From NCBI RefSeq assembly GCF_008727865.1, contig NZ_VTWU01000001.1:558001-622000 (forward strand): a DNA stretch of 64,000 nucleotides. The letters run 5' to 3'. The DNA is from Hymenobacter busanensis. Lineage in GTDB: Bacteria > Bacteroidota > Bacteroidia > Cytophagales > Hymenobacteraceae. Under the pieces are notes generated by a model. The model saw nothing but the letters and a program-made list of their open reading frames with translations, was not told where the DNA came from and ran no database searches. Below are positions 1 to 64,000 of this stretch, piece by piece. The position numbers were made by a program, and so were the translations under genes. Numbering within the stretch: position 1 is the first letter of the stretch; each line of letters starts with the position of its first letter.

Positions 1-2637
1 GACCTGACCGGCGCCGTGGTATCGGTGAAAGGGGAGGAGGTAACCAAGCTGCCCGTTACGACGATAACGGAGGCGCTGCAGGGCAAGATTCCGGGTGCCG
101 ACATCAGCCGCGCCAACGGCTACGCGGGGCAAGGGGCTTCCATTCGCATCCGCGGCAACCGCTCCATTGCCAATCCCGGCTCGTCGAACAACGTGCTCTA
201 CATCGTGGACGGCGTGCAGAACGTGAATGCCTCCGACATCGACCCGAACGACGTGCAGAGCATCGAGGTGCTGAAAGATGCTTCGTCGACGGCCATTTAC
301 GGGTCGCGCGGCGCCAACGGCGTGGTTATCATCACCACCAAGCGCGGCAGCACCGGCAAGCCCAAAATCAACTTCAACGCCTATACCGGCATTACCAAGG
401 TGGCTGGCTACGGCGAATTCATGAGCGGGCCCGAGTGGGTAGCGTTCCGCCGTGAGGCCTTCCGCGCCGCCGGCACCTGGAGCAGCCCCGCCAACGACCC
501 CGTGGCCTTCAACGCGGCCCAGCTGGATGCCATCCAGAACGAGCAGTACATCAATTGGCCCGACCAGCTGCTGCACACCGGCATGCAGCAAAACTACCAA
601 GTCGGCCTCTCGGGCGGCTCGGAGAATACCAAGGTGTACTTCTCGCTGGGCTACTACGACGAGAAGGGCCTCATGAAGCTGGACCGCTTCAAGCGCTACA
701 CCACCCGCGCCAACATCGACCAGACGGTGAACAAGTGGCTGAAGGTGGGCGTGCAGACGCAGCTGGCCTACATCAACAACGACATCCGCCGGGACCCGTT
801 CAACGCGGCCTCGCAGATTGTGCCGCTGGGCCGCCCCTACGACGACAACGGCAAGCTCATCTTTTTCCCGCTGGGCGGCTCGCGCCCCAACCCGCTGGCC
901 GACGAGCAGCCCGGCGCCTATGAGCGCAACACCAAGACCAACCGCCTGACTGCCGCCGCCTACGTGGAGCTGACCCCGCTCGACGGCTTGAGCTTCCGCT
1001 CGACCTTTGCAGCCAACTACGCCACCTCGGAGGCGGGTAGCTTCTTCGGTATCAACACCATCGACGGGCAAGGCAACCGCTCGCAGGCGTCCATCACCAG
1101 CAACCAGGACCGCAACCTGAGCTGGGAAAACGTGCTGACCTACCGAAAGGAATTCGGTGACCATTCGCTGACGCTGACCGGGGTGGGCAGTAACCTCTCG
1201 TTCGTGAATACCAACAGCTTTGCCGGCGGCCAGAACCAGGTGCTGCCGTCGCAATCGTTCTACAACCTGGCGGCGGCCAGCCAAAACCCATTCTTCGGCT
1301 CGGGGTTCCGGCGCAACGACCTGATTTCCTTTGCCGGGCGCGTCAACTATAGTTGGAAGGGCCGCTACCTGCTCACCGTTACCAACCGCGCCGACGCCTC
1401 CAGCAAGCTGGGCCCGGGGCATAAGTGGGACTACTTCCCCTCGGCCGCCATCGGCTGGCGCATCGTCGACGAGTCGTTCATGCAGAACCTGAAGTTCCTG
1501 ACCGAGCTGAAGCTGCGCGGCTCCTACGGCGTGTCGGGCAACGACGGCATCAACGCCTACGGCACGCAAAGCTCGTTGACCAATACGCCGTTTTCCTGGA
1601 ACGAAACCGCTGCTTCGCCCACCTATACCATTTCCGGCCTGGTGGGCAACCGGGAGCTGGGCTGGGAAAAAACCTACACCACCGACGTGGGCGTGGACTT
1701 CGGGGTGTTCGACAACCGCATTACCGGCACCGTCGACTACTACGACGCGAAAACCAAGGACCTGATTTTTCCCTTCACGCAGGCCGGCTTCACGGGCGTA
1801 ACGACGGTGAACCGCAACATCGGCAGCACCCGCAACCGCGGCTGGGAGGTGTCGCTGACGTCGCAGAACCTGCGCGGCAAAGGCCTGACGTGGTCGACTA
1901 CCCTGACCTACGCCCGCAACCGCGAAACCATCGACAAACTGCCCAACGGCAACGTCATTGCCGATGACTACCGCAACTCCCTGATCGAAGGCGCGCCGGC
2001 GCAGGTGTACTACGACTACGTGAAAATCGGCATCTGGCAGCTTGGTGAAGAAGACGAGGCCGCCAAGTACGGCCCCGGCCTGTTCCTGCCCGGCGACATC
2101 AAAGTGGCCGACATTTCGGGCCCCGACGGCGTGCCCGACGGCAAAATCACCGCCGCCGACCGCACCATCATCGGCTCGCGAGTGCCCAAGTGGACCGGGG
2201 GGCTGAGCAACGACCTGCGCTACAAAGCCTTCGACCTGAACGTGCTGCTGGTGGCCCGCGTGGGCCAGTGGATCAGCTCCGACTACTACGCCAAGTACAC
2301 CCGCAACGGCAGCAGCAACGGCGCCCGCGTGGACTACTGGACGCCGGAAAACCCCACCAACGAGTACCCGCGTCCCCACGCCACCCGCGCCCTGAGCTAT
2401 GTGACCACCCTCACCGAGCGCGAGGCATCGTGGGCCAAGGTGCGCAACGTGACCCTGGGCTACACCATCCCGAAAAGCGTGGTGGGCCGGGCCCACATCG
2501 ACAACGTGCGCGTGTACGTGTCGGGCCGCAACCTCTACACGCTCAGCAGCCTGAAAGACTTCGACCCCGAAGGCGAAGGCGTAATCGACCGCCCGCTGAA
2601 CCGCGCCTACGTGGTCGGTCTGAATGTGGGTTTCTAA
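1..2637 (+). CDS. SusC-like TonB-dependent outer-membrane transporter (5' truncated)
   Basis: Imports oligosaccharides released at the cell surface across the outer membrane, using TonB energy, with the SusD-like lipoprotein encoded 15 bases downstream acting as lid. The frame is open from base 1, so the true start, signal peptide, carboxypeptidase-like domain and TonB box lie outside the window; a GTG at 16 is internal. The first ~110 visible residues are the plug domain, with the SusC hallmarks IRGNRSI, VLYIVDGV, SIEVLKDASSTAIYG and GANGVVIITTKRG. About 760 residues of beta-barrel follow, ending in VVGLNVGF with the terminal aromatic residue typical of outer-membrane barrels. Family assignment is firm; the glycan is inferred from the neighbouring pectin enzymes. 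Confidence 0.97.
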   Translation, partial: DLTGAVVSVKGEEVTKLPVTTITEALQGKIPGADISRANGYAGQGASIRIRGNRSIANPGSSNNVLYIVDGVQNVNASDIDPNDVQSIEVLKDASSTAIYGSRGANGVVIITTKRGSTGKPKINFNAYTGITKVAGYGEFMSGPEWVAFRREAFRAAGTWSSPANDPVAFNAAQLDAIQNEQYINWPDQLLHTGMQQNYQVGLSGGSENTKVYFSLGYYDEKGLMKLDRFKRYTTRANIDQTVNKWLKVGVQTQLAYINNDIRRDPFNAASQIVPLGRPYDDNGKLIFFPLGGSRPNPLADEQPGAYERNTKTNRLTAAAYVELTPLDGLSFRSTFAANYATSEAGSFFGINTIDGQGNRSQASITSNQDRNLSWENVLTYRKEFGDHSLTLTGVGSNLSFVNTNSFAGGQNQVLPSQSFYNLAAASQNPFFGSGFRRNDLISFAGRVNYSWKGRYLLTVTNRADASSKLGPGHKWDYFPSAAIGWRIVDESFMQNLKFLTELKLRGSYGVSGNDGINAYGTQSSLTNTPFSWNETAASPTYTISGLVGNRELGWEKTYTTDVGVDFGVFDNRITGTVDYYDAKTKDLIFPFTQAGFTGVTTVNRNIGSTRNRGWEVSLTSQNLRGKGLTWSTTLTYARNRETIDKLPNGNVIADDYRNSLIEGAPAQVYYDYVKIGIWQLGEEDEAAKYGPGLFLPGDIKVADISGPDGVPDGKITAADRTIIGSRVPKWTGGLSNDLRYKAFDLNVLLVARVGQWISSDYYAKYTRNGSSNGARVDYWTPENPTNEYPRPHATRALSYVTTLTEREASWAKVRNVTLGYTIPKSVVGRAHIDNVRVYVSGRNLYTLSSLKDFDPEGEGVIDRPLNRAYVVGLNVGF

Positions 2638-2652
2638 TTCGACCTGTCAGCC

Positions 2653-4401
2653 ATGCATAAGATCATCCGACCCCTGACGTTTGCCTTGCTGGTACTGGCC
2701 GCTTCGGCCTGCAAAGACCAGCTCGAAGAATTCAACCCCAGCGGGGCCACCGCCGAAGCCGTCTTTACCACGCCCGAGGGTTTCGAAACCGCCGTCAACG
2801 GCGCCTACACCTACAACCGCGCCATCTACGGCAAAGAGTCGGGCTATGCCCTGCTGGAGATGGGCACCGACATCTGGACCAACGCCCAGCTCAACGGGGA
2901 AACGCAGGCAAGCAACGTGCGCCCGCAGCCGCCGCTGATGAACTACCAGGGCCTGAACACCGACAACGTGTGGGTGAAAAACAACCTGTGGGTGCCCTGC
3001 TACCAGGGCATCAACCTGGTCAATCAGGCGCTGAAGTTCATTAACCAAGCCGGGCTGAGCGCCACCCGCCGCCCCTCGGCTGAGGCCGAATTACGCTTTC
3101 TGCGCGCTTGGTACTACTACCATTTGGTGGAAAGCTACGGGCCGGTGCCGTTGCGCCTGGAGCCCACCGAGGGCGTGGTGACAACGGCCACCCGCGCCTC
3201 GGTGCAGGAGGTATACACCCAGATCCTGGCCGACGTGGACTTCGCCGTACGCAACCTGCCCGTGACGCTGGCGCAGTTTCCGGCCCCAGCCACCGGCACC
3301 GATTACGGCCGCATCACCCGGCCCGCCGCCGAGGCTTTTGCCGCCAAGGCCTACCTCTCCAACGGGCAGTACCAGAAAGCGGCCAACTACGCCCGCAAAG
3401 TCACCACCGGCTACACGGGGCAGGGCATTCGGCTGCTGACCAACTACGCCGACCTCTGGACCTTCACCAACCAGCGCAACGCGGAAGTGCTTTGGGCCGT
3501 GAACTACTCCACCAACCTGGCCTTCAACGCGGGCAGCCACACCGGGCATCAATGGTTTCTGATGCAGTACGACGACCTGCCCGGCATGGCGCAGGACGTG
3601 GCCAACGGCCGGCCGCAGGTGCGCTACATGCCCACGCGTTTCCTGCTCGACCTCTACAACGAGCAGAACGACGCCCGGTACCTCGGCTCGTTTAAGCAGG
3701 CCTGGATTGCCAACAACGCCACCGTCAAGCCCATTCCGCGCTGGACGCAGGCCGAAGTAAACCAGAACCCGGCCCTGGCCCCGTTCCTGAACCAGCCCAA
3801 GTTCGCCGTGGGCGACACGGCCGTCTTCACCAGCAAGCGCAGCATTCCGGACTTCGAGCAGCTTTACACCCGCCGCTACCGTTACAAGACATACGACATC
3901 GACGACCTGTACAACGCCGATGGCTCCCTGAAAGGCGAGCGGCGCTACTATCCCTCGCTGCGCAAGTTCGACGACCCGACCCGCGCCACGCCAACCACCT
4001 CTGAAAGCTCGCGCGACGCCAACATGCTCCGGCTGGGCGACATCGTGCTCATCGGCGCCGAAGCTCAAGTCCGCCTCGGCCGCACCGATTCGGCTGCCTA
4101 CTACGTGAACCTGGTGCGCACCCGCGCCGCCCTGCCCGGCCGCACCGCCGCCATGCAGGTTACGCCCGCCCAGATGACCCTGGACTTCATCCTCGACGAG
4201 CGGGCCCGGGAGCTGGCTGGCGAGCAGGTGCGCTGGCTGGACCTCAAGCGCACCGGCAAGCTGGTGGAGCGGGTACGCGCCCACAACCCCGACGCCCGCG
4301 CCAGCATCCAAGATTTCCACCGTCTGCGCCCCATTCCGCAGAGCGACATTGATGTGGTAACCAACAAAGGCGAATTCTACCAAAACGACGGCTATAATTA
4401 A
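2653..4401 (+). CDS. SusD/RagB-like surface glycan-binding lipoprotein
   Basis: Surface lipoprotein that binds glycan and closes over the SusC transporter encoded immediately upstream. The 582-residue length is normal for the family. The N-terminus is a lipoprotein signal with lipobox ASAC (Cys20), followed by acidic residues, as expected for a surface-exposed Bacteroidota lipoprotein. RagB/SusD signatures include the N-terminal NPSGATAEAVFTTPEGFETA stretch, the AELRFLRAWYYYHLVESYG helix near residues 142-160, and a C-terminal LDFILDERARELAGEQVRW segment. Start is the ATG after a 15-base gap from susC, so the pair is surely co-transcribed. Glycan specificity cannot be read from the sequence. 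Confidence 0.97.
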   Translation: MHKIIRPLTFALLVLAASACKDQLEEFNPSGATAEAVFTTPEGFETAVNGAYTYNRAIYGKESGYALLEMGTDIWTNAQLNGETQASNVRPQPPLMNYQGLNTDNVWVKNNLWVPCYQGINLVNQALKFINQAGLSATRRPSAEAELRFLRAWYYYHLVESYGPVPLRLEPTEGVVTTATRASVQEVYTQILADVDFAVRNLPVTLAQFPAPATGTDYGRITRPAAEAFAAKAYLSNGQYQKAANYARKVTTGYTGQGIRLLTNYADLWTFTNQRNAEVLWAVNYSTNLAFNAGSHTGHQWFLMQYDDLPGMAQDVANGRPQVRYMPTRFLLDLYNEQNDARYLGSFKQAWIANNATVKPIPRWTQAEVNQNPALAPFLNQPKFAVGDTAVFTSKRSIPDFEQLYTRRYRYKTYDIDDLYNADGSLKGERRYYPSLRKFDDPTRATPTTSESSRDANMLRLGDIVLIGAEAQVRLGRTDSAAYYVNLVRTRAALPGRTAAMQVTPAQMTLDFILDERARELAGEQVRWLDLKRTGKLVERVRAHNPDARASIQDFHRLRPIPQSDIDVVTNKGEFYQNDGYN

Positions 4402-4418
4402 CAGGATAGAACGGTCCA

Positions 4419-4471
4419 GCTTGCCTACGCCTTCCCTCGGTTCGATAAGCGGACGTCAGATGAAGCACGAG
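4419..4471. repeat. Degenerate relic of repeat family B
   Basis: The susD-pectate lyase gap contains a decayed single arm resembling the variant arms of the B elements at 47097-47217 and 62909-63030: shared pieces include GCTTGCCTACG, TCGGTTCGA and AAGCGGAC followed by an AGATG-like end. No second arm is visible, so it is an old remnant. Noted by eye; an alignment would be needed to fix its limits. Confidence 0.5.
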
Positions 4472-4517
4472 GGCCAAAAAAACTGCTAATTCTGCCGCCC
4501 ATTCCTTCCGCCTTTTC

Positions 4518-6182
4518 ATGAAAAACCGCCTGCTCTTCCTCTCCGTCACCGCCGCGGCGGCTTGCGCGGCCCAGCCCGCGCTTGCCCAGTACCCCACCAT
4601 TCCGCCCGACGTGCAGGCCAAGGCCGACGCGCTGCTGGCCGACGCGCAGAAACGCTCCGATGAAGCCTGGGCCAAGGCCCTGCCCATCATCGAGCAGGAA
4701 GCCAAAGCTGGCAAGCCCTACGTGCCCTGGGCGGCCAAGCCTTCGGATCTGCCGCAGGCCAAAATCACGGCGTTTCCGGGCGCGGAGGGCGGTGGCGCGT
4801 ACTCGTTCGGGGGGCGCGGCGGCAAGGTGTTCGTGGTGACCAGCCTGGACGACAGCGGCCCGGGCACCCTGCGCGAGGCCTGTGAGCAGGGCGGCGCCCG
4901 CACGGTGGTCTTCAACGTAGCCGGCATCATCCGGCTCAAAAGCCCCATCAGCATCCGGGCGCCCTACATCACCATTGCGGGCCAGACGGCCCCCGGCGAC
5001 GGGGTGTGCGTAGCCGGGGAGTCCTTGTGGATTGACACCCACGACGTGGTAATCCGCTACCTGCGCTTCCGCCGCGGCGCCACCGAAGTGGGCCGCCGCG
5101 ACGACGGGTTGGGCGGCAACGGCATCGGCAACATCATCATCGACCACGTCTCGGCTTCCTGGGGGCTGGACGAGAACATGTCGATGTACCGGCACGTGTA
5201 CCACAACCCCGAAACGGGCAAGGCCGACAAGCTGCCGACGGTGAACGTGACCATTCAGAACAGCATCTTCTCCGAAGGCCTCGACACCTACAACCACGCC
5301 TTCGGCAGCACCATCGGGGGGCTGAACAGCACCTTCGTGCGCAACCTCTGGGCCAACAACATCAGCCGCAACCCCTCGGTGGGCATGTACGGCGACTTCA
5401 ACTTCGCCAACAACGTGGTGTTCAACTGGTGGAACCGCTCGGCCGACGGCGGCGACAACCGCTCGGAGTACAACTTCGTGAACAACTACTACAAGCCCGG
5501 TCCCATCACCCCGCTCGATAAGCCCATCAGCTTCCGCATCCTCAAGGCCGAAAGCAGCCGGGAGAAGGAGCTGAAGGGCGTGTTCGGCAAGGCCTACGTG
5601 GCCGGCAACGTCATCGAGGGCAACGACAAGGTAACCAAGGACAACTGGGCCGGCGGCGTGCAGCTGGAAGACGTGGCCGAGCCGGAAAAAGTGCTGGCTG
5701 CCATCCGCACCGACAAGCCCTTTGCCCTGACCGGCGTGGGCCCGCTGCTGTCGGCCCCGGACGCCTATAAGTACGTGCTGGCCAACGTGGGCGCCACCCT
5801 GCCCCGCCGCGACGCCGTAGATGCCCGCGTGGTGGAGGAAGTACGCACTGGCCGCATCACCTACGCCAAGGACGCCAGGGACACGCCCGTCAACCCCTAC
5901 ATCAAGCGCCGCCTGCCCGCCGATTCCTACAAGCAGGGCATCATCACCGACCCGCAGCAGGTGGGCGGCTACCCCGACTACAAGGGCACTCCTTATAAGG
6001 ACACCGACAAGGACGGCATGCCCGATGACTGGGAGAAAAAGCACGGCCTGAACCCCAAAGACGCCGCCGATGCCGCCAAGGACCGCGACAACGACGGCTA
6101 CACCAACATCGAGGAGTACCTCAACAGCGTGGTGGACCCGCAGAAAGTAACGCCCGCCGCCCCCGGTACCCGCAAGTCGTAG
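4518..6182 (+). CDS. Secreted polysaccharide lyase family 1 (pectate lyase)
   Basis: Predicted to cleave polygalacturonate-type pectin backbone by beta-elimination, giving unsaturated products for the GH105 enzyme encoded at 21903-23144. The 554-residue protein begins with a Sec signal peptide (hydrophobic stretch ending ALAQ). The core from about residue 75 has the Bacteroidota PL1 pattern: FPGAEGGGAYSFGGRGGKVF, a TSLDDSGPGTLREA segment, ITIAGQTAPGDGV and VIRYLRFRRG, followed by repeating asparagine-rich turns of a parallel beta-helix. The C-terminus, residues 495-535, carries Asp-rich loops (DTDKDGMPDDWE and DRDNDGYTNIEEY), a calcium-binding thrombospondin-3/EF-like tail common in this subgroup. 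Third gene of the susCD operon. Exact pectin substrate is inferred. Confidence 0.93.
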   Translation: MKNRLLFLSVTAAAACAAQPALAQYPTIPPDVQAKADALLADAQKRSDEAWAKALPIIEQEAKAGKPYVPWAAKPSDLPQAKITAFPGAEGGGAYSFGGRGGKVFVVTSLDDSGPGTLREACEQGGARTVVFNVAGIIRLKSPISIRAPYITIAGQTAPGDGVCVAGESLWIDTHDVVIRYLRFRRGATEVGRRDDGLGGNGIGNIIIDHVSASWGLDENMSMYRHVYHNPETGKADKLPTVNVTIQNSIFSEGLDTYNHAFGSTIGGLNSTFVRNLWANNISRNPSVGMYGDFNFANNVVFNWWNRSADGGDNRSEYNFVNNYYKPGPITPLDKPISFRILKAESSREKELKGVFGKAYVAGNVIEGNDKVTKDNWAGGVQLEDVAEPEKVLAAIRTDKPFALTGVGPLLSAPDAYKYVLANVGATLPRRDAVDARVVEEVRTGRITYAKDARDTPVNPYIKRRLPADSYKQGIITDPQQVGGYPDYKGTPYKDTDKDGMPDDWEKKHGLNPKDAADAAKDRDNDGYTNIEEYLNSVVDPQKVTPAAPGTRKS

Positions 6183-6198
6183 ATGCGTCGTCCGCGTC

Positions 6199-6334
6199 GT
6201 AGCGCTGACTCTGTAGTCGGCGCTGCGGCGGCACGCCGCAATGCGGAACCGCGCCGTTGGTGCTGTTGTCGCCTAATTGCGCGGCCCCACATCGGCGCGT
6301 GCCGCGCCGGCGCCGACTACAAAGTCAGCGCTAC
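6199..6334. repeat. Inverted-repeat element, family D
   Basis: A 136-base element with 25-base terminal inverted repeats: left arm 6199-6223 beginning GTAGCGCTGACT, right arm 6310-6334 ending AGTCAGCGCTAC, with one mismatch between them. The GC-rich centre also contains smaller palindromes. It lies between the pectate lyase stop and the TTG start of the next gene and encodes nothing. Only copy seen in this window. Confidence 0.8.
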
Positions 6335-6371
6335 ATCGACGTTCAACGTCAGCTAAAACCACTCTCCGCTC

Positions 6372-9300
6372 TTGACCCTGCCCGTCCCCACTCTGGTATT
6401 CCGCTTTCAGCCGCGCCTGCTCGGTCTGGCCCTGGGCCTGGCCCTGAGCGCCGCGCCCTGGCCGGTAGCCGTGTATGCCCAGAAACCCAAGGTAGAAAAG
6501 CCTTTGCCGCCGCTGGCGGAAGGCAAGGACCACCGGCTGGTGTACGTGGCCGACGCGCAGGGCAACCGCGTACCGGACTTTTCTACCTGCGGCTACGCGG
6601 CCAGCGAAAAAGCCATTCCGCTGGCGCCCGTGCGCGTGGTGGTGCCCGTGAAGCAGGGCGACGCCACCGCCCGCATTCAGGCCGCGCTGGACTACGTGGC
6701 CGCCCTGCCCGCCGATAAAGCCACCGGCCTGCGCGGCGCCGTGCTGCTGGAACGCGGTACGTACGACGTAGCCGGCGGCCTCGTCATCAAAGCCTCCGGC
6801 GTGGTGCTGCGCGGCAGCGGTATGGGCGAGGATGGCACCGTGCTGCTCGGCAGCGGCCTGGACCGGCAGACGCTCATCCGCCTCACCGGCCGCGACGACC
6901 GGCAGCTCGACAAAGCCGTGGCCGTGACGGATGCCTACGTGCCCGTCGGGGCTAATCAGCTCAAGCTGGCCGCGCACGCGCTGAAAGCCGGCGACCTGGT
7001 GCTGGTGCGCCGACCATCGACCAAGGAGTGGATTCAGGCGCTGGGCACCGAAGCTTTCGGCGGCGGTATTTCGGCCCTGGGCTGGAAGCCGGGGCAGCGC
7101 GACCTGACCTGGGACCGGCAGGTGGTGAGCGTGCAGGGCGACGTGGTGACGCTCGACGCCCCATTGACCACCGCCCTGGAGGCGCAGTACGGCGGCGGCA
7201 CCGTGCAGCCCTACCGCTGGGCGGGCCGCATCAGCCAGGTGGGCGTGGAGAATCTGCGCTGCCGCTCCTCGTTCGATGAAAAGAACCCCAAGGACGAGGC
7301 GCACCGCTGGATGGGCGTGACCCTGGAAAACGTGGCCGATGGGTGGGTGCGGCAGGTGGCGTTTGAGCATTTCGCCGGCTCAGCGGTGGCGGCTTTTGAA
7401 TCGGCCCGGCGGGTGACGGTGGAGGACTGCCTGAGCCTTGCGCCGGTGTCGGAAATCGGCGGGCAGCGGCGCAACGCCTTTTTCACCGCCGGCCAGCAGA
7501 CCCTGTTTCAGCGCCTGTACTCCGAGCAGGGCTACCACGACTTCGCCGCCGGCTTCTGCGCCGCCGGGCCCAACGCCTTCGTGCAGTGCCAGAGCCGGGA
7601 GTCGCTGGGCTTCAGCGGGGCCACGGACAGCTGGGCCTCGGGGCTCTTGTTCGACATCGTGAACATCGACGGCCACGCCTTGAGCCTGGCCAACCGCGGG
7701 CAGGACGGGCAGGGCGCGGGCTGGACGGCCGCCAACAGCGTGGTATACCAGAGCACCGCCGCCCGCATCGATTTGCCCAAGCCGCCCACCGCCCAGAACT
7801 GGGCTTTCGGCACCTGGGCCCAGTTCCAGGGCGACGGTTATTGGGGCGAATCCAACAACTCCATCAACCCGCGTAGCCTCTACTACGCCCAGCTGGCCGA
7901 GCGCCTCGGCGGCAAAATGGCCGTGCAGCCGCAGCTACTGACCGTGCCCACCGAAGCCTCCAGCAGCCCCAGCGTCGCAGTGGCCCAGCAGCTCACCGCC
8001 GAAGCCAAGCAGCCCGCCCCGCAGCTCATCGACTGGATCCGGCAGGCCCCGCAGCGCCAGCCCATTTCGACCTCGACAGCCGGCGCCAAGAACTTCGATC
8101 AGCTGAAAATAAAGCCCGCCGCGCCCGCGCCGGCCCAGGCGCCGCTGCGGGTGCAGAACGGCGTGCTGGTGCGCGGCAGCGTGGTGCAGACCGGCAGCCG
8201 GGGCTCGGTGCCGTGGTGGAACGGCTCGTCGCGGCCCTACGGCATCGGGCAGGCTAAGCCGGCCATTACCCGCTACGTGCCCGGCCGCACCGGCCGCGGC
8301 CTCACCGACGACCTGCAGGCCCTGACCGATTCCATGCAGGCCCGGCACCAGGTGGGCATGGAGCAGAACTACGCCCTCTGGTACGAACGCCGCCGCGACG
8401 ACCACGAGCGTATCCGCCGCATGGACGGCGACGTGTGGCCGCCCTTCTACGAGCTGCCCTTCGCCCGCAGCGGGCAGGGCGCGGCCTACGACGGGCTGAG
8501 CAAGTACGACCTGACCAAGTACAATCCCTGGTACTGGGGCCGCCTGCGCGAGTTTGCCGAGCTGGCCGACCAGAAGGGCCTGGTGCTGGTGCACCAGAAC
8601 TACTTCCAGCACAACATCATCGAGGCCGGCGCGCACTACGCCGACTTCCCCTGGCGCCCGGCCAACAACGTGAACGACACCGGCCTGCCCGAGCCGCCCA
8701 ACTACGCCGGCGACAAGCGCATCTTCATGGCCGAGCAGTTCTACGACGTGACGCACTCCACGCGCCGCGCCCTGCACCGCGCCTACATCCGTCAGTGCCT
8801 CACGAACTTCGCCGACCAGAGCGGGGTCATCCAGCTGATCGGGGAGGAGTTTACCGGCCCGCTGCCTTTCGTGCAGTTCTGGCTCGACACCATCAAGGAG
8901 TGGGAACAGGAAACCGGCAAACACGCGCTGGTCGGGCTGGCTACTACCAAGGACGTGCAAGACGCCATCCTGGCGGACCCCATCCGCGCCGCCGTGGTCG
9001 ATATCATCGACATCCGCTACTGGCACTACCAGGCCAACGGCGAAGCCTACGCCCCGCAGGGCGGCCAGAACCTGGCCCCGCGCCAGCACGCGCGCCTCTT
9101 GAAACCCAAGGCCACATCGTTTGAGCAGGTGTACCGGGCCGTGCGCGAGTACCGCCAGCAGTTTCCCGACAAAGCCGTGCTCTACTCCGGCGACGGGGCC
9201 GACAAGTTCGGCTGGGCCGTGCTGCTGGCCGGCGGCTCTTTGCCCGACGTGCCGGCCGTGCCCAGCCAGGAATTCCTGGCCGCCGTGGCCCAGATGAAGC

Positions 9301-9554
9301 CCGCCGAACAGCAGGCCGCCGTGGCCAAGCAGTGGCAGCTCGTCAGCCCCGGCCAGGGCTACATCCGCTACTGCGAGCCGGCCGCCGCCACCCAGCTTGA
9401 CCTCAGCAAGGAGCAGGGTACTTTCCAAGTGCACTGGCTCGACGCCCGCAACGGGCAGCTGCTCGGCAAAGCCCAGAAAGTAAAAGGTGGGCAGGTGCTC
9501 GACCTCAAAAATCCGCAAGCCGCCCCCGCCATCCTGTGGGTAGACAAGGGGTAG
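6372..9554 (+). CDS. Secreted two-domain protein: beta-helix fused to TIM-barrel-like domain (DUF4955/DUF6298-like)
   Basis: A 1060-residue exported protein with two apparent modules. After a signal peptide (ends VYAQ, residue 37), residues ~95-560 form a pectate-lyase-like parallel beta-helix (RGAVLLERGTYDVAGG, KASGVVLRGSGMGEDGTVL, later N/S-rich turns). Residues ~630-1060 look like a glycosidase-type barrel (WYERRRDDHERIRRMDGDVW, LVHQNYFQHNIIEAGAHYAD, a GEEFTGP strand end that could hold a catalytic acid) plus a small C-terminal beta domain like that of GH140 proteins. I believe this corresponds to Bacteroidota DUF4955/DUF6298 proteins of pectin loci, from memory. The only in-frame start giving the signal peptide is TTG at 6372; the next ATG is ~150 codons on. 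Activity unknown. Confidence 0.75.
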   Translation: MTLPVPTLVFRFQPRLLGLALGLALSAAPWPVAVYAQKPKVEKPLPPLAEGKDHRLVYVADAQGNRVPDFSTCGYAASEKAIPLAPVRVVVPVKQGDATARIQAALDYVAALPADKATGLRGAVLLERGTYDVAGGLVIKASGVVLRGSGMGEDGTVLLGSGLDRQTLIRLTGRDDRQLDKAVAVTDAYVPVGANQLKLAAHALKAGDLVLVRRPSTKEWIQALGTEAFGGGISALGWKPGQRDLTWDRQVVSVQGDVVTLDAPLTTALEAQYGGGTVQPYRWAGRISQVGVENLRCRSSFDEKNPKDEAHRWMGVTLENVADGWVRQVAFEHFAGSAVAAFESARRVTVEDCLSLAPVSEIGGQRRNAFFTAGQQTLFQRLYSEQGYHDFAAGFCAAGPNAFVQCQSRESLGFSGATDSWASGLLFDIVNIDGHALSLANRGQDGQGAGWTAANSVVYQSTAARIDLPKPPTAQNWAFGTWAQFQGDGYWGESNNSINPRSLYYAQLAERLGGKMAVQPQLLTVPTEASSSPSVAVAQQLTAEAKQPAPQLIDWIRQAPQRQPISTSTAGAKNFDQLKIKPAAPAPAQAPLRVQNGVLVRGSVVQTGSRGSVPWWNGSSRPYGIGQAKPAITRYVPGRTGRGLTDDLQALTDSMQARHQVGMEQNYALWYERRRDDHERIRRMDGDVWPPFYELPFARSGQGAAYDGLSKYDLTKYNPWYWGRLREFAELADQKGLVLVHQNYFQHNIIEAGAHYADFPWRPANNVNDTGLPEPPNYAGDKRIFMAEQFYDVTHSTRRALHRAYIRQCLTNFADQSGVIQLIGEEFTGPLPFVQFWLDTIKEWEQETGKHALVGLATTKDVQDAILADPIRAAVVDIIDIRYWHYQANGEAYAPQGGQNLAPRQHARLLKPKATSFEQVYRAVREYRQQFPDKAVLYSGDGADKFGWAVLLAGGSLPDVPAVPSQEFLAAVAQMKPAEQQAAVAKQWQLVSPGQGYIRYCEPAAATQLDLSKEQGTFQVHWLDARNGQLLGKAQKVKGGQVLDLKNPQAAPAILWVDKG

Positions 9555-9612
9555 GGTTTAGTGCCCAGAAGGGCGAGCGAAGAACTTAGAAGAACAGCGA
9601 AACTTAATTCGA

Positions 9613-11076
9613 ATGACCCAGGAGAATAAACCCAACGAGGCGCAGATGGGGCGCAAGCCTGAACACCGGACGGCCCGTAAGCTGAATCGTTGGCTTTCTA
9701 AGCTCTCAATTCTAACGGTCTCCGTTTTAACCCTCGCCGCCGCGCCCTCGGAGCCCGTGGGCAAGCTCAAGGTCGCCAGCAACGGCCGCTACCTGCAGAC
9801 CGAAGCCGGCAAGCCCTTCTTCTGGCTGGGCGACACCGGCTGGCTCTTGTTCAACAAGCTCAAGCGCGAAGAAGCCGAAACCTACCTCGAAGACCGCCGC
9901 CGAAAAGGCTTCAACGTCATTCAGGTGATGGTGCTGCACCAGGTGCCGGCCGTAAACGTGTACGGCGACTCGGCCCTGGTGCGCGGCAACGTGGCCACGC
10001 CGCTGGTCACCAAAGGCAACTTGCCCGCGGACCCGGCCCAGTACGACTTCTGGGACCACGTGGACTACATCGTGGATATGGCGGCCAAAAAGGGGCTGTA
10101 CATGGGCCTGGTGCCGGTGTGGGGCACCAACGTAAAGGGCGGCAAGGTCAACCAGCAGCAGGCCAAAGCCTACGCGACCTTCCTGGCGGAGCGCTACAAG
10201 AACCGTCCGAACATCATCTGGCTGAACGGCGGCGACATTGCCGGCTCCGACTCCTTGAAAGTCTGGAATACCATCGGCAGCACCCTGAAGGCCATCGACC
10301 CGAACCATCTGGTGACCTACCACCCGCGGGGCCGCACGCAGTCTTCTGATTGGTTTCATAATGCGAAGTGGCTGGATTTCAACATGTACCAGTCGGGGCA
10401 CCGGCGCTACGAGCAGGATACTTCGCGCAAGGAGAAAAAGCTCTACGGCGAGGATAACTGGCGCTACCAGTTGGTCGACAATCAGTTGAAGCCCACCAAG
10501 CCCAGCATCGACGGGGAGCCGTCGTACGAGGGTATTCCGCAGGGTTTGCACGACATCACCCAGCCCCGCTGGACCGACGCCGACGTGCGCCGCTACGGCT
10601 ACTGGTCGGTCTTCGCAGGCGCCTTTGGCTACACCTACGGGCAGAACTCGGTGATGCAGATGCACAGCTCCTTCGACAAGGGCAGCGCCTACGGCTCCTC
10701 GGAGCTGTGGTCCTCGGCCATCAATGCGCCAGGGGCCGCGCAGATGCAGTATTTGAAGCAGCTCATGCTGTCGAGGCCCTTCTTCGAACGGGTGCCGGAT
10801 CAGTCGCTGATTGCCGGCGGGGAAGGGGAGAAGTACGAGCGGCTGATGGCTACGCGGGGCAAGAACTACGCCTTCGTGTACACCTACACCGGCCGCACCT
10901 TTAAAGTAAATCTGGGTAAAATCAGCGGCAGCAAGGTAAAGGCTTCGTGGTTCAGCCCGCGCGACGGGAAAACCACTGCCATAGGCACCTTTCCGAACAA
11001 GGGCACGCAGGAATTCAACGCCCCCGGCGAGCCGAAAAACGGCAACGACTGGGTGCTGGTGTTGGACGCGGTCTAA
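9613..11076 (+). CDS. GH140-type glycosidase (apiosidase-like, DUF4038)
   Basis: Members of GH140 release apiose-linked side chains from rhamnogalacturonan II; the characterised example is B. thetaiotaomicron BT1012. The 487-residue protein has a basic N-region, a hydrophobic stretch at residues 31-43 and then the DUF4038 barrel: SNGRYLQTEAGKPFFWLGDT, YLEDRRRKGFNVIQVMVLHQ. Candidate catalytic pair: Asp208 in WLNGGD and Glu302 in SIDGEPSYEG, at positions equivalent to those reported for the family. A C-terminal ~90-residue beta domain follows (YAFVYTYTGRTFKVNLGKI). Start ATG 9613 gives a 30-residue pre-hydrophobic region; ATG 9646 would give a more ordinary signal peptide. RG-II as substrate is inference. 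Confidence 0.85.
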   Translation: MTQENKPNEAQMGRKPEHRTARKLNRWLSKLSILTVSVLTLAAAPSEPVGKLKVASNGRYLQTEAGKPFFWLGDTGWLLFNKLKREEAETYLEDRRRKGFNVIQVMVLHQVPAVNVYGDSALVRGNVATPLVTKGNLPADPAQYDFWDHVDYIVDMAAKKGLYMGLVPVWGTNVKGGKVNQQQAKAYATFLAERYKNRPNIIWLNGGDIAGSDSLKVWNTIGSTLKAIDPNHLVTYHPRGRTQSSDWFHNAKWLDFNMYQSGHRRYEQDTSRKEKKLYGEDNWRYQLVDNQLKPTKPSIDGEPSYEGIPQGLHDITQPRWTDADVRRYGYWSVFAGAFGYTYGQNSVMQMHSSFDKGSAYGSSELWSSAINAPGAAQMQYLKQLMLSRPFFERVPDQSLIAGGEGEKYERLMATRGKNYAFVYTYTGRTFKVNLGKISGSKVKASWFSPRDGKTTAIGTFPNKGTQEFNAPGEPKNGNDWVLVLDAV

Positions 11077-11081
11077 TAGAA

Positions 11082-11096
11082 GCTCAGCATGACGTT
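11082..11096. repeat. Solo end of repeat family B
   Basis: The short GH140-GH43 gap holds GCTCAGCATGACGTTCT, exactly the right-hand terminus of the family B elements, with no left partner nearby. A relic or solo end. Confidence 0.6.
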
Positions 11097-11112
11097 CTAG
11101 AGTAACCTCATA

Positions 11113-12078
11113 ATGCTTAAAACCAAAGCCGTCCGCTTCCTCGCCCCGCTGCTCGGCGCCGCCCTGCTCTCGGCCTGCTCGCGCGACGTGTACATGTTCA
11201 CGTCCTTCCACGAGCCGGCCAACGAGGGGCTGCGCCTGCTCTACAGCTACGACGGCTACAAGTGGCAGGACCTGAACCGCATCTTCCTCACGCCGCAGGT
11301 AGGGCCTAGCAAGATCATGCGTGACCCGAGCATTGCCCGCGGGCCCGACGGCACCTATCACCTGGTGTGGACCTGCGGCTGGAAGGGCGACAAGGGCTTC
11401 GGCTACGCCTCCTCCAAGGACCTGGTGCACTGGTCGCCGCAGCGCTTCATCGACGTGATGGGCCACGAGCCGACCACCGTGAACGTGTGGGCCCCGGAAA
11501 TTTTCTACGACGCGCCCACGCAGCAGTACCTCATCGTGTGGGCCTCGACCATCCCGTTGCGTTTTCCGCGCGGCATTGAGGACGAGGACAACAACCACCG
11601 GCTCTACTACACTACCACCAAGGACTTCCAGTCGTTTGCGTCGGCCAAGCTGTTTCTGGACCCGGGCTGGAGCGCCATTGACGCCGTGGTGGTAGGGCGC
11701 GGGCCGCAGGATTACGTGCTGGTAGTGAAGGATAACACCCGGCCTATGCGCAACATCAAGGTGGCCTTTGGGCCGTCGGCCATCGGGCCGTTTCCGGAGG
11801 TGTCGGCGCCTTTCACCGGCAACTTCACCGAGGGACCGAGTGTGCTGGCGCTGCCCGACAAGCAGTGGCTGATTTACTACGACGCCTACAAGGAAAAGCG
11901 TTTCGGCGTGATGAAAACGGCCGATTTCAAGACGTTCACCGACGTGTCGGCCCAGACCAGCGTGCCGCAGGGGCACAAGCACGGCACCGTGTTCATGGTG
12001 CCGCGCAAGACATTGAAGAACCTGTTGCGCAGCGCTTCGGCGGCGCCGGCAACGACCACCACGAGCGGAAATCCATGA
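11113..12078 (+). CDS. GH43-like beta-propeller lipoprotein
   Basis: A 321-residue five-bladed beta-propeller of the GH43 clan, probably an exo-acting arabinosidase or galactosidase on pectin side chains. The N-terminus is a lipoprotein signal with lipobox LSAC (Cys22). GH43-like features: Asp71 in IMRDPSIARGPDG (general base position), repeated blade motifs such as YASSKDLVHW, the WAPEIFYD blade, and Glu240 in NFTEGPSVL (general acid position). Ends with a low-complexity Ala/Thr tail. Its TGA overlaps the next gene's ATG (ATGA), so translation is coupled. The specific activity cannot be decided by eye. Confidence 0.85.
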   Translation: MLKTKAVRFLAPLLGAALLSACSRDVYMFTSFHEPANEGLRLLYSYDGYKWQDLNRIFLTPQVGPSKIMRDPSIARGPDGTYHLVWTCGWKGDKGFGYASSKDLVHWSPQRFIDVMGHEPTTVNVWAPEIFYDAPTQQYLIVWASTIPLRFPRGIEDEDNNHRLYYTTTKDFQSFASAKLFLDPGWSAIDAVVVGRGPQDYVLVVKDNTRPMRNIKVAFGPSAIGPFPEVSAPFTGNFTEGPSVLALPDKQWLIYYDAYKEKRFGVMKTADFKTFTDVSAQTSVPQGHKHGTVFMVPRKTLKNLLRSASAAPATTTTSGNP

Positions 12079-13943
12079 GCAAGCAGATAGGAATTTGGAT
12101 GGCAGCGGCGGCGACACTCGGCGTGGTTTCGGCCCAGGCCCAGACGGCGCCGGAAACCATCCGCTACACCGGCACCACGCTCAGCAACGTGGACTACCAC
12201 CACGGTCAGCTGCGCCCGGCCATCGGCACGCACGCCCGGCAGGTGCTGCGCGCCAACCGGGAGCAGCCCAGCGCCGCGAACGGGGAGGGGTGGACCTACA
12301 ACCACGCGCCCATGCTGGCTTACTGGCAGGGGCAGTTCTACTACCAGTACCTCAGCAACCCCGTGGGCGAGCATGTGCCGCCCGGCCGCACCCTGCTGCT
12401 GACCTCCAAGGACGGCTACACCTGGACCAACCCCACGGTTATCTTCCCGCCCTACAAGGTGCCCGACGGTTTCACCAAGCCCGACCAGCCCGGCAAGATG
12501 GCCAGGAACCTGGAGGCGGTGATGCACCAGCGCATCGGTTTCTACGTGTCGAACAAGAACCGCCTGCTGACCCTGGGCTACTACGGCGTGGCCCTCGACG
12601 CCAAGGATGACCCCAACGACGGGCAGGGTATCGGCCGGGTGGTGCGGGAGGTTCTGCCCGGGGGCAAGTTCGGCCCGATTTACTTCCTGCGCCACAACAA
12701 GACCTGGGACCAGTCGAAATCGACCTACCCGTTTTACACCAAAAGCAAGGACAAGGGCTTCGTGGCCGCCTGCGAGGAAATTCTGGCGAATCCGCTGATG
12801 ATGCAGCAGATGGTGGAGGAGCAGGACAAGGACGACCCGCTCATCCCGATTCACAAGGATTATAAGGCCTTCAGCTACTACCACCTGCCCGACGGCCGGG
12901 TGGTGGGCCTCTGGAAGCACGCGCTGACCACCATCAGCCCCGACGGCGGCAAAACCTGGCCCAACCCAGTCATCCGCGCCCCGCACTTCGTGAACAGCAA
13001 CGCGAAAATCTGGGGGCAGCGCACTTCGGATGGGCAGTACGCCACGGTGTACAACCCCTCGGAGTTCCGCTGGCCGCTGGCCGTGTCGCCCTCCGCAAAC
13101 GGCCTCGACTACACCGACCTCTGGCTGGTGCACGGCGAAATCACGCCCATGCGCTACGGCGGCAACTACAAGAGCTACGGCCCGCAGTACGTGCGCGGCA
13201 TCCAGGAAGGCGACGGTACCCCGCCCGACAAAAAGATGTGGGTGAGCTACAGTGTCAACAAGGAGGACCTCTGGATTGCCTCCGTGCCGGTGCCCATCCG
13301 CGCCACGGCTACCAGCCACGCCAACGACGTTTTCGCGCAAATGCCCGCCGGCCAGGAGCTGGAGCAGTGGAATACCTACAGCCTGGTGCAGGCCCCGGTG
13401 GAAATCGGTCCGCTGCCCGACGGCTCGAAGGGTCTCGTGCTCAAGGATTCGGACCGCTTCGACTACGCCAAGGCCGAGCGCATCATCCCCGAAAGCAAGC
13501 AGCTGACGGCCGAGCTGGCGGTAGTGCCCGCGCAGAACGACCACGGCCTGCTGCAAATCGAGTTTCAGGACGCCAAGGGCCAACCCGCCGTGCAGCTGAG
13601 CTTCGACTCCACCGGCACGCTGAGCTACAAGGCGGGGGCGCGCTTCAAGGGTGTCGCCAAGTACCAGGCCGGCCAGCAACTGGACCTGAAAGTGACCCTG
13701 GATGCGCCCAACCGCACCTGCACAGTGTCGGTAAACGGCGGCAAGACCAGCACCTTCATCTTCTTCGCCCCGGTGGCCTCGTTCGAGCGGGTGATGCTGC
13801 GCACCGGCCCGGCCCGCCACTTCCCCACGCCCGACACGCCCGCCGACCAGACCTACGACCTGCCCCGAGCGGGTGAGTCGGAGAAGTTGGCGGTGTTTTA
13901 CCTGAAGTCGCTGAAGACGAGTGGGGGAGTGGTGACGCCCTGA
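12075..13943 (+). CDS. Secreted sialidase-like beta-propeller with C-terminal LamG-like domain
   Basis: A 622-residue exported protein usually labelled sialidase or BNR-repeat in Bacteroidota. Start is the ATG at 12075 overlapping the previous stop; the frame stays open upstream to a GTG at 11865, but that part is antisense-like readthrough of the preceding gene. Signal peptide ends VSAQAQ. Asp-box-like turns (SKDGYTWTNP, SPDGGKTWPNP) mark propeller blades over residues ~40-430. Residues ~465-610 form a beta-sandwich resembling LamG/concanavalin folds. A true sialidase role is unlikely in a pectin locus; a rhamnose- or uronate-linked glycoside is a better guess, unproven. Confidence 0.7.
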   Translation: MSKQIGIWMAAAATLGVVSAQAQTAPETIRYTGTTLSNVDYHHGQLRPAIGTHARQVLRANREQPSAANGEGWTYNHAPMLAYWQGQFYYQYLSNPVGEHVPPGRTLLLTSKDGYTWTNPTVIFPPYKVPDGFTKPDQPGKMARNLEAVMHQRIGFYVSNKNRLLTLGYYGVALDAKDDPNDGQGIGRVVREVLPGGKFGPIYFLRHNKTWDQSKSTYPFYTKSKDKGFVAACEEILANPLMMQQMVEEQDKDDPLIPIHKDYKAFSYYHLPDGRVVGLWKHALTTISPDGGKTWPNPVIRAPHFVNSNAKIWGQRTSDGQYATVYNPSEFRWPLAVSPSANGLDYTDLWLVHGEITPMRYGGNYKSYGPQYVRGIQEGDGTPPDKKMWVSYSVNKEDLWIASVPVPIRATATSHANDVFAQMPAGQELEQWNTYSLVQAPVEIGPLPDGSKGLVLKDSDRFDYAKAERIIPESKQLTAELAVVPAQNDHGLLQIEFQDAKGQPAVQLSFDSTGTLSYKAGARFKGVAKYQAGQQLDLKVTLDAPNRTCTVSVNGGKTSTFIFFAPVASFERVMLRTGPARHFPTPDTPADQTYDLPRAGESEKLAVFYLKSLKTSGGVVTP

Positions 13944-13996
13944 CGTGGCGCCTCACCCCCCGGCCCCCTCTCCGAAAAAGGAGAGGGGGAGCCACG
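13944..13996 (+). repeat. Repeat family A, copy A1
   Basis: Contains GCCTCACCCCCCGGCC followed by a near-perfect hairpin CCCCTCTCC-GAAAAA-GGAGAGGGG and a terminal GAGCC. Starts at the stop codon of the sialidase-like gene and precedes the DUF559 gene. Confidence 0.9.
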
Positions 13997-14048
13997 GCGG
14001 CGCGGTTTGGTTTTGTAGCTTTTTGGTTTCTGATTTTACCCGAATTCT

Positions 14049-14450
14049 ATGGAAGCCAACGAGCCTTACCTGCCGCAGGATAAAATCTTTACCGCCGACC
14101 GGAAACAGTACGGGCGGCTTGATCTGAAAGCCCGCTCGCGCGGAATGCGGCACGAGCCGACGCCGGCCGAAGAACTGCTCTGGCAACGGCTACGCGGCAA
14201 CCAGCTGGGGGTGAAGTTTCGCCGCCAGCACAGCATAGCCCGGTTCATCGCCGACTTCGTCTGCCTCCCGCATAAGCTGATAGTGGAACTGGACGGCGCC
14301 GGCCACCTGGAACCCGACCAGGCCGAATACGACAAAGGCCGCTCCGACATCCTGGCCGAGCTAGGCTACCGCGTCCTGCGCTTCGCCAACGACCAAGCCC
14401 TCCACGAAACCGACCAAGTCCTCCAGGCCATCAAAGCCCACCTCCAATAA
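14049..14450 (+). CDS. DUF559 endonuclease-domain protein (Vsr-like PD-(D/E)xK fold)
   Basis: A 133-residue single-domain protein of the DUF559 family, related to very-short-patch-repair endonucleases. Visible family signature: PTPAEELLWQRLRGNQLGVK, FRRQHSIARFIADFVC, KLIVELDGAGH, then GYRVLRFAND. Asp69, Glu80 and Asp82 fit the metal-binding acidic positions of the fold, so the active site seems intact. ATG at 14049 is the only sensible start. It has no functional link to the pectin genes around it and sits between two inverted copies of repeat A, which suggests it belongs to a mobile or repeat-associated unit. Cellular role of DUF559 proteins is largely unknown. Confidence 0.88.
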   Translation: MEANEPYLPQDKIFTADRKQYGRLDLKARSRGMRHEPTPAEELLWQRLRGNQLGVKFRRQHSIARFIADFVCLPHKLIVELDGAGHLEPDQAEYDKGRSDILAELGYRVLRFANDQALHETDQVLQAIKAHLQ

Positions 14451-14483
14451 GCCTCAGCGCCCACCCCAAGCCCCCAACGAAGT

Positions 14484-14538
14484 CGTCAGGCTCCCCCTCT
14501 CCTTTTCGGAGAGGGGGCCGGGGGGTGAGGCGCACGTG
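14484..14538 (-). repeat. Repeat family A, copy A2
   Basis: Inverted copy of A1: GGCTCCCCCTCTCC, TTTTC loop, GGAGAGGGGGCCGGGG and GTGAGGCGCAC. The outer flank AGTCGTC matches the flank of other copies (reverse complement of GACGACT), so the unit is about 55-60 bases. Confidence 0.9.
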
Positions 14539-14556
14539 AGGCGACCCCAACCCGAT

Positions 14557-17376
14557 ATGCCCAAACGTTTCCTCCCATACCTCCTCGCCCTGCTGCCCCT
14601 GGCCTCACACGCCCAGCAGACCGAAATCCAGTACCTCTCCGGTACCGACAAAGACCACACGGTGAAGTGGAAGTTCCACTGCTCGGCCGGCCGCAAGGCG
14701 GGTAAGTGGACCACCATCCCGGTGCCCTCGAACTGGGAACTGCAGGGCTTTGGCAAGTACAACTACGGCCACGCCAAGGACACTGCCCGCGGCAAGGAAG
14801 TGGGCCAGTACAAGTACGAGTTCAAGGTGCCCAAGAACTGGGATGGCAAGACGGTGAACATCGTCTTCGACGGCGCCATGACCGACACCGAGGTGAAAAT
14901 CAACGGTCAGTCGGCCGGCCCCGTTCACCAGGGCTCCTACTACCGCTTCAAGTACGACATTACCCGGCTGCTCAAGCCGGGTAAAACCAACCTGCTCGAA
15001 GCCACCGTCGCCAAGCACTCGGCCAACGAGTCGGTCAACGACGCCGAGCGGCGCGGGGACTTCTGGCTTTTCGGCGGCATTTTCCGCCCGGTGTTCCTCG
15101 AAGCCCTACCCGCCACCCACATCAGCCGCGTGGCCGTGGACGCCAAGGCCGACGGCTCCCTGCGCGCCGACGTGTACACCCAAGGCAGCGGCGCCGATGA
15201 AGTCGTGGGCCAACTCTACACGCTGGATGGGCAGAAAGCCGGCGCGGAGTTCCGCGCGGCCGTAGCCGGCGGGGCCACCACCCGCCTGCAAACCTCGCTC
15301 AATCAAGCCCGGCTCTGGACGCCCGAAACGCCCAACCTCTACCGCGTGGCCTTGACCCTGCGCAAGGGCGGGCAGCCGGTGCACACCGTCGACCAGCGCA
15401 TCGGCTTCCGCACCATGGAAGTCCGCGAGCGGGACGGCATGTACCTGAACGGCGTCAAAATCAAGTTCAAGGGCGTCAACCGCCACTCGTTCTGGCCCAC
15501 TTCGGGCCGCGTGACCAGCAAGGCCCTGAGCATCCAGGACGTGAACCTGATGCGCGAGATGAACATGAACGCCGTGCGCATGGCCCACTACCCGCCCGAC
15601 GACCATTTCCTGGCCGCCTGCGACTCCCTGGGCCTGATGGTGCTCGACGAAATAGCCGGCTGGCACGGCAACTACGACACGCCCACCGGCACCAAGCTCA
15701 CCGAGGAGATGGTGCGCAAAGACGAAAACCACCCCAGCATCGTGGTGTGGGTCAACGGCAACGAGGGCGGCCACAACTTCGACCTCGACCCGGTGCTCGA
15801 CCGCATGGACCTGCAGCAGCGCCCCGTGGTGCACGCCTGGCAGGTGTTCCGCGGCACCGATACCCAGCACTACATCAACTACGACTACGGCAACGGCACG
15901 CACTTGCAGGGCCACAACGTGGTGTTCCCCACCGAGTTCCTGCACGGCCTCTACGACGGCGGCCACGGCGCCGGCCTCGAAGACTACTGGGAGCAGATGT
16001 GGGCCCACCCGCGCTCGGCCGGCGGCTTCCTCTGGGACCTCTCCGACGCCGGCGTGGTGCGCACCGACAAGGGCGGCATCCTCGACACCGACGGCAACCA
16101 CGGCGCCGACGGCATCCTCGGCCCCTACCGCGAAAAGGAGGGCAGCTTCTTCACCATCAAGGAGGTCTGGAGCCCCGTGTTCTTCGAGCGCCGCGAAATC
16201 ACCCCGGCCTTCGACGGCACCTTCCGCGTGCAAAACCGCTTCCACTTCACCGATCTGAATCAGTGTAAGTTCACCTGGAAGCTAACCCAGCTACCCGGCC
16301 CCGGCAGCAAGGCCGCACCCGTCACCAAAACCGGCACCCTCACCACGCCCAGCGTGGCCCCCAATGGCACCTACGGCACCCTGAAAGTGGCCCTGCCCGC
16401 CGACTGGCAGCAGCACGACGTGCTCTACCTCACCGCCCAGTACCCCGACGGCCGCGAAATCTACACCTGGAGCTGGCCCATTGCCCGCCCCAGCGCCGTG
16501 GCCCAGCGCCTCATCCGCACGGAAGGCCCCACCGCCGCCAAGCTCACCGAAACCGACTCGCTCTACAACGTGTCCGCCAACGGCGTGGAGCTGAGCTTCA
16601 GCCGCCGCTCGGGCCTGCTGCGCGCGGTGCGCAACGCCAAGGGCATCATCCCGCTCACCAACGGCCCCGTGCTGGCCGAGGGCGAAACCGCCTTCGAAGG
16701 CCTCAGCCAGCGCCAGGACGGGCAGAACGTGGTCATCGAAGCCAAGTTCGGCAAGCAGAGCCGCTACCAGTCCTTGCAGTGGACGGTGTACCCCTCGGGC
16801 TGGGTACGCCTCACGGCCAAGTACTTCCCCAAAGACTACGACTTCGCCCTGGCCGGCCTGAGCTTCAGCTACCCCGAAAAGGAGGTGCGCGGCGCTCAGT
16901 GGCGCGGCGACGGGCCCTACCGCGTGTGGAAGGACCGCCTGAAGGGCACCAACCTGGGCGTGTGGACCAAAGGCTACAACGACACCAGCACCGGCGAAAT
17001 GAACGGCACCCGCGGCCCCGAGTACCCCGAGTTCAAGGGCTACTACTCCAACTTCTACTGGCTCACCCTGCAGACCACCGGCCAGCCCTTCACGGTAGTC
17101 TGCGACCAGGAAGACGTGTACCTGCGCCTGTTCACGCCGCGCTTCTCGGCCACGCCCTACAACACGGCCCCGGCCTTCCCCAGCGGCCAGCTCTCCTTTA
17201 TGCACGGCATCACGCCCATCGGCACCAAGTCGCAGAAAGCCGAGAACATGGGCCCGATGGGCAAAACCAACATGTACTACGACTACGGCAAAGACCCCTC
17301 GTACGCCAAGGAAATGACCCTGTACTTCGATTTCTCCGGCCAGCAGGCGCAGGAGAAGTCGGTAGGGCAACGCTAG
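14557..17376 (+). CDS. Secreted GH2 beta-glycosidase (beta-galactosidase-like)
   Basis: Retaining GH2 enzyme, most likely removing beta-linked galactose (or another beta-sugar) from pectin side chains in the periplasm. 939 residues from ATG 14557; an upstream in-frame GTG at 14536 lies at the edge of repeat A2 and is unlikely. Signal peptide ends SHAQQ. Jelly-roll domain ~20-190 (TDTEVKINGQ, LFGGIFRPVFLEAL), Ig-like domain ~190-290, TIM barrel from ~300 (KFKGVNRHSFWPTSGRV). Acid/base Glu403 in VNGNEGGH; nucleophile candidate Glu460 in FPTEFLHG. C-terminal ~400 residues are beta-rich accessory domains ending in a large LacZ-like sandwich. Followed by a good intrinsic terminator. Confidence 0.9.
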   Translation: MPKRFLPYLLALLPLASHAQQTEIQYLSGTDKDHTVKWKFHCSAGRKAGKWTTIPVPSNWELQGFGKYNYGHAKDTARGKEVGQYKYEFKVPKNWDGKTVNIVFDGAMTDTEVKINGQSAGPVHQGSYYRFKYDITRLLKPGKTNLLEATVAKHSANESVNDAERRGDFWLFGGIFRPVFLEALPATHISRVAVDAKADGSLRADVYTQGSGADEVVGQLYTLDGQKAGAEFRAAVAGGATTRLQTSLNQARLWTPETPNLYRVALTLRKGGQPVHTVDQRIGFRTMEVRERDGMYLNGVKIKFKGVNRHSFWPTSGRVTSKALSIQDVNLMREMNMNAVRMAHYPPDDHFLAACDSLGLMVLDEIAGWHGNYDTPTGTKLTEEMVRKDENHPSIVVWVNGNEGGHNFDLDPVLDRMDLQQRPVVHAWQVFRGTDTQHYINYDYGNGTHLQGHNVVFPTEFLHGLYDGGHGAGLEDYWEQMWAHPRSAGGFLWDLSDAGVVRTDKGGILDTDGNHGADGILGPYREKEGSFFTIKEVWSPVFFERREITPAFDGTFRVQNRFHFTDLNQCKFTWKLTQLPGPGSKAAPVTKTGTLTTPSVAPNGTYGTLKVALPADWQQHDVLYLTAQYPDGREIYTWSWPIARPSAVAQRLIRTEGPTAAKLTETDSLYNVSANGVELSFSRRSGLLRAVRNAKGIIPLTNGPVLAEGETAFEGLSQRQDGQNVVIEAKFGKQSRYQSLQWTVYPSGWVRLTAKYFPKDYDFALAGLSFSYPEKEVRGAQWRGDGPYRVWKDRLKGTNLGVWTKGYNDTSTGEMNGTRGPEYPEFKGYYSNFYWLTLQTTGQPFTVVCDQEDVYLRLFTPRFSATPYNTAPAFPSGQLSFMHGITPIGTKSQKAENMGPMGKTNMYYDYGKDPSYAKEMTLYFDFSGQQAQEKSVGQR

Positions 17377-17397
17377 ACGCTTAGGGCTTGAATGCAG

Positions 17398-17441
17398 CAG
17401 CGGGTAGTGAACCGATGAGGTTTGCTACCCGCTGTTTGTTT
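17398..17441 (+). terminator. Rho-independent terminator after GH2 gene
   Basis: Stem CAGCGGGTAG (17398-17407) pairs with CTACCCGCTG (17425-17434) around a 17-base loop and is followed by TTTGTTT. It separates the GC-rich pectin operon from the AT-rich gene downstream. Confidence 0.8.
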
Positions 17442-17507
17442 GCGGGTATGAGCTAAATTGCCTTAATTCAAGTTTGAATGTTTTGACATTAAAACAGTAG
17501 ACTGAAT

Positions 17508-18680
17508 ATGAGAAGGGATAAGATGTATGAGCGTTTAAGTTTTTCATCTGATTATACAGTGGAAGATTGGAATGCATTAATCAAAATGGTGTTTAGCGAA
17601 TATTTTGTTAGTGATGCTCTTTTGAAGAAGAACAAGGAAATTTTAAGGACTGAAATAGTTAATTATGTAAAATTTGTTAATAAGAAAGAATTTATTGATT
17701 TGTTTAATTGGATATATAGTGTGTTTAAGGAGTGCATATTGCTTGATAAGAGTGCTTCTGTTAAAATGCTATCAGATTCTTTTAATGAGATAGGTGATAC
17801 TGATTCTAGATGGATGATGAATGTGTTGACTCAGCCTGATGTATCTCAATTCTCTGAGCGTGACAAAATAGCGTTTTATTTTAAAGCTATGGATGAAGTC
17901 TTGGAAGGGTGCTTCAAGCCACGCTTTAAATTGTTTGATAAATTTGTTGCTTTCAAAATAAGGCAAGTAGTTGCTGATAATTCATCTGTGGATTTTGGGA
18001 AATTAATAAATGACTTTTCATCTCAGTTCCGCGTTGATGCTGACTTGCTTTTGAAAGATCCTATAGCTTCTATTTCTATAAGCCAATGGAGAAATATTGC
18101 TGCACATAAATCTTATGCAATAAATAAAACGGATGTTGTTGTTAAATATGGCAAGCCTAATCAGCGTTCTGTTACACTATCGGTAGAGGATTTCTATAAG
18201 GTTTTCTATTGGTCACAGGATGTTTATACAGTTATTCGATTGGCTGAAGTGTTGGTGTATTTAAATTATATGACAGAAGTGGTTGCTGAGTTAGGAGGTA
18301 GTGACAAGATTAGAGTTAGGTTCGAAGCGTCCTTATTGAATCTTATTCATAACATGCAAATCGTTGGTTTTGAATTTGTGGCAACAGAAGAGCGTTCAAA
18401 TCTATTTTGCTTAGTTGTAAAGAGTAAAATAGGATTTAATTTGCAAGATTCATTGTTTCATGCATCACAGTGCTTGGATCAGCTTTGTTGTGCAGTATAC
18501 GATGATGATTTCGTTCGGGATAATTATCAAAAAACGAAAATAAGTGTCATTGATAGAGAGACAAGTAAAATTGCTTCAGCAATTATGTCTATTGAAACAG
18601 CTTTGGAAATGGTCTATGGTAAAATAGATCTTGAGCAGTATCTTGATAAGATGGAATTTGAATTTCCTGATCAGGCTTGA
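17508..18680 (+). CDS. AT-rich orphan protein with HEPN-like RNxxxH motif (possible defence gene)
   Basis: I do not recognise this 390-residue protein. It is predicted alpha-helical, with no signal peptide or membrane segment. Residues 190-203 read SISQWRNIAAHKSY: Arg195, Asn196 and His200 fit the R-N-x3-H core of HEPN RNases, including ApeA-type and other abortive-infection proteins, where this motif sits at the end of a helix. The gene is far richer in A/T than everything around it (AAA, TTT, TTA and ATA codons dominate), so it was probably acquired by transfer. It is flanked by the GH2 terminator and a GC-rich hairpin region. Start may be ATG 17508 or ATG 17523, the latter preceded by AGAAGGG. 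Confidence 0.6.
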   Translation: MRRDKMYERLSFSSDYTVEDWNALIKMVFSEYFVSDALLKKNKEILRTEIVNYVKFVNKKEFIDLFNWIYSVFKECILLDKSASVKMLSDSFNEIGDTDSRWMMNVLTQPDVSQFSERDKIAFYFKAMDEVLEGCFKPRFKLFDKFVAFKIRQVVADNSSVDFGKLINDFSSQFRVDADLLLKDPIASISISQWRNIAAHKSYAINKTDVVVKYGKPNQRSVTLSVEDFYKVFYWSQDVYTVIRLAEVLVYLNYMTEVVAELGGSDKIRVRFEASLLNLIHNMQIVGFEFVATEERSNLFCLVVKSKIGFNLQDSLFHASQCLDQLCCAVYDDDFVRDNYQKTKISVIDRETSKIASAIMSIETALEMVYGKIDLEQYLDKMEFEFPDQA

Positions 18681-18931
18681 AGATTATTTGAGCCAACATA
18701 AAATTTGCTTGTTAACACTGGAGTTTCTTCAGGATGGTTTTGCTGGCTTACACCCCACCATGCCCAAATCCTAAAGCTTTATGCTAAGATCGTAGAATGT
18801 TGGCACGGGAAAAATGGTGAACTAGTGGACGCCAAAAGTGCCTAGCACCGCCCCGTGGCGCCGGCCCGTGTAGCGGCCGGCTTCCCCGCTGCTGTTGTAG
18901 CGGGGGCCGCGGGGTGCGGCTGCCCGTCCCG
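18681..18931. other. Non-coding gap with GC-rich palindromes
   Basis: About 250 bases without a credible gene. The first 150 are AT-rich remnants continuing the composition of the upstream gene. From about 18845 to 18918 there are nested GC-rich palindromes (GCCGGCCCG..AGCGGCCGGC and CCCCGCTGCTGTTGTAGCGGGG) resembling an imperfect repeat element directly before the rhamnosidase start. No promoter could be assigned. Confidence 0.4.
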
Positions 18932-21697
18932 ATGAACCTGCGCATTGTACTTTCTTCGCTTCTCACCGCCCTGCTGCTGACGGCCTTCCGCGCCGACCAG
19001 CCCGCCCCCGTGCAGCTGCAGCGCCTGCGCTGCGAGCTGCTCACCAACCCCGAAGGCATCGACGCCACCGCCCCGCGCCTGAGCTGGGAGCTGAGCGGCC
19101 CCGCCCGCGGCCTGGAGCAAACCGCCTACCAGGTGCTGGTGGCCTCCACCCCCGACAAGCTGGCCGCCGACGAGGGCGACCTGTGGAACTCCGGCCAGGT
19201 CACGTCGGCCCAATCGGTGCACGTGGCCTACGGCGGGCAGCCGCTGCGCAGCCGCACCCGCTGCTACTGGAAGGTGCGCACCTGGACCACCCAGGGCCCC
19301 ACGGCCTGGAGCCCGCCCGCCCGCTGGAGCATGGGCCTGCTCAATTACCTCGACTGGAAAGGCCGCTGGATCGGCTTCGACCGCGCCTTTCCCGGCGACG
19401 ACGAAACCAGCCACGCCCGCCTCTCGGCCCGCTACTTCCGCAAGGAGTTCAAGGCCGACAAGCCCATCCGCCAGGCCACGGCCTACATCATCGGGCTGGG
19501 CCTGTACGAGCTGTACCTGAACGGGCAGCGGGTAGGGGAGCAGGTGCTGGCCCCCGGCCCCACCGACTACACCCAGGGCGTGAAGTACAACACCTACGAC
19601 GTGACCGGCCTGCTGAAATCGGGCGCTAATGCCGTGGGCGCCGTGCTCGGCAACGGCCGCTTCTACGCCATGCGCCAGCACTACAAGCCCTACAAAATCA
19701 AGACCTTCGGCTACCCCAAGCTGCTCATGCAGGTGGAAGTAACCTACGCCGACGGCTCGCGCGACGTCGTGAAGACCGACGAGAGCTGGCAGGGCACCGC
19801 CGACGGCCCCATCCGCACCAACAACGAGTACGACGGCGAGGAGTACGACGCTACCAAGGAAATGCCCGGCTGGGCCTCGGCCGGCTTCGACGCGAAGAAG
19901 TGGCTGCCCGCCGAGCTGGTGCAGGAGCCCGGCGGCGCCTACGAGGCGCAGATGAACGAGAACATGAAGGTGATGGAAACCCTGAAACCGGTGTCCATCA
20001 AGCCCCTGGCCGGCGGCAAGTACATCCTCGATATGGGCCAGAACCTGGCCGGCTGGCTGCGCCTGCGCGTGCAAGGCAAAGCCGGCGATAAGGTGACGCT
20101 GCGCTTCGCCGAAACCCTGCAGCCCAGCGGCGAGCTGTACGTGCGCAACCTACGCGACGCCCGCGTGACCGACGTGTACACCTTAAAAGGCGGCGCGCCC
20201 GAAACCTGGGAGCCGCGCTTCGTCTACCACGGCTTCCGCTACGTGGAAATCAGCGGCTGGCCCGCCGGGCCGGCGCCCACCCTGGCCGATTTCGACGGCC
20301 GCGTGGTGTACGACGACATGCCCACCACCGGCGCGCTGACCACCTCCGACGCCACCATCAACCAGGTGTACCGCAACGCCTACTGGGGCATCCGCAGCAA
20401 CTACAAGGGCATGCCCGTCGACTGCCCGCAGCGCAACGAGCGGCAGCCCTGGCTCGGCGACCGGACGACCGGGGCCTACGGCGAGAGTTTCGTGTTCGAC
20501 AACTCCCGCCTCTACGCCAAGTGGCTGCACGACATCGAGCAGGCCCAGAAAGCCGACGGCAGCATCCCCGACGTGGCCCCCGCCTTCTGGCGCTACTACG
20601 GCGACAACGTGACCTGGCCCGGCACCTACCTCACCGTGGCCGACATGCTCTACCGCCAGTACGGCGACGAGCAGGTGCTGGCCCGCCACTACGACTCCAT
20701 GCGCCGCTGGCTCCTATATATGGGCCAGAACTACTCCGAAAACGGCCTCGTCACCAAGGACAAGTACGGCGACTGGTGCGTGCCGCCGGAATCGAAAGAA
20801 CTCATCCACTCCAAAGACCCCGCCCGCAACACCGACGGCGCGCTCATTGCCAGCAGCACTTACTATCATATGCTGGACCTCATGCGCGGCTTCGCCGTGA
20901 CCTTGAACAAGACCCGGGACGCCGACGAGTACACCCAGCGGATGGCCGCGCTGAAAACGGCCTTCAACCAGAAGTTCCTGAACCCCGAAAGCTGCCAGTA
21001 CTCGAACAACACAGTGACGGCCAACCTGCTGCCCTTGTCCTACGGCATGGTGCCGCCCGAGGCCGAGGCCAAGGTATTCCAGAACATCGTCGACAAGATA
21101 CTGGTCGAGAACCAGGGCCACATCAGCACCGGCGTCATCGGTACGCAGTGGCTGATGCGCGGCCTGACCCAGCGCGGCCGCCCCGACGTGGCCCTGCGCC
21201 TGGCCGCTAACCGCGACTACCCGAGCTGGGGCTACATGGCCGCCAACGGCGCCACCACCATCTGGGAGCTGTGGAACGGCAACACCGCCGACCCGGCCAT
21301 GAACTCGCAGAACCACGTGATGCTGCTCGGCGACCTGCTGATCTGGCAGTACGAAAACCTGGCCGGCATCAAGTCCGCCCCCGACGCGCCGGGCTTCCAG
21401 CGCCTGGAAATGAAACCCACGCCCACCACCGGCCTGACTTCGGTTTCGGCCTCCTACCAGTCGGTGCGCGGCCTCGTCAAAAGCAGCTGGAAGCAGGAGC
21501 CGAAGCGCTTCAGCTGGAACCTGACGGTGCCCGGCAACACCAAGGCGCTGGTCTACCTCCCGGCTAAGGATGTCGAGAAGGTGCAGGAGGGAGGCAAAAA
21601 GGCTTCGGCCGCGCCGGGCGTGAAGTTTCTGCGCCAGGAGGGCGACCGGGCCGTGTTTGAAGTCGGCTCGGGGGAGTATGCTTTCGTGGTGAAATGA
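18932..21697 (+). CDS. Secreted alpha-L-rhamnosidase, GH78
   Basis: Inverting rhamnosidase that releases terminal alpha-L-rhamnose from rhamnogalacturonan fragments. 921 residues from ATG 18932; the GTG at 18914 lies in a GC-rich repeat-like region. Signal peptide MNLRIVLSSLLTALLLTAFRA. Domain order follows GH78: N-terminal beta domain (GIDATAPRLSWELSG), Bac_rhamnosid_N (GLGLYELYLNGQRVGEQVL), a concanavalin-like domain, then the (alpha/alpha)6 barrel with the hallmark MPVDCPQRNERQPWLGD near residue 497, and a C-terminal beta domain. The usual DCPQRDER carries Asn instead of Asp, a conservative change that could affect acid catalysis or simply mark a subfamily. Followed by repeat B1. Confidence 0.95.
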   Translation: MNLRIVLSSLLTALLLTAFRADQPAPVQLQRLRCELLTNPEGIDATAPRLSWELSGPARGLEQTAYQVLVASTPDKLAADEGDLWNSGQVTSAQSVHVAYGGQPLRSRTRCYWKVRTWTTQGPTAWSPPARWSMGLLNYLDWKGRWIGFDRAFPGDDETSHARLSARYFRKEFKADKPIRQATAYIIGLGLYELYLNGQRVGEQVLAPGPTDYTQGVKYNTYDVTGLLKSGANAVGAVLGNGRFYAMRQHYKPYKIKTFGYPKLLMQVEVTYADGSRDVVKTDESWQGTADGPIRTNNEYDGEEYDATKEMPGWASAGFDAKKWLPAELVQEPGGAYEAQMNENMKVMETLKPVSIKPLAGGKYILDMGQNLAGWLRLRVQGKAGDKVTLRFAETLQPSGELYVRNLRDARVTDVYTLKGGAPETWEPRFVYHGFRYVEISGWPAGPAPTLADFDGRVVYDDMPTTGALTTSDATINQVYRNAYWGIRSNYKGMPVDCPQRNERQPWLGDRTTGAYGESFVFDNSRLYAKWLHDIEQAQKADGSIPDVAPAFWRYYGDNVTWPGTYLTVADMLYRQYGDEQVLARHYDSMRRWLLYMGQNYSENGLVTKDKYGDWCVPPESKELIHSKDPARNTDGALIASSTYYHMLDLMRGFAVTLNKTRDADEYTQRMAALKTAFNQKFLNPESCQYSNNTVTANLLPLSYGMVPPEAEAKVFQNIVDKILVENQGHISTGVIGTQWLMRGLTQRGRPDVALRLAANRDYPSWGYMAANGATTIWELWNGNTADPAMNSQNHVMLLGDLLIWQYENLAGIKSAPDAPGFQRLEMKPTPTTGLTSVSASYQSVRGLVKSSWKQEPKRFSWNLTVPGNTKALVYLPAKDVEKVQEGGKKASAAPGVKFLRQEGDRAVFEVGSGEYAFVVK

Positions 21698-21717
21698 GCC
21701 TGAACGACCAACCCTAG

Positions 21718-21857
21718 AACGTCATGCTGAGCGAAGCAACGCGAAGTCGAAGTATCTCTCCCGCTTCATCAGGCTCCCTCTCTCCTTTTTCGGAGAGGGG
21801 GCCAGGGGGTGAGGCGCACCGTCAGCACGCGAGATGCTTCGGCAAGCTCAGCATGAC
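21718..21857. repeat. Repeat family B, copy B1, interrupted by repeat A3
   Basis: Left arm starts GTCATGCTGAGCGAAG, right arm ends CTTCGGCAAGCTCAGCATGAC. Unlike the other B copies its centre holds a complete family A unit (21770-21820), so A inserted into the B palindrome. Confidence 0.85.
21770..21820 (-). repeat. Repeat family A, copy A3 (nested in B1)
   Basis: GGCTCCCTCTCTCC, TTTTTC, GGAGAGGGGGCCAGGGGGTGAGGCGCAC, in the same orientation as A2, placed at the centre of the B1 palindrome. Confidence 0.9.
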
Positions 21858-21902
21858 CCGAAAAGATTATCTAAACAGCTTGAAATACCTGCTGACTAAC
21901 CT

Positions 21903-23144
21903 ATGAGGTTCAAATCAACTACATACCGAACTGGCCTGCTGGCCCTGACACTGACCTGCATTTCAGGTAGCGGCTGCGTCAGGGCGTCAAGTGCGGCAGT
22001 TTCGGGCGGTACGCAGCCGGTTGTGGCTGGCGTTTCTGCGCCCGCACCGGCTCCGGCCAAGTGGTCGGAGCGCATGCTGAACTCGGTGCTGAAGCGCAGC
22101 CCGTGGATGGCTGACCCAGCGCAGAAAGACACCTGGGGCTACACGCAGGGGCTGATTATCTACGCCCTGGAGCAGGTGTGGCGCCAAACCAAGGACCCGC
22201 AGTACCTGGCCTACATTCAGCGCTACGGCGACAAGATGATTGACGCCCAGGGCCAGATCAAAACCTACAAGCCCGAGGATTTCAACCTCGATAACCTCAA
22301 CTCGGGCAAGGTGCTCTTCAACCTCTACGCCCAGACCAAGGACGAGAAGTACCGCAAGGCCCTCGACCAGCTGCGCGAGCAGCTCCGCAAGCAGCCCCGC
22401 ACCAGTGAGGGCGGCTACTGGCACAAGCTCAAATACACCCAGCAGATGTGGCTTGATGGGGCGTACATGGCCAGCCCATTTCTGGCCCAGTACGCGGCTA
22501 CCTTCAACGAGCCCGCCGCTTTCGACGAAGTTGCCAACCAGCTGATCTTGCTCGAAAAGCACCTGCGCAACCCCCAAACCGGACTTCTCTACCACGGCTG
22601 GGATGAAAGTCGGCAGCAGAAATGGGCCAACCCCCAAACCGGCGCCTCGCCCAACGTCTGGGGCCGGGCCATGGGCTGGTACGCCATGGCCCTCGTGGAC
22701 GTGCTTGACTACTTCCCAGCCAAGCACCCGAAGCGCCAGGAGCTGCTCCAGATTCTGGACCGGCTGGCGGCGGCCGTGGTGAAGTACCAGGACCCCAAAT
22801 CAGGTTTGTGGTACCAAGTGGTGGACCAGCCTACGCGGCCCGGCAACTACCTGGAAGCTTCGGCGTCGAGCATGTTTGTGTACGCACTAGCGAAGGGTTC
22901 CAACCGCGGTTACCTGCCCAAAACCTACCGCGCCGCGGCCGAAAAAGGCTACGCTGGCATCACCGGGCAACTCGTGGAGGTGAAGCCTGACGGGGAAGTA
23001 AACCTGCTACAAGTGTGCGAAGTAGCCGGCCTAAGCGCCGACCGGGACGGCAGCTTCGAGTATTACATCAAAGAGCCGATTCGGGTGAATGACCCCAAAG
23101 GTACCGGCCCCTTCATCCTGGCCAGCCTGGAGCTGAACAAGTAG
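21903..23144 (+). CDS. GH105 unsaturated rhamnogalacturonyl hydrolase
   Basis: Hydrolyses the 4,5-unsaturated uronic acid left at the non-reducing end by pectin lyases, the natural partner of the PL1 encoded at 4518-6182. 413 residues; N-terminal hydrophobic leader with Cys residues (TCISGSGC) suggests a lipoprotein or exported protein, though the lipobox is weak. The (alpha/alpha)6 barrel shows the GH88/GH105 pattern: WGYTQGLIIYALEQVW, DFNLDNLNSGKVLF (Asp130), QMWLDGAYM with candidate catalytic Asp185 (equivalent of YteR Asp143), and WGRAMGWYAMALVDVLDYFP. Separated by only 19 bases from the next gene. Confidence 0.94.
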   Translation: MRFKSTTYRTGLLALTLTCISGSGCVRASSAAVSGGTQPVVAGVSAPAPAPAKWSERMLNSVLKRSPWMADPAQKDTWGYTQGLIIYALEQVWRQTKDPQYLAYIQRYGDKMIDAQGQIKTYKPEDFNLDNLNSGKVLFNLYAQTKDEKYRKALDQLREQLRKQPRTSEGGYWHKLKYTQQMWLDGAYMASPFLAQYAATFNEPAAFDEVANQLILLEKHLRNPQTGLLYHGWDESRQQKWANPQTGASPNVWGRAMGWYAMALVDVLDYFPAKHPKRQELLQILDRLAAAVVKYQDPKSGLWYQVVDQPTRPGNYLEASASSMFVYALAKGSNRGYLPKTYRAAAEKGYAGITGQLVEVKPDGEVNLLQVCEVAGLSADRDGSFEYYIKEPIRVNDPKGTGPFILASLELNK

Positions 23145-23163
23145 CCACGACCATAAAACATAC

Positions 23164-24318
23164 ATGAACAAAGTCCTTCCTATACTACTCTTCGGCCTGC
23201 TGACTGCGGGCTGCTCGGTGGCGCAGCAAAGCCCCAACGCTGCTAAAAAGAATTCGTGGCAGCGCGCCGTCATCGTCGACGAGTTCATCCAAGAGAAAAT
23301 GCCCTTCCCGGAAAGCCACGCGGCTACCATTGCCGAGACACCGCAGGGGCTGGTTGCCTCGTGGTTTGGGGGCACCAAGGAGCGGAACCCCGACGTGGGC
23401 ATCTGGGTGAGCCGGCAGGAAAACGGCCAGTGGACGGCCCCAGTGGAAGTAGCCAACGGCGTGCAGAGCGAAACCCTGCGCTACCCGACCTGGAACCCGG
23501 TGCTCTACCAGGTGCCCGGCGGCGAGCTGCTGCTGTTCTACAAAATAGGGCCGAAGCCTTCGGACTGGAAGGGCTGGCTGCGGCGCTCCAAGGACAATGG
23601 GCGGACCTGGTCGGCGGCCGAGGCGCTGCCGGAGGGCTACATCGGGCCGGTGAAAAACAAGCCGGTGCTGCTCTCTAACGGCACCCTGCTGAGCCCCACC
23701 AGCACCGAGGGCAGCGGCGGCTGGCGCGTGCACCTGGAAGCCTCGAAGGACAACGGCCAGACCTGGACCATGATCGGGCCGATTGACAACGGGCAGACCC
23801 AGGGCGCCATTCAGCCCAGCATTCTGACGCACAAGGACGGCCGTCTGCAATTGCTCTGCCGCAGCCGCGACCGGGCTATCCTGGAGTCGTGGTCGTCGGA
23901 CCAGGGGCAGACCTGGACGCCGCTGGCCAAGACCTCGCTGCCCAACAACAACTCCGGCACCGACGCGGTGACCTTGCAGGACGGGCGCCAGCTGCTGGTC
24001 TACAACCACGTTTTACCGCCCGGCACCCTCGCGAAGGGCCCGCGCACCCCGCTGAACGTGGCCGTGTCCAAGGACGGCAAGGAGTGGTACGCGGCGGCCA
24101 TCCTGGAAGACTCGCCCATCAGCCAGTACTCCTACCCCTCGGTGATTCAGACCAAGGACGGCAAGGTGCATTTCGTGTATACCTGGCGCCGTAAGAGCAT
24201 CAAGCACGCCGTCATCGACCTGAAAAAGCTGAAGCTGGTGAAAATTGAGAACGGCCAGTGGCCGGCCTTGAAGGGCTACACGGCCCCGACGGGCACGGCG
24301 GAAATTACCAAGGACTGA
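23164..24318 (+). CDS. Sialidase-superfamily (BNR-repeat) lipoprotein
   Basis: A 384-residue lipoprotein (lipobox LTAGC, Cys17) with a six-bladed propeller of the BNR/sialidase superfamily. Asp-box turns are visible: SKDNGRTWSAAEAL, SKDNGQTWTMIGPI and SSDQGQTWTPLAKT. The N-terminal ESHAATIAETPQGLVASWFGG motif is characteristic of the PF13088-type sialidase-like proteins frequent in Bacteroidota glycan loci. The classical sialidase arginine triad could not be confirmed by eye, and a pectin locus offers no sialic acid, so the activity is probably on another sugar. Follows GH105 closely and ends just before repeat C1. Confidence 0.75.
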   Translation: MNKVLPILLFGLLTAGCSVAQQSPNAAKKNSWQRAVIVDEFIQEKMPFPESHAATIAETPQGLVASWFGGTKERNPDVGIWVSRQENGQWTAPVEVANGVQSETLRYPTWNPVLYQVPGGELLLFYKIGPKPSDWKGWLRRSKDNGRTWSAAEALPEGYIGPVKNKPVLLSNGTLLSPTSTEGSGGWRVHLEASKDNGQTWTMIGPIDNGQTQGAIQPSILTHKDGRLQLLCRSRDRAILESWSSDQGQTWTPLAKTSLPNNNSGTDAVTLQDGRQLLVYNHVLPPGTLAKGPRTPLNVAVSKDGKEWYAAAILEDSPISQYSYPSVIQTKDGKVHFVYTWRRKSIKHAVIDLKKLKLVKIENGQWPALKGYTAPTGTAEITKD

Positions 24319-24328
24319 CGTCTGGTAT

Positions 24329-24446
24329 GTAGAGACGCATACTTGCGTCTCGTCGTTGAACGGCCGGCTCTGTATAACCAGGCGCGCACCAACAACATGG
24401 ACGCAACAACATCAGCAACGATTGAGACGCAAGTATGCGTCTCTAC
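24329..24446. repeat. Repeat family C, copy C1
   Basis: 118-base element with inverted ends of 23 bases: left GTAGAGACGCATACTTGCGT.. (24329-24351), right ..AAGTATGCGTCTCTAC (24424-24446). Each arm is itself palindromic around GAGACGCA/TGCGTCTC. Second copy at 30235-30334. Confidence 0.9.
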
Positions 24447-24461
24447 AGCCTTTTCCCTCCC

Positions 24462-25871
24462 ATGTTCAAGAAACTCCGTCTTCTCGCCATTGGCCTGCTG
24501 CTGACGTCGGCCGCGCAAGCTCAGACCTCGGACGAGCAGTACCGGGAGCCGCTACAGCAGGTGCTCGACGAGATTCAGCAGCGCTACGGGGTGAAAATCC
24601 GGCCCGACGCGGCCATGGTGAAGGACAAGTACGTGACCTACGCCCAGTGGCGCTTCCGCCCCGACGTGGACGAGACCCTGCGCAACGTGCTGGGCCCGCT
24701 GGATTACCAGGCTGCCAAAACCGGGGACAAAACCTACAAGCTCAAAACCTACCAGTACCACCTCAAAACGCCCGAGGAAGGCGCAGCGCAGCTGCAGGAG
24801 CTGGCCGCCCGCTACCACGACCAGGCCAGCTGGGAGCAGCGCAAGGCCGAGCTGCGGAGCTGCATGTGGTCGGCGCTGCGGCTGGCCCCCATGCCGCCCA
24901 AGCCCGCCAGCAAGCCCATCGTCACCAACAAGCGCGACTACGACGGTTATTCGGTGGAAAACGTGGCGCTGGAAACCCTGCCCGGCGTGTACATGACCGG
25001 CTCCCTGTACCGGCCGCTCAAGCCCAAGGGCAAAATCCCGGTCGTCATCAGCCCCGACGGCCACTTCGGCGACGGGCGCTACCGCCCCGACGCCCAGAAG
25101 CGCTGCGCCACGCTGGCCCGCATGGGCGCCATGGTCTACAGCTACGACCTCTTTGCCTGGGGCGAGTCTACCCTGCAGTTTAAGCCCGAGGACCACCGCC
25201 GCAGCCTGGCCATGACGGTGCAGGCCCTGAACGGTCTGCGCGCCCTGGACTTTTTGCTCGCCCAGAAAAACGCCGACAAGGACCGCGTGGCCGTTACCGG
25301 CGGCTCGGGCGGCGGCAGCCAGACCATGCTGCTCACCGCCCTCGATGACCGCATCAAGGTGAGCGTGCCGGTGGTGATGCTCTCGACCTACCACAGCGGG
25401 GGCTGCCCCTGCGAAAGCGGCATGCCGGTGCACCTCTGCGGGGGCGGCACCAACAACGCCGAGCTGGCCGCCATGGCCGCCCCGCGCCCCCTGCTGGCCG
25501 TGACCGATGGCGGCGACTGGACCGCCCAGACGCCCGAGGTAGCCATGCCCTACCTGAAAACCATCTACGGCTACTACGGCCAGCCCGACCTGGTGCAAAA
25601 TGCGCACTTTCCCAAGGAAGGCCACGACTACGGCGCCTCCAAGCGCCAGGCCATGTACCAGTTCATGACCCAGCACCTGGGCCTGAACCCGCGCATGGCC
25701 GAAGACGCCGCGGGCCAGCTGGACGAGTCGAAAGTGACCGTGGAGAAGCAGGAGCAGCAGTTGGTGTTCGGCCCGAAAGGGGAGAAGCTGCCGGCTAATG
25801 CCATTCACAGCTTCGAGGCCCTGCAGGATTTGTTCAACCAAAACGCGCCGCAAGGGCAGGCTAAGCAATAG
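24462..25871 (+). CDS. Secreted alpha/beta-hydrolase esterase with N-terminal STN-like domain
   Basis: Probably a carbohydrate esterase removing acetyl groups from pectin. Start ATG 24462 gives a clean signal peptide (MFKKLRLLAIGLLLTSAAQA); an in-frame ATG at 24435 lies inside repeat C1. Residues ~22-95 resemble the short STN domain of secretins and TonB receptors (LQQVLDEIQQRYGVKI, TLRNVLGPLDYQ). Residues ~150-450 are an alpha/beta-hydrolase with GxSxG-like GGSGGGSQ (candidate Ser282), the EGHDYG motif (candidate His388) and a Cys-rich GGCPCESG loop. Similar to acetylxylan-esterase-type proteins. The role of the STN-like module in a hydrolase is unclear. Confidence 0.78.
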   Translation: MFKKLRLLAIGLLLTSAAQAQTSDEQYREPLQQVLDEIQQRYGVKIRPDAAMVKDKYVTYAQWRFRPDVDETLRNVLGPLDYQAAKTGDKTYKLKTYQYHLKTPEEGAAQLQELAARYHDQASWEQRKAELRSCMWSALRLAPMPPKPASKPIVTNKRDYDGYSVENVALETLPGVYMTGSLYRPLKPKGKIPVVISPDGHFGDGRYRPDAQKRCATLARMGAMVYSYDLFAWGESTLQFKPEDHRRSLAMTVQALNGLRALDFLLAQKNADKDRVAVTGGSGGGSQTMLLTALDDRIKVSVPVVMLSTYHSGGCPCESGMPVHLCGGGTNNAELAAMAAPRPLLAVTDGGDWTAQTPEVAMPYLKTIYGYYGQPDLVQNAHFPKEGHDYGASKRQAMYQFMTQHLGLNPRMAEDAAGQLDESKVTVEKQEQQLVFGPKGEKLPANAIHSFEALQDLFNQNAPQGQAKQ

Positions 25872-25891
25872 AAGGTAGAAGAAAAAAGGTG

Positions 25892-25984
25892 GTCATGCTG
25901 AGCTGGTCGAAGCATCTCTACCGCTGATGTCAGATACTAAAATCAACGAAGCGGTAGAGATGCTTCGACTCCGCTCAGCATGAC
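25892..25984. repeat. Repeat family B, copy B2 (supplies a start codon)
   Basis: GTCATGCTGAGCTGGTCGAAG at the left, CTTCGACTCCGCTCAGCATGAC at the right, with GGTAGAGATG inner arms. The ATG inside the right terminus (25980) is the start codon of the following gene. Confidence 0.9.
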
Positions 25985-27848
25985 GTACAAGATTATTGCC
26001 GGGCTGCTTGCCTTCGGTATACTGGCGACCCACGCAGTTGCCGCCGATATCTGGGTGGCGCCCACCGGTTCCGACCGCAACCCCGGCACCGCCGACAAGC
26101 CGCTGGCCACGCTCAACATGGCCCTGCGCCAGGCCCGCGACCTGCGCCGGCTCCGCGACGCTTCCGTAGCCAATGGCGTGCACATCTGGGTAAAAGGCGG
26201 CGAGTACCGGCTGGCCGAGCCCTGGCTGTTTCGCCCCGAGGATGCCGGCACCGCCACGAGCCCGACCATCATCGAAGCCGCGCCCGGGGAGCAGCCGGTG
26301 CTCAGCGGCGGCGTGGCCGTGACAGGCTGGAAAAAGGCCACGGCCGCCGTGCCGGGCCTGCCGAAAGCGGCGCAAGGGCAGGTCTGGGTAGCCGACGCGC
26401 CGCTGCTAGCCGGCCGTAGCTTCGACTTCCGGCAGCTGTGGGTGAACGGCCGCAAGGCCACCCGCGCCCGCACGGCCACCGACGACAACCTGCCCCGCCT
26501 GCTGCGCTGGGACACCGACCAGCGCGAAGCCTGGATTCCGGCTGCGGCGCTGGGCGGCGTGATGCGGGCCGGGCAGCTGGAAATGGTGCTGCACCAGATG
26601 TGGGCCGTGAACGTGCTGCGGGTCAAATCCGTGGACGTGCAGGGCAAGGAGGCGCGGGTGACGTTCCACGAGCCCGAAAGCCGGGTGCAGTTTGAGCACC
26701 CCTGGCCCCGGCCCATCATCGACGGCAAAAACGGCAGCTCGGCCTTCTACCTGGCCAGTGCCCCGGAGCTGCTCGACCAGCCCGGCGAGTGGTACTACGA
26801 CCAGGCCCGGCGGCAGGTGCTGTACTGGCCCCGCCCCGGCGAAACCATGAGCAGCGCGCAAGTAACCGTGCCCGCCCTGGAAACCCTGGTGCAGGTGGCC
26901 GGAAGCCTAGACGCGCCGGTGAGCCATGTGCAGTTTAAGGGCCTGACCTTCGCCTACACCACCTGGCTGCGCCCCTCCGAGCAGGGCCACGTGCCCCTGC
27001 AGGCCGGCATGTATTTGCTCGACGGCTACTCCCTGGCCAAGCCCGGCACCCCCGACAAGGCCGGCCTCGAAAACCAGGCCTGGATTGGCCGCCCGCCCGG
27101 CGCCGTGCAGCTCAGCGGGGCCGACCACACCCGCTTCGAGCGCTGCCGCTTCGCGCACCTAGGGGCCGCTGGCCTCGACTACCAGCAGGGCACCCACGAC
27201 GACGCCATCGTCGGCTGCACCTTCCGCGACGTGGCCGTGAACGGGCTGCAGCTGGGCAAGTTCTCCGACCCCGGCATCGAAACGCACCTGCCTTACAACC
27301 CCAAGGACGAGCGGGAAATCTGCACGGGCGAGCTGGTGGAAAACAACCTCTTCACCGACTGCGGCAACGAGGACTGGGGTGCCTGTGGCATCGCGGCCGG
27401 CTACGTGCGGCAGACCACCATCCGCCACAACGAAATCAGCCAGGTGCCCTACACCGGCATCAGCCTGGGCTGGGGCTGGACCAAAACCGCCAACGCCATG
27501 CAGGGCAATCGGGTGACTCAGAACTACATCCACCACTACGCCCAGCACACCTACGACGTGGCTGGCGTGTACACCCTCTCGGCCCAGCCCGGCACCGTTA
27601 TCAGCGAAAACCGCATCGACGAAATCGGCCGCGCCGCCTACGTGCACGACCCCGAGCACTGGTTTTACCTCTACCTCGACGAGGGCTCCTCGGGCATCAC
27701 CGTGCAGGACAACTGGTGCCCGGCCGAGAAGTTCCTGGCCAATGCCAACGGCCCGAACAACGTCTGGAAAAACAACGGCCCGATGGTGGCCGAAGCCATC
27801 AAGCAGGCCGCCGGACTGGAAGCTGCTTACCAGGACTTGCGCCGCTGA
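25980..27848 (+). CDS. Secreted right-handed parallel beta-helix protein, GH141-like
   Basis: 622-residue exported protein with a signal peptide (MTYKIIAGLLAFGILATHAVAA) directly followed by DIWVAPTGSDRNPGTADKPL, the entry motif of GH141/GH120-type and DUF1565 beta-helix proteins. Residues ~330-600 carry helix turns such as RCRFAHLGAAGLDYQQG, GCTFRDVAVNGLQLG and IRHNEISQVPYTGISLGWGW, the last strongly typical. GH141 contains the RG-II alpha-L-fucosidase BT1002, so a fucosidase or xylosidase role is possible but not shown. The start ATG lies within the terminus of repeat B2; no other ATG precedes the signal peptide. Confidence 0.8.
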   Translation: MTYKIIAGLLAFGILATHAVAADIWVAPTGSDRNPGTADKPLATLNMALRQARDLRRLRDASVANGVHIWVKGGEYRLAEPWLFRPEDAGTATSPTIIEAAPGEQPVLSGGVAVTGWKKATAAVPGLPKAAQGQVWVADAPLLAGRSFDFRQLWVNGRKATRARTATDDNLPRLLRWDTDQREAWIPAAALGGVMRAGQLEMVLHQMWAVNVLRVKSVDVQGKEARVTFHEPESRVQFEHPWPRPIIDGKNGSSAFYLASAPELLDQPGEWYYDQARRQVLYWPRPGETMSSAQVTVPALETLVQVAGSLDAPVSHVQFKGLTFAYTTWLRPSEQGHVPLQAGMYLLDGYSLAKPGTPDKAGLENQAWIGRPPGAVQLSGADHTRFERCRFAHLGAAGLDYQQGTHDDAIVGCTFRDVAVNGLQLGKFSDPGIETHLPYNPKDEREICTGELVENNLFTDCGNEDWGACGIAAGYVRQTTIRHNEISQVPYTGISLGWGWTKTANAMQGNRVTQNYIHHYAQHTYDVAGVYTLSAQPGTVISENRIDEIGRAAYVHDPEHWFYLYLDEGSSGITVQDNWCPAEKFLANANGPNNVWKNNGPMVAEAIKQAAGLEAAYQDLRR

Positions 27849-27849
27849 C

Positions 27850-27902
27850 CGTGCGCCTCACCCCCGGCCCCCTCTCCGAAAAAGGAGAGGCGGAGCCAGT
27901 CG
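27850..27902 (+). repeat. Repeat family A, copy A4
   Basis: GTGCGCCTCACCCCCGGCC, hairpin CCTCTCC-GAAAAA-GGAGAGG, GGAGCCAGTCGAC. Forms an inverted doublet with A5 at 28001-28055, about 100 bases apart. Confidence 0.88.
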
Positions 27903-27919
27903 ACACACAGAACGATCTT

Positions 27920-30217
27920 ATGAGAAGACTTTTTCAACTGCTCCCTCCCAACACGTCCGTCACTCCGCCTCAAGAAAATAGAAAGCCGAAACAAGCCCCC
28001 AAGTCGTCCGGCTCCCCCTCTGCTTTTCGGAGAGGGGGCCGGGGGGGGAGGCGCTTCGTCTGGGCCGCGCTGGCGCTGCTGGCCCTCGAAACTGCCCAGG
28101 CCCAGCAGGCCGTCCGGGCCACCTGGATCTGGTACCCCGGCGACTACGAAATCTGGCTCAGCAACCAGATGCAGAACCGCCGCACCGAGCGCGGCTCCTT
28201 TTTCCCACCCTTCTGGCGCCTCGACAGCCACTACCCGCTCATCGACTTTCACCAGGATTTCGACCTAAAGGAAGCCGAGGACGTGGAGCTGCGCGCCGAA
28301 GGCCAGTACAACGTCAAGCTCGATGGCAAGCTCATCACCGGCTACCCCACGCGCCTGACGGTGCCGGCCGGTAAGCACCGCCTGAATATCAAGGTGTACA
28401 ACCAGGCCAACGTGCCGGCGGTGTTCGTGCGGGGCAAAACCATCGGCACCGACGGCAAGTGGCTGGTGACCTACGAGGATAAGGAGTGGATTGACGCCTC
28501 GGGCAAGGTCTCGGACCAGTCGGGCACCACCTGGCTGACGGCCGGCTCCTGGAACTTCGACGAAGCCCAGGCGCTGCCCTCGGCCTTCAAGCTCAAAACC
28601 GAGCCGCGCCGGGCCGCCAAAGTCACGCGCAATGCGGACGGCAGTATGCTGGTGGATTTCGGGCGCGAAACCTTCGGCTACGTGCGCCTGCACGGCCTGC
28701 AAGGACAGGGGCCGGCTACCCTGTACTTCGGCGAATCGAAGGAGGAGGCGCTGAGCGTGGAGGGCTGCGAGACGCTGGAGCGGATGGACGTAAACCAGTC
28801 GCAGAAAGCCGACAAGCTCACAACGCTGACCAAGGCCTTCCGCTTCGTCAACATCCGCCCGGAAAAAGGCGTGACCCTGGATTCGGTGTCCATGCTCTAC
28901 GAGTACGCGCCGGTGACCGAGCGGGGCCGGTTCAGCTGCTCGGATGAGCAGCTGAACAAGATCTGGGACGTGGCTGCCTACACCATGCACCTGAACACCC
29001 GGGAGTTTTTCATTGACGGCATCAAGCGGGACCGGTGGGTATGGTCAGGCGACGCCTACCAGAGCTACCTGATGAACTACTACCTGTACTTCGACACGCC
29101 GACGGTACAGCGCACCACCTTCGCCCTGCGCGGCAAGGACCCGGTGACCAGCCACGTGAACACCATCATGGACTACACCTTCTACTGGTTTATCGGCATC
29201 TACGACGCCTACCAGTACACCGGCGACAAAACCGTGGTGCAGCAGCTCTACCCGCGCATGCAGAGCCTGATGGACTACTGCCTCTCGCGCCGGAATAAGG
29301 ACGGCTACATGGAAGGCCTGGCCGGCGACTGGGTGTTCATCGACTGGGCCGACGGGCTGAGCAAGAAGGGCGAAGTCAGCTTCGAGCAGCTGCTTTTGTG
29401 CCGCAGCCTGGAAAGCATGGCCCTGTGCGCGAATCTGGTAAACGACCAGGCCGGCGCCCAAAAATACCAGCAGCTGGCCACCGACCTCAAGGCGAAAATC
29501 TTCGCCACTTACTGGAACCCCGCCAAAGGGGCGCTGGTGCACAGCCGCGTGAACGGGCAGCCGACGGAAAACGTGACGCGCTACGCCAATATGTTCAGCA
29601 TCTTTTTCGGCTACCTCTCGCCCGAGCAGCAGCAGCAGGTGAAAAAATCAGTGCTGCTCAACCCGCAGGTGGCCAAAATCACCACGCCCTACATGCGCTT
29701 CTACGAGCTGGAAGCCCTGTGCGCCCTGGGCGAGCAGCCCTACGTGCTCCAGGAAATGAAGGCGTACTGGGGCGGCATGCTGGGCGAAGGCGCCACTGCC
29801 TTCTGGGAAGAGTACGACCCCTCGAAGAAGGGCACCGAGCACCTGAGCATGTACGGCCGCCCCTTCGGCAAAAGCCTCTGCCACGCCTGGGGCGCCAGCC
29901 CGATCTACCTGCTAGGCAAGTACTACCTCGGCGTCAAGCCCCTCTCGGCCGGCTACGCCACCTATGAAGTGGTACCCACGCTCGGCGGCCTGCAGTGGAT
30001 GGAGGGCTCGGTGCCCACGCCCCAGGGCGACATTGCCGTGCGGGCCACGACCAAGGAGCTGAAAGTGAAAGGCACCACCGGCACCGGGGTTCTACGCTTC
30101 AAGAGCAAGAGCAGCCCGAAGTGCAAAGGCGCCAAAATCGAGGCGAAAGGTAACGGCAACTATGAGTTGCCGTTGGAGAAGGGCAAGGAATACGTGGTGA
30201 CCTACCAGGCGGTCTGA
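27920..30217 (+). CDS. Secreted alpha-L-rhamnosidase, GH78
   Basis: Second GH78 of the plus-strand arm, 765 residues from ATG 27920. The leader is odd: a short MRRLFQLLPP start, then residues ~30-45 encoded by repeat A5 (SAFRRGGRGGRR), then the hydrophobic core FVWAALALLAL and an AQA cleavage site. Mature part: beta domain (RATWIWYPGDYEIWL), Bac_rhamnosid-type domain, then the six-hairpin barrel with FIDGIKRDRWVWSGDAY near residue 370, which replaces the classical DCPQRDER motif in this subgroup, and WFIGIYDAYQYTG. C-terminal beta domain from ~665. Its TGA overlaps the ATG of the mutarotase gene (TGATG). The reading frame is open further upstream but that part is not plausible protein. Confidence 0.92.
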   Translation: MRRLFQLLPPNTSVTPPQENRKPKQAPKSSGSPSAFRRGGRGGRRFVWAALALLALETAQAQQAVRATWIWYPGDYEIWLSNQMQNRRTERGSFFPPFWRLDSHYPLIDFHQDFDLKEAEDVELRAEGQYNVKLDGKLITGYPTRLTVPAGKHRLNIKVYNQANVPAVFVRGKTIGTDGKWLVTYEDKEWIDASGKVSDQSGTTWLTAGSWNFDEAQALPSAFKLKTEPRRAAKVTRNADGSMLVDFGRETFGYVRLHGLQGQGPATLYFGESKEEALSVEGCETLERMDVNQSQKADKLTTLTKAFRFVNIRPEKGVTLDSVSMLYEYAPVTERGRFSCSDEQLNKIWDVAAYTMHLNTREFFIDGIKRDRWVWSGDAYQSYLMNYYLYFDTPTVQRTTFALRGKDPVTSHVNTIMDYTFYWFIGIYDAYQYTGDKTVVQQLYPRMQSLMDYCLSRRNKDGYMEGLAGDWVFIDWADGLSKKGEVSFEQLLLCRSLESMALCANLVNDQAGAQKYQQLATDLKAKIFATYWNPAKGALVHSRVNGQPTENVTRYANMFSIFFGYLSPEQQQQVKKSVLLNPQVAKITTPYMRFYELEALCALGEQPYVLQEMKAYWGGMLGEGATAFWEEYDPSKKGTEHLSMYGRPFGKSLCHAWGASPIYLLGKYYLGVKPLSAGYATYEVVPTLGGLQWMEGSVPTPQGDIAVRATTKELKVKGTTGTGVLRFKSKSSPKCKGAKIEAKGNGNYELPLEKGKEYVVTYQAV
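28001..28055 (-). repeat. Repeat family A, copy A5 (inside a signal-peptide coding region)
   Basis: AAGTCGTCCGGCTCCCCCTC, TGCTTTTCGG, AGAGGGGGCCGGGG and GAGGCGC. Read in frame by the GH78 gene as part of its leader. Confidence 0.88.
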
Positions 30218-31044
30218 TGGAAATCCGGACGATTGTAGAGACGCATATTTGCGTCTCGTCGTTGAACGGCTCGTCGTTGAACGACGACACTGCCCAAACG
30301 GCCCGGACCGGGAGACGCAAGTATGCGTCTCTACAGGGCCGCCTCTATACGCTACTCCTCTGGCTGCTCCCGCTGCTGGCCCCCGCTCAGGCCCGCGGCC
30401 CCATGTCCATCGTAGAGCTGACCGACTACGACCACCGCCTGCCCCCGCAGAAGCTCCAGGCCCTCGGTCAGCGCTACCCCGACGTGGCCCTGCGCCGCTG
30501 GCCAGACGCCAACCACCTCACCCACCTGGTGGCCTACGCCCCCCAAGCCCGTATCCAGGCGCTGCTGCCGGCGCTGAAACAGGCCTACCCGACGGCCCGC
30601 GTCAAGGAATACGCCGCCCCGTTCTACCGCTTCGACCGCAACCGCTGCGCCGATAAAACGACGGCGAAACAGTGGGACAACATCATTCTCACCGCCAGCC
30701 TGGTGGCCGATACGGCGAAGCAAAACGAGTACCTGCGCTACCACGCCACGCAGTTTGAGCAATGGCCCGAGGTGTCCAACGGCTTCTGCAACGCCAGCTT
30801 CCAGCAGCTGCTGGTATTCCGCCGGGGCCGGGAGCTGATGCTGGTCATCAGCATTCCGAAGGGCCAGAGCCTGGACGCGCTCAACCCCAAAACCACCGAA
30901 AACAACCCGCGCGTGGACGAGTGGAACCAGCGCATGCGCCAGTACCAGGAAGGCCGCAACGGCGCGGGGCCCGGCGAAGTCTGGGTATTCCTACAGCCCC
31001 TGCCTCCACTCGCGGCCAAGCCGAAGCAAGCGGTGAGAAAGTAA
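30217..31044 (+). CDS. Exported L-rhamnose mutarotase-family protein
   Basis: Interconverts alpha and beta L-rhamnose, readying sugar freed by the GH78/GH106 enzymes for uptake. The C-terminal ~110 residues match RhaM/DUF718: NEYLRYHATQFEQWPEV, LLVFRRGRELMLVISIPKG, DEWNQRMRQYQEG and WVFLQPL. The preceding ~85 residues (MSIVELTDYDHRLPP onward) are an extra domain of unknown type. Unlike standard 104-residue cytoplasmic RhaM, a signal peptide (TLLLWLLPLLAPAQA) is present. Residues ~7-39 are encoded by repeat C2. Start ATG 30217 overlaps the previous stop. An internal ATG at 30403 would give a leaderless protein, less likely given the good signal. Confidence 0.85.
   Translation: MEIRTIVETHICVSSLNGSSLNDDTAQTARTGRRKYASLQGRLYTLLLWLLPLLAPAQARGPMSIVELTDYDHRLPPQKLQALGQRYPDVALRRWPDANHLTHLVAYAPQARIQALLPALKQAYPTARVKEYAAPFYRFDRNRCADKTTAKQWDNIILTASLVADTAKQNEYLRYHATQFEQWPEVSNGFCNASFQQLLVFRRGRELMLVISIPKGQSLDALNPKTTENNPRVDEWNQRMRQYQEGRNGAGPGEVWVFLQPLPPLAAKPKQAVRK
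30235..30334. repeat. Repeat family C, copy C2 (inside a signal-peptide coding region)
   Basis: 100-base copy with ends GTAGAGACGCATATTTGCG and CAAGTATGCGTCTCTAC, matching C1. It is translated in frame as the long leader of the mutarotase. Confidence 0.9.
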
Positions 31045-31088
31045 TCCGCCCTGACAACCGACAACCACCAACTGACAACTCAACATCA

Positions 31089-32159
31089 ATGCTGAAACTA
31101 GGAATACTGGGCCTGGGCGAGGGGAGAAGCACCATGTCGGCCGCCCTGCAAAGCGAGAAGTTGGAGCTGCGCGCCATCTGCGACCGGAACGAGGAGCTGT
31201 GCCGCCACCGCGTGGCCGAATTCCAGTTCCAGGGCCGCGTCACGCAAGAGTACCAAAACCTTCTCGACGACCCCGAAATCGACCTCATTGCCATCTACAC
31301 CCCCGACCACCTGCACGCCGAGCACGTCGGGCAGGCATTGCGGGCGGGCAAGCACGTAGTCTGCACCAAGCCTTTCATAGATGATCTGGCGCAGGCCAAA
31401 GAGCTGCTGGCGCTGGTGGAGCAGACCGGCAAAAAGGTGTTCGTGGGCCAAAGCTCCCGTTTTTTCGAGCCCATGAAGCGGCAGCGCGCCGACTACGAAG
31501 CCGGCCTCATCGGGGAGCTGATAACGGTGGAAAGCTACTACCACGCCGACCACCGCTGGTTTTTCGCCAAAGGTTGGTCCCTGCAGGAGTCGTTTAAGTG
31601 GCTCTACGGCGGCCTCAGCCACCCCGTCGACTTCATCCGCTGGTATCTGCCCAACATCGAGGAAGTCATGGGCTACGGCATGCTCAGCTCCAACGGCAAG
31701 GAAGGCGGCCTGAAGCACCAGGATACCATGCACTTCATCTTCAAGGCCACCGACGGCCGCGTGGCCCGGGTGAGCGGTGCTTATACCGGCCCGGTCCAGC
31801 CCGTCACCCGCGACTCGGAGATGAGCTGCGTGCTGCGCGGCACCGAGGGCGCCAGCCAGGGCGACTACATGGACCTGCGCTACGCCATTACCGACCGCAC
31901 CGGCGAGGAGCGCATCGTCACCTGGGAGCATAAGCTCAAGCACTACTTCCGCTTCGAGGGCAAAAGCCACCACGCCGGCGAGTACCAGAACTACCTCGAA
32001 TACTTCGCCGACTCCATCACCGAGAACTTCACCGCCTACCCCGACGTGCGCGAGGGCATCGGCACCATCGCCCTGCTGCAAGCCATGGACCGCTCCCTGC
32101 AAACCGGCCGCCCGGTGCGGGTGCAGGAGCTGCTCGACGAGCACGGCCTGGCGCTGTAG
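31089..32159 (+). CDS. Gfo/Idh/MocA-family NAD(P)-dependent oxidoreductase
   Basis: Cytoplasmic sugar dehydrogenase-type enzyme of 356 residues, likely acting on a sugar or sugar acid from the imported pectin. Start ATG 31089; the open frame upstream runs antisense-like through the mutarotase gene. Rossmann N-terminus MLKLGILGLGEGRSTMSAAL, then IYTPDHLHAEHVGQALRAGKHV and VCTKPFIDD, where Thr replaces Glu of the usual EKP motif. The GLSHPVDFIRWYLP stretch supplies the conserved His/Asp region of the C-terminal domain. Last gene of the plus-strand sugar operon before repeat B3. Substrate unknown. Confidence 0.9.
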   Translation: MLKLGILGLGEGRSTMSAALQSEKLELRAICDRNEELCRHRVAEFQFQGRVTQEYQNLLDDPEIDLIAIYTPDHLHAEHVGQALRAGKHVVCTKPFIDDLAQAKELLALVEQTGKKVFVGQSSRFFEPMKRQRADYEAGLIGELITVESYYHADHRWFFAKGWSLQESFKWLYGGLSHPVDFIRWYLPNIEEVMGYGMLSSNGKEGGLKHQDTMHFIFKATDGRVARVSGAYTGPVQPVTRDSEMSCVLRGTEGASQGDYMDLRYAITDRTGEERIVTWEHKLKHYFRFEGKSHHAGEYQNYLEYFADSITENFTAYPDVREGIGTIALLQAMDRSLQTGRPVRVQELLDEHGLAL

Positions 32160-32183
32160 TTGGTAGAACAGCTATATCAGACC

Positions 32184-32262
32184 GTCATGCTGAGCTTGCC
32201 GAAGCATCTCTACCGCTTCGTTGAATCGTGCGGTAGAGATGCTTCGGCAAGCTCAGCATGAC
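32184..32262. repeat. Repeat family B, copy B3
   Basis: Near-perfect palindrome: GTCATGCTGAGCTTGCCGAA and TTCGGCAAGCTCAGCATGAC with inner GCATCTCTACCGC arms. Immediately after the oxidoreductase gene. Confidence 0.92.
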
Positions 32263-32282
32263 GGTTACTATCGGAAGTCAGC

Positions 32283-32334
32283 CCGCGAGATGTCTCGATC
32301 CTTGCTTGATGCGCAACATGCTCGACATGACGGC
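32283..32334. repeat. Degenerate half of repeat family F
   Basis: GCGAGATGTCTCG and, 25 bases on, GCTCGACATGACGG match pieces of the right arm of the intact F element at 33969-34052. Confidence 0.5.
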
Positions 32335-32381
32335 CTGATACTTCGCTCTAATTCCCACCCGAACGAACCCCACCCGCCCGC

Positions 32382-33968
32382 ATGGGAAACAATCTACTCG
32401 GCCACCTGAGCCCCTGGGACTACGCCATCGTGGCGGCTTACGTCGTCATCCTCGTGGGCATCGGCTACCGGGCCAGCGCCTCGAAAAAGGAACAGACCGA
32501 GGACTCCCAGTTTCTGGCCAGCAAGTCGCTGGGCTGGGCCAGCATCGGCTTCAACATGTGGGGCACCAACGTGGGGCCCAGCATGCTGCTGGCCTTTGCC
32601 AGCATCGGCTACAGCACCGGCATCGTGGCGGTGAATTTCGAGTGGTACGCCTTCGTGTTCCTGCTGCTGCTGGCCACCGTGTTTGCCCCGCGCTATTTGG
32701 CGGCCCGCGTCAGCACCATGCCGGGCTTTATGGGCCAGCAGTACGGCGGCTCCACCCAGAACATCCTGGCCTGGTACGCGCTGATCAAGATTCTGATTTC
32801 CTGGCTGTCGTTGGGGCTGTTCTCAGGCGGGGTGCTGGTGCGCCAGATCCTGGGCATCCCGATGTGGCAGTCGGTTATCGTGTTGGTGCTCTTCGCGGGC
32901 TTTTTCACCTTCGCCGGCGGCCTGAAGGCCATTGCCAAGGTCAACGTGTTTCAGATGCTGCTGCTCATCGGCGTTTCGCTCACGCTCACCGTCATCGGCG
33001 TGCTGAAAGTGGGCGGGCTGAGCCAGCTCTGGCACAGCGTGCCGGGCCACTACTGGAACCTCGTCCAGCCCTCCTCCGACCCGAAATACCCCTGGTACGC
33101 CATCCTGCTGGGCTACCCCGTGTCGGCCGTGGCCTTTTTCTGCACCGACCAGGCCATGGTGCAGTCGGTGCTGGGCGCCCGCAGCCTGGAGCAGGGGCAG
33201 CTGGGCGTCAACTTCATCGGCTGGCTCAAGATTCTGTCGCTGCCGTTGTTCATCCTCACCGGCGTGCTCTGCTACGTGCTCTTCCCCAATCTGGCCGACC
33301 CCAACCAGGCCTACATGACGATGGTGACGAGCCTGTTCCCCGCCGGCCTCAAGGGCCTGGTCATCGTGGTGCTGATTGCCGTGCTGGTGGGCACCATCAG
33401 CTCCTCCCTGAACGCGCTGAGCACCGTCTTCGCCCTCGACGTGTACGCCCGCAACATCAACCCCGAAGCCTCGGAGAAAGACGTGGTGCGCGTCGGCCGC
33501 CTCACCGTGCTGGTCGGCTGCGCCTTTGCCGTGCTCATGGCCCTGGCCATCGACGCAGTGAAAGGCCTGAACCTGTTCGACGTGTTCCAGGCCGTGCTCG
33601 GCTTCATCGCGCCGCCCCTCTCGGCCGTGTTCCTGCTGACGGTGTTCTGGCCTCGCACCACCCGCCGGGCCGTCAACGCCATCCTGTCGGTTGGCTCGGC
33701 GTTCAGCCTGGGCGTGGGCGTGGTCTACCTCTGGATATTGCCCCCGAGCGAGTACGCGTTCTGGCCGCACTACCTGGTCCTCTCGTTCCTGCTCTTCGCG
33801 CTGCTGCTCGTGGCCGCCGCCGTCATTTCCCTGCTCGATGGCTCCCACCAGCCCCGTCCCGCCTTTGACCGTACGGCCCTGCCCGCCACCACGCCCCGCG
33901 TAAAGCTGCTCTGGGCCGCGCTGGCCGTGGTGATGGTGGCGCTGTATTTGGTGTTCAACGGGCATTGA
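32382..33968 (+). CDS. Sodium:solute symporter (SSS family)
   Basis: Inner-membrane Na+-coupled transporter, 528 residues, with about 13-14 hydrophobic helices starting at DYAIVAAYVVILVGIGYRAS. SSS signatures include the FNMWGTNVGPSMLLAFASIG segment (helix 2 Na+-site region), GFFTFAGGLKAIAKVNVFQ and the GTISSSLNALSTVFALDVYA stretch of the Na2 site. Near the rhamnosidase operon, it is a good candidate for importing a released monosaccharide or disaccharide, but the SSS family also carries other solutes. Its stop codon abuts repeat F, with one base shared by no gene. Preceded by a 220-base gap holding repeat B3 and a half F element. Confidence 0.93.
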   Translation: MGNNLLGHLSPWDYAIVAAYVVILVGIGYRASASKKEQTEDSQFLASKSLGWASIGFNMWGTNVGPSMLLAFASIGYSTGIVAVNFEWYAFVFLLLLATVFAPRYLAARVSTMPGFMGQQYGGSTQNILAWYALIKILISWLSLGLFSGGVLVRQILGIPMWQSVIVLVLFAGFFTFAGGLKAIAKVNVFQMLLLIGVSLTLTVIGVLKVGGLSQLWHSVPGHYWNLVQPSSDPKYPWYAILLGYPVSAVAFFCTDQAMVQSVLGARSLEQGQLGVNFIGWLKILSLPLFILTGVLCYVLFPNLADPNQAYMTMVTSLFPAGLKGLVIVVLIAVLVGTISSSLNALSTVFALDVYARNINPEASEKDVVRVGRLTVLVGCAFAVLMALAIDAVKGLNLFDVFQAVLGFIAPPLSAVFLLTVFWPRTTRRAVNAILSVGSAFSLGVGVVYLWILPPSEYAFWPHYLVLSFLLFALLLVAAAVISLLDGSHQPRPAFDRTALPATTPRVKLLWAALAVVMVALYLVFNGH

Positions 33969-34052
33969 TGTCATGTCGAGCGCAGCGAGACATCTGGGGC
34001 AGAATACCAGCGGACGTTTCCACCCAGATGTCTCGCTGCGCTCGACATGACA
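33969..34052. repeat. Repeat family F, intact inverted-repeat element
   Basis: 27-base arms are perfect inverted copies: left 33969-33995 beginning TGTCATGTCGAGCGCAGCGA, right 34026-34052 ending GCGCTCGACATGACA. Begins directly after the symporter stop codon. Confidence 0.93.
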
Positions 34053-34078
34053 AAAGCTCCGAAACTTTTTCCGCTCGG

Positions 34079-34107
34079 TTGAGTTTTGATACCAATCGGT
34101 ATATTTG
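34079..34107 (+). promoter_or_regulatory. Bacteroidota-type promoter of tetR gene with embedded operator
   Basis: TATATTTG at 34100-34107 fits the Bacteroidota -7 consensus TAnnTTTG, with a -33 TTG at 34079-34081, 18 bases upstream. The operator palindrome at 34089-34102 fills the spacer and reaches into the -7 box, so bound repressor would block transcription. Confidence 0.65.
34089..34102. promoter_or_regulatory. Operator O1, candidate TetR-family binding site
   Basis: ATACCAATCGGTAT is a palindrome with 5-base arms ATACC/GGTAT, located 27 bases before the TetR-like start codon. The same arms recur at 34748-34761. Confidence 0.75.
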
Positions 34108-34128
34108 CTGCCGATTCCGTTACCTGCC

Positions 34129-34728
34129 ATGTCCAAAGCCGAGCGCACCCGCCAGTTCATCATTGAGCAAACGGCCCCCATCTTCAACAAGCTGGGGTAC
34201 GCGGGCACGTCGATGAGCGACCTGACAGCCGCCACCGGACTGACCAAGGGTGCCATCTACGGCAACTTCGAGAACAAGGAGGAAGTGGCGCTGGCCGCCT
34301 TCGACTACAACCTGGGGCTGGTGCAGGAAGGCCTGCGGGCCGGCCTCCACGGCGGCGCCACGGTGCGCGAGCAGCTGCTGGCCATGCCGCGCTTCTACCG
34401 CGAGGCCTACCCGCACTTCTGCCAGCAGGGTGGCTGCCCCATCCTGAACGCGGCCATCGAAACCGACGACGCGCCGCCCACGGCCCTGCGCCAGCGCGTG
34501 CAGGCCAGCCTGGCCCGTTGGCACCGGCACGTGGCGCGCCTCATCGAGCAGGGCCAGCAAACCGGCGAAATCCGCCCCGCGGCCGAGGCGGGCCGCTACG
34601 CCACGTTGTTCATTGCCCTCACCGAAGGCGGCATCATGGTGGCCAAAGCCACCGGCGACCCGGCTGCCCTTTACACCAGTCTGGCCCACATCGAGCAGCT
34701 GATCGAAACCGAGCTGGCAAGCAGCTAA
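34129..34728 (+). CDS. TetR/AcrR-family transcriptional regulator
   Basis: 199-residue repressor from ATG 34129 (an ATG at 34105 lies in the promoter). N-terminal helix-turn-helix: RTRQFIIEQTAPIFNKLGYA, then MSDLTAATGLTKGAIYGNFENKEEVALAAF, the classic TetR recognition region. The C-terminal ligand domain (CPILNAAIETDDAPP) matches the TetR_C group often found beside enoyl/ketoacyl or SDR genes. It likely represses itself and the downstream beta-ketoacyl synthase through two near-identical palindromes. The effector is unknown. Not obviously related to the pectin genes. Confidence 0.93.
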   Translation: MSKAERTRQFIIEQTAPIFNKLGYAGTSMSDLTAATGLTKGAIYGNFENKEEVALAAFDYNLGLVQEGLRAGLHGGATVREQLLAMPRFYREAYPHFCQQGGCPILNAAIETDDAPPTALRQRVQASLARWHRHVARLIEQGQQTGEIRPAAEAGRYATLFIALTEGGIMVAKATGDPAALYTSLAHIEQLIETELASS

Positions 34729-34747
34729 CCTTTTTTTGCCTGAAAAT

Positions 34748-34761
34748 ATACCATTTGGTAT
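34748..34761. promoter_or_regulatory. Operator O2, second TetR-type palindrome
   Basis: ATACCATTTGGTAT, arms ATACC/GGTAT as in O1 and with TA extending both sides, sits 26 bases before the ketoacyl synthase start. A TTTG at 34735-34738 may be its -33 element. Confidence 0.75.
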
Positions 34762-34787
34762 AAAATGCACACCAACCTTTTTCTCCC

Positions 34788-36041
34788 ATGCCTGAGCTAA
34801 AACGCGTGGTCATTACGGGCGTCGGGGCGCTGACGCCCATCGGCAACACGGCTGTGGCCTTCGGCCAGGCCCTGCGCGCCGGCGTCAGCGGGGCCGGCCC
34901 CATCACCCGCTTCGACGCCACGAAGTTCAAGACCCGCTTTGCCTGCGAAATCAAGGGCTTCGAGCCGCTGGACTTCTTCGAGCGGACCGAGGCGCGCAAG
35001 TGCGACCCGTTCACCCAGTACGCCCTGGTGGCCGCCGACGAGGCCATCCGGCACGCCGGGCTGGATTTCGCGGGGCTGAACCGCAACCGCATCGGCGTCA
35101 TCTGGGGCTCGGGCGTGGGCGGGCTGGGCACCTTGCAGGAGCAGCTGCTGGAGTTTGCCGCCGGTGATGGGACGCCGCGCTTTAACCCGTTTCTGGGCAC
35201 CAAGATGCTGGTGAACATTGCCGCCGGGCTGATTTCCATCCGCCACGGGTTGCGCGGACTGAACTTCGCCGTGGTCTCGGCCTGCGCCACCTCCACCACG
35301 GCCCTGATCGAAGCCTTCAACTACCTGCGCTGGGGCCAGGCCGACGTGCTGATTGCGGGCGGCTCCGAAGCGGCCATCAACGCGGTGGGGGTGGGCAGCT
35401 ACAACGCCCTGCGTGCCCTTTCCACCCGCAATGACGACCCCGTCACGGCCTCACGGCCCTTCGACGCGGCGCGCGACGGGTTCGTGGTGGGCGAGGGGGC
35501 CGGGGCCTTGGTGCTGGAAGAGTACGAGCACGCCCGGCGCCGCGGGGCCACCATTCTGGCCGAGGTAGTCGGCGGGGGCATGGCCGCCGATGCCTACCAC
35601 CTTACCGGCACCCACCCCGAGGGCGAAGGCGCCACCCTCAGCATGCAGGCGGCCCTGGACGACGCCGGTTTGCACGCGGCCCAAATCGATTACCTGAACG
35701 CCCACGCCACTTCCACCGGCCTGGGCGACGCCTCCGAGCTGCGGGCCATTGCCCGGGTATTCGGACCCGCGCCGCACTTGCACATCAGCGCCACCAAGAG
35801 CATGACCGGGCACCTGCTGGGCGCGGCCGGGGCGGTGGAGGCCATTGCCTGCGTGCAGGCCGTGCAGCAGGACGTGGTGCCGCCCACCATCAACACCCAA
35901 CAGGTCGACGCGGAGTTTGCCCACCTGCAGCTCACGCTCGGGCAGGCTGCCTACCGGCCGGTGGAATACGCCATGAGCAACTCCTTCGGCTTCGGCGGAC
36001 ACACGGCCACCCTCATTGTGCGCAAGTACGAAGACCAATAA
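34788..36041 (+). CDS. Beta-ketoacyl-ACP synthase II-like (FabF-type)
   Basis: 417-residue condensing enzyme of the KAS I/II family, joining malonyl-ACP with an acyl primer. Full catalytic set visible: nucleophilic Cys in VSACATSTTALIEAF (about residue 167), His in LNAHATSTGLGD and the second His in SATKSMTGHLLGAAGAVE. N-terminal VVITGVGALTPIGN and C-terminal SNSFGFGGHTATLIV are typical. As it is controlled by its own TetR operator and lies beside an SDR, it is more likely an accessory or secondary lipid synthase than the housekeeping fabF. Product unknown. Confidence 0.94.
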   Translation: MPELKRVVITGVGALTPIGNTAVAFGQALRAGVSGAGPITRFDATKFKTRFACEIKGFEPLDFFERTEARKCDPFTQYALVAADEAIRHAGLDFAGLNRNRIGVIWGSGVGGLGTLQEQLLEFAAGDGTPRFNPFLGTKMLVNIAAGLISIRHGLRGLNFAVVSACATSTTALIEAFNYLRWGQADVLIAGGSEAAINAVGVGSYNALRALSTRNDDPVTASRPFDAARDGFVVGEGAGALVLEEYEHARRRGATILAEVVGGGMAADAYHLTGTHPEGEGATLSMQAALDDAGLHAAQIDYLNAHATSTGLGDASELRAIARVFGPAPHLHISATKSMTGHLLGAAGAVEAIACVQAVQQDVVPPTINTQQVDAEFAHLQLTLGQAAYRPVEYAMSNSFGFGGHTATLIVRKYEDQ

Positions 36042-36140
36042 AGACGACGTGGTTCCGGCTCGTCACGGCGGGCTGCCTGGCCTTCTGATTTCACCCCGGC
36101 TGCGGCCGGTATTTCCTTCACTTTTCTCACCGACAACGTC

Positions 36141-36896
36141 ATGAAAACCACCAATCACACTGTGCTCATTACGGGCGGCGGCTCGGGTATCGGGCTGGCC
36201 ATTGCGCGCCTGCTGAGCGAGCAGGGCAACCAGGTCATCATCACCGGCCGCAACGAGGCCAAGCTGCAGCAGGCCGCCGCCGCGTTGCCCGGTGTCACGC
36301 CCATTGCCTTTGACGTAAACGATGCTGCCGCCGTGGCGCAGCGCATCGAGGCCGAGTTTGGCGGGCTAAGCCTGCTCATCAACAATGCCGGGTACGCCGA
36401 TGCCTACGAGCTGCTGCCCGGCGCCGGCGCGTACGCCATTGCCGAGGCCGAAATCCATACCAACTACCTGGCCATCGTGCGGCTGACCGAGGCGCTGCTG
36501 CCGGTGCTGACGCGCCAGCCCGAGGCGGCGGTGGTGAACGTGTCGAGCATCGTGGCGTTTGTGCCCTCGGCCGGCATTCCGACCTACGCGGCCAGCAAGG
36601 CGGCGCTGCATTCCTACACCCAGAGCCTGCGCCACACGCTGAGCCAGCACGCGCCCAACGTGAAAGTGTTCGATCTGATGCCGCCGTTGGTGGACACCGA
36701 GCTGTCGGCCGGTATCGGCGGGGCCAGCGGCATTGCGCCCCGGCAGGTGGCCGAGGAGCTGCTGACGGCCCTGGCGCAGGACACGTACGAAATCCACGTC
36801 GGGCAGACGGCCGGCCTCTACCAACTATTCCACGCCGACCCGGCCCAGGCCTTTGCCACGATGAACAGCAGCCTGCGCGCGGCGGAAGCGCACTAG
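36141..36896 (+). CDS. Short-chain dehydrogenase/reductase (DltE-like SDR)
   Basis: 251-residue NAD(P)-dependent oxidoreductase. Nucleotide-binding TGGGSGIGLAIA (residues 10-21), NNAGYAD, catalytic Ser in VNVSSIVAF and Tyr-x3-Lys in PTYAASKAALHSY. The TELSAGIGG tail resembles DltE/YdfG-like SDRs. It lies 99 bases after the FabF-like gene with no feature between, so it is probably in the same TetR-controlled unit; a ketone reduction after the condensation step would make sense. Followed by an intrinsic terminator. Confidence 0.92.
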   Translation: MKTTNHTVLITGGGSGIGLAIARLLSEQGNQVIITGRNEAKLQQAAAALPGVTPIAFDVNDAAAVAQRIEAEFGGLSLLINNAGYADAYELLPGAGAYAIAEAEIHTNYLAIVRLTEALLPVLTRQPEAAVVNVSSIVAFVPSAGIPTYAASKAALHSYTQSLRHTLSQHAPNVKVFDLMPPLVDTELSAGIGGASGIAPRQVAEELLTALAQDTYEIHVGQTAGLYQLFHADPAQAFATMNSSLRAAEAH

Positions 36897-36921
36897 GTAG
36901 CCGTTGGGCGGCCGAACGTGG

Positions 36922-36980
36922 GCAGCGGGCGGGCCGTAGCTGGTGCACCGACTCCGGCCGTGTTCCGCCCGCTGTTTTTC
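36922..36980 (+). terminator. Rho-independent terminator after the SDR gene
   Basis: GCAGCGGGCGG (36922-36932) pairs with CCGCCCGCTG (36966-36975), followed by TTTTT. It serves the plus-strand unit where the two converging arms meet; no matching T-run exists for the minus strand. Confidence 0.7.
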
Positions 36981-36987
36981 CGGACGG

Positions 36988-37266
36988 TTAGTAATGCGAA
37001 TAATCTTCCACCATTTCCCAGGCAGCTGGATTATGGATTTCGTGGGAGTGGGGCCGCTTCAGAATCTTTGGGCCAAATCGGTACTGATAATACAGAATGA
37101 TCAGGTCCTCGGTGAATTCCAGACGGTACTCGGTTTCCGTCGACTCCAGGCGGTACTCCGTAGCTGGCAGCAAGTCAATCTGCTCGCAGCACAGCTCCAG
37201 CCACAGCTGCAATCGGGTGGCGGTGCGGTTATAAAACTCAATGCCGATGATGGGCTTGGAAAACAT
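36988..37266 (-). CDS. Small hypothetical protein (92 aa)
   Basis: I do not recognise this protein. 92 residues from ATG at 37266; the frame can extend to a TTG at 37284. Rich in aromatic and acidic residues, no signal peptide: FSKPIIGIEFYNRTATRLQL, WLELCCEQIDLLP, a duplicated TEYRLE(S/F)TE pair, LYYQYRFGPKI and a HNPAAWEMVEDYSHY end. The beta-sandwich-like pattern and ordinary codon use argue for a real gene over the overlapping plus-strand frame. It lies between the SDR terminator and the DUF5703 gene, 57 bases downstream of the latter's stop, so it may be its last operon member. Confidence 0.6.
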   Translation of the reverse strand: MFSKPIIGIEFYNRTATRLQLWLELCCEQIDLLPATEYRLESTETEYRLEFTEDLIILYYQYRFGPKILKRPHSHEIHNPAAWEMVEDYSHY

Positions 37267-37323
37267 AGCTGGCTGAAACTGCAAGATCCGGCGCCTAAAG
37301 TAGGGCTCGGGCCCTGAGCAGGG

Positions 37324-39741
37324 CTATTGCAGCAGCACTTCCACGTCGGCGCGGCGGAACTCCGGCGTCACTAGTAGCTGGGTGACTTTGCCGTTCTGCA
37401 CGGTGCATTCGACGGTAGTCTGGTAGGGGGCGTGGAGCTTGAAGTGCACGTCCCAGGCGCGGGGCCAGGCGGGCAGCAGGAGGATTTTCCGGTCGTGGGT
37501 CTGCAGCAGCATTTCCTGCAGCCCGATCATGCCGGAGCCGCCCCAGTTGTGGTCGGGCGCCCAGTCGTAGCCGGGGCCCCAGAAGGCGGGGAAGCGGCGG
37601 CCGGAGTCCTGCAGCTTCTGCACCGTGAGGGCGGCGGCTTCGTCGGTGAGGCCGAGGCAGGCGGCGAAGATGTTGTGCTGCTTCCAGCCGACGTGGGAGC
37701 GGAATTTCTGCACGTCCGGGTCGAAGCGGTAGGTGTTCTGGGCCGTTTCCAGATCCGCCTTGCCGATACCGTACAGGCCCCAGGGAAACACTGGGTACAG
37801 CTGTGGGCTTTCCACGTTGTTGACCCGCTCCCAGCTTTTGGCAGGTGAAATCAGCCGGTGCCCGTCGATTTCGCGGAAGCTCAGGGCCGGAATGCGGCTG
37901 AGCATGGCCGTCCACGCCTTGCGCTGCTGCTCCGAGCCGACTTGCGGCGGCAAAGCCAGCAGGCGGGTCAGCACGGTGCGCAAGCCGGCTACCGTGGCGG
38001 TGGAGTTGTAGGCCATCTTGTACGTCTCGGCGCCCGAGCCGGGGTAGAGCACCAGGTGGCCTTCGCCGTCCAGGACTTTGGCGCCGCGCTGCCGGGCCAG
38101 CTGCTGGTAGTGCTGGTCGAAGAAGGTCAGGCAGCTTTCGATGAAGGGCAGGTAGGGCTGCACGTCCTGGGCCGCGTACTGCTCCGCGTCGAGCATCATC
38201 AGGCAGAATTCCAGCACGGTGTCCCACTCGTATTCCAGCCAGGCGTTGTACTCCAGGCCCCGGTCGAAGCTGGCGGGGCGTTTCCAGTTGTACTCGGCGG
38301 GGTTGGGCAGACCGAAGTTTTCGAGCTGCTCGGTAAAGCAGGCGCCGGGGTGCTGCCAGTAGGTCTGGCTGCGCAGCTCGGCGTTTTTGAGGATGCGCAG
38401 GTAGAAGTCGAACTGCGGTTTGAGCAGCGCCGCGTCGCCGCTTTTCAGCAGGGGCCAGTACACCAGGCGCTGGTTCTGGGCCGTGTGCGTGCCGCCGCCC
38501 CAGTTGCGGAAGTCGGGCGTGAACCGGAGCGTGGAGTCGGTCAGGGCCGGGTCGTAGGTGAACAGGCCGCCGTTGAACTTGGTCGGATACGCGCCGAAAG
38601 CGTTGCAGCCGAGCATATAGCGCATCAGCTGGTAATTGCGGCCGGCCTGCCACTCGGGCCGGTTTTCGGCGGCTTGCGTGGGCTGGACGTGGATGAAGCT
38701 GCGCTGCCAGAACGCCCGCCACCAGGCCAGCGTCTGCTGCCGGGCGGCTTTGGGGTTCTGGCGGGCGGCTTTGAGCGTCTGCTGCAGCTCCTGCTGCCAC
38801 TGCTGCAGGCTGGGCGTGTAGCTGGTATGCAGGGCCAGGGTAAGGGCGTGGCGACGGGCGGCGCGGCGGCTTTTCAGCGCGTAGCCGCGGTAGGGCGTGC
38901 GTTGGTACTGGCCATCGGTGGTGCCGGCCGGCTGCATGTCCTGGCCCGTCAGCGCGCCGCCGAAAACCAGGTTCTGCAGCGGGTTGTAGAGCTGCGGCTT
39001 CACCGCGTCGAGGCCCTGCTGGCGCACGGTCACGTCGAATACCGTTTCGGGGCGGTTCTGGTGGACGAACTCGACCGCGTCGCCCCGGAAGCTAAGGCTG
39101 TCGTGGCGGGTTTTGACCTCGCCCTGCGGCGCCCATTTGTAGGAGTTCTGGTTGTTTTCCTTGCCCTTCAGGATGCGGTCCTGGTGCCGCCAGCTTTCGT
39201 AGCGGGCCTCGGCCTGCAGCGGCTGGTTGCTGCTCACCTCGACGTGGACGACCGGCCGGAATACGTCGACCCAGATATGGACCTGGGCGGTAGTGTTGCC
39301 GTTGGTGCCGGTCAGCGTCACGTCGCCCTGCGGCAGGTTCAGCGTCTGCTGAAAGCTGCCTTGCTCAAACGGGTTCGGGGTGAGGCGCAGGCGGACGCGG
39401 CCGAGCTTGAGCAGGCTGTTGTTTTCGTCGAAGGTGCCGCTGCGGGCGGCGAAGAACAGCACGTCCCCGGCTTCGCTCCACACGTTCAGGCCCAGGTCGC
39501 CGCCACCGCAGGGCATGGATTCGGCGCTGTTGCGGCTCGGGCTGGTCCAGGTGATGTTGTTGGTGGGCAGTTCGGGGCTCTGGGCGGCGGCCGGGAGGCA
39601 GGGGAGTAGCAGCAGGATTGCCCAGGTGCTTTTAGCCCGCCGAGGGCGCAGAAGATTGACGCAGAGGACGCAGAAGCTCAGCGCCTGCAGCGGAAAACCT
39701 CCGCGCCCTCGGCGGGCCAAAAAGTCAGCACGAATCCTCAT
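37324..39741 (-). CDS. DUF5703 / GH95-like six-hairpin glycosidase
   Basis: 805-residue exported enzyme. The mature N-terminus NITWTSPSRNSAESMPCGGG, then DLGLNVW and LGRVRLRLTPNPF are typical of DUF5703, a domain resembling the N-terminus of GH95 fucosidases; the middle has an (alpha/alpha)6 barrel (QLMRYMLGCNAFGAYPTKFN, NNVESPQLYPVFPWGLYG) and the C-terminus a beta domain. A glycosidase on fucose- or galactose-like side sugars is a guess. The leader is unusual: residues ~8-36 derive from repeat I (39635-39718), followed by TWAILLLLPCLPAAAQ. ATG 39741 overlaps the stop of the upstream gene (TAATG), so the two are translationally coupled. Confidence 0.82.
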   Translation of the reverse strand: MRIRADFLARRGRGGFPLQALSFCVLCVNLLRPRRAKSTWAILLLLPCLPAAAQSPELPTNNITWTSPSRNSAESMPCGGGDLGLNVWSEAGDVLFFAARSGTFDENNSLLKLGRVRLRLTPNPFEQGSFQQTLNLPQGDVTLTGTNGNTTAQVHIWVDVFRPVVHVEVSSNQPLQAEARYESWRHQDRILKGKENNQNSYKWAPQGEVKTRHDSLSFRGDAVEFVHQNRPETVFDVTVRQQGLDAVKPQLYNPLQNLVFGGALTGQDMQPAGTTDGQYQRTPYRGYALKSRRAARRHALTLALHTSYTPSLQQWQQELQQTLKAARQNPKAARQQTLAWWRAFWQRSFIHVQPTQAAENRPEWQAGRNYQLMRYMLGCNAFGAYPTKFNGGLFTYDPALTDSTLRFTPDFRNWGGGTHTAQNQRLVYWPLLKSGDAALLKPQFDFYLRILKNAELRSQTYWQHPGACFTEQLENFGLPNPAEYNWKRPASFDRGLEYNAWLEYEWDTVLEFCLMMLDAEQYAAQDVQPYLPFIESCLTFFDQHYQQLARQRGAKVLDGEGHLVLYPGSGAETYKMAYNSTATVAGLRTVLTRLLALPPQVGSEQQRKAWTAMLSRIPALSFREIDGHRLISPAKSWERVNNVESPQLYPVFPWGLYGIGKADLETAQNTYRFDPDVQKFRSHVGWKQHNIFAACLGLTDEAAALTVQKLQDSGRRFPAFWGPGYDWAPDHNWGGSGMIGLQEMLLQTHDRKILLLPAWPRAWDVHFKLHAPYQTTVECTVQNGKVTQLLVTPEFRRADVEVLLQ
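39635..39718. repeat. Repeat family I (inside a signal-peptide coding region)
   Basis: 84-base element with 18-base inverted ends, GCCCGCCGAGGGCGCAGA and TCCGCGCCCTCGGCGGGC (one mismatch), and internal GACGCAGAGGACGCAGA motifs. Similar CTCTGCG/CGCAGAG elements are widespread in bacteria as far as I recall. Translated in frame as part of the DUF5703 leader. Confidence 0.85.
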
Positions 39742-41177
39742 TATTGCGCCCAGTCATCCGTGCGAAACGACGACACCGGCAAGCCTTCGGTGCTGAACAA
39801 GGTGGCGCGGGTGAAGTCCTGAAAGGCGTAGCGCACCGCTACCGGCTGCTTCACCGCCTCGGCCGACACCTTCACTACGCTGCCGTCGATGCTGGCTTTG
39901 GCGGGAAACCACTTCTGGTCGGCGCCGGCCACCTCGAAGCCCGTCAGCGCCTCGCCGAAGCTGGTCATGCCGTTGGGCGCGTCGCGGAACTTGACCACGG
40001 CCGTGCCCTCCTTGATTTCCAGCGACTCATACGCCGGACTCACCGCCCCGAAGCCCTTCCGGCCGTAGGTTTTCTGCAGGGCCAGCAACGCCAGCCGCTG
40101 CCCGCCGGGCTCCTTGCGCATCGGGTGGATGCTGGCTTCCTCGCCCACGTCGAGCAGCACGGCCATGGCGGCGTTGGGAATCTGGCTTTCCGCTTTGCGC
40201 TGGGCGTCACGAATCAAGGCGGAGTTGAACTTGCCGCCCTTGTTGTAGGGCGGCAGTTGGGTGTAGTTGTAGGGCGCAATCTGGGCGTAGTAGAACGGAA
40301 ACTCGCCCTGCGCCCACTCCGCGCGCCACTGCTTCACCAGGGCCTGCAGCCGGGCCGGGTACTCGTCGGGGTGCTCGTAGTTCGACTCGCCCTGGTACCA
40401 CAGGGCCCCGCGGATGCCGTAGCCGACGACCGGGTGCAGCATCCCGTTGTAGAGCGTGGTGGGCGTGCGGTTCACCACCTTGATGGAGTCGGTCCGGGGA
40501 GGAATCGGCACGCCCGCGAATTGCCGCAGGGTTTCCTCGCTCAGCCACGCCTCAATGGTGGAGCCCCCGTAGCTGCAGTTGATCAGGCCCACCGGCACGT
40601 GCAGCTGCTCCTGCAAGAGCCGCCCGAAGTAGTAGGCCGTGGCGCTGAAATTGGCTACTGCCTCCGGCTCGGCCACCTTCCAGCTGAAGGGCTTGCTGTT
40701 GTCCTTGGGCGCGGTGCGCGAGTTGCGCGGCACGTTATAGAGGCGGATGTTCGGGTTGGCCGAACGCAGAATGGCCTCGTTGGAGCCCAGAACCGGCTGC
40801 CCTTTGAAGCCCTTCATCGGCATTTCCATGTTCGACTGCCCCCCGCAGAGCCACACCTCGCCCACCAGCACGTTCTGCAGGGTCACCGGCTTGTCGTCGC
40901 CGCTGATGGCCAGGGTATAAGGCCCGCCGGCGGCCGGGGTTTTTACCTTCAGCTTCCAGCGCCCCTTGTCGTCGGCCTGGGCCTGGTATTTCTGCTTGGC
41001 CCAGGAAGGCGCCACGGTGATTTTGCTGCCCGGTTTGGCCCAGCCCCAGACGGCGCACTCGGCCTGCTGCTGGAAAATCATGTTGTCGGTGAAGATGGAG
41101 GGCAGGCGCAGCTCGGCCCGCAGCAGCAGCGGGGCCAGGAGCAGGGCGGCGGAAAGCAGAAGGGGCTTAGTATTCAT
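39741..41177 (-). CDS. Sialate O-acetylesterase-like SGNH carbohydrate esterase
   Basis: 478-residue exported esterase, predicted to remove O-acetyl groups from pectin sugars rather than sialic acid in this context. Signal peptide MNTKPLLLSAALLLAPLLLRA. Mature start LRLPSIFTDNMIFQQQAECA, then an Ig-like insert (KITVAPSWAKQKYQAQ), and the SGNH core with nucleophile Ser in WLCGGQSNMEMPMKGF, Gly/Asn blocks NCSYGGSTIEAWLS and LWYQGESN. The C-terminal half contains the split domain typical of the family. Coupled to DUF5703 by TAATG overlap. Confidence 0.9.
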   Translation of the reverse strand: MNTKPLLLSAALLLAPLLLRAELRLPSIFTDNMIFQQQAECAVWGWAKPGSKITVAPSWAKQKYQAQADDKGRWKLKVKTPAAGGPYTLAISGDDKPVTLQNVLVGEVWLCGGQSNMEMPMKGFKGQPVLGSNEAILRSANPNIRLYNVPRNSRTAPKDNSKPFSWKVAEPEAVANFSATAYYFGRLLQEQLHVPVGLINCSYGGSTIEAWLSEETLRQFAGVPIPPRTDSIKVVNRTPTTLYNGMLHPVVGYGIRGALWYQGESNYEHPDEYPARLQALVKQWRAEWAQGEFPFYYAQIAPYNYTQLPPYNKGGKFNSALIRDAQRKAESQIPNAAMAVLLDVGEEASIHPMRKEPGGQRLALLALQKTYGRKGFGAVSPAYESLEIKEGTAVVKFRDAPNGMTSFGEALTGFEVAGADQKWFPAKASIDGSVVKVSAEAVKQPVAVRYAFQDFTRATLFSTEGLPVSSFRTDDWAQ

Positions 41178-41214
41178 GCCAAACGGATGGCGGAAAATGA
41201 GTTCAGGTAGGGGC

Positions 41215-41366
41215 TGTCATCCTGAGCCAAAGGCGAAGGACCTTCCTCACAACCTGCACAGACGATAAAGTCCAAGCTTCGACGTGCTGATGGCTGGACG
41301 TTGGCGGCTGCGCTTTTCAGTTAGTGCAGGGTTCGGGGAAGGTCCTTCGCTTTGCTCAGGATGACA
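41215..41366. repeat. Repeat family G, inverted-repeat element
   Basis: Left arm TGTCATCCTGAGCCAAAGGC continues to GAAGGACCTTCC; right arm GGAAGGTCCTTCGCTTTGC continues to TCAGGATGACA. About 90 unrelated bases lie between. Fills the gap between the esterase and GH127 genes. Only copy here. Confidence 0.88.
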
Positions 41367-41381
41367 GATGAAAAGCAAGGT

Positions 41382-43436
41382 TTACCGGCTCACCGGAATC
41401 CACACCTCCATGTCGGCGTGGCCGCGGTTGCCCCAGGCGTAGTAGGGCACCAGCGTCAGCGGCACGGGGGTGGGCTTGCGGGCCGATACCGGGCGGTAGA
41501 GCTGCCCGCCCTGCCACTGCGGCCCGGCGGCCAGCAGGCCCTGGCCGGTCAGGCTCATCACCCGGCTGCCCGCTATGGTCAGGGGCGTGGGCGTGAGCTG
41601 GGCGTCGGCTGGGATGGTGAGGGCCGACAGCGGCTGACCCGCCGGGAAGTCCCTGGTTTCGAGGCAGTACACGATGGGGCCGCGCTTCACGGCCACCTGG
41701 TTGCGGGTTTCCTCCACCAGCGGGTTGGCCTCCACCAGCTGTGCGGGCATGGGCAAGGTCAGCTCCACCTTGTCGCCGGCTTTCCACGGGCGGTTTACTT
41801 CGGCGTAGCTGCCCGGCGTCAGCGCCACCGTCTGGGCTTTGCCGTTGATGAGCACCTTGGCGCCTTCGGCCCAGGCCGGCACGCGCAGAAACACGGAAAA
41901 CGCCGCCTTGGGCGCCTGCTGCACCGTCAGCTGCACCGCGCCGTCCCAGGGGTAATTGGTGGTTTGCCGCAGCTTCACGGCCGCGCCGCTCTTGAGCTTG
42001 GTCGTCAGGTCGTTGGCGCCGTACAGGTTCAGCCACAGGCCCCGGTCCGACACACTGTAGGCGTAGTTGCCCACTTCGGCCACGGTGCGCACCACGTTGG
42101 GCGGGCAGCAGTTGGAGAGGCTGATGTAGTCGACGCGGTCCTTGCTCCAGCGCTGGTGAAAGGGCAGGGCGTCGGAGTAGGCCAGGGGGTTGGTGTAGAG
42201 GAACTTCTTGCCGTCGAGGCTGATGCCGGAGAGGACGCTGTTGTAGAGGGCCGTTTCCATGACGTCGGCGTACTTGGCCTCGCCGGTGAGCTGCAGCATG
42301 CGCCAGTTCCAGAGCACGTTGCCGATGTTGGCGCAGGTTTCGCCGTGGGCCGTGTGGTTGGGCAGCTGGTAGTCGCGGCCGTAGGCCTGGTGGATTTTCT
42401 GCACCGTATCGGGCTTGTAGGCCGTGCCGTCGGGCGAGACGCCGTCGTACAGCGCCCCGCAGGCCCCGGTCACGTACATCTTGCGGCTGGTCACGTCGTC
42501 CCACATCCGGTTCAGCGTGGTCAGCAGCGTGGCGTCGCCGGTTTCGGCGTACACGTCGGCCACCCCGGCGAAGAGGTAGTTGGCGCGTACGGCGTGGCCG
42601 CCGGCCTTCTGCATCTGCCGGAAGGGCAGGCGGTCCTGATTGTCGTCGGTGCCGATGTCGGCGGCCAGCCCGCGGATGTCAATCAGCTTTTGGGCCAGCT
42701 CCAGGTAGCGCGGGTCCTTGGTGGTGCGGTACATTTCTACCACGCCCATGTAGTGCGAGGGGCAGATGGCGTTGCGGGCCAGCTCGGGCGAGGAGCGTTT
42801 GTAAAAGGCGTAGAGGTAATCGGTAGCCTTGCGGGCCAAATCCAGCATCGAGGTCTTGCCGGTGGCGCGGTAGTGCACGCAGGCGGCCGTCATCAGGTGG
42901 CCCAGGTTGTAGCTCTCGAAGTTCAGCCGGTCCTGAAACGCGGTGCTCTTGCCCGTATTGATGGCCGCAATGGTGGCCTGGGTGTTCAGGTAGCCGTCGG
43001 GCCGCTGGCACTTGGCAATGACCTGGATGGCCTCGTCCATCATCTGGTCGAGCTTCGGGTCCTTGGTCTGGGCGTACGTGGCCGCTACCGATTCCATGAG
43101 CTTGTAAAAGTCGCCGTCGTGGAAGGAGGGGCCCATGTGCGTGCCTTTCTCCAGCCCGGCCGCAATTTCAAAGTTGCGGAAGGCGTGGTTGCGCACCGGG
43201 TCGTGGTACAAGGCCCACATGGTCGGAATCATCGATTCGCGGCAGACCTGAAACCGTTCCCCCCAGAAGCCCTGCGGCTGCCACTGCACGCTGCCCAGGT
43301 CCACATTGCTGAGCTTGGCGTGCTTGCTGGCGGAGGTATTGACGAGGCCCTTGTCCTGGGCCGCCACCGGGCGGGCGGCCACGGCCAGGCCGGTGAGCAG
43401 GGCGGCGGTGAGGAGTTTATGGGTGGGGAAATTCAT
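41382..43436 (-). CDS. GH127 beta-L-arabinofuranosidase-type enzyme (DUF1680)
   Basis: 684-residue exported enzyme; GH127 members release beta-L-arabinofuranose with a catalytic cysteine. Signal peptide ends RPVAAQ. The (alpha/alpha)6 barrel shows FWGERFQVCRES, HDGDFYKLMESVA, CQRPDGYLNT, TAHGETCANIGNVLWNWRML (Glu acid/base region) and SLSNCCPPNVVRTVAEVG, with the catalytic Cys in the pair Cys443/Cys444. C-terminal beta domains follow from ~520. Fits arabinan or RG-II side-chain removal. Separated from GH106 by repeat B4. Confidence 0.94.
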   Translation of the reverse strand: MNFPTHKLLTAALLTGLAVAARPVAAQDKGLVNTSASKHAKLSNVDLGSVQWQPQGFWGERFQVCRESMIPTMWALYHDPVRNHAFRNFEIAAGLEKGTHMGPSFHDGDFYKLMESVAATYAQTKDPKLDQMMDEAIQVIAKCQRPDGYLNTQATIAAINTGKSTAFQDRLNFESYNLGHLMTAACVHYRATGKTSMLDLARKATDYLYAFYKRSSPELARNAICPSHYMGVVEMYRTTKDPRYLELAQKLIDIRGLAADIGTDDNQDRLPFRQMQKAGGHAVRANYLFAGVADVYAETGDATLLTTLNRMWDDVTSRKMYVTGACGALYDGVSPDGTAYKPDTVQKIHQAYGRDYQLPNHTAHGETCANIGNVLWNWRMLQLTGEAKYADVMETALYNSVLSGISLDGKKFLYTNPLAYSDALPFHQRWSKDRVDYISLSNCCPPNVVRTVAEVGNYAYSVSDRGLWLNLYGANDLTTKLKSGAAVKLRQTTNYPWDGAVQLTVQQAPKAAFSVFLRVPAWAEGAKVLINGKAQTVALTPGSYAEVNRPWKAGDKVELTLPMPAQLVEANPLVEETRNQVAVKRGPIVYCLETRDFPAGQPLSALTIPADAQLTPTPLTIAGSRVMSLTGQGLLAAGPQWQGGQLYRPVSARKPTPVPLTLVPYYAWGNRGHADMEVWIPVSR

Positions 43437-43459
43437 GGATTCGGAAGCTGTAAAAGGCC

Positions 43460-43561
43460 GTCATGCAGAGCGCAGCGAAGCATCTCGCGTGCTGATGGCA
43501 GAGGGTAAAATCAACGAAAAGACTACTATCCGGCGAGATGCTTCGCTGCGCTCTGCATGAC
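43460..43561. repeat. Repeat family B, copy B4
   Basis: Variant with GTCATGCAGAGCGCAGCGAA and TTCGCTGCGCTCTGCATGAC ends and CATCTCGC/GCGAGATG inner arms. Between GH127 and the GH106 stop. Confidence 0.9.
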
Positions 43562-43564
43562 GTT

Positions 43565-46500
43565 CTATTTGGAGTTCGGTTCAGTAGCCGTGCTGACAAC
43601 CACCGGCCCGAGCAGCCCCGCCGGCAGCAGCGGCCGGGTAGCGGCAGGTGCGGGCGCCGTGGTCAGGCTGGTGCGGCGCTGCTCCGGGGGCAAGGCCGCG
43701 TCGCCGATGAGGCGGTTGGCCCAGGTGTTGGTCACGCGGATGCGCAGCTGATTGTCGCCCTTGCGCACGGCGTCGGTGATGTCGAGGCGATAGGGGGCGG
43801 TCCAGGCCGTGCCGACGGGCTGGCCGTTCAGCTCCACTTCGGCCAGGTTATTTACCTGCCCGAGTTCGAGGTACACGCGCTGGTCGGGCCGTTTCTTGGC
43901 CTTCCAGCGGAAGGACTGCCGGTAGTCGGCGGTGCCGGAGTAGTGGCGGATGGCCGCGTCCGGGTGCTGGCTCCAGTCGGTGAGCTGCACAAACGCCACG
44001 GGCTGGGCCGGACCGCCGGCTTTCGGGTCGAACTGCACCTGCCAGGGGCCGCTGAGCGGCTGGGCGGGCGTGGTCGTCAGCCAGTTCGGACCGTTGTGGG
44101 CGCTGGTCTGCGAAGTCGGCTGGCGCAGCACCACGAACACCGAGCCGCTGGGCTCCAGGCGCAGCGGCAGCCGGGTGCGGCCGTTTTCCGTCTGCCAGTC
44201 CTGCGCGGGCCGGATTTCGCCCGTCACCGCGTCCCACAGCTCCGGCTGCCGCCCGGCCACGCGCAGCGACAGGTCGATGGTCTGCACCGAGTCGAGCTGG
44301 TTGGCAATGAAGTAGATATCGAACTGCTCGGCCGTGCGGTGCGTCCAGGCCAGGCCGCGGGCGCGCTGCCCGTTGGCGTAGTTGGCCGTTACGTCGCGGG
44401 CCAGGCCCAGCGGCTCGAAGGAGTCGGCGGCGTAGGGGCCGCGCAGCACCCGCCCGGAGCCGGCCGGCGCGGGCAGCCCGGTGGCGGCGGCGGTAGCCTG
44501 GGCGGCACCCGCCGCGTAGAGCTGGGCCGTGAGCTGCTGCACCTGCTGGTCGGCCTGCGGATAGCCGCGCAGCTCGGGGCTGCGGCCGGGCTGCCGGCCA
44601 AGCAGCACAGTGGCGCCGGCCTGGGCCAGCTCCCGCAGCTTCCGGGCCACGGCGGGCGTCATGGAGGTGCTGTCGGGCCAGAGCGAGGTGGCGCCGGGCA
44701 CCACCAGCAGACCGTAGCTGGCCCCGCCCGGCAGCTCGATGCGGCCGTCGCGCACCCGGGCCAGGCGCAGCAGCGCGTCGGGGTTAAACGAGTCGTAGGC
44801 GTAGCCGTGCAGCGGGTCGACCAGCATGTCGGCGGTGAAGCTATTGGCCGTGGCCGATACCTTTTCGGGCAGCTCGCGCATCGGGGAGCCCGCGTTGGCC
44901 AGTCGCTTTTTCTCGCTCTGCACCTTCGCCGCGCCCACGATGCCGGGCAGCGTGCGGGTCAGGCGCTCGGGCAGCAGGGCGCGGCGCGGGGTTTCCTCGC
45001 CGTTGAACACCGCCACGTCGACCATCGGGCGGCCGAGCTGCAGCAGCGCCTGGCAGCGGCGTGCGTAGTCGACCCAGGCGCGGCCGGGGCGCCACCAGGT
45101 CTGGTCGCGCTGGAAGTACAGGCCCACGCCGTTGAGCGTCATGCCCGGCTGCCGGTCCAGCCAGGGATTGTGGGCGAAAACGTGGTACACCAGCCGGTTG
45201 ACGCCCAGGGCGTAGTTGCGGTCCTGCACCGCTTTGAGCATGGCCGGGTGTTCGTCCCAGGCCATTTTCAGCTCGGTAAAGGCTTCGGCCTGCACGATGT
45301 TCTTGCCGTAGATATGCGCGCCCGAAATGGCGTCGAGCATGTCGTTGGGCTTGTCGTGGGTGGGGCTGCGCAGCCAGAATTCGCCCATCGGCGCGTCGGC
45401 GTACTGGTAGTGCAGCAGCCCGTCGCTGACCATCGTGGGCGCCACCGCCTCGGCCGAAATAGTGACGCCCTTGGCCCGGGCCTCGGCGGCCAGGGTGGCG
45501 TAGAACTTGTCGCCGATCAGCTCGGCAATGGTCTGGCGCAAATCGAACAGCACCCGCTCCGACACCTCGGCGCTCTGCAGGGGCACGCCGGCCAGCACCG
45601 GCAGGTAGGGCAGCAAATCGTAGCCGCGGCGCTGCCGGAACTCGGCGGCGAAGTTCGCGGACCAGTTCTGGGAGCCGCACTCCCAGCTGTCGATGTGCAG
45701 GGTTTTGAGCACCCGCCCGGCCAGCTCCGGCCCGCCCTGGCGCAGCGCTTCGCCAAACCAGCTGTCGAACTGCAGCTTCACGGCCGCGGGGTTGAACTTG
45801 TCGCACTCCAGGCCCAGGGCCCCGCCGCCGGTGTAGTTGGTGTAGCCGGTGGCGGTGTGGCCCACGCGCAGAATGGTCCAGCGCCCGGCCGGGGGCGTCC
45901 AGTTCAGGCGGCCGTCGGCGCCGAGTTTATCGGTGAGGTTGAGCACCTTTTCCAGCGGCACGCACAAGGAATCGGGCAGCTCCCGGGCAGTGCTGCGCGG
46001 ACTCACGCGCCAGACTTCGCCGTTTTTGCCCTCGTACTGGTTGATGCGCGCTTCCGCTGACAGCCGGATTTCCGACACTTTCAGGGAGGGTTTCCACTTG
46101 GCCGCGTCCAGGTCTTCGCCGCCCGGCTCGGAGCCGGCGGGGTCGTAGCGGAAGCGGAAAAAGCGGGCCGTGGTGGTCGGCAGCGCGTGGGTGACGGCGC
46201 TGCTGTCCTGCCAGCCGCTGCGCGGCGGCGTCAGGCGCGTGACCGGCCAGAAGGTCTGCCCGTCCTGGCTGGCCTCCACGATGAGCCGGTTGGCCTGGTA
46301 GTTATAGCCGTTGGAGCGGATACGCAGGCTGCGGGCGGTAAACGGCTTGTCGAAAGCATATTGCACCCAGCCCGGCTCAGTGAGCTTGAAGCCGTCCTTG
46401 TTGCCGGCCACGGTCAGCCGCTCGGGCTTGCCCTCGGCGGCGCTGCTGGTCACGGTGGGCCTGGTCGTGTACGTCGAAACCCCGCCGCCGGTGGGCGTGG

Positions 46501-47071
46501 GGTAAGCATACACGGCAATGTCGCGGTAGTAGCCTTTCACCGCCGCCGGCTGGGGCAGCTGAATGGTTTGCTTGCGGCCGCCGCTGATGCGCGTTTCGCT
46601 GGAAACCACCTTCTGCATGGCCAGCTCGGGCGTAATCCAGGGCCCACCGGCCAGGGCGAATCCGTCGCTCACGTGCATGGCCAGCTTTAGGCCGAGGCGG
46701 TCGGCCTCGGTCATGGCATGGCGCACCATCTGCCACCAGCGCGGCGAGAGCTGCTGGGCCGGCGGGTCGATGAGCGGCTTGTCGCCCGCGCCGCGAATGG
46801 GCATCAGAAACGCCCCGCCGATGCCGGCTTGCTGCATGGCTTCCAGGTCGGCGGTGAGACCCTCGGGCGTCACCGCCGCGTTCATCCAGTACCAGATAAC
46901 CCAGGGCCGGGCCGCTTCGGGCGGGTTCTGGAAGGCGGCCTGCAGGTCCTTCGCGGTAGTGGCCGCAGTGGCCGGCGCCGACTGTGCCCAGACTGACGCC
47001 GACGGCAGCCAGCTCAGGGCGGGCAGCGTCAGGAGCAGTAGGGACAGGGGAAGGTTGCGCCGGTTTTGCAT
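43565..47071 (-). CDS. Secreted alpha-L-rhamnosidase, GH106
   Basis: 1168-residue exported enzyme of the GH106 type, the family of B. thetaiotaomicron BT0986 acting on RG-II rhamnose. After a signal peptide (SLLLLTLPALSWLPSASVWA) the barrel begins FQNPPEAARPWVIWYWMNAA, then VTPEGLTADLEAMQQAGIGG and AFLMP, the family hallmark. A carbohydrate-binding-like insert follows (~215-330), then DSWECGSQNWSANFAAEF near 470 and AEAVAPTMVSDGLLHY with candidate acids, and a C-terminal jelly-roll sugar-binding domain ending YRLDITDAVRKGDNQLRIRV. Lies between repeats B4 and B5. Confidence 0.93.
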   Translation of the reverse strand: MQNRRNLPLSLLLLTLPALSWLPSASVWAQSAPATAATTAKDLQAAFQNPPEAARPWVIWYWMNAAVTPEGLTADLEAMQQAGIGGAFLMPIRGAGDKPLIDPPAQQLSPRWWQMVRHAMTEADRLGLKLAMHVSDGFALAGGPWITPELAMQKVVSSETRISGGRKQTIQLPQPAAVKGYYRDIAVYAYPTPTGGGVSTYTTRPTVTSSAAEGKPERLTVAGNKDGFKLTEPGWVQYAFDKPFTARSLRIRSNGYNYQANRLIVEASQDGQTFWPVTRLTPPRSGWQDSSAVTHALPTTTARFFRFRYDPAGSEPGGEDLDAAKWKPSLKVSEIRLSAEARINQYEGKNGEVWRVSPRSTARELPDSLCVPLEKVLNLTDKLGADGRLNWTPPAGRWTILRVGHTATGYTNYTGGGALGLECDKFNPAAVKLQFDSWFGEALRQGGPELAGRVLKTLHIDSWECGSQNWSANFAAEFRQRRGYDLLPYLPVLAGVPLQSAEVSERVLFDLRQTIAELIGDKFYATLAAEARAKGVTISAEAVAPTMVSDGLLHYQYADAPMGEFWLRSPTHDKPNDMLDAISGAHIYGKNIVQAEAFTELKMAWDEHPAMLKAVQDRNYALGVNRLVYHVFAHNPWLDRQPGMTLNGVGLYFQRDQTWWRPGRAWVDYARRCQALLQLGRPMVDVAVFNGEETPRRALLPERLTRTLPGIVGAAKVQSEKKRLANAGSPMRELPEKVSATANSFTADMLVDPLHGYAYDSFNPDALLRLARVRDGRIELPGGASYGLLVVPGATSLWPDSTSMTPAVARKLRELAQAGATVLLGRQPGRSPELRGYPQADQQVQQLTAQLYAAGAAQATAAATGLPAPAGSGRVLRGPYAADSFEPLGLARDVTANYANGQRARGLAWTHRTAEQFDIYFIANQLDSVQTIDLSLRVAGRQPELWDAVTGEIRPAQDWQTENGRTRLPLRLEPSGSVFVVLRQPTSQTSAHNGPNWLTTTPAQPLSGPWQVQFDPKAGGPAQPVAFVQLTDWSQHPDAAIRHYSGTADYRQSFRWKAKKRPDQRVYLELGQVNNLAEVELNGQPVGTAWTAPYRLDITDAVRKGDNQLRIRVTNTWANRLIGDAALPPEQRRTSLTTAPAPAATRPLLPAGLLGPVVVSTATEPNSK

Positions 47072-47096
47072 GGTTTTATGTGCGTTTCGCTAGCAC

Positions 47097-47217
47097 GTCA
47101 TGCTGAGCAAAGTCGAAGCATCTCTACCGCTTCGTTGAATAAGAAATTACTATCAGTAGAGATGCTTGCCTACGGCGACCTTCGGTTCGACTGCGCGGAC
47201 ACCAGATCAAGCATGAC
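47097..47217. repeat. Repeat family B, copy B5 (asymmetric)
   Basis: Left arm GTCATGCTGAGCAAAGTCGAA is standard; the right arm carries an extra CTTGCCTACGGCGACC..TTCGGTTCGA stretch before CAAGCATGAC. Shares this variant with B8 and the relic at 4419-4471. Confidence 0.8.
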
Positions 47218-47240
47218 GGCCTGATTTAACTTCGACTGGC

Positions 47241-48545
47241 TTACACCAGCTTCTTGTTGATGCGGTAGCCGTACTGGCCGAAGAGCAGAATCACCAGGAA
47301 GCAGCCCAGCGGGATGAGGTAGCCGATCTGGATATTGTCGCCGCGCATATCGATGAGCGTGCCCATGAGGTAGGGCAGGATGGCCCCGCCCACGATGGAC
47401 ATGACCAGCCAGGACGAGCCGGGCTTGGTGTCGTCGCCGAGGCCGGCAATGCCCAGGGCGAAGATGGTGGGGAACATGATGCTCATGAAGAAGCCGATGC
47501 CGCCCAGCGCGTAGATGACGTAGGCCCCGTCGCCGAACACGGCCACCGCGCACAAGGCCACGGCCACCACGGCGTAAATCGACAAGAGCCGCTGCGAGGC
47601 CACGTACTTCAGCAGGGCCGTGCCGGCGAAGCGCCCGATCATAAACAGCAGCCCGTACACGGCCAGGTAGTAGCCGGCCGTCTTCTCATCGACGCCGGCG
47701 CCCTGCTTGGCCATGCGGATAAAGAAGCTCGTCACGCAGACCTGCGCCCCGACGTAGAAAAACTGCGCCACCACGGCCCAGGTCAGGTGCCGGTGCTTCA
47801 GCACGGCGAAGAAGCCGCCGCCCTGGGAGGGTTCGGCTTCGGCGGCTTTTACTTCGGGCAGCTTGCTGAAAAAGAACAGCACCGCCACGGCCACCAGCAC
47901 CGCGCCCAGCACCAGGTAGGGCAGCTTCACGGCGGCGGCTTCGTGGTTGAGGTAGGCAATGCGCTCGGCCGTGGGCATGGCCGCCAGCTGGGCCTTGCTG
48001 TACTCCGTGCCCGAAAGAATCATGTTGGCGCCGATAATCGGGGCCACGAACACGGCCAGGCCGTTGAACGAAGCCGCCAGGTTCAGCCGGCTGGTGCTGC
48101 CCTCGGGCGGCCCGAGCACGGCGGCGTAGGGGTTAGCGGCGGTTTCCAGCGTGGTCAGCCCGCAGCCGATGATGAACAGCGCGGTCAGGAACATGCCGTA
48201 GGAGCGGGCATCGGCGGCCGGGATGAACAGGAACGCCCCGCCCGCAAAAGCCAGCAAACCCAGGATGATGGTCGTTTTGTAGCCCAGGCGCTTGAGCAGC
48301 ATCCCAGCCGGAATAGCCATCAGGAAGTAGGCCAGAAACACGGCCGTGTCCACCAGCGTTGACTGCCGGTTATTCAGCTGGCAGGCCTTCTGCAGGTGCG
48401 GAATCAGGATGGAATCCAGGCTGTGCGCCATGCCCCAGAGGAAGAAAACGCCCACCACCAGGATGAACGGGAGCAGGTAGGCGCGGGCGCTGGTGGGGCT
48501 GCCGGTGACTACCGGCGGCGGGGTGGGAGCGGGGGCAAGGGCCAT
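47241..48545 (-). CDS. FucP-type sugar:H+ symporter (MFS)
   Basis: 434-residue inner-membrane MFS transporter from ATG 48545; the open frame continues upstream through repeat B6 but is not plausible protein. About 12 hydrophobic helices. Family signature: LLPFILVVGVFFLWGMAHSL, DSILIPHLQKACQLN, DTAVFLAYFLMAIPAGMLLKRLGYK and LETAANPYAAVLGP, as in L-fucose permease. In Bacteroidota these carry fucose, galactose, glucose or rhamnose-like sugars. Likely imports a monosaccharide released by the enzymes on this strand. Confidence 0.93.
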   Translation of the reverse strand: MALAPAPTPPPVVTGSPTSARAYLLPFILVVGVFFLWGMAHSLDSILIPHLQKACQLNNRQSTLVDTAVFLAYFLMAIPAGMLLKRLGYKTTIILGLLAFAGGAFLFIPAADARSYGMFLTALFIIGCGLTTLETAANPYAAVLGPPEGSTSRLNLAASFNGLAVFVAPIIGANMILSGTEYSKAQLAAMPTAERIAYLNHEAAAVKLPYLVLGAVLVAVAVLFFFSKLPEVKAAEAEPSQGGGFFAVLKHRHLTWAVVAQFFYVGAQVCVTSFFIRMAKQGAGVDEKTAGYYLAVYGLLFMIGRFAGTALLKYVASQRLLSIYAVVAVALCAVAVFGDGAYVIYALGGIGFFMSIMFPTIFALGIAGLGDDTKPGSSWLVMSIVGGAILPYLMGTLIDMRGDNIQIGYLIPLGCFLVILLFGQYGYRINKKLV

Positions 48546-48581
48546 CGGGCGGAGCGGGTTTGGGTGGGGTAGATGTTGGTC

Positions 48582-48670
48582 GTCATGCTGAGCCTGCCGA
48601 AGCATCTCTACCGCTTCGGTGGATACTACCTGACGAAGCGGTAGAGATGCTTCGGCAGGCTCAGCATGAC
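48582..48670. repeat. Repeat family B, copy B6
   Basis: Near-perfect palindrome with GTCATGCTGAGCCTGCCGAA and TTCGGCAGGCTCAGCATGAC ends and GCATCTCTACCGCTTCG inner arms, between the MaoC and FucP genes. Confidence 0.92.
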
Positions 48671-48682
48671 CGTTTTGGAATG

Positions 48683-49126
48683 CTAAGGCCGCAGCTTCAC
48701 CACCAGCAGATGGTCGCAGGCCAGCACCACTTCGCCAAGCTCGTTGAAGATTTCCACGTGCTCGGTCACCTGGCCGTAGCCCGGCTTCTTGCCCGCGGTT
48801 TTCTCCGAAATCGTGACTTCCGAGCGGATGGTGTTGCCGATGAACACGGGCTTGATGAAGCGCAGCCGGTCGTAGCCCTTGGAAAAGGCTTCGGGGTTGA
48901 TTTCCGAGGCCGTCAGCCCGATGCCGATGCTGAACACCATCGTGCCGTGGGCAATGCGCTGGCCGAAGGGCTGCGTCTTGCACCACTCCGCGTCGAGGTG
49001 GTGGGGGAAAAAGTCGCCCGTGTGCCCGGCGTGGACCACGAAGTCGGTTTCGGTGAGCGTGCGGCCCAGCGTCACGCGCTTGTCGCCGAGGGTGTAGTCT
49101 TCGAAGAAGCTGGATTTGAAGTACAT
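48683..49126 (-). CDS. MaoC-family (R)-hydratase / dehydratase
   Basis: 147-residue hot-dog-fold hydratase, usually adding or removing water across a 2-enoyl-CoA or similar thioester. ATG 49126 is chosen (a GTG/CTG-type extension to 49171 gives a low-complexity leader). The catalytic region [15 protein letters not shown] with [17 protein letters not shown] gives Asp38 and His43 in the MaoC active-site arrangement. With two CoA-transferases encoded upstream on the same strand it may act on a CoA thioester of a sugar-derived acid. 178 bases separate it from the oxidoreductase gene. Confidence 0.9.
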
Positions 49127-49304
49127 AGGAGGTTGAGCCTGGCCCCGGCCACCATTCCCGGGCAGAGGCAAGGTCGGGTAGCCGCCGTGCGTTCAGGTGT
49201 CGCACCGGCGTTGGCTACCGACCTGTTCGTCGTTGTTCCGGGGTGTTCGGGAATGTATTGAGCGGGTAAGATGCGGTAGTAAAGCCGGGCAAGTCTCCTG
49301 CTCT

Positions 49305-50426
49305 CTACCGCTTTTCGCTGGTAATTGCCGCAGAGGCGGAATTAGCTGCGCCAGGGGCGCCGGGCTTCCCGTCACTCGAGGCATAAGCCGCTTCCACCAC
49401 GGCCATGGTCTTGATGACGTCCTCCACGCTGGTGGGCAAGACGTCGATTTCGCCGTTTTTGAACTGCATCAGGCTGCCCATGGTGCCCATAAAGGCATCC
49501 GGAAACCACGAGCCCTCCAGCGCCACGGTGTGCCAGGTCGGGGCTTCACCCTCGCGCAGCAGGCAGTACTCGAACTGGTCGGGCACGCCGTGGGGGTAGT
49601 CCATGAGTAGGCCCATGCGGGTTTTGATGGCGCCCTTGGTGCCTTCCCACTTGATGAAGCTTTCCTGGTTATGCGGCCCGAAGGAGTGGTCGTGGTTGGT
49701 GTTGATGACCGCGTGCAGCGTGTCGCCGTAATCAAACAGGATGGTGGACCGCGACGAGGACAGGGCCTTGGCCGGGTGCCGGAGCGTCTTGGCCATGACG
49801 CGGCTGGGCTCGCCCAGAAAAGAGCGGATCAGGTCGATGTAGTGGATGCTGTGGTACTGGATTTCCAGGCGCGGGTGCACCATCACGTGCGGAAACAGCT
49901 CCCAGGGCGTCTCCAAGGTCACGCGCACTTCCATATCGTACAGCTCACCGATGAGGCCCTGGGCCAGCATGTGGCGGGCGGCGGCCACGTAGGGGGCGAA
50001 GCGCAGCTGGCAGTTGATAGCGGCCACCAGGCGCTTGCGGCGGCAGACCTCCAGGATTTCCTGGCTTTGCCAGAAATAGTCGCCCATGGGTTTCTGAATG
50101 AGCACCCCGGCGCCGTCGGGCAGCTGCTCCAGCGTGGCCACGAACTGCTCGGGCATGATGGTCACGTCGTACACCGCGTCGGCGGGGGCGTGGGCCACGG
50201 CTTCGGCTACCGAGTCGTAGACGTGCGGGATGTTCCACTCGGCGGCCAGCTTTTCGGCCCGGGCGCGGGTGCGGTTGGTGATGCCCACGACCTCGAAACC
50301 GGCCTTGCGGTAGGCCGGCAAATGGGCGTCGCCCACGATGCCGCCGGCGCCGATGATGACGATGGGCAATGGGCGGGCGGGCCGCTGGGGCTGGTAGGGA
50401 ATCGGGGTGCCGGCTATGCTAAACAT
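49305..50426 (-). CDS. Gfo/Idh/MocA-family oxidoreductase
   Basis: 373-residue cytoplasmic NAD(P)-dependent enzyme. Rossmann motif PIVIIGAGGIVGDAHLPAY (about residues 21-39), then VLIQKPMGDYFWQ, where Gln replaces the usual Glu before Lys-Pro, and HSIHYIDLIRSFLGEPSRV for the active-site His region. The first ATG overlaps the stop of the solute-binding-fold gene by 8 bases (ATGTTTAG), so the two are translationally coupled. Likely oxidises a sugar or sugar acid in the same pathway as the CoA-transferases; substrate unknown. Confidence 0.9.
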   Translation of the reverse strand: MFSIAGTPIPYQPQRPARPLPIVIIGAGGIVGDAHLPAYRKAGFEVVGITNRTRARAEKLAAEWNIPHVYDSVAEAVAHAPADAVYDVTIMPEQFVATLEQLPDGAGVLIQKPMGDYFWQSQEILEVCRRKRLVAAINCQLRFAPYVAAARHMLAQGLIGELYDMEVRVTLETPWELFPHVMVHPRLEIQYHSIHYIDLIRSFLGEPSRVMAKTLRHPAKALSSSRSTILFDYGDTLHAVINTNHDHSFGPHNQESFIKWEGTKGAIKTRMGLLMDYPHGVPDQFEYCLLREGEAPTWHTVALEGSWFPDAFMGTMGSLMQFKNGEIDVLPTSVEDVIKTMAVVEAAYASSDGKPGAPGAANSASAAITSEKR

Positions 50427-51675
50427 GATCCAGAGCTTTTTCCAGGGCGTTGATTTTGAGTTGGCCGGCCGCCAGCAGCCCGGCTACCGGCTCATCGGTA
50501 TTAATAGCCCGCAGCACCACCTCGTCGATGACGTGGGCCAGCTGCGCCCAGTTGGCCTTGGCGGGCAGCGTTTCGGCCTGCTCGTGCAGCGCGGCCAGCT
50601 TGTGGTAGTAGGGTACCTGGGCGTTAATGTCGGCGTCGTGCCAGGTCGAGAGCCGGCAGCCGATACCGCCTTCCAGCGTCAGGCGCTTGTCGTTTTCCTC
50701 ACTGAGGGCGAAGCGGATAAAGTCGTAGGCCACGTCCTGATGCCGGCTGCCGGAGCCGATGCCATAGAGCCAGTATACGTTCAGCGAAGCGGAGCGTCCC
50801 TGCGGTCCTGCGCCGCGCGGCACGACGGTAATGTCGACCTGGCCGCGCACCGGGCAGGCCTCGTCCACCTCGCACACGGCCGCGAAGCCAAACCAGTTGA
50901 TCATCAAGGCCGCCTCGCCCCGGGCAAAGGCCTGCCCCGCCCGCACCGACTCGTACTGCATGGACTGCGGGTGAATGGCCGCCGGGTCGCGCAGCAGCTG
51001 GCGGTAGAAGCTCAGGCCCGCCCGCGCCGCTTCGGAGTCAATCTGCACCCGGCCCTGCTCGTCGAGCAGCCGGCCGCCGCGCGTCCAGAGCTGCAGGCAG
51101 AAGTCGAAGACGGTGTTGTGCCCGTCGGGGTAGCCGGCGGCCACGAAGCCGTACAGCTTCTGCTCCGGGCGGTGGAAAAAGCGGGCCACTTCCTGCAGCT
51201 CCGTCCAGGTAGTCGGCGGCTGCAAGGGGCGGCCGTATTGCTGCTGGAAGGCGGCCTGTTCGGCAGGGCTGTCGAACAGGTCCCGGCGGTAAATCAGGCA
51301 TTCCGGGCCGTCGTGGAAGGGCAGGCCCAGCGTCGTCAGGCCGTAGTCCTGCATCCCCAGCAACGAGGGGCTCCAGCCCTGCGGAAAGTCGGCCGGTGAG
51401 TTTTGCCCGATGAGCGGCGCGAGGTCGAGCAGGGCGCCGGCGGCCTGAGCTTCGGGCAGCCAATCGGTGTTGATGTGGGCCACGTCCCAAGCACCGGTTT
51501 CGAGGCCCTTATCGGTCAGCAGGCTCTGGTGCAGCGGGTGCAGGTCCATAGCCACGAACTCAGCGGGCAAGGTGCATCCGGAAAGCGCGCAGTAGGCCGC
51601 CCAGAGCTTCTGCATGTGGGCTTCGAAGGGCGCGAACTTGCGCACCGCCACGCGGAAGGGCTGTTGCTCAGGCAT
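50419..51675 (-). CDS. Leaderless periplasmic-binding-protein-fold protein 1
   Basis: 418-residue protein with the fold pattern of family 1 extracellular solute-binding proteins (MalE/UgpB type): [60 protein letters not shown]. It starts [20 protein letters not shown] with no signal peptide, and the window has no ABC permease or ATPase genes. It is wedged by 8-base overlaps between a CoA-transferase and an oxidoreductase gene, so it is probably a cytoplasmic partner of those enzymes. A second such protein is at 54245-55444. Function not known to me. Confidence 0.82.
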
Positions 51676-52837
51676 CTTGGCGGACGTTGCTGGTCATAAA
51701 TTCCTGCTGCAGGCGGGCATTGTCCTGGCCCAGCTGGGGCGAGCCGACGGGCGAAGTCAGCCGCTCCCCGTCAAGGCGGATGGGGCAGCGGGTGGTCTGG
51801 TACTGGTAGCCATCGGTCATGTGCACGGTCTGCGTCATGTCGAGGCCGCGGAAGCCTTCGTGCTGCAGCAGCTTATCCCAGGTCAGTACATTGGCGCACC
51901 AGATGTCGGCCGGCTCCAGCACGGCCAGCCAGGCTTCGGTCGTGTTGGTGCGCAGGTGCTGGGCCAGCGTGGCCTTGATTTCGTCGCGCTGCTCGAAGGC
52001 TTGTTTCGGGTCGGGGTACGCCAGCAGCGCGGGGCAGCCAAGCAATTCGCCCAGCTTCGGAATCGAGCCCATAGCCAGGGCGAGGTAGCCGTTCTGCGTC
52101 TGGTAGATGCCGTAGGGCGCGCCGAGGTAGGCATGGGCGCTGTTGTGGCGGGTGCGCTGGGGCAGCTGCCCGCCGTCGTTGAAGAAGGTGGTCAGCGTCT
52201 CGAACTGGAAGTCGATGGCCGATTCGAGCATGCTCACCTGCACCAAACCTCCCTCGCCGCGCAGGCTGCGCCGCACCAGGCAGGCCATCAGCCCCTGCGC
52301 CAAATGCGCTCCGGCCAGCATATCCACAATGGACAGGCCCATGGGCACCGGGCCGCTGCCCTCGTTGCCGCTCAGCCAGGTCAGGCCCGAGACGGACTGC
52401 AGCAGCAAGTCCTGACCGGGCTTGTCGCGCCAGGGGCCGTCGGGGCCGTAGCCCGATATTTCGCCGTAAACGACGCTGGGATTTTGCGCCCGCACGCTGG
52501 CGTAGTCGAAGCCCAGGCGCTCCATCACGCCGGGGCGGTAGTTGTGCATCACTACGTCGGCGCGGCGCACCAGTTCCCAGACCTGGGCGCGGTCGGCTTC
52601 GCTTTTGAGGTCGGCGGCGAAGCTTTCTTTGTTGCGGTTGATGGCGTGAAACACCGACGACTCCCCGTTCATGATGACGTTGGAGGTGTACAGGTGGCGG
52701 CAGATGTCGCCGGTTTCGGGCCGCTCGATCTTGATGACCCGCGCCCCGAAATCGGCCAGGCGCAGGCCCGCCGAGGGGCCGGAGAGGAACTGGCTGAAAT
52801 CAACCACTAAATAGTCTTCGAGCGGCTTCATGGGCAA
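51668..52837 (-). CDS. CaiB/BaiF-family CoA-transferase 1
   Basis: 389-residue family III CoA-transferase, moving CoA between carboxylic acids. N-terminus [33 protein letters not shown], then [18 protein letters not shown] and [19 protein letters not shown]; the predicted catalytic Asp172 lies in [14 protein letters not shown]. The stop overlaps the binding-fold gene start by 8 bases (ATGCCTGA). About half the residues match CoA-transferase 2 at 52962-54119 by eye, so the pair arose by duplication and may form a heteromer or act on different acids. Confidence 0.94.
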
Positions 52838-52858
52838 TACTTGCTTTAGAACGTTCTG

Positions 52859-52917
52859 ACGTGGCGCCTCACCCCCCGGCCCCCTCTCCGAAAAGGAGAG
52901 GGGGAGCCAGACGACTT
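52859..52917 (+). repeat. Repeat family A, copy A6
   Basis: GACGTGGCGCCTCACCCCCC, hairpin CCCCTCTCC-GAAAA-GGAGAGGGG, GAGCCAGACGACTTGG. Between the two CoA-transferase genes; supports a ~58-base unit. Confidence 0.92.
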
Positions 52918-52961
52918 GGGTTCGGGGCGGAAGACACGAAGTTTCTTGTCGGTGACTGGAT

Positions 52962-54119
52962 TTAGTGGTTAGCTAGCTGAAATTCCCGGTCGATTTCGGC
53001 CGTGTGCTGGCCGGGGCGCGGGGCGGCCTGGGGTGAGTACAGCTTCCGGCCGTCGATGCGGATGGGGCAGCGGGTGGTGGTGAGCTGCTGGCCATCGGGC
53101 AGCGTCACGTGCTGCTGCATGCCCAGAGCCTGAAAGCCGGGGCTGCTGGTGGCCTGCTGGTAGTTCAGCACCTCGGCGCACCAGATGCCCAGCGGCTCCA
53201 GTGTGGCCAGCCACTCCTGCGTGGGCTTTGCGCGCAGGGCGGCGGTTAGGCGTTCGGCAATGTCGTCGCGGAACTCAAACCAGGAAGCCGGCTCCGGATA
53301 GGCGTCGAGGATGCCGCAGCCGAGCGTCGCGTCGAGCTGGGGCAGGTTGCCCATGGCCAGGGCCAGGTAGCCGTTCTGGGTGGGGTAGATGCCGTAGGGC
53401 GCGCTGAGGTAGGGGTGGGCGGTGCCGCGCACGGCCCCGCGCCGGGGCAGCTGCCCGCCGTCGTTGAAGTGGGTGGTCAGCAGCTCAAACTGCATGTCCA
53501 GCACCGATTCCAGCAGGCTGGCTTCCACCAGCACGCTCCGGCCGGTCTTGCCGCGCTTTAGCAGGCCGGCCAGCAGCCCCTGGGCAAAGTGCGAGCCGCA
53601 GATAATATCGGCCACGGCAATACCGAAGGGCGTAGGGCCATCCTCCCGGGTGCCGCTCAGCCACGTCAGCCCCGACATCGACTGCACCAGCAGATCCTGC
53701 CCCGGCTTGGTGGCCCAGGGGCCGGTCGGGCCGTAGCCCGTCACCACGCCGTAGACGATGCGCGGGTTCAGGGCGCGCACGGAGTCGTAATCGAGGCCGA
53801 TTTTCTCCATGATGCCCGGCCGGAAGTTGTGGGTCAACACGTCGGCCCGGGCCAGCAGCTGCTTCACGCGGGCCAGGTCCTCGGGGTTTTTCAGGTCGGC
53901 CGCGTAGGATTCCTTGTGGCGGTTGATGGTGTGAAACACCAGGCTGGAGCCGTCGACGAACAGGTTTTTGATGGCAATCTGCCGGCCGGCCTCGCCCGCG
54001 CCCGGCCGCTCAATTTTGATGACGCGCGCGCCGAGGTCGGCCAGGCGCAGGCCCGCCGAGGGCGCGGCCAGAAACTGGCTGAACTCGATGACGAGCAGAC
54101 CTTCCAGGGGAAGTGACAT
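52962..54119 (-). CDS. CaiB/BaiF-family CoA-transferase 2
   Basis: 385 residues from ATG 54119 ([20 protein letters not shown]), aligning with the start of CoA-transferase 1; an ATG at 54140, inside the terminus of repeat B7, would add seven residues. Family motifs: [57 protein letters not shown] and predicted catalytic Asp171 in [18 protein letters not shown]. The C-terminal [20 protein letters not shown] matches family III enzymes. Acyl donor and acceptor unknown. Confidence 0.93.
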
Positions 54120-54135
54120 GGATTTGGTTGATCGT

Positions 54136-54224
54136 GTCATGCTGAGCTTGTCGAAGCATCTCTACCGCTTCGTTGAAGTGTGTCTGACGAAGCGGTAGAG
54201 ATGCTTCGACAAGCTCAGCATGAC
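54136..54224. repeat. Repeat family B, copy B7
   Basis: Near-perfect palindrome: GTCATGCTGAGCTTGTCGAA and TTCGACAAGCTCAGCATGAC with inner GCATCTCTACCGCTTCG arms. Sits between binding-fold gene 2 and CoA-transferase 2. Confidence 0.93.
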
Positions 54225-54244
54225 GTTCCTTTAGGTCGTTCTAC

Positions 54245-55444
54245 TTAGCGTTGCGCAGCAGCTTCGGTGACTTGGGCTTCGGCCGCCTGCATCTGCCGTG
54301 ACTCGCGGTAAAGCTGATTCAGCTGTTGCAGCAACGCCCGCTCGTCGCCGCCGTGCATCAGGTACTGGCGCACCGGCTCGCCGGCGTGGTCCTGGAAAAA
54401 CATGTGGCCGTGGTAGCGCGGGCGCAGGAAGGCGCGCTGCAGCGTGGGCAGGGTGGCACGGAAGTAGTCGTGGCTCTGCTGATTCGTATGCGCGTCCTGC
54501 CAGGCGGCGAGGTGGCCGGGCTGGCCCCCGTTGTCGAAGTACAGCGTCTGCTGGCAGCCGGGCGAGGCCACGAACTCAGCGTAGGCAGCGGCCACGTCGA
54601 CGTGCTGACACTTCGCGGAAATAGCCAGGCCGGTGCCGCCGAGGGTGCTGCGCATGGGCGTGCCGCCGGGCTGCAGGCTTACCAGGTCGTGGAAGTGCAG
54701 CAGCTGGCGGGCGTAGCCGCGCCGGGCGTAGTTCGAGTAGCCGTAGGCGAAGGGGCAGTAGGCCAGGGAGTCGGTCTGCGTCATGGCCTCGTACACCTGG
54801 ATGGGGTTGCGCTGGAAGCAGGCCGCATCGACCTTGCTGGCCAGCTCGCGGAACATCTGCAGCGCCTGTACGCCCACGGCTTCGCTCACCACTTCGTCCT
54901 CGCGCTGGCAGGGGTCTTCGCCCAGCGAGCAGCAGAACATGTAGAAGCTCATCAGCGTGTCGATGGGAATCAGCGCGAAGGCCACCAAGCCGCGGTCGGC
55001 CAGCTGCAGCAGCTCGTCAAACGTCTGCGGAACGGCTAAACCGTGCTTCGCCAGCAGATCGGGGCGGCTGGCGGCTACGGGCGTGGCCGCGTCGATGGGC
55101 AGGGCCCACTGGTGGCCGCTGAAGCTGTAGCTTTCGTAGGAGTGGCCTACCGTGTTGGCCTCCTGATCGGCCAGGAAGGCAGCGGGCAGGTGCTCGTCGA
55201 GCGGCAGAATGGAGCCGGTGCGGGCGGCGAAACCGGCCCAGGGGTGGTCGATGACCAGCAGATCAAACCGCTCGGCCAGCTGCTGAATGGACTCGTCGGC
55301 AAACTGCTGCAGGCTGCGCTTTTCCCAGGTGATGCTCACGTTCGGGTGCAGCTCCGAGAAGCGCTGCGCGGTTGCGGCCATCGGCACGAAGCCGCGGCTG
55401 TGGTTCCAGGTAATGCCTTTCAGGTGAATGTGTTCGGCGGACAT
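54245..55444 (-). CDS. Leaderless periplasmic-binding-protein-fold protein 2
   Basis: 399-residue relative of extracellular solute-binding proteins with no signal peptide: starts MSAEHIHLKGITWNHSRGFV, then MAATAQRFSELHPNVSITWE and RFDLLVIDHPWAGFA, a conserved lead motif I recall from proteins encoded next to CaiB/BaiF CoA-transferases in other phyla (memory, not checked). Later GHQWALPIDAATPVAASRPD and a Pro/Gly-rich ligand-site region. Not close to protein 1 in sequence. First gene of the CoA-transferase cluster; no ABC transporter parts nearby. A cytoplasmic role is inferred from the missing leader. Confidence 0.8.
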   Translation of the reverse strand: MSAEHIHLKGITWNHSRGFVPMAATAQRFSELHPNVSITWEKRSLQQFADESIQQLAERFDLLVIDHPWAGFAARTGSILPLDEHLPAAFLADQEANTVGHSYESYSFSGHQWALPIDAATPVAASRPDLLAKHGLAVPQTFDELLQLADRGLVAFALIPIDTLMSFYMFCCSLGEDPCQREDEVVSEAVGVQALQMFRELASKVDAACFQRNPIQVYEAMTQTDSLAYCPFAYGYSNYARRGYARQLLHFHDLVSLQPGGTPMRSTLGGTGLAISAKCQHVDVAAAYAEFVASPGCQQTLYFDNGGQPGHLAAWQDAHTNQQSHDYFRATLPTLQRAFLRPRYHGHMFFQDHAGEPVRQYLMHGGDERALLQQLNQLYRESRQMQAAEAQVTEAAAQR

Positions 55445-55452
55445 GGTAGAGC

Positions 55453-55508
55453 GGTGCGCCTCACCCCCCGGCCCCCTCTCCGAAAAGGGAGAGGGGGAGC
55501 CAGACGCA
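55453..55508 (+). repeat. Repeat family A, copy A7
   Basis: GGTGCGCCTCACCCCCCGGCC, hairpin CCTCTCC-GAAAAGG-GAGAGG, GGAGCCAGACG. Directly upstream of the second binding-fold gene. Confidence 0.9.
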
Positions 55509-55543
55509 GGTTTCAGCGGCTTTGATGAAATGAATTGTAGGAA

Positions 55544-58990
<3,447 letters not shown>

Positions 58991-61468
58991 TTAGTTGCCG
59001 GCTACCGAGGTGGCCGGATTATTCTTGGTGGAAGCGGAGCCGGAGGCGCCGCTTTTCAGGGTAATGCTGGCCGGCTGCAACCCGTCGGCTGTGGCGCGCA
59101 GGGTGATGGTGCCGGCCTGCTCCGAGGTCTGCACGATGGCCAGGCACTGGCCGTTGTAGGCCTTGCGCTCCGTCGCCTTGAAGGGCTCCAGGCTGGCCTG
59201 GTAGCCGTTGTCGACGCCGGCAATGCTGGCGGGGCCGCTCAGGTCGAACTTCACCTGCTGGGCCGCGTCGGGCACCAGGTTGCCCTGGGCGTCGAGCACG
59301 CGCACGGTCACGAAGGAGAGGTCCAGGCCGTCGGCGCGCAGGGCGCTGCGGTCGGCGCTCAGCTCAATTTTGGCGGCCGGGCCGGCGGTGCGGATGGTGC
59401 GCGTCAGCACGGTTTGGCCGCCCCGGCGCGAGACTGCCTGCAGGGTGCCGGGCGCGTAGGGCACCCGCCACATCACGTGCAGCTGGTCGGCACCCTTCTT
59501 CTTCACGCCCAGCGACTTATCGTTGAGCAGCAGTTCCACCTCGTCGGCCTGGCTGAAGTAGGCCCACACGTCCACCGTTTGGCCAGGGCGCCAGTTCCAG
59601 TGGGGCAGCAGGTGCAGCACGGGTTTGGTGGTCCACTCGCTCTGGTAGAGGTAGTAAGCGTCCTTGGGGAAGCCGGCCAAATCGATCAGGCCGAAGTAGG
59701 AGCTGCGGGCCGGCCAGGGGTAGGGCAGCGGCTCGCCGAGGTAGTCGAAGCCCGACCATACGAAGGTGCCGGCGATGAACGGGCTGCGCTTGACGGCCAG
59801 CCAGGCCGGCTCGTGCGTCGAGCCCCAGTAGGGCCGGGCGTTGTCGTAGGAAGAGGCGGTGAAGTCTGCGTTGCCGGTGGTGAGCTTGGTTTTGCCGTCC
59901 AGGGGCCAGACGCGGACGCTGTCGGAGGGCAAATCGTAGTGGCCGCGCGTCTCAAAGGCGGCGGCAATTTCGGTGGCCAGGAAGGGCTTGCCGGGGAAGC
60001 TCTGCGGCAGCTTGGGGTAGCCCTCGTGCTTGTAGTTGAAGCTCAGGATGTCGAGCACGCCGCCCTGGCTGATAAAGTTCTTCTCCGGCTCCTGCTCGGT
60101 CAGCGCCGAGGTGACGGGCCGGGTCGAATCCAGTCGCTTCACGGTGGCTACCAGCTCCTTGGTGAGCCGCACGCCGGTGCTGTCGAACTGCTCCCGGATT
60201 TCGTTGCCGATGCTCCAGACGATGATGCTGGGGTGATTACGGTCGCGCCGCACCATGTCCTGCAAATCCCGCCGGTGCCACTCTTTGAAGTCCTGGTGGT
60301 AGTCCTTGCCGTTCTTTTTCTTCTGCCACATGTCGAAGGCCTCGTCCATGACGAGCAGGCCCATCCGGTCGCAGAGGTCCAGCAGCTCCGGGGCGGGCGG
60401 GTTGTGCGACATGCGGATGGCGTTGCAGCCCATGCGTTGCAGCAACTGCAGCTGCCGCTCAGCCGCCCGCACGTTGAAAGCCGCCCCCAGCGCGCCGAGG
60501 TCGTGGTGCTGATTGACGCCCAGAATCTTCAGCGGCTGCCCGTTCAGCGAAAAGCCCGTCTGCGCGTCGAAGGCAAAGGTGCGCACCCCCAGCGGCGTTT
60601 CAACCTCGTCCACGGCCGTTTTGCCCTGCACGAGCCGCGTCTGCACCCGGTACAGGTAGGGCCGCCGCACCGACCAGAGCTGCGGCTTTGGCAGGTTCAG
60701 CGTCTGCGTCAGCACGGTGGTCGAGTCGGTCAGCTGCACGTTGTCGGTGGCCTGCCGGGCTACCGTCTTGCCCTGCGCATCCAGCAGCAGCGTTTCCACC
60801 CGCACCGGCCCGGCGCCTTTGCCGGCGGCGTTGCGGATAGTCGTCTGCAGGCGCACCGTGGCCGCTTCGGCGCTGACCTGGGGCGTCGTCACGAAGGTGC
60901 CCCAGTGGTCCACGGCTACGGCCGAGGTCGTCACCAAGCGCACGTTGCGGTAGATGCCCGAGCCGGAGTACCAGCGCGAGTTGGGCTGGGCCGAGTTGTC
61001 GACGCGCACGGCCAGCACGTTGGCCTGCCCGGCGGGCCGCAGGTGCCGGGTCAGCTCGTAGCGGAAGGAAATGTAGCCGTTGGGCCGCTTGCCGAGCAGC
61101 TGCCCGTTCAGCCACACCTCGCTGTGCTGATACACCCCGTCAAACTCGATGTACACGCGCTGATTCTGGCCGGCCTTGGTGCTGAACGACTTGCGGTACC
61201 AGCCGATGCCCGTCGGCAGGCCGCCGCCCTCCGGTTTAGCCGGATTCAGCGCGTCAAACTTGCCTTCGATGCTCCAGTCGTGGGGCAAGTTGAGCTGCCG
61301 CCAGCCCGCGTCGTTGAAGCCGGCTTCCTTGGCCTGGGCTTCGTCGCCGAGGAAGAACTTCCAGCCCTTGTTGAAGTTCTCCACCCCGCGCACCGGCGGC
61401 TGGGCCGCATCCGCGGGGCGGGCGACGCTGAGCAACAGGAGCAGCAGAAAGGGCAGGAATGGGCGCAT
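58991..61468 (-). CDS. Secreted GH2 beta-galactosidase (DUF4982-type)
   Basis: 825 residues from ATG 61468; an open upstream frame to 61525 crosses repeat H and is not credible. Signal peptide MRPFLPFLLLLLLSVARPADA. Mature NFNKGWKFFLGDEAQAKEAG, LPHDWSIEGKF and the barrel motif ILGVNQHHDLGALGAAFN are typical of Bacteroidota GH2 galactosidases. Acid/base Glu423 in VWSIGNEIREQF; nucleophile Glu500 in PFLATEIAAAFE. C-terminal DUF4982-like and Big-type beta domains from ~590. 12 bases separate it from the second GH2 gene, so they are co-transcribed. Confidence 0.93.
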   Translation of the reverse strand: MRPFLPFLLLLLLSVARPADAAQPPVRGVENFNKGWKFFLGDEAQAKEAGFNDAGWRQLNLPHDWSIEGKFDALNPAKPEGGGLPTGIGWYRKSFSTKAGQNQRVYIEFDGVYQHSEVWLNGQLLGKRPNGYISFRYELTRHLRPAGQANVLAVRVDNSAQPNSRWYSGSGIYRNVRLVTTSAVAVDHWGTFVTTPQVSAEAATVRLQTTIRNAAGKGAGPVRVETLLLDAQGKTVARQATDNVQLTDSTTVLTQTLNLPKPQLWSVRRPYLYRVQTRLVQGKTAVDEVETPLGVRTFAFDAQTGFSLNGQPLKILGVNQHHDLGALGAAFNVRAAERQLQLLQRMGCNAIRMSHNPPAPELLDLCDRMGLLVMDEAFDMWQKKKNGKDYHQDFKEWHRRDLQDMVRRDRNHPSIIVWSIGNEIREQFDSTGVRLTKELVATVKRLDSTRPVTSALTEQEPEKNFISQGGVLDILSFNYKHEGYPKLPQSFPGKPFLATEIAAAFETRGHYDLPSDSVRVWPLDGKTKLTTGNADFTASSYDNARPYWGSTHEPAWLAVKRSPFIAGTFVWSGFDYLGEPLPYPWPARSSYFGLIDLAGFPKDAYYLYQSEWTTKPVLHLLPHWNWRPGQTVDVWAYFSQADEVELLLNDKSLGVKKKGADQLHVMWRVPYAPGTLQAVSRRGGQTVLTRTIRTAGPAAKIELSADRSALRADGLDLSFVTVRVLDAQGNLVPDAAQQVKFDLSGPASIAGVDNGYQASLEPFKATERKAYNGQCLAIVQTSEQAGTITLRATADGLQPASITLKSGASGSASTKNNPATSVAGN

Positions 61469-61493
61469 GAGAGGAGCAGAGAGGAGGAAGAAA

Positions 61494-61710
61494 ACTCCCC
61501 TCCTTTTTGAAGGAGGGGACGCCACCGCTTTAGCGGTGGCCGGGGTGGTTGCGTCGTTGCTGATGTTGGACCGCAGATGGGCTATGATGATTCGCGGATG
61601 ACTATGATTCGTGCTACTGTCAGAAGGTTACCGGCTGGCGTCAGCAACGACGCAACCACCCCAGCTTTGGCTTCAGCCAAAGCGTCCCCTCCTTCAAAAA
61701 GGAGGGGAGC
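61494..61710. repeat. Repeat family H, long inverted-repeat element
   Basis: About 217 bases. Left arm ACTCCCCTCCTTTTTGAAGG..GGGGTGGTTGCGTCGTTGCTGA, right arm TCAGCAACGACGCAACCACC..CTTCAAAAAGGAGGGGAG; near-perfect inverted arms of ~65-70 bases, each containing its own hairpin (CACCGCTTTAGCGGTG; GCTTTGGCTTCAGCCAAAGC). Only copy seen here. Confidence 0.88.
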
Positions 61711-61719
61711 TTCGGGTGG

Positions 61720-62877
61720 CTAGTTCGTGGAAGCCTTGGCCTCCTTTTTCTTCTTTTCCGGCGGGGCGATGAACGTCACCGTGCTCTTGCCCAAATCCTT
61801 GGAGGTAGCCACGGCAATGCCGCGCTGGTCGGGCTTGTTCACGGCGCAGTAGTAGTGGTATACCACGCCCTTGTACTTCACCACGAAGGACTTGTGGGCA
61901 AACAGCTCGTCGTAGGGCTCGGAGGGCTCTACTAGGTTCTGGCCGCTCCAGTCGGTCCAGTGGGTCAGGTCGTAGGAGCAGGCGAAGCGGTTCACCGCGC
62001 CTTTGATGCCGGGGTAAAAGGCGCCGAAATAGAACATCACCCACAGGTCCTTATCAATGCCGTCCAGCTTCTGCAGGTAGGCGTCGCCGGTGATGCCCTT
62101 GTGGTGGTTCAGCACCGGGTTGCGCCGGTAGCGCGACCAGTGCACCATGTCGTCCGACACGGCCATGCCGATGCGCTCGGCCCCACGCTTGGCGTCCAGG
62201 GAGTCCCCGTTGGCATTATAGTACATCACGAAGGGGTGCCCGGTGAGCTTCTGCTTATCCCAGATGACGGAGCTTTTGTAGATGGTGTGATTTTCCCACC
62301 AGCGCACGTCCTTGTCGTCGGGGCGCAGGACTGGCTGCGGGAGGCGCTGCCAGGGGTGCACCGTGCTCGGGTCCTTATCGGTGGAGGCAATGCCGATGGA
62401 GAGCAGGCCCTTTTCGTAGCCCCGGCTCCGGCCGCCGAAGTACGACATCCAGTACTTGCCCTGGTAGGGCTGCCATTCGTAGGAGCCGCCCCACTTGTAG
62501 TCCTGCAGGGCCACGTAGCCGGCCTTCTGGTTGGTGTCCCAGTCGGTGGTGTCGGTGAAGGCCAAGAGCTTGCCCTTGTTTTCCCAGTGCAGCAGGTCCT
62601 TGCTCTGCGCCAGCCAGGTTTCGTAGCCCCGGCCGTCGTAGATGATGTAGGTCATGTACCACTGCTTGCCCTTGCGAAACACGCTGGGGCAGTCCATCTT
62701 CCGCTGGTTGTCGTCGGTGACGAGCACCAGGCCGTATTTGTGGGGCGTTTTTACCTCCTCGTATACCCGCTGCATCACCTGGGCCGACACATCTTTGGGC
62801 TTGGCCGGGGATTGGGCAGAGGCCGCCGTCTGGGCGAGTAAACCGGTGAGTAGCAGGCTGGCAAGTTGGAGTTTCAT
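61720..62877 (-). CDS. Secreted GH43/GH117-like five-bladed propeller protein
   Basis: 385 residues from ATG 62877 (MKLQLASLLLTGLLAQTAASA); the frame is open to 62949 but that part is repeat-derived. Predicted five-bladed beta-propeller: KMDCPSVFRKGKQWYMTYII, YDGRGYETWLAQSKDLLHWE, WQPYQGKYWMSYFGG, WENHTIYKSSVIWDKQK and MAVSDDMVHWSRYRRNPVLN. The Asp near DCPSVF fits the first catalytic position of GH43/GH117/GH130-like enzymes. Exo-glycosidase activity on a pectin side chain is inference; the subfamily cannot be set by eye. Confidence 0.78.
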   Translation of the reverse strand: MKLQLASLLLTGLLAQTAASAQSPAKPKDVSAQVMQRVYEEVKTPHKYGLVLVTDDNQRKMDCPSVFRKGKQWYMTYIIYDGRGYETWLAQSKDLLHWENKGKLLAFTDTTDWDTNQKAGYVALQDYKWGGSYEWQPYQGKYWMSYFGGRSRGYEKGLLSIGIASTDKDPSTVHPWQRLPQPVLRPDDKDVRWWENHTIYKSSVIWDKQKLTGHPFVMYYNANGDSLDAKRGAERIGMAVSDDMVHWSRYRRNPVLNHHKGITGDAYLQKLDGIDKDLWVMFYFGAFYPGIKGAVNRFACSYDLTHWTDWSGQNLVEPSEPYDELFAHKSFVVKYKGVVYHYYCAVNKPDQRGIAVATSKDLGKSTVTFIAPPEKKKKEAKASTN

Positions 62878-62908
62878 GCGAACGTGAGGGGTAAAAGCAA
62901 TACGGAGC

Positions 62909-63030
62909 GTCATGCTGGGTGAAGTCGAACCGAAGGAAGGCGAAGCCAAGCATCTCTACCGAAGTCGTTGCACGAGTCCAGACGAAGCGGTAGAGGTGCT
63001 TCGACAAGCGGACGCTAGATGGGGCATGAC
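62909..63030. repeat. Repeat family B, copy B8 (degenerate)
   Basis: Left arm GTCATGCTGGGTGAAGTCGAAC, right arm CTTCGACAAGCGGACGCTAGA..GGGGCATGAC; inner GCATCTCTACC/GGTAGAGGTGC arms remain. A decayed variant like B5. Confidence 0.75.
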
Positions 63031-63033
63031 GTT

Positions 63034-64000
63034 CTATTCCAGCTGGGTTGCCACGAAGCGGTACACCCCCGAGCCCACCGCAATGCGCGCCCGGCCGCCC
63101 TCCACGCCCAGCAGCTTCAGCTCCGGCTGCTGCGTGAGCGGCTGGCCCGATTCGGTGATGCTGGCAGCTGAAGCAGCCGGCAGGTACACGGTGGCGGTAG
63201 TATTGGCCGGGATGGTGCAGGTCAGCTCAAAACCGGCGGCTGTCTTTTGCCACTCGCTGCCGATGAGCCCGTAGGGCGAGAGGTGCGTGGCCCGGGCCGA
63301 AGTCACGTCGCCCACCGGCTCGGGACGGATGTCAATCTGGTTGAAAGCTACCGAGCCGGCGGCGGGACGAATGCCAGCCAGGCCGCCGTAGAGCCATTCC
63401 TGCAGGTGGCCCAGCATCAGGTGGTTGTTTGATACCGTGGGCAGAGCGGCCCAGCTTTCGGTGAGGGCGGTGGCACCCTGGGCCAGCTGGTAGCCGTAGC
63501 CGGGCACGTCGGCGCGGCTGTTCATGGCGTAGATGACGTCGGAGCGGCCCGCGTCTTCCAGCACCCGCAGCACGTAGCGGTAGCCGATGTCGCCGGCGGT
63601 CAGCGCGTTGTTGCGGCTCTGGATGTCGCGCACCAGGTTCCCGACGACGGCCGCCTGGTGCTCGGGCGCCACCAGGCCCATGTACACGGCCACGGCGTTA
63701 GCGGCCTGGCTGCCGCTGGCGTACTGTTTCGTCTCGGGGTTGAAGAACTTCGCGTTGAAGGCCGTGCGTACCTCGGCGGCCAGCTTGTCGTAGCGGGCGG
63801 CGTCCTCTGGCTTGCCGAGCAGGCGGGCAATGCCGGCCAGGGTGGTCAAGTCGTAGTAGTAGATGGCGGTGCCCGTCACGCCCATAGGGGTGAGCTGGGA
63901 GACGCCGGGCGGCTTGGGGCCCAGGTCGTACCAGTCGCCGAGACCCTGGCTGAGGATGTGGCCCTGGGCCTTGGTGGCGAGGTAGGCCGCGTAGCGCTGC
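63034..64000 (-). CDS. Alpha-L-rhamnosidase, GH78 (5' part outside window)
   Basis: C-terminal ~322 residues of a GH78 enzyme; the frame runs off the right edge, so the true start is not visible (ATG 63885 is internal). The end of the six-hairpin barrel is visible: LGDWYDLGPKPPGVSQLTPM, YYYDLTTLAGIARLLGKPED, FNAKFFNPETKQYASGSQAA and SNNHLMLGHLQEWLYGGLAG, followed by a C-terminal beta-sandwich (residues ATVYLPAASAASITE). The third or fourth rhamnosidase of the locus, in the same direction as the GH2 and propeller genes. Confidence 0.9.
   Translation of the reverse strand, partial: QRYAAYLATKAQGHILSQGLGDWYDLGPKPPGVSQLTPMGVTGTAIYYYDLTTLAGIARLLGKPEDAARYDKLAAEVRTAFNAKFFNPETKQYASGSQAANAVAVYMGLVAPEHQAAVVGNLVRDIQSRNNALTAGDIGYRYVLRVLEDAGRSDVIYAMNSRADVPGYGYQLAQGATALTESWAALPTVSNNHLMLGHLQEWLYGGLAGIRPAAGSVAFNQIDIRPEPVGDVTSARATHLSPYGLIGSEWQKTAAGFELTCTIPANTTATVYLPAASAASITESGQPLTQQPELKLLGVEGGRARIAVGSGVYRFVATQLE

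Follow-up and report, generated by a model that had tools for sequence, protein, structure and literature searches.

What are two proteins with the fold of ABC-transporter receptors doing beside coenzyme A (CoA) enzymes in a locus for pectin breakdown? The question is raised by a 64,000-nucleotide stretch of the Hymenobacter busanensis genome (the window), in which a first-pass annotation had described two leaderless solute-binding-fold proteins (SBPs) interleaved with two CoA-transferases, a Gfo/Idh/MocA oxidoreductase and a MaoC hydratase, and had suggested a route for acidic pectin sugars. The cluster is real: all six genes were confirmed, with their Pfam domains, on the minus strand at the positions first annotated. 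We propose that the block they belong to probably attaches CoA to an oxidised deoxy-sugar and so enables its dehydration, and the block provides a defined gene set for testing the intracellular use of odd monosaccharides from RG-II, a complex plant pectin.

A conserved gene block within an RG-II degradation locus

SBP1 (54245..55444; 399 aa; PF01547/PF13416; AF2 pLDDT 92.8) and SBP2 (50419..51675; 418 aa; PF01547; AF2 pLDDT 93.2) are leaderless family-1 solute-binding-fold proteins. Between them lie two predicted family-III CoA-transferases, CoA_A (CaiB/BaiF; 52962..54140; PF02515, 306.7 bits), the true start of which may be at 54119, and CoA_B (51668..52837; PF02515, 328.6 bits). SBP2 is followed by a Gfo/Idh/MocA family dehydrogenase (49305..50426; PF01408, PF22725 and PF02894) and a putative MaoC-type enoyl-CoA hydratase (48683..49129; PF01575), whose start was taken from its orthologs, which begin at MYFKS (position 49129), within an open reading frame that extends to 49171. 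The CoA_B/SBP2 and SBP2/Gfo gene pairs overlap by 8 bases each, the start of one gene lying over the stop of the preceding one. The first ATG of CoA_A is at the edge of a dispersed repeat. The last gene of the block, overlooked in the first-pass annotation, encodes a co-conserved FucP-type sugar:H+ symporter (about 47241..48500, start approximate, minus strand), which scored 369.7 bits against TIGR00885 (cut-off 280.4).

The window is an RG-II degradation locus. On the same strand it encodes a protein of the GH106 alpha-L-rhamnosidase family (43565..47071; PF17132; closest solved relative 5mqm, 1222.8 bits), a 5mqo-type GH127 (41382..43436) just downstream of the FucP and GH106 genes, and a DUF5703 protein of GH139, 2-O-methyl-alpha-L-fucosidase type (37324..39741), which matched 9hyq with 973.5 bits and 9hmb with 324. 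An apiosidase and a BT_1020-like protein complete the RG-II-type hydrolases, and a GH88 is also encoded. Both 9hyq and 9hmb are GH139 structures of PMC12282258, and 9hyq appears to be BT0984.

Neighbourhood analysis bore out the conserved co-occurrence of the six genes, which were found together in 66 of the 86 stretches compared (short contigs are included and one genome, G286, is counted twice). In 76 of the 78 SBP1-bearing stretches, a CoA-transferase gene shares the strand of SBP1 and lies within 900 bp of it, and two such CoA-transferases are present in all 19 SBP1-positive Bacteroidota genomes (the carriers). FucP accompanies SBP1 in 59/78 loci, and SBP2 is absent from 8/78. Partial gene sets extend to Chloroflexi, Granulicella, Sinorhizobium and one haloarchaeon, the cluster of which includes an AMP-binding protein. 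In two loci, L134 and L135, a crotonase-type hydratase (by NCBIfam/Pfam in L134, by eye in L135) and an aldehyde dehydrogenase lie beside SBP1-CoA_A-CoA_B, and neither MaoC nor Gfo was found in the 20 kb around the block.

SBP1 and SBP2 resemble transporter receptors retained in the cytosol

Pfam, AF2 and Foldseek all place SBP1 and SBP2 in the fold of family-1 ABC solute-binding proteins. The best Foldseek matches of the AF2 models were SmoF and MalE3 for SBP1 (TM 0.72-0.80) and MalE3 for SBP2 (TM 0.83). The reported lack of signal peptides held up in 74 SBP1 and 74 SBP2 copies, in which a hydrophobicity scan found no export signal from any in-frame upstream start; the upstream room to an in-frame stop had a median of 8 codons for SBP1 and 10 for SBP2 (74 copies each). 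The top 12-residue hydrophobicity in residues 1-40, taking every in-frame start into account, was 1.49 for SBP1 and 1.22 for SBP2, compared with 1.75-2.83 (first 60 residues) for seven window hydrolases taken as secreted, on a crude scale that gives the cytosolic Gfo 2.43 and CoA_A 1.79. Nor did the absence of an ABC permease from the cluster prove a local matter: a PF00528 and NCBIfam search of the H. busanensis genome found no carbohydrate-type (MalFG-like) ABC permease. Five PF00528 permease domains in the genome exceed the Pfam cut-off and a sixth falls short of it; the best NCBIfam matches of the six, none of which reached cut-off, were to Opp/Dpp/Nik types, an OsmF/ProW fusion and, weakly, SsuC. 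A sugar ABC system does occur in two distant loci, where it brings a further SBP of its own. SBP1 and SBP2 thus share their whole-chain fold with ABC sugar receptors (TM about 0.7-0.8) but differ from SmoF and MalE3 in having no signal peptide, in having no sugar-type permease in their own genome and in being encoded with CoA enzymes; they look like transporter binding proteins kept inside the cell. If this is true, family-1 binding proteins would be working as cytosolic pathway proteins.

A cytosolic binding protein of MalE-like fold would be a ready sensor, and about ten divergent loci have IclR-type regulators in the neighbourhood of the block (L079 by NCBIfam, the rest by eye or annotation), so that SBP1 and SBP2 might regulate the pathway, as sugar sensors or scaffolds, and take no catalytic part. 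We consider this improbable: neither protein showed a fused output domain, an IclR regulator is often encoded separately, SBP1 tracks the CoA-transferases, and 46 of its polar or Tyr/Trp/Cys positions reach 97% conservation or more across 77 copies, which is high for a sensor. Enzymes of PBP fold also exist (PheC, MqnA), and the two proteins might be lyases or dehydratases whose reaction on the sugar acid precedes or follows CoA transfer. Their many invariant charged residues would suit such a role (they include H15, R17, R43, D61, D66, D118, R341 and R343 in SBP1 and D64, H121, E125, D184, H186, R199 and R341 in SBP2); the closest folds, however, are sugar receptors, and we likewise doubt this interpretation.

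Expected catalytic residues of the block's enzymes are conserved

CoA_A and CoA_B are 57% identical. The expected Asp is kept in both (Asp178 in 71/71 CoA_A copies and Asp172 in 77/77 CoA_B copies), as are Lys112, His195 and Asp198 of Gfo (76/76) and Asp39 (70/70) and His44 (69/70) of MaoC, some of the copies counted sharing one genome. We take the Asp of the CoA-transferases, the Asp/His of MaoC and the Lys/His/Asp of Gfo to be catalytic, and the Asp-x4-His dyad to be the MaoC hydratase motif. By PF02515 and the Asp, both CoA-transferases are predicted family-III members, and by PF01575 and the dyad the MaoC protein is a predicted hydratase. The suggestion of CoA activation with hydration chemistry is consistent with these intact residues and with the crotonase-type hydratase that replaces MaoC in L134 and L135. 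Assignment to the CaiB equivalog was rejected, with scores of 68.8 and 59.5 bits against a cut-off of 413. We know of no activity reported for any protein of the block.

Partner genes point to a neutral 6-deoxy-L-hexose

Genes for a fucose-dehydrogenase-type SDR, a lactonase and a Zn-dehydrogenase lie beside the block in 8 of 9 SBP1-positive genomes of genus g15, and in 7 of those 8 a FAH (diketo-hydrolase-like) hydrolase is found there too. The partner L-fucose dehydrogenase scored 353.9 bits against a cut-off of 300; the fuconolactonase-like lactonase (267.4 against 400) and the diketo-hydrolase-like protein (367.6 against 500) both fell below theirs. In H. busanensis a fucose-type SDR, a lactonase, a FAH and a second SDR are located on contig C7, away from the block. 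Together with the FucP or RhaT symporters, these partners point to a neutral 6-deoxy-L-hexose that is oxidised to the acid inside the cell. The proposal of an acidic pectin sugar therefore survives in part: import of an acid is not required, and aceric acid remains a candidate.

The dehydrogenase, fuconolactonase-like and diketo-hydrolase-like partners resemble genes of the non-phosphorylating L-fucose/L-rhamnose diketo-hydrolase pathway. Unlike that pathway, the block has CoA enzymes, and no sugar-acid dehydratase was found adjoining it: its neighbours in the g15 carriers include no match to UxaA, IlvD/EDD or the enolase superfamily. The lack of a dehydratase gene beside the block is not the lack of a dehydratase enzyme in the genome, since enolase-superfamily, second IlvD/EDD (in five carriers) and UxaA-type genes occur elsewhere. 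Enolase-superfamily matches were found in all 19 carriers because MenC, enolase and epimerases are members too; they exceeded 120 bits in 11/19, with none above 111 in 8/19, including H. busanensis, and five of the weaker ones look by eye like MenC or epimerase. Among 22 genomes, IlvD/EDD is absent from H. busanensis and G072, present in two copies in five and in one copy in the other 15. A UxaA-type gene occurs somewhere in every carrier except G107, and the single H. busanensis copy lies among galacturonate-type genes (neighbours judged by eye).

The block might instead offer another way of degrading an unmodified 6-deoxy sugar (L-rhamnose, L-fucose) or L-galactose, in which the CoA unit replaces a UxaA/IlvD/enolase-type dehydratase. 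In a search confined to RhaA among the rhamnose isomerases, RhaA is absent from all 19 carriers, H. busanensis among them, and a RhaT-type symporter lies near the block in L130 (by profile), in L132, L133, L055, L080, L081 and L085 (by eye) and in Rufibacter and Persicobacter (by annotation). Furthermore, an L-rhamnose mutarotase is annotated in Halostagnicola (L133 carries a small gene that looks alike by eye but matched no NCBIfam model), and alpha-L-fucosidases are annotated near the block in Halostagnicola, Croceibacterium and Persicobacter. Nevertheless, five of the nine g15 carriers (G025, G170, G222, G316 and G324) own a separate L-fucose-type cluster of a FAH with an adjoining UxaA-type dehydratase, and in four of these five the block still has another FAH as a neighbour; in G286, a rhamnose isomerase/kinase/aldolase-like operon adjoins SBP1 (by eye); and the co-occurrence with GH139 described below would be left unexplained. 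We regard an unmodified substrate as unlikely, if a serious contender. One observation speaks against the CoA route that we favour below. A further GH139-bearing g15 genome, G206, keeps the carriers' layout of FucP, Gfo and fucose-type genes, with SBP1 absent from the genome, CoA_A, CoA_B, SBP2 and MaoC absent from the locus, and no dehydratase seen there; the CoA block is therefore not strictly needed for that gene set.

RG-II marker genes accompany the block

GH139 was found in 15/19 SBP1-positive and 7/376 SBP1-negative genomes, leaving out five genomes with weak PF18961 matches (G126, G300, G013, G034 and G389; all <30 bits), and the Fisher value for this co-occurrence overstates independence because the carriers are related by ancestry. 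It is also present in 8/11 genomes of other loci, adjoining the block in L079, a Chloroflexi MAG, and separated from it by one small ORF in L089, from Rufibacter, and is absent from four carriers (G107, G154, G214 and G286) and three of the 11 further genomes (L055, L071 and L080). Within 10 kb of the block, GH106 occurs in 55/64 loci, GH127 in 48/64 and GH139 in 11/64. Since RG-II marker genes travel together, GH139 alone singles out no sugar.

Because a GH127 of BT1003 type lies near most RG-II copies, we kept aceric acid (3-C-carboxy-5-deoxy-L-xylose) as a candidate, which GH127 would release and whose own carboxylate would be CoA-activated. The window GH127 is nearest to 5mqo (862.9 bits, the runner-up scoring 423.3), deposited as a non-reducing end beta-L-arabinofuranosidase, which we take to be BT1003. 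PMC10850190 and PMC5698469 describe BT1003 as the GH127 member that hydrolyses aceric acid. Against aceric acid, no GH127 relative was detected in the stretches of L079, L089 and L077, and the copy in L080 is just 26% identical; the fucose-type SDR, lactonase and diketo-hydrolase partners would have no clear part; and a haloarchaeon is unlikely to meet such a sugar. We judge this substrate rather improbable, and RG-II 2-O-methyl-L-fucose leads, ahead of aceric acid.

It is very improbable that the block belongs to D-apiose catabolism and feeds a RuBisCO-like protein (RLP) and an OiaK-type kinase. The apiosidase of the window fits such a role, and an RLP at least 71% identical to the query occurs in 7/395 genomes, all seven among the 19 carriers (a count that left out 81 genomes with a match 26-30% identical); the best NCBIfam matches of the pair in L121 were OiaX (507.7 bits) and OiaK (429.4), both under the cut-off of 700. 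However, the RLP is missing from 12/19 carriers including H. busanensis (E 1e-30), which rules it out as a core member, it lies 61-102 kb from the block in 4/7, and known apiose chemistry, to our knowledge, needs no CoA. For Dha and unsaturated uronates, also named in the first-pass annotation, freeing hydrolases are at hand (the BT_1020-like protein could free Dha and the GH88 unsaturated uronates) and a GH88 relative adjoins the block in L128, L136 and L137, but in an unsystematic look genes for Kdo, Dha or uronate catabolism were not seen beside it.

A proposed CoA-dependent route for 2-O-methyl-L-fucose

The reading we favour, at a little under an even chance, is that the block encodes a branch of 6-deoxy-L-hexose oxidation that is cytosolic, depends on CoA, works in the manner of CaiB/CaiD and serves RG-II 2-O-methyl-L-fucose above all. 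The sugar would be taken up by a symporter, FucP in H. busanensis, or in other genomes by RhaT or an ABC system, and be converted to the aldonate by a dehydrogenase (Gfo or the L-fucose-dehydrogenase-type SDR) and the lactonase. CoA_A and CoA_B would put CoA on the aldonate carboxylate, with SBP1 as a fixed partner holding the sugar acid, and MaoC would remove water across C2-C3 of the 6-deoxy-L-hexonate at the CoA-ester level. CoA would then move on to a new substrate molecule, leaving the 2-keto-3-deoxy acid for a dehydrogenase and the diketo-acid hydrolase. The likeliest reason for such a CoA detour would be a substrate refractory to ordinary sugar-acid dehydratases, foremost 2-O-methyl-L-fucose, from which elimination would yield an enol ether that would lose methanol on rehydration at C2. 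More speculatively, and we think this unlikely in its full form, the block may perform a non-oxidative sugar O-demethylation, from SBP-bound 2-O-methyl-L-fuconate through its CoA ester and 2-methoxy-enoyl-CoA to methanol and 2-keto-3-deoxy-L-fuconate, the MalE-fold SBPs having become stable cytosolic partners of CoA-transferases. If the CoA route exists as proposed, CoA-ester chemistry would operate on sugar acids, with relatives of the gene set in several phyla and one archaeon.

In the CaiB/CaiD carnitine system, a family-III CoA-transferase and an enoyl-CoA hydratase carry out (de)hydration at the CoA-ester level, and CoA is recycled between product and substrate. The block has the same pairing of predicted enzymes but would serve another substrate class, and it differs in its two CoA-transferase paralogs, its SBP-fold partners and, in most loci, MaoC instead of a crotonase. 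Deoxyribonate catabolism of Klebsiella michiganensis is likewise proposed to handle a sugar acid as a CoA thioester, and its cluster includes a CoA-transferase; it differs in a CoA-synthetase, a hydroxyacyl-CoA dehydrogenase and a thiolase, and the accessible part of that report names no SBP or MaoC (PMC6365646). No title among the papers listed on the gene set or its chemistry describes the block, the accessible text of PMC9007349 contains nothing on either and that of PMC12168206 nothing on catabolism, and, among the titles listed from the openly searchable RG-II literature, none deals with intracellular bacterial use of odd monosaccharides such as 2-O-methyl-L-fucose or aceric acid. An O-methyl group is also taken off a polysaccharide-derived sugar in the P450 demethylation of 6-O-methyl-D-galactose, which, in the accessible part of PMC10033563, is oxidative and releases formaldehyde, whereas the product of our proposed non-oxidative route would be methanol.

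Two leaderless binding proteins are fixed beside CoA-transferases

The block lies on the minus strand of the window (G000:C3:558001-622000; genome size 4.9 Mb) and runs from SBP1, a solute-binding-fold protein, through the family-III CoA-transferases CoA_A and CoA_B, a second binding protein (SBP2), Gfo/Idh/MocA and MaoC to a FucP-type symporter. Each gene could be placed at family level (Pfam, NCBIfam), FucP being the sole member above its NCBIfam equivalog cut-off, and 8-base overlaps join CoA_B to SBP2 and SBP2 to Gfo. The absence of signal peptides proposed in the first-pass annotation held in 74 copies of each binding protein: no in-frame upstream start yields a hydrophobic leader. Nor does the host genome encode a carbohydrate-type ABC permease, as had also been claimed for the cluster: none of its six permease domains (one below cut-off) is of that type. 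AlphaFold models of SBP1 and SBP2 (pLDDT 92.8 and 93.2) both gave whole-chain matches to ABC sugar receptors, SBP1 resembling SmoF (TM 0.80) and MalE3 (TM 0.72-0.77) and SBP2 resembling MalE3 (TM 0.83). Croceibacterium and Halostagnicola carry a sugar ABC system nearby, with an additional binding protein of its own. The components belong to known families; among openly accessible literature titles on the gene set and chemistry, the combination of two leaderless receptors fixed beside CoA-transferases is not described.

A single scan with SBP2 as query returned 64 loci in named genomes, those of Hymenobacter being closest to the window. Co-occurrence of the six genes proved to be conserved, with the complete set in 66 of 86 stretches examined; SBP1 is present in 78 of these, 76 of which have a same-strand CoA-transferase less than 900 bp away, and SBP2 is absent from 8 of the 78. 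Where no contig end interrupts the block, almost every copy from Hymenobacter and Pedobacter has FucP and the six genes in collinear order. Among 395 sampled Bacteroidota genomes, 19 encode SBP1 (our own counted), and all 19 of these carriers have two block-type CoA-transferases. Outside Bacteroidota, Croceibacterium has all six genes; partial sets occur in Chloroflexi MAGs, Granulicella MAGs and Halostagnicola, SBP2 alone is present on two planctomycete contigs (L070, L072), and Sinorhizobium has no more than a CoA-transferase/SBP1 pair. The expected residues, which we take to be catalytic, are kept in the CoA-transferases (Asp, 71/71 and 77/77 copies), MaoC (Asp 70/70, His 69/70) and Gfo (Lys, His and Asp, 76/76).

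The lone pair of Sinorhizobium meliloti pSymB (L086:7838-10125) lies near traA and an IS21 element. In one genome, G286, SBP1 stands alone, about 60 kb from the CoA-transferases, and adjoins an IclR gene and a rhamnose isomerase/kinase/aldolase-like operon (L131:2977-11991; labels by eye).

The block lies in an RG-II locus

The setting of the block is a locus for the complex pectin RG-II. The window GH127 is closest to 5mqo, presumably BT1003, and the GH106 to 5mqm; the window also encodes an apiosidase, a BT_1020-like protein, a GH141-insertion-domain protein and two rhamnosidase-type proteins. BT1003, a GH127, is the aceric acid hydrolase (PMC10850190, PMC5698469). A further window protein matched 9hyq, one of the two GH139 structures of PMC12282258, with 973.5 bits; in that paper BT0984 was shown to be a 2-O-methyl-alpha-L-fucosidase, and a second GH139 member had no detectable activity when assayed.

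GH139 was found in 15 of the 19 SBP1-positive genomes versus 7 of 376 SBP1-negative ones (Fisher 1e-18, ignoring shared ancestry; five genomes with matches below 30 bits are left out of the count). Eight of 11 further genomes drawn from the 64 loci also gave a DUF5703/GH139 match, in two partial pieces only for L070 and split for L072 and L081; the genomes of L055, L071 and L080 gave none. GH139 directly follows MaoC in L079 (Chloroflexi) and stands one small ORF ahead of SBP1 in L089 (Rufibacter), and GH127 was not detected in either stretch. Within 10 kb of the block, however, GH106 occurs in 55, GH127 in 48 and GH139 in 11 of the 64 loci, and the greater frequency of the first two counts against a GH139-based sugar assignment. 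Where GH139 and block share a contig, they are 14-40 kb apart in 12 of 14 genomes and 70 and 104 kb apart in the rest.

In one genus the block stands where a dehydratase is expected

In eight of the nine carriers of genus g15, the block adjoins genes for a fuconolactonase-like amidohydrolase, a Zn-dehydrogenase and an L-fucose dehydrogenase (353.9 bits against a cut-off of 300 for the L128 copy tested), joined in seven of the eight by a gene of the diketo-acid hydrolase type (FAH); in G154 none of these partner genes lies within its 20 kb. No UxaA-, IlvD/EDD- or enolase-superfamily match adjoins the block in g15 carriers, and therefore the block occupies the place expected of the dehydratase. 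FAH and a UxaA-type dehydratase also stand together in a separate cluster in five of the nine carriers, and in four of these the cluster holds a mutarotase-like gene along with a dehydrogenase of the fucose type; the sole UxaA-type gene of G021 and of G343 sits among galacturonate-type genes (labels by eye), and G202 has one UxaA-type gene. Since possible dehydratases are encoded elsewhere in many carriers, the gap is one of gene arrangement and not a proven absence. In G206 this position still holds Gfo, FucP and the partner genes but lacks SBP1, CoA_A, CoA_B, SBP2 and MaoC as a unit, which fits a five-gene unit for an extra, modified substrate and fits a decayed locus too.

Loci L134 and L135 have genes for an aldehyde dehydrogenase and a crotonase-type hydratase next to SBP1-CoA_A-CoA_B (labels from protein family matches and by eye, respectively), and neither MaoC nor Gfo is found in these 20-kb stretches. 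That a non-homologous hydratase can fill this position speaks for genuine (de)hydration of an acyl-CoA. Its CaiB-family transferases and hydratase resemble CaiB/CaiD, a system of a CaiB-family transferase plus a hydratase. A published precedent for CoA esters of a sugar acid is the proposed deoxyribonyl-CoA route (PMC6365646). The reading we favour, inferred in all its chemistry and a serious possibility that still falls short of probable, is that a 6-deoxy-L-hexonate is dehydrated in a CoA-dependent manner; the leading candidate is 2-O-methyl-L-fuconate. The 2-O-methyl group would keep the usual dehydratases from the keto-acid end product, and methanol could leave through elimination and rehydration at the CoA-ester level.

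About 5 kb beyond SBP1-CoA_A-CoA_B, genome G107 (L135:15926-19810) carries genes for a cytochrome P450 (assigned by Pfam) and a ferredoxin, ferredoxin reductase and Zn-dehydrogenase (by eye), a group resembling the marine sugar O-demethylation set. Separately, no IlvD/EDD dehydratase was found in the whole of our own genome, which makes the usual route to branched-chain amino acids look unlikely there.

A RuBisCO-like module accompanies SBP1

A module of a RuBisCO-like protein, an OiaK-like kinase, an Asp/Glu-racemase-like protein and an SBF-type membrane protein (L121-L127; families tested on the L121 copy) occurs in 7 of 395 genomes, all seven SBP1 carriers. The nearest known pathway is that of D-apiose, likewise a sugar of RG-II, and the link is therefore most simply explained by a common use of RG-II. 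We know of no part played by the racemase-like member in apiose use. At L080:15580-20295 the usual module is replaced by genes for a RuBisCO-like protein, a kinase, an MFS protein and a racemase-like protein.

Dispersed repeats of the window

Dispersed repeats occupy the gaps before CoA_A, before CoA_B and on both sides of FucP. The repeat GAAGCGGTAGAGATGCTTCG has 10 copies (at most 2 mismatches) at 21748-63003 of the window and none in 100 shuffles; examples are 54152-54208, 48598-48654 and 47114-47133. Several copies form inverted pairs, two of these pairs within the block operon, and the first ATG of CoA_A is at the edge of one copy. A second, G+C-rich palindromic repeat has three copies (window 14496, 28017 and 52880), one of them between CoA_A and CoA_B.
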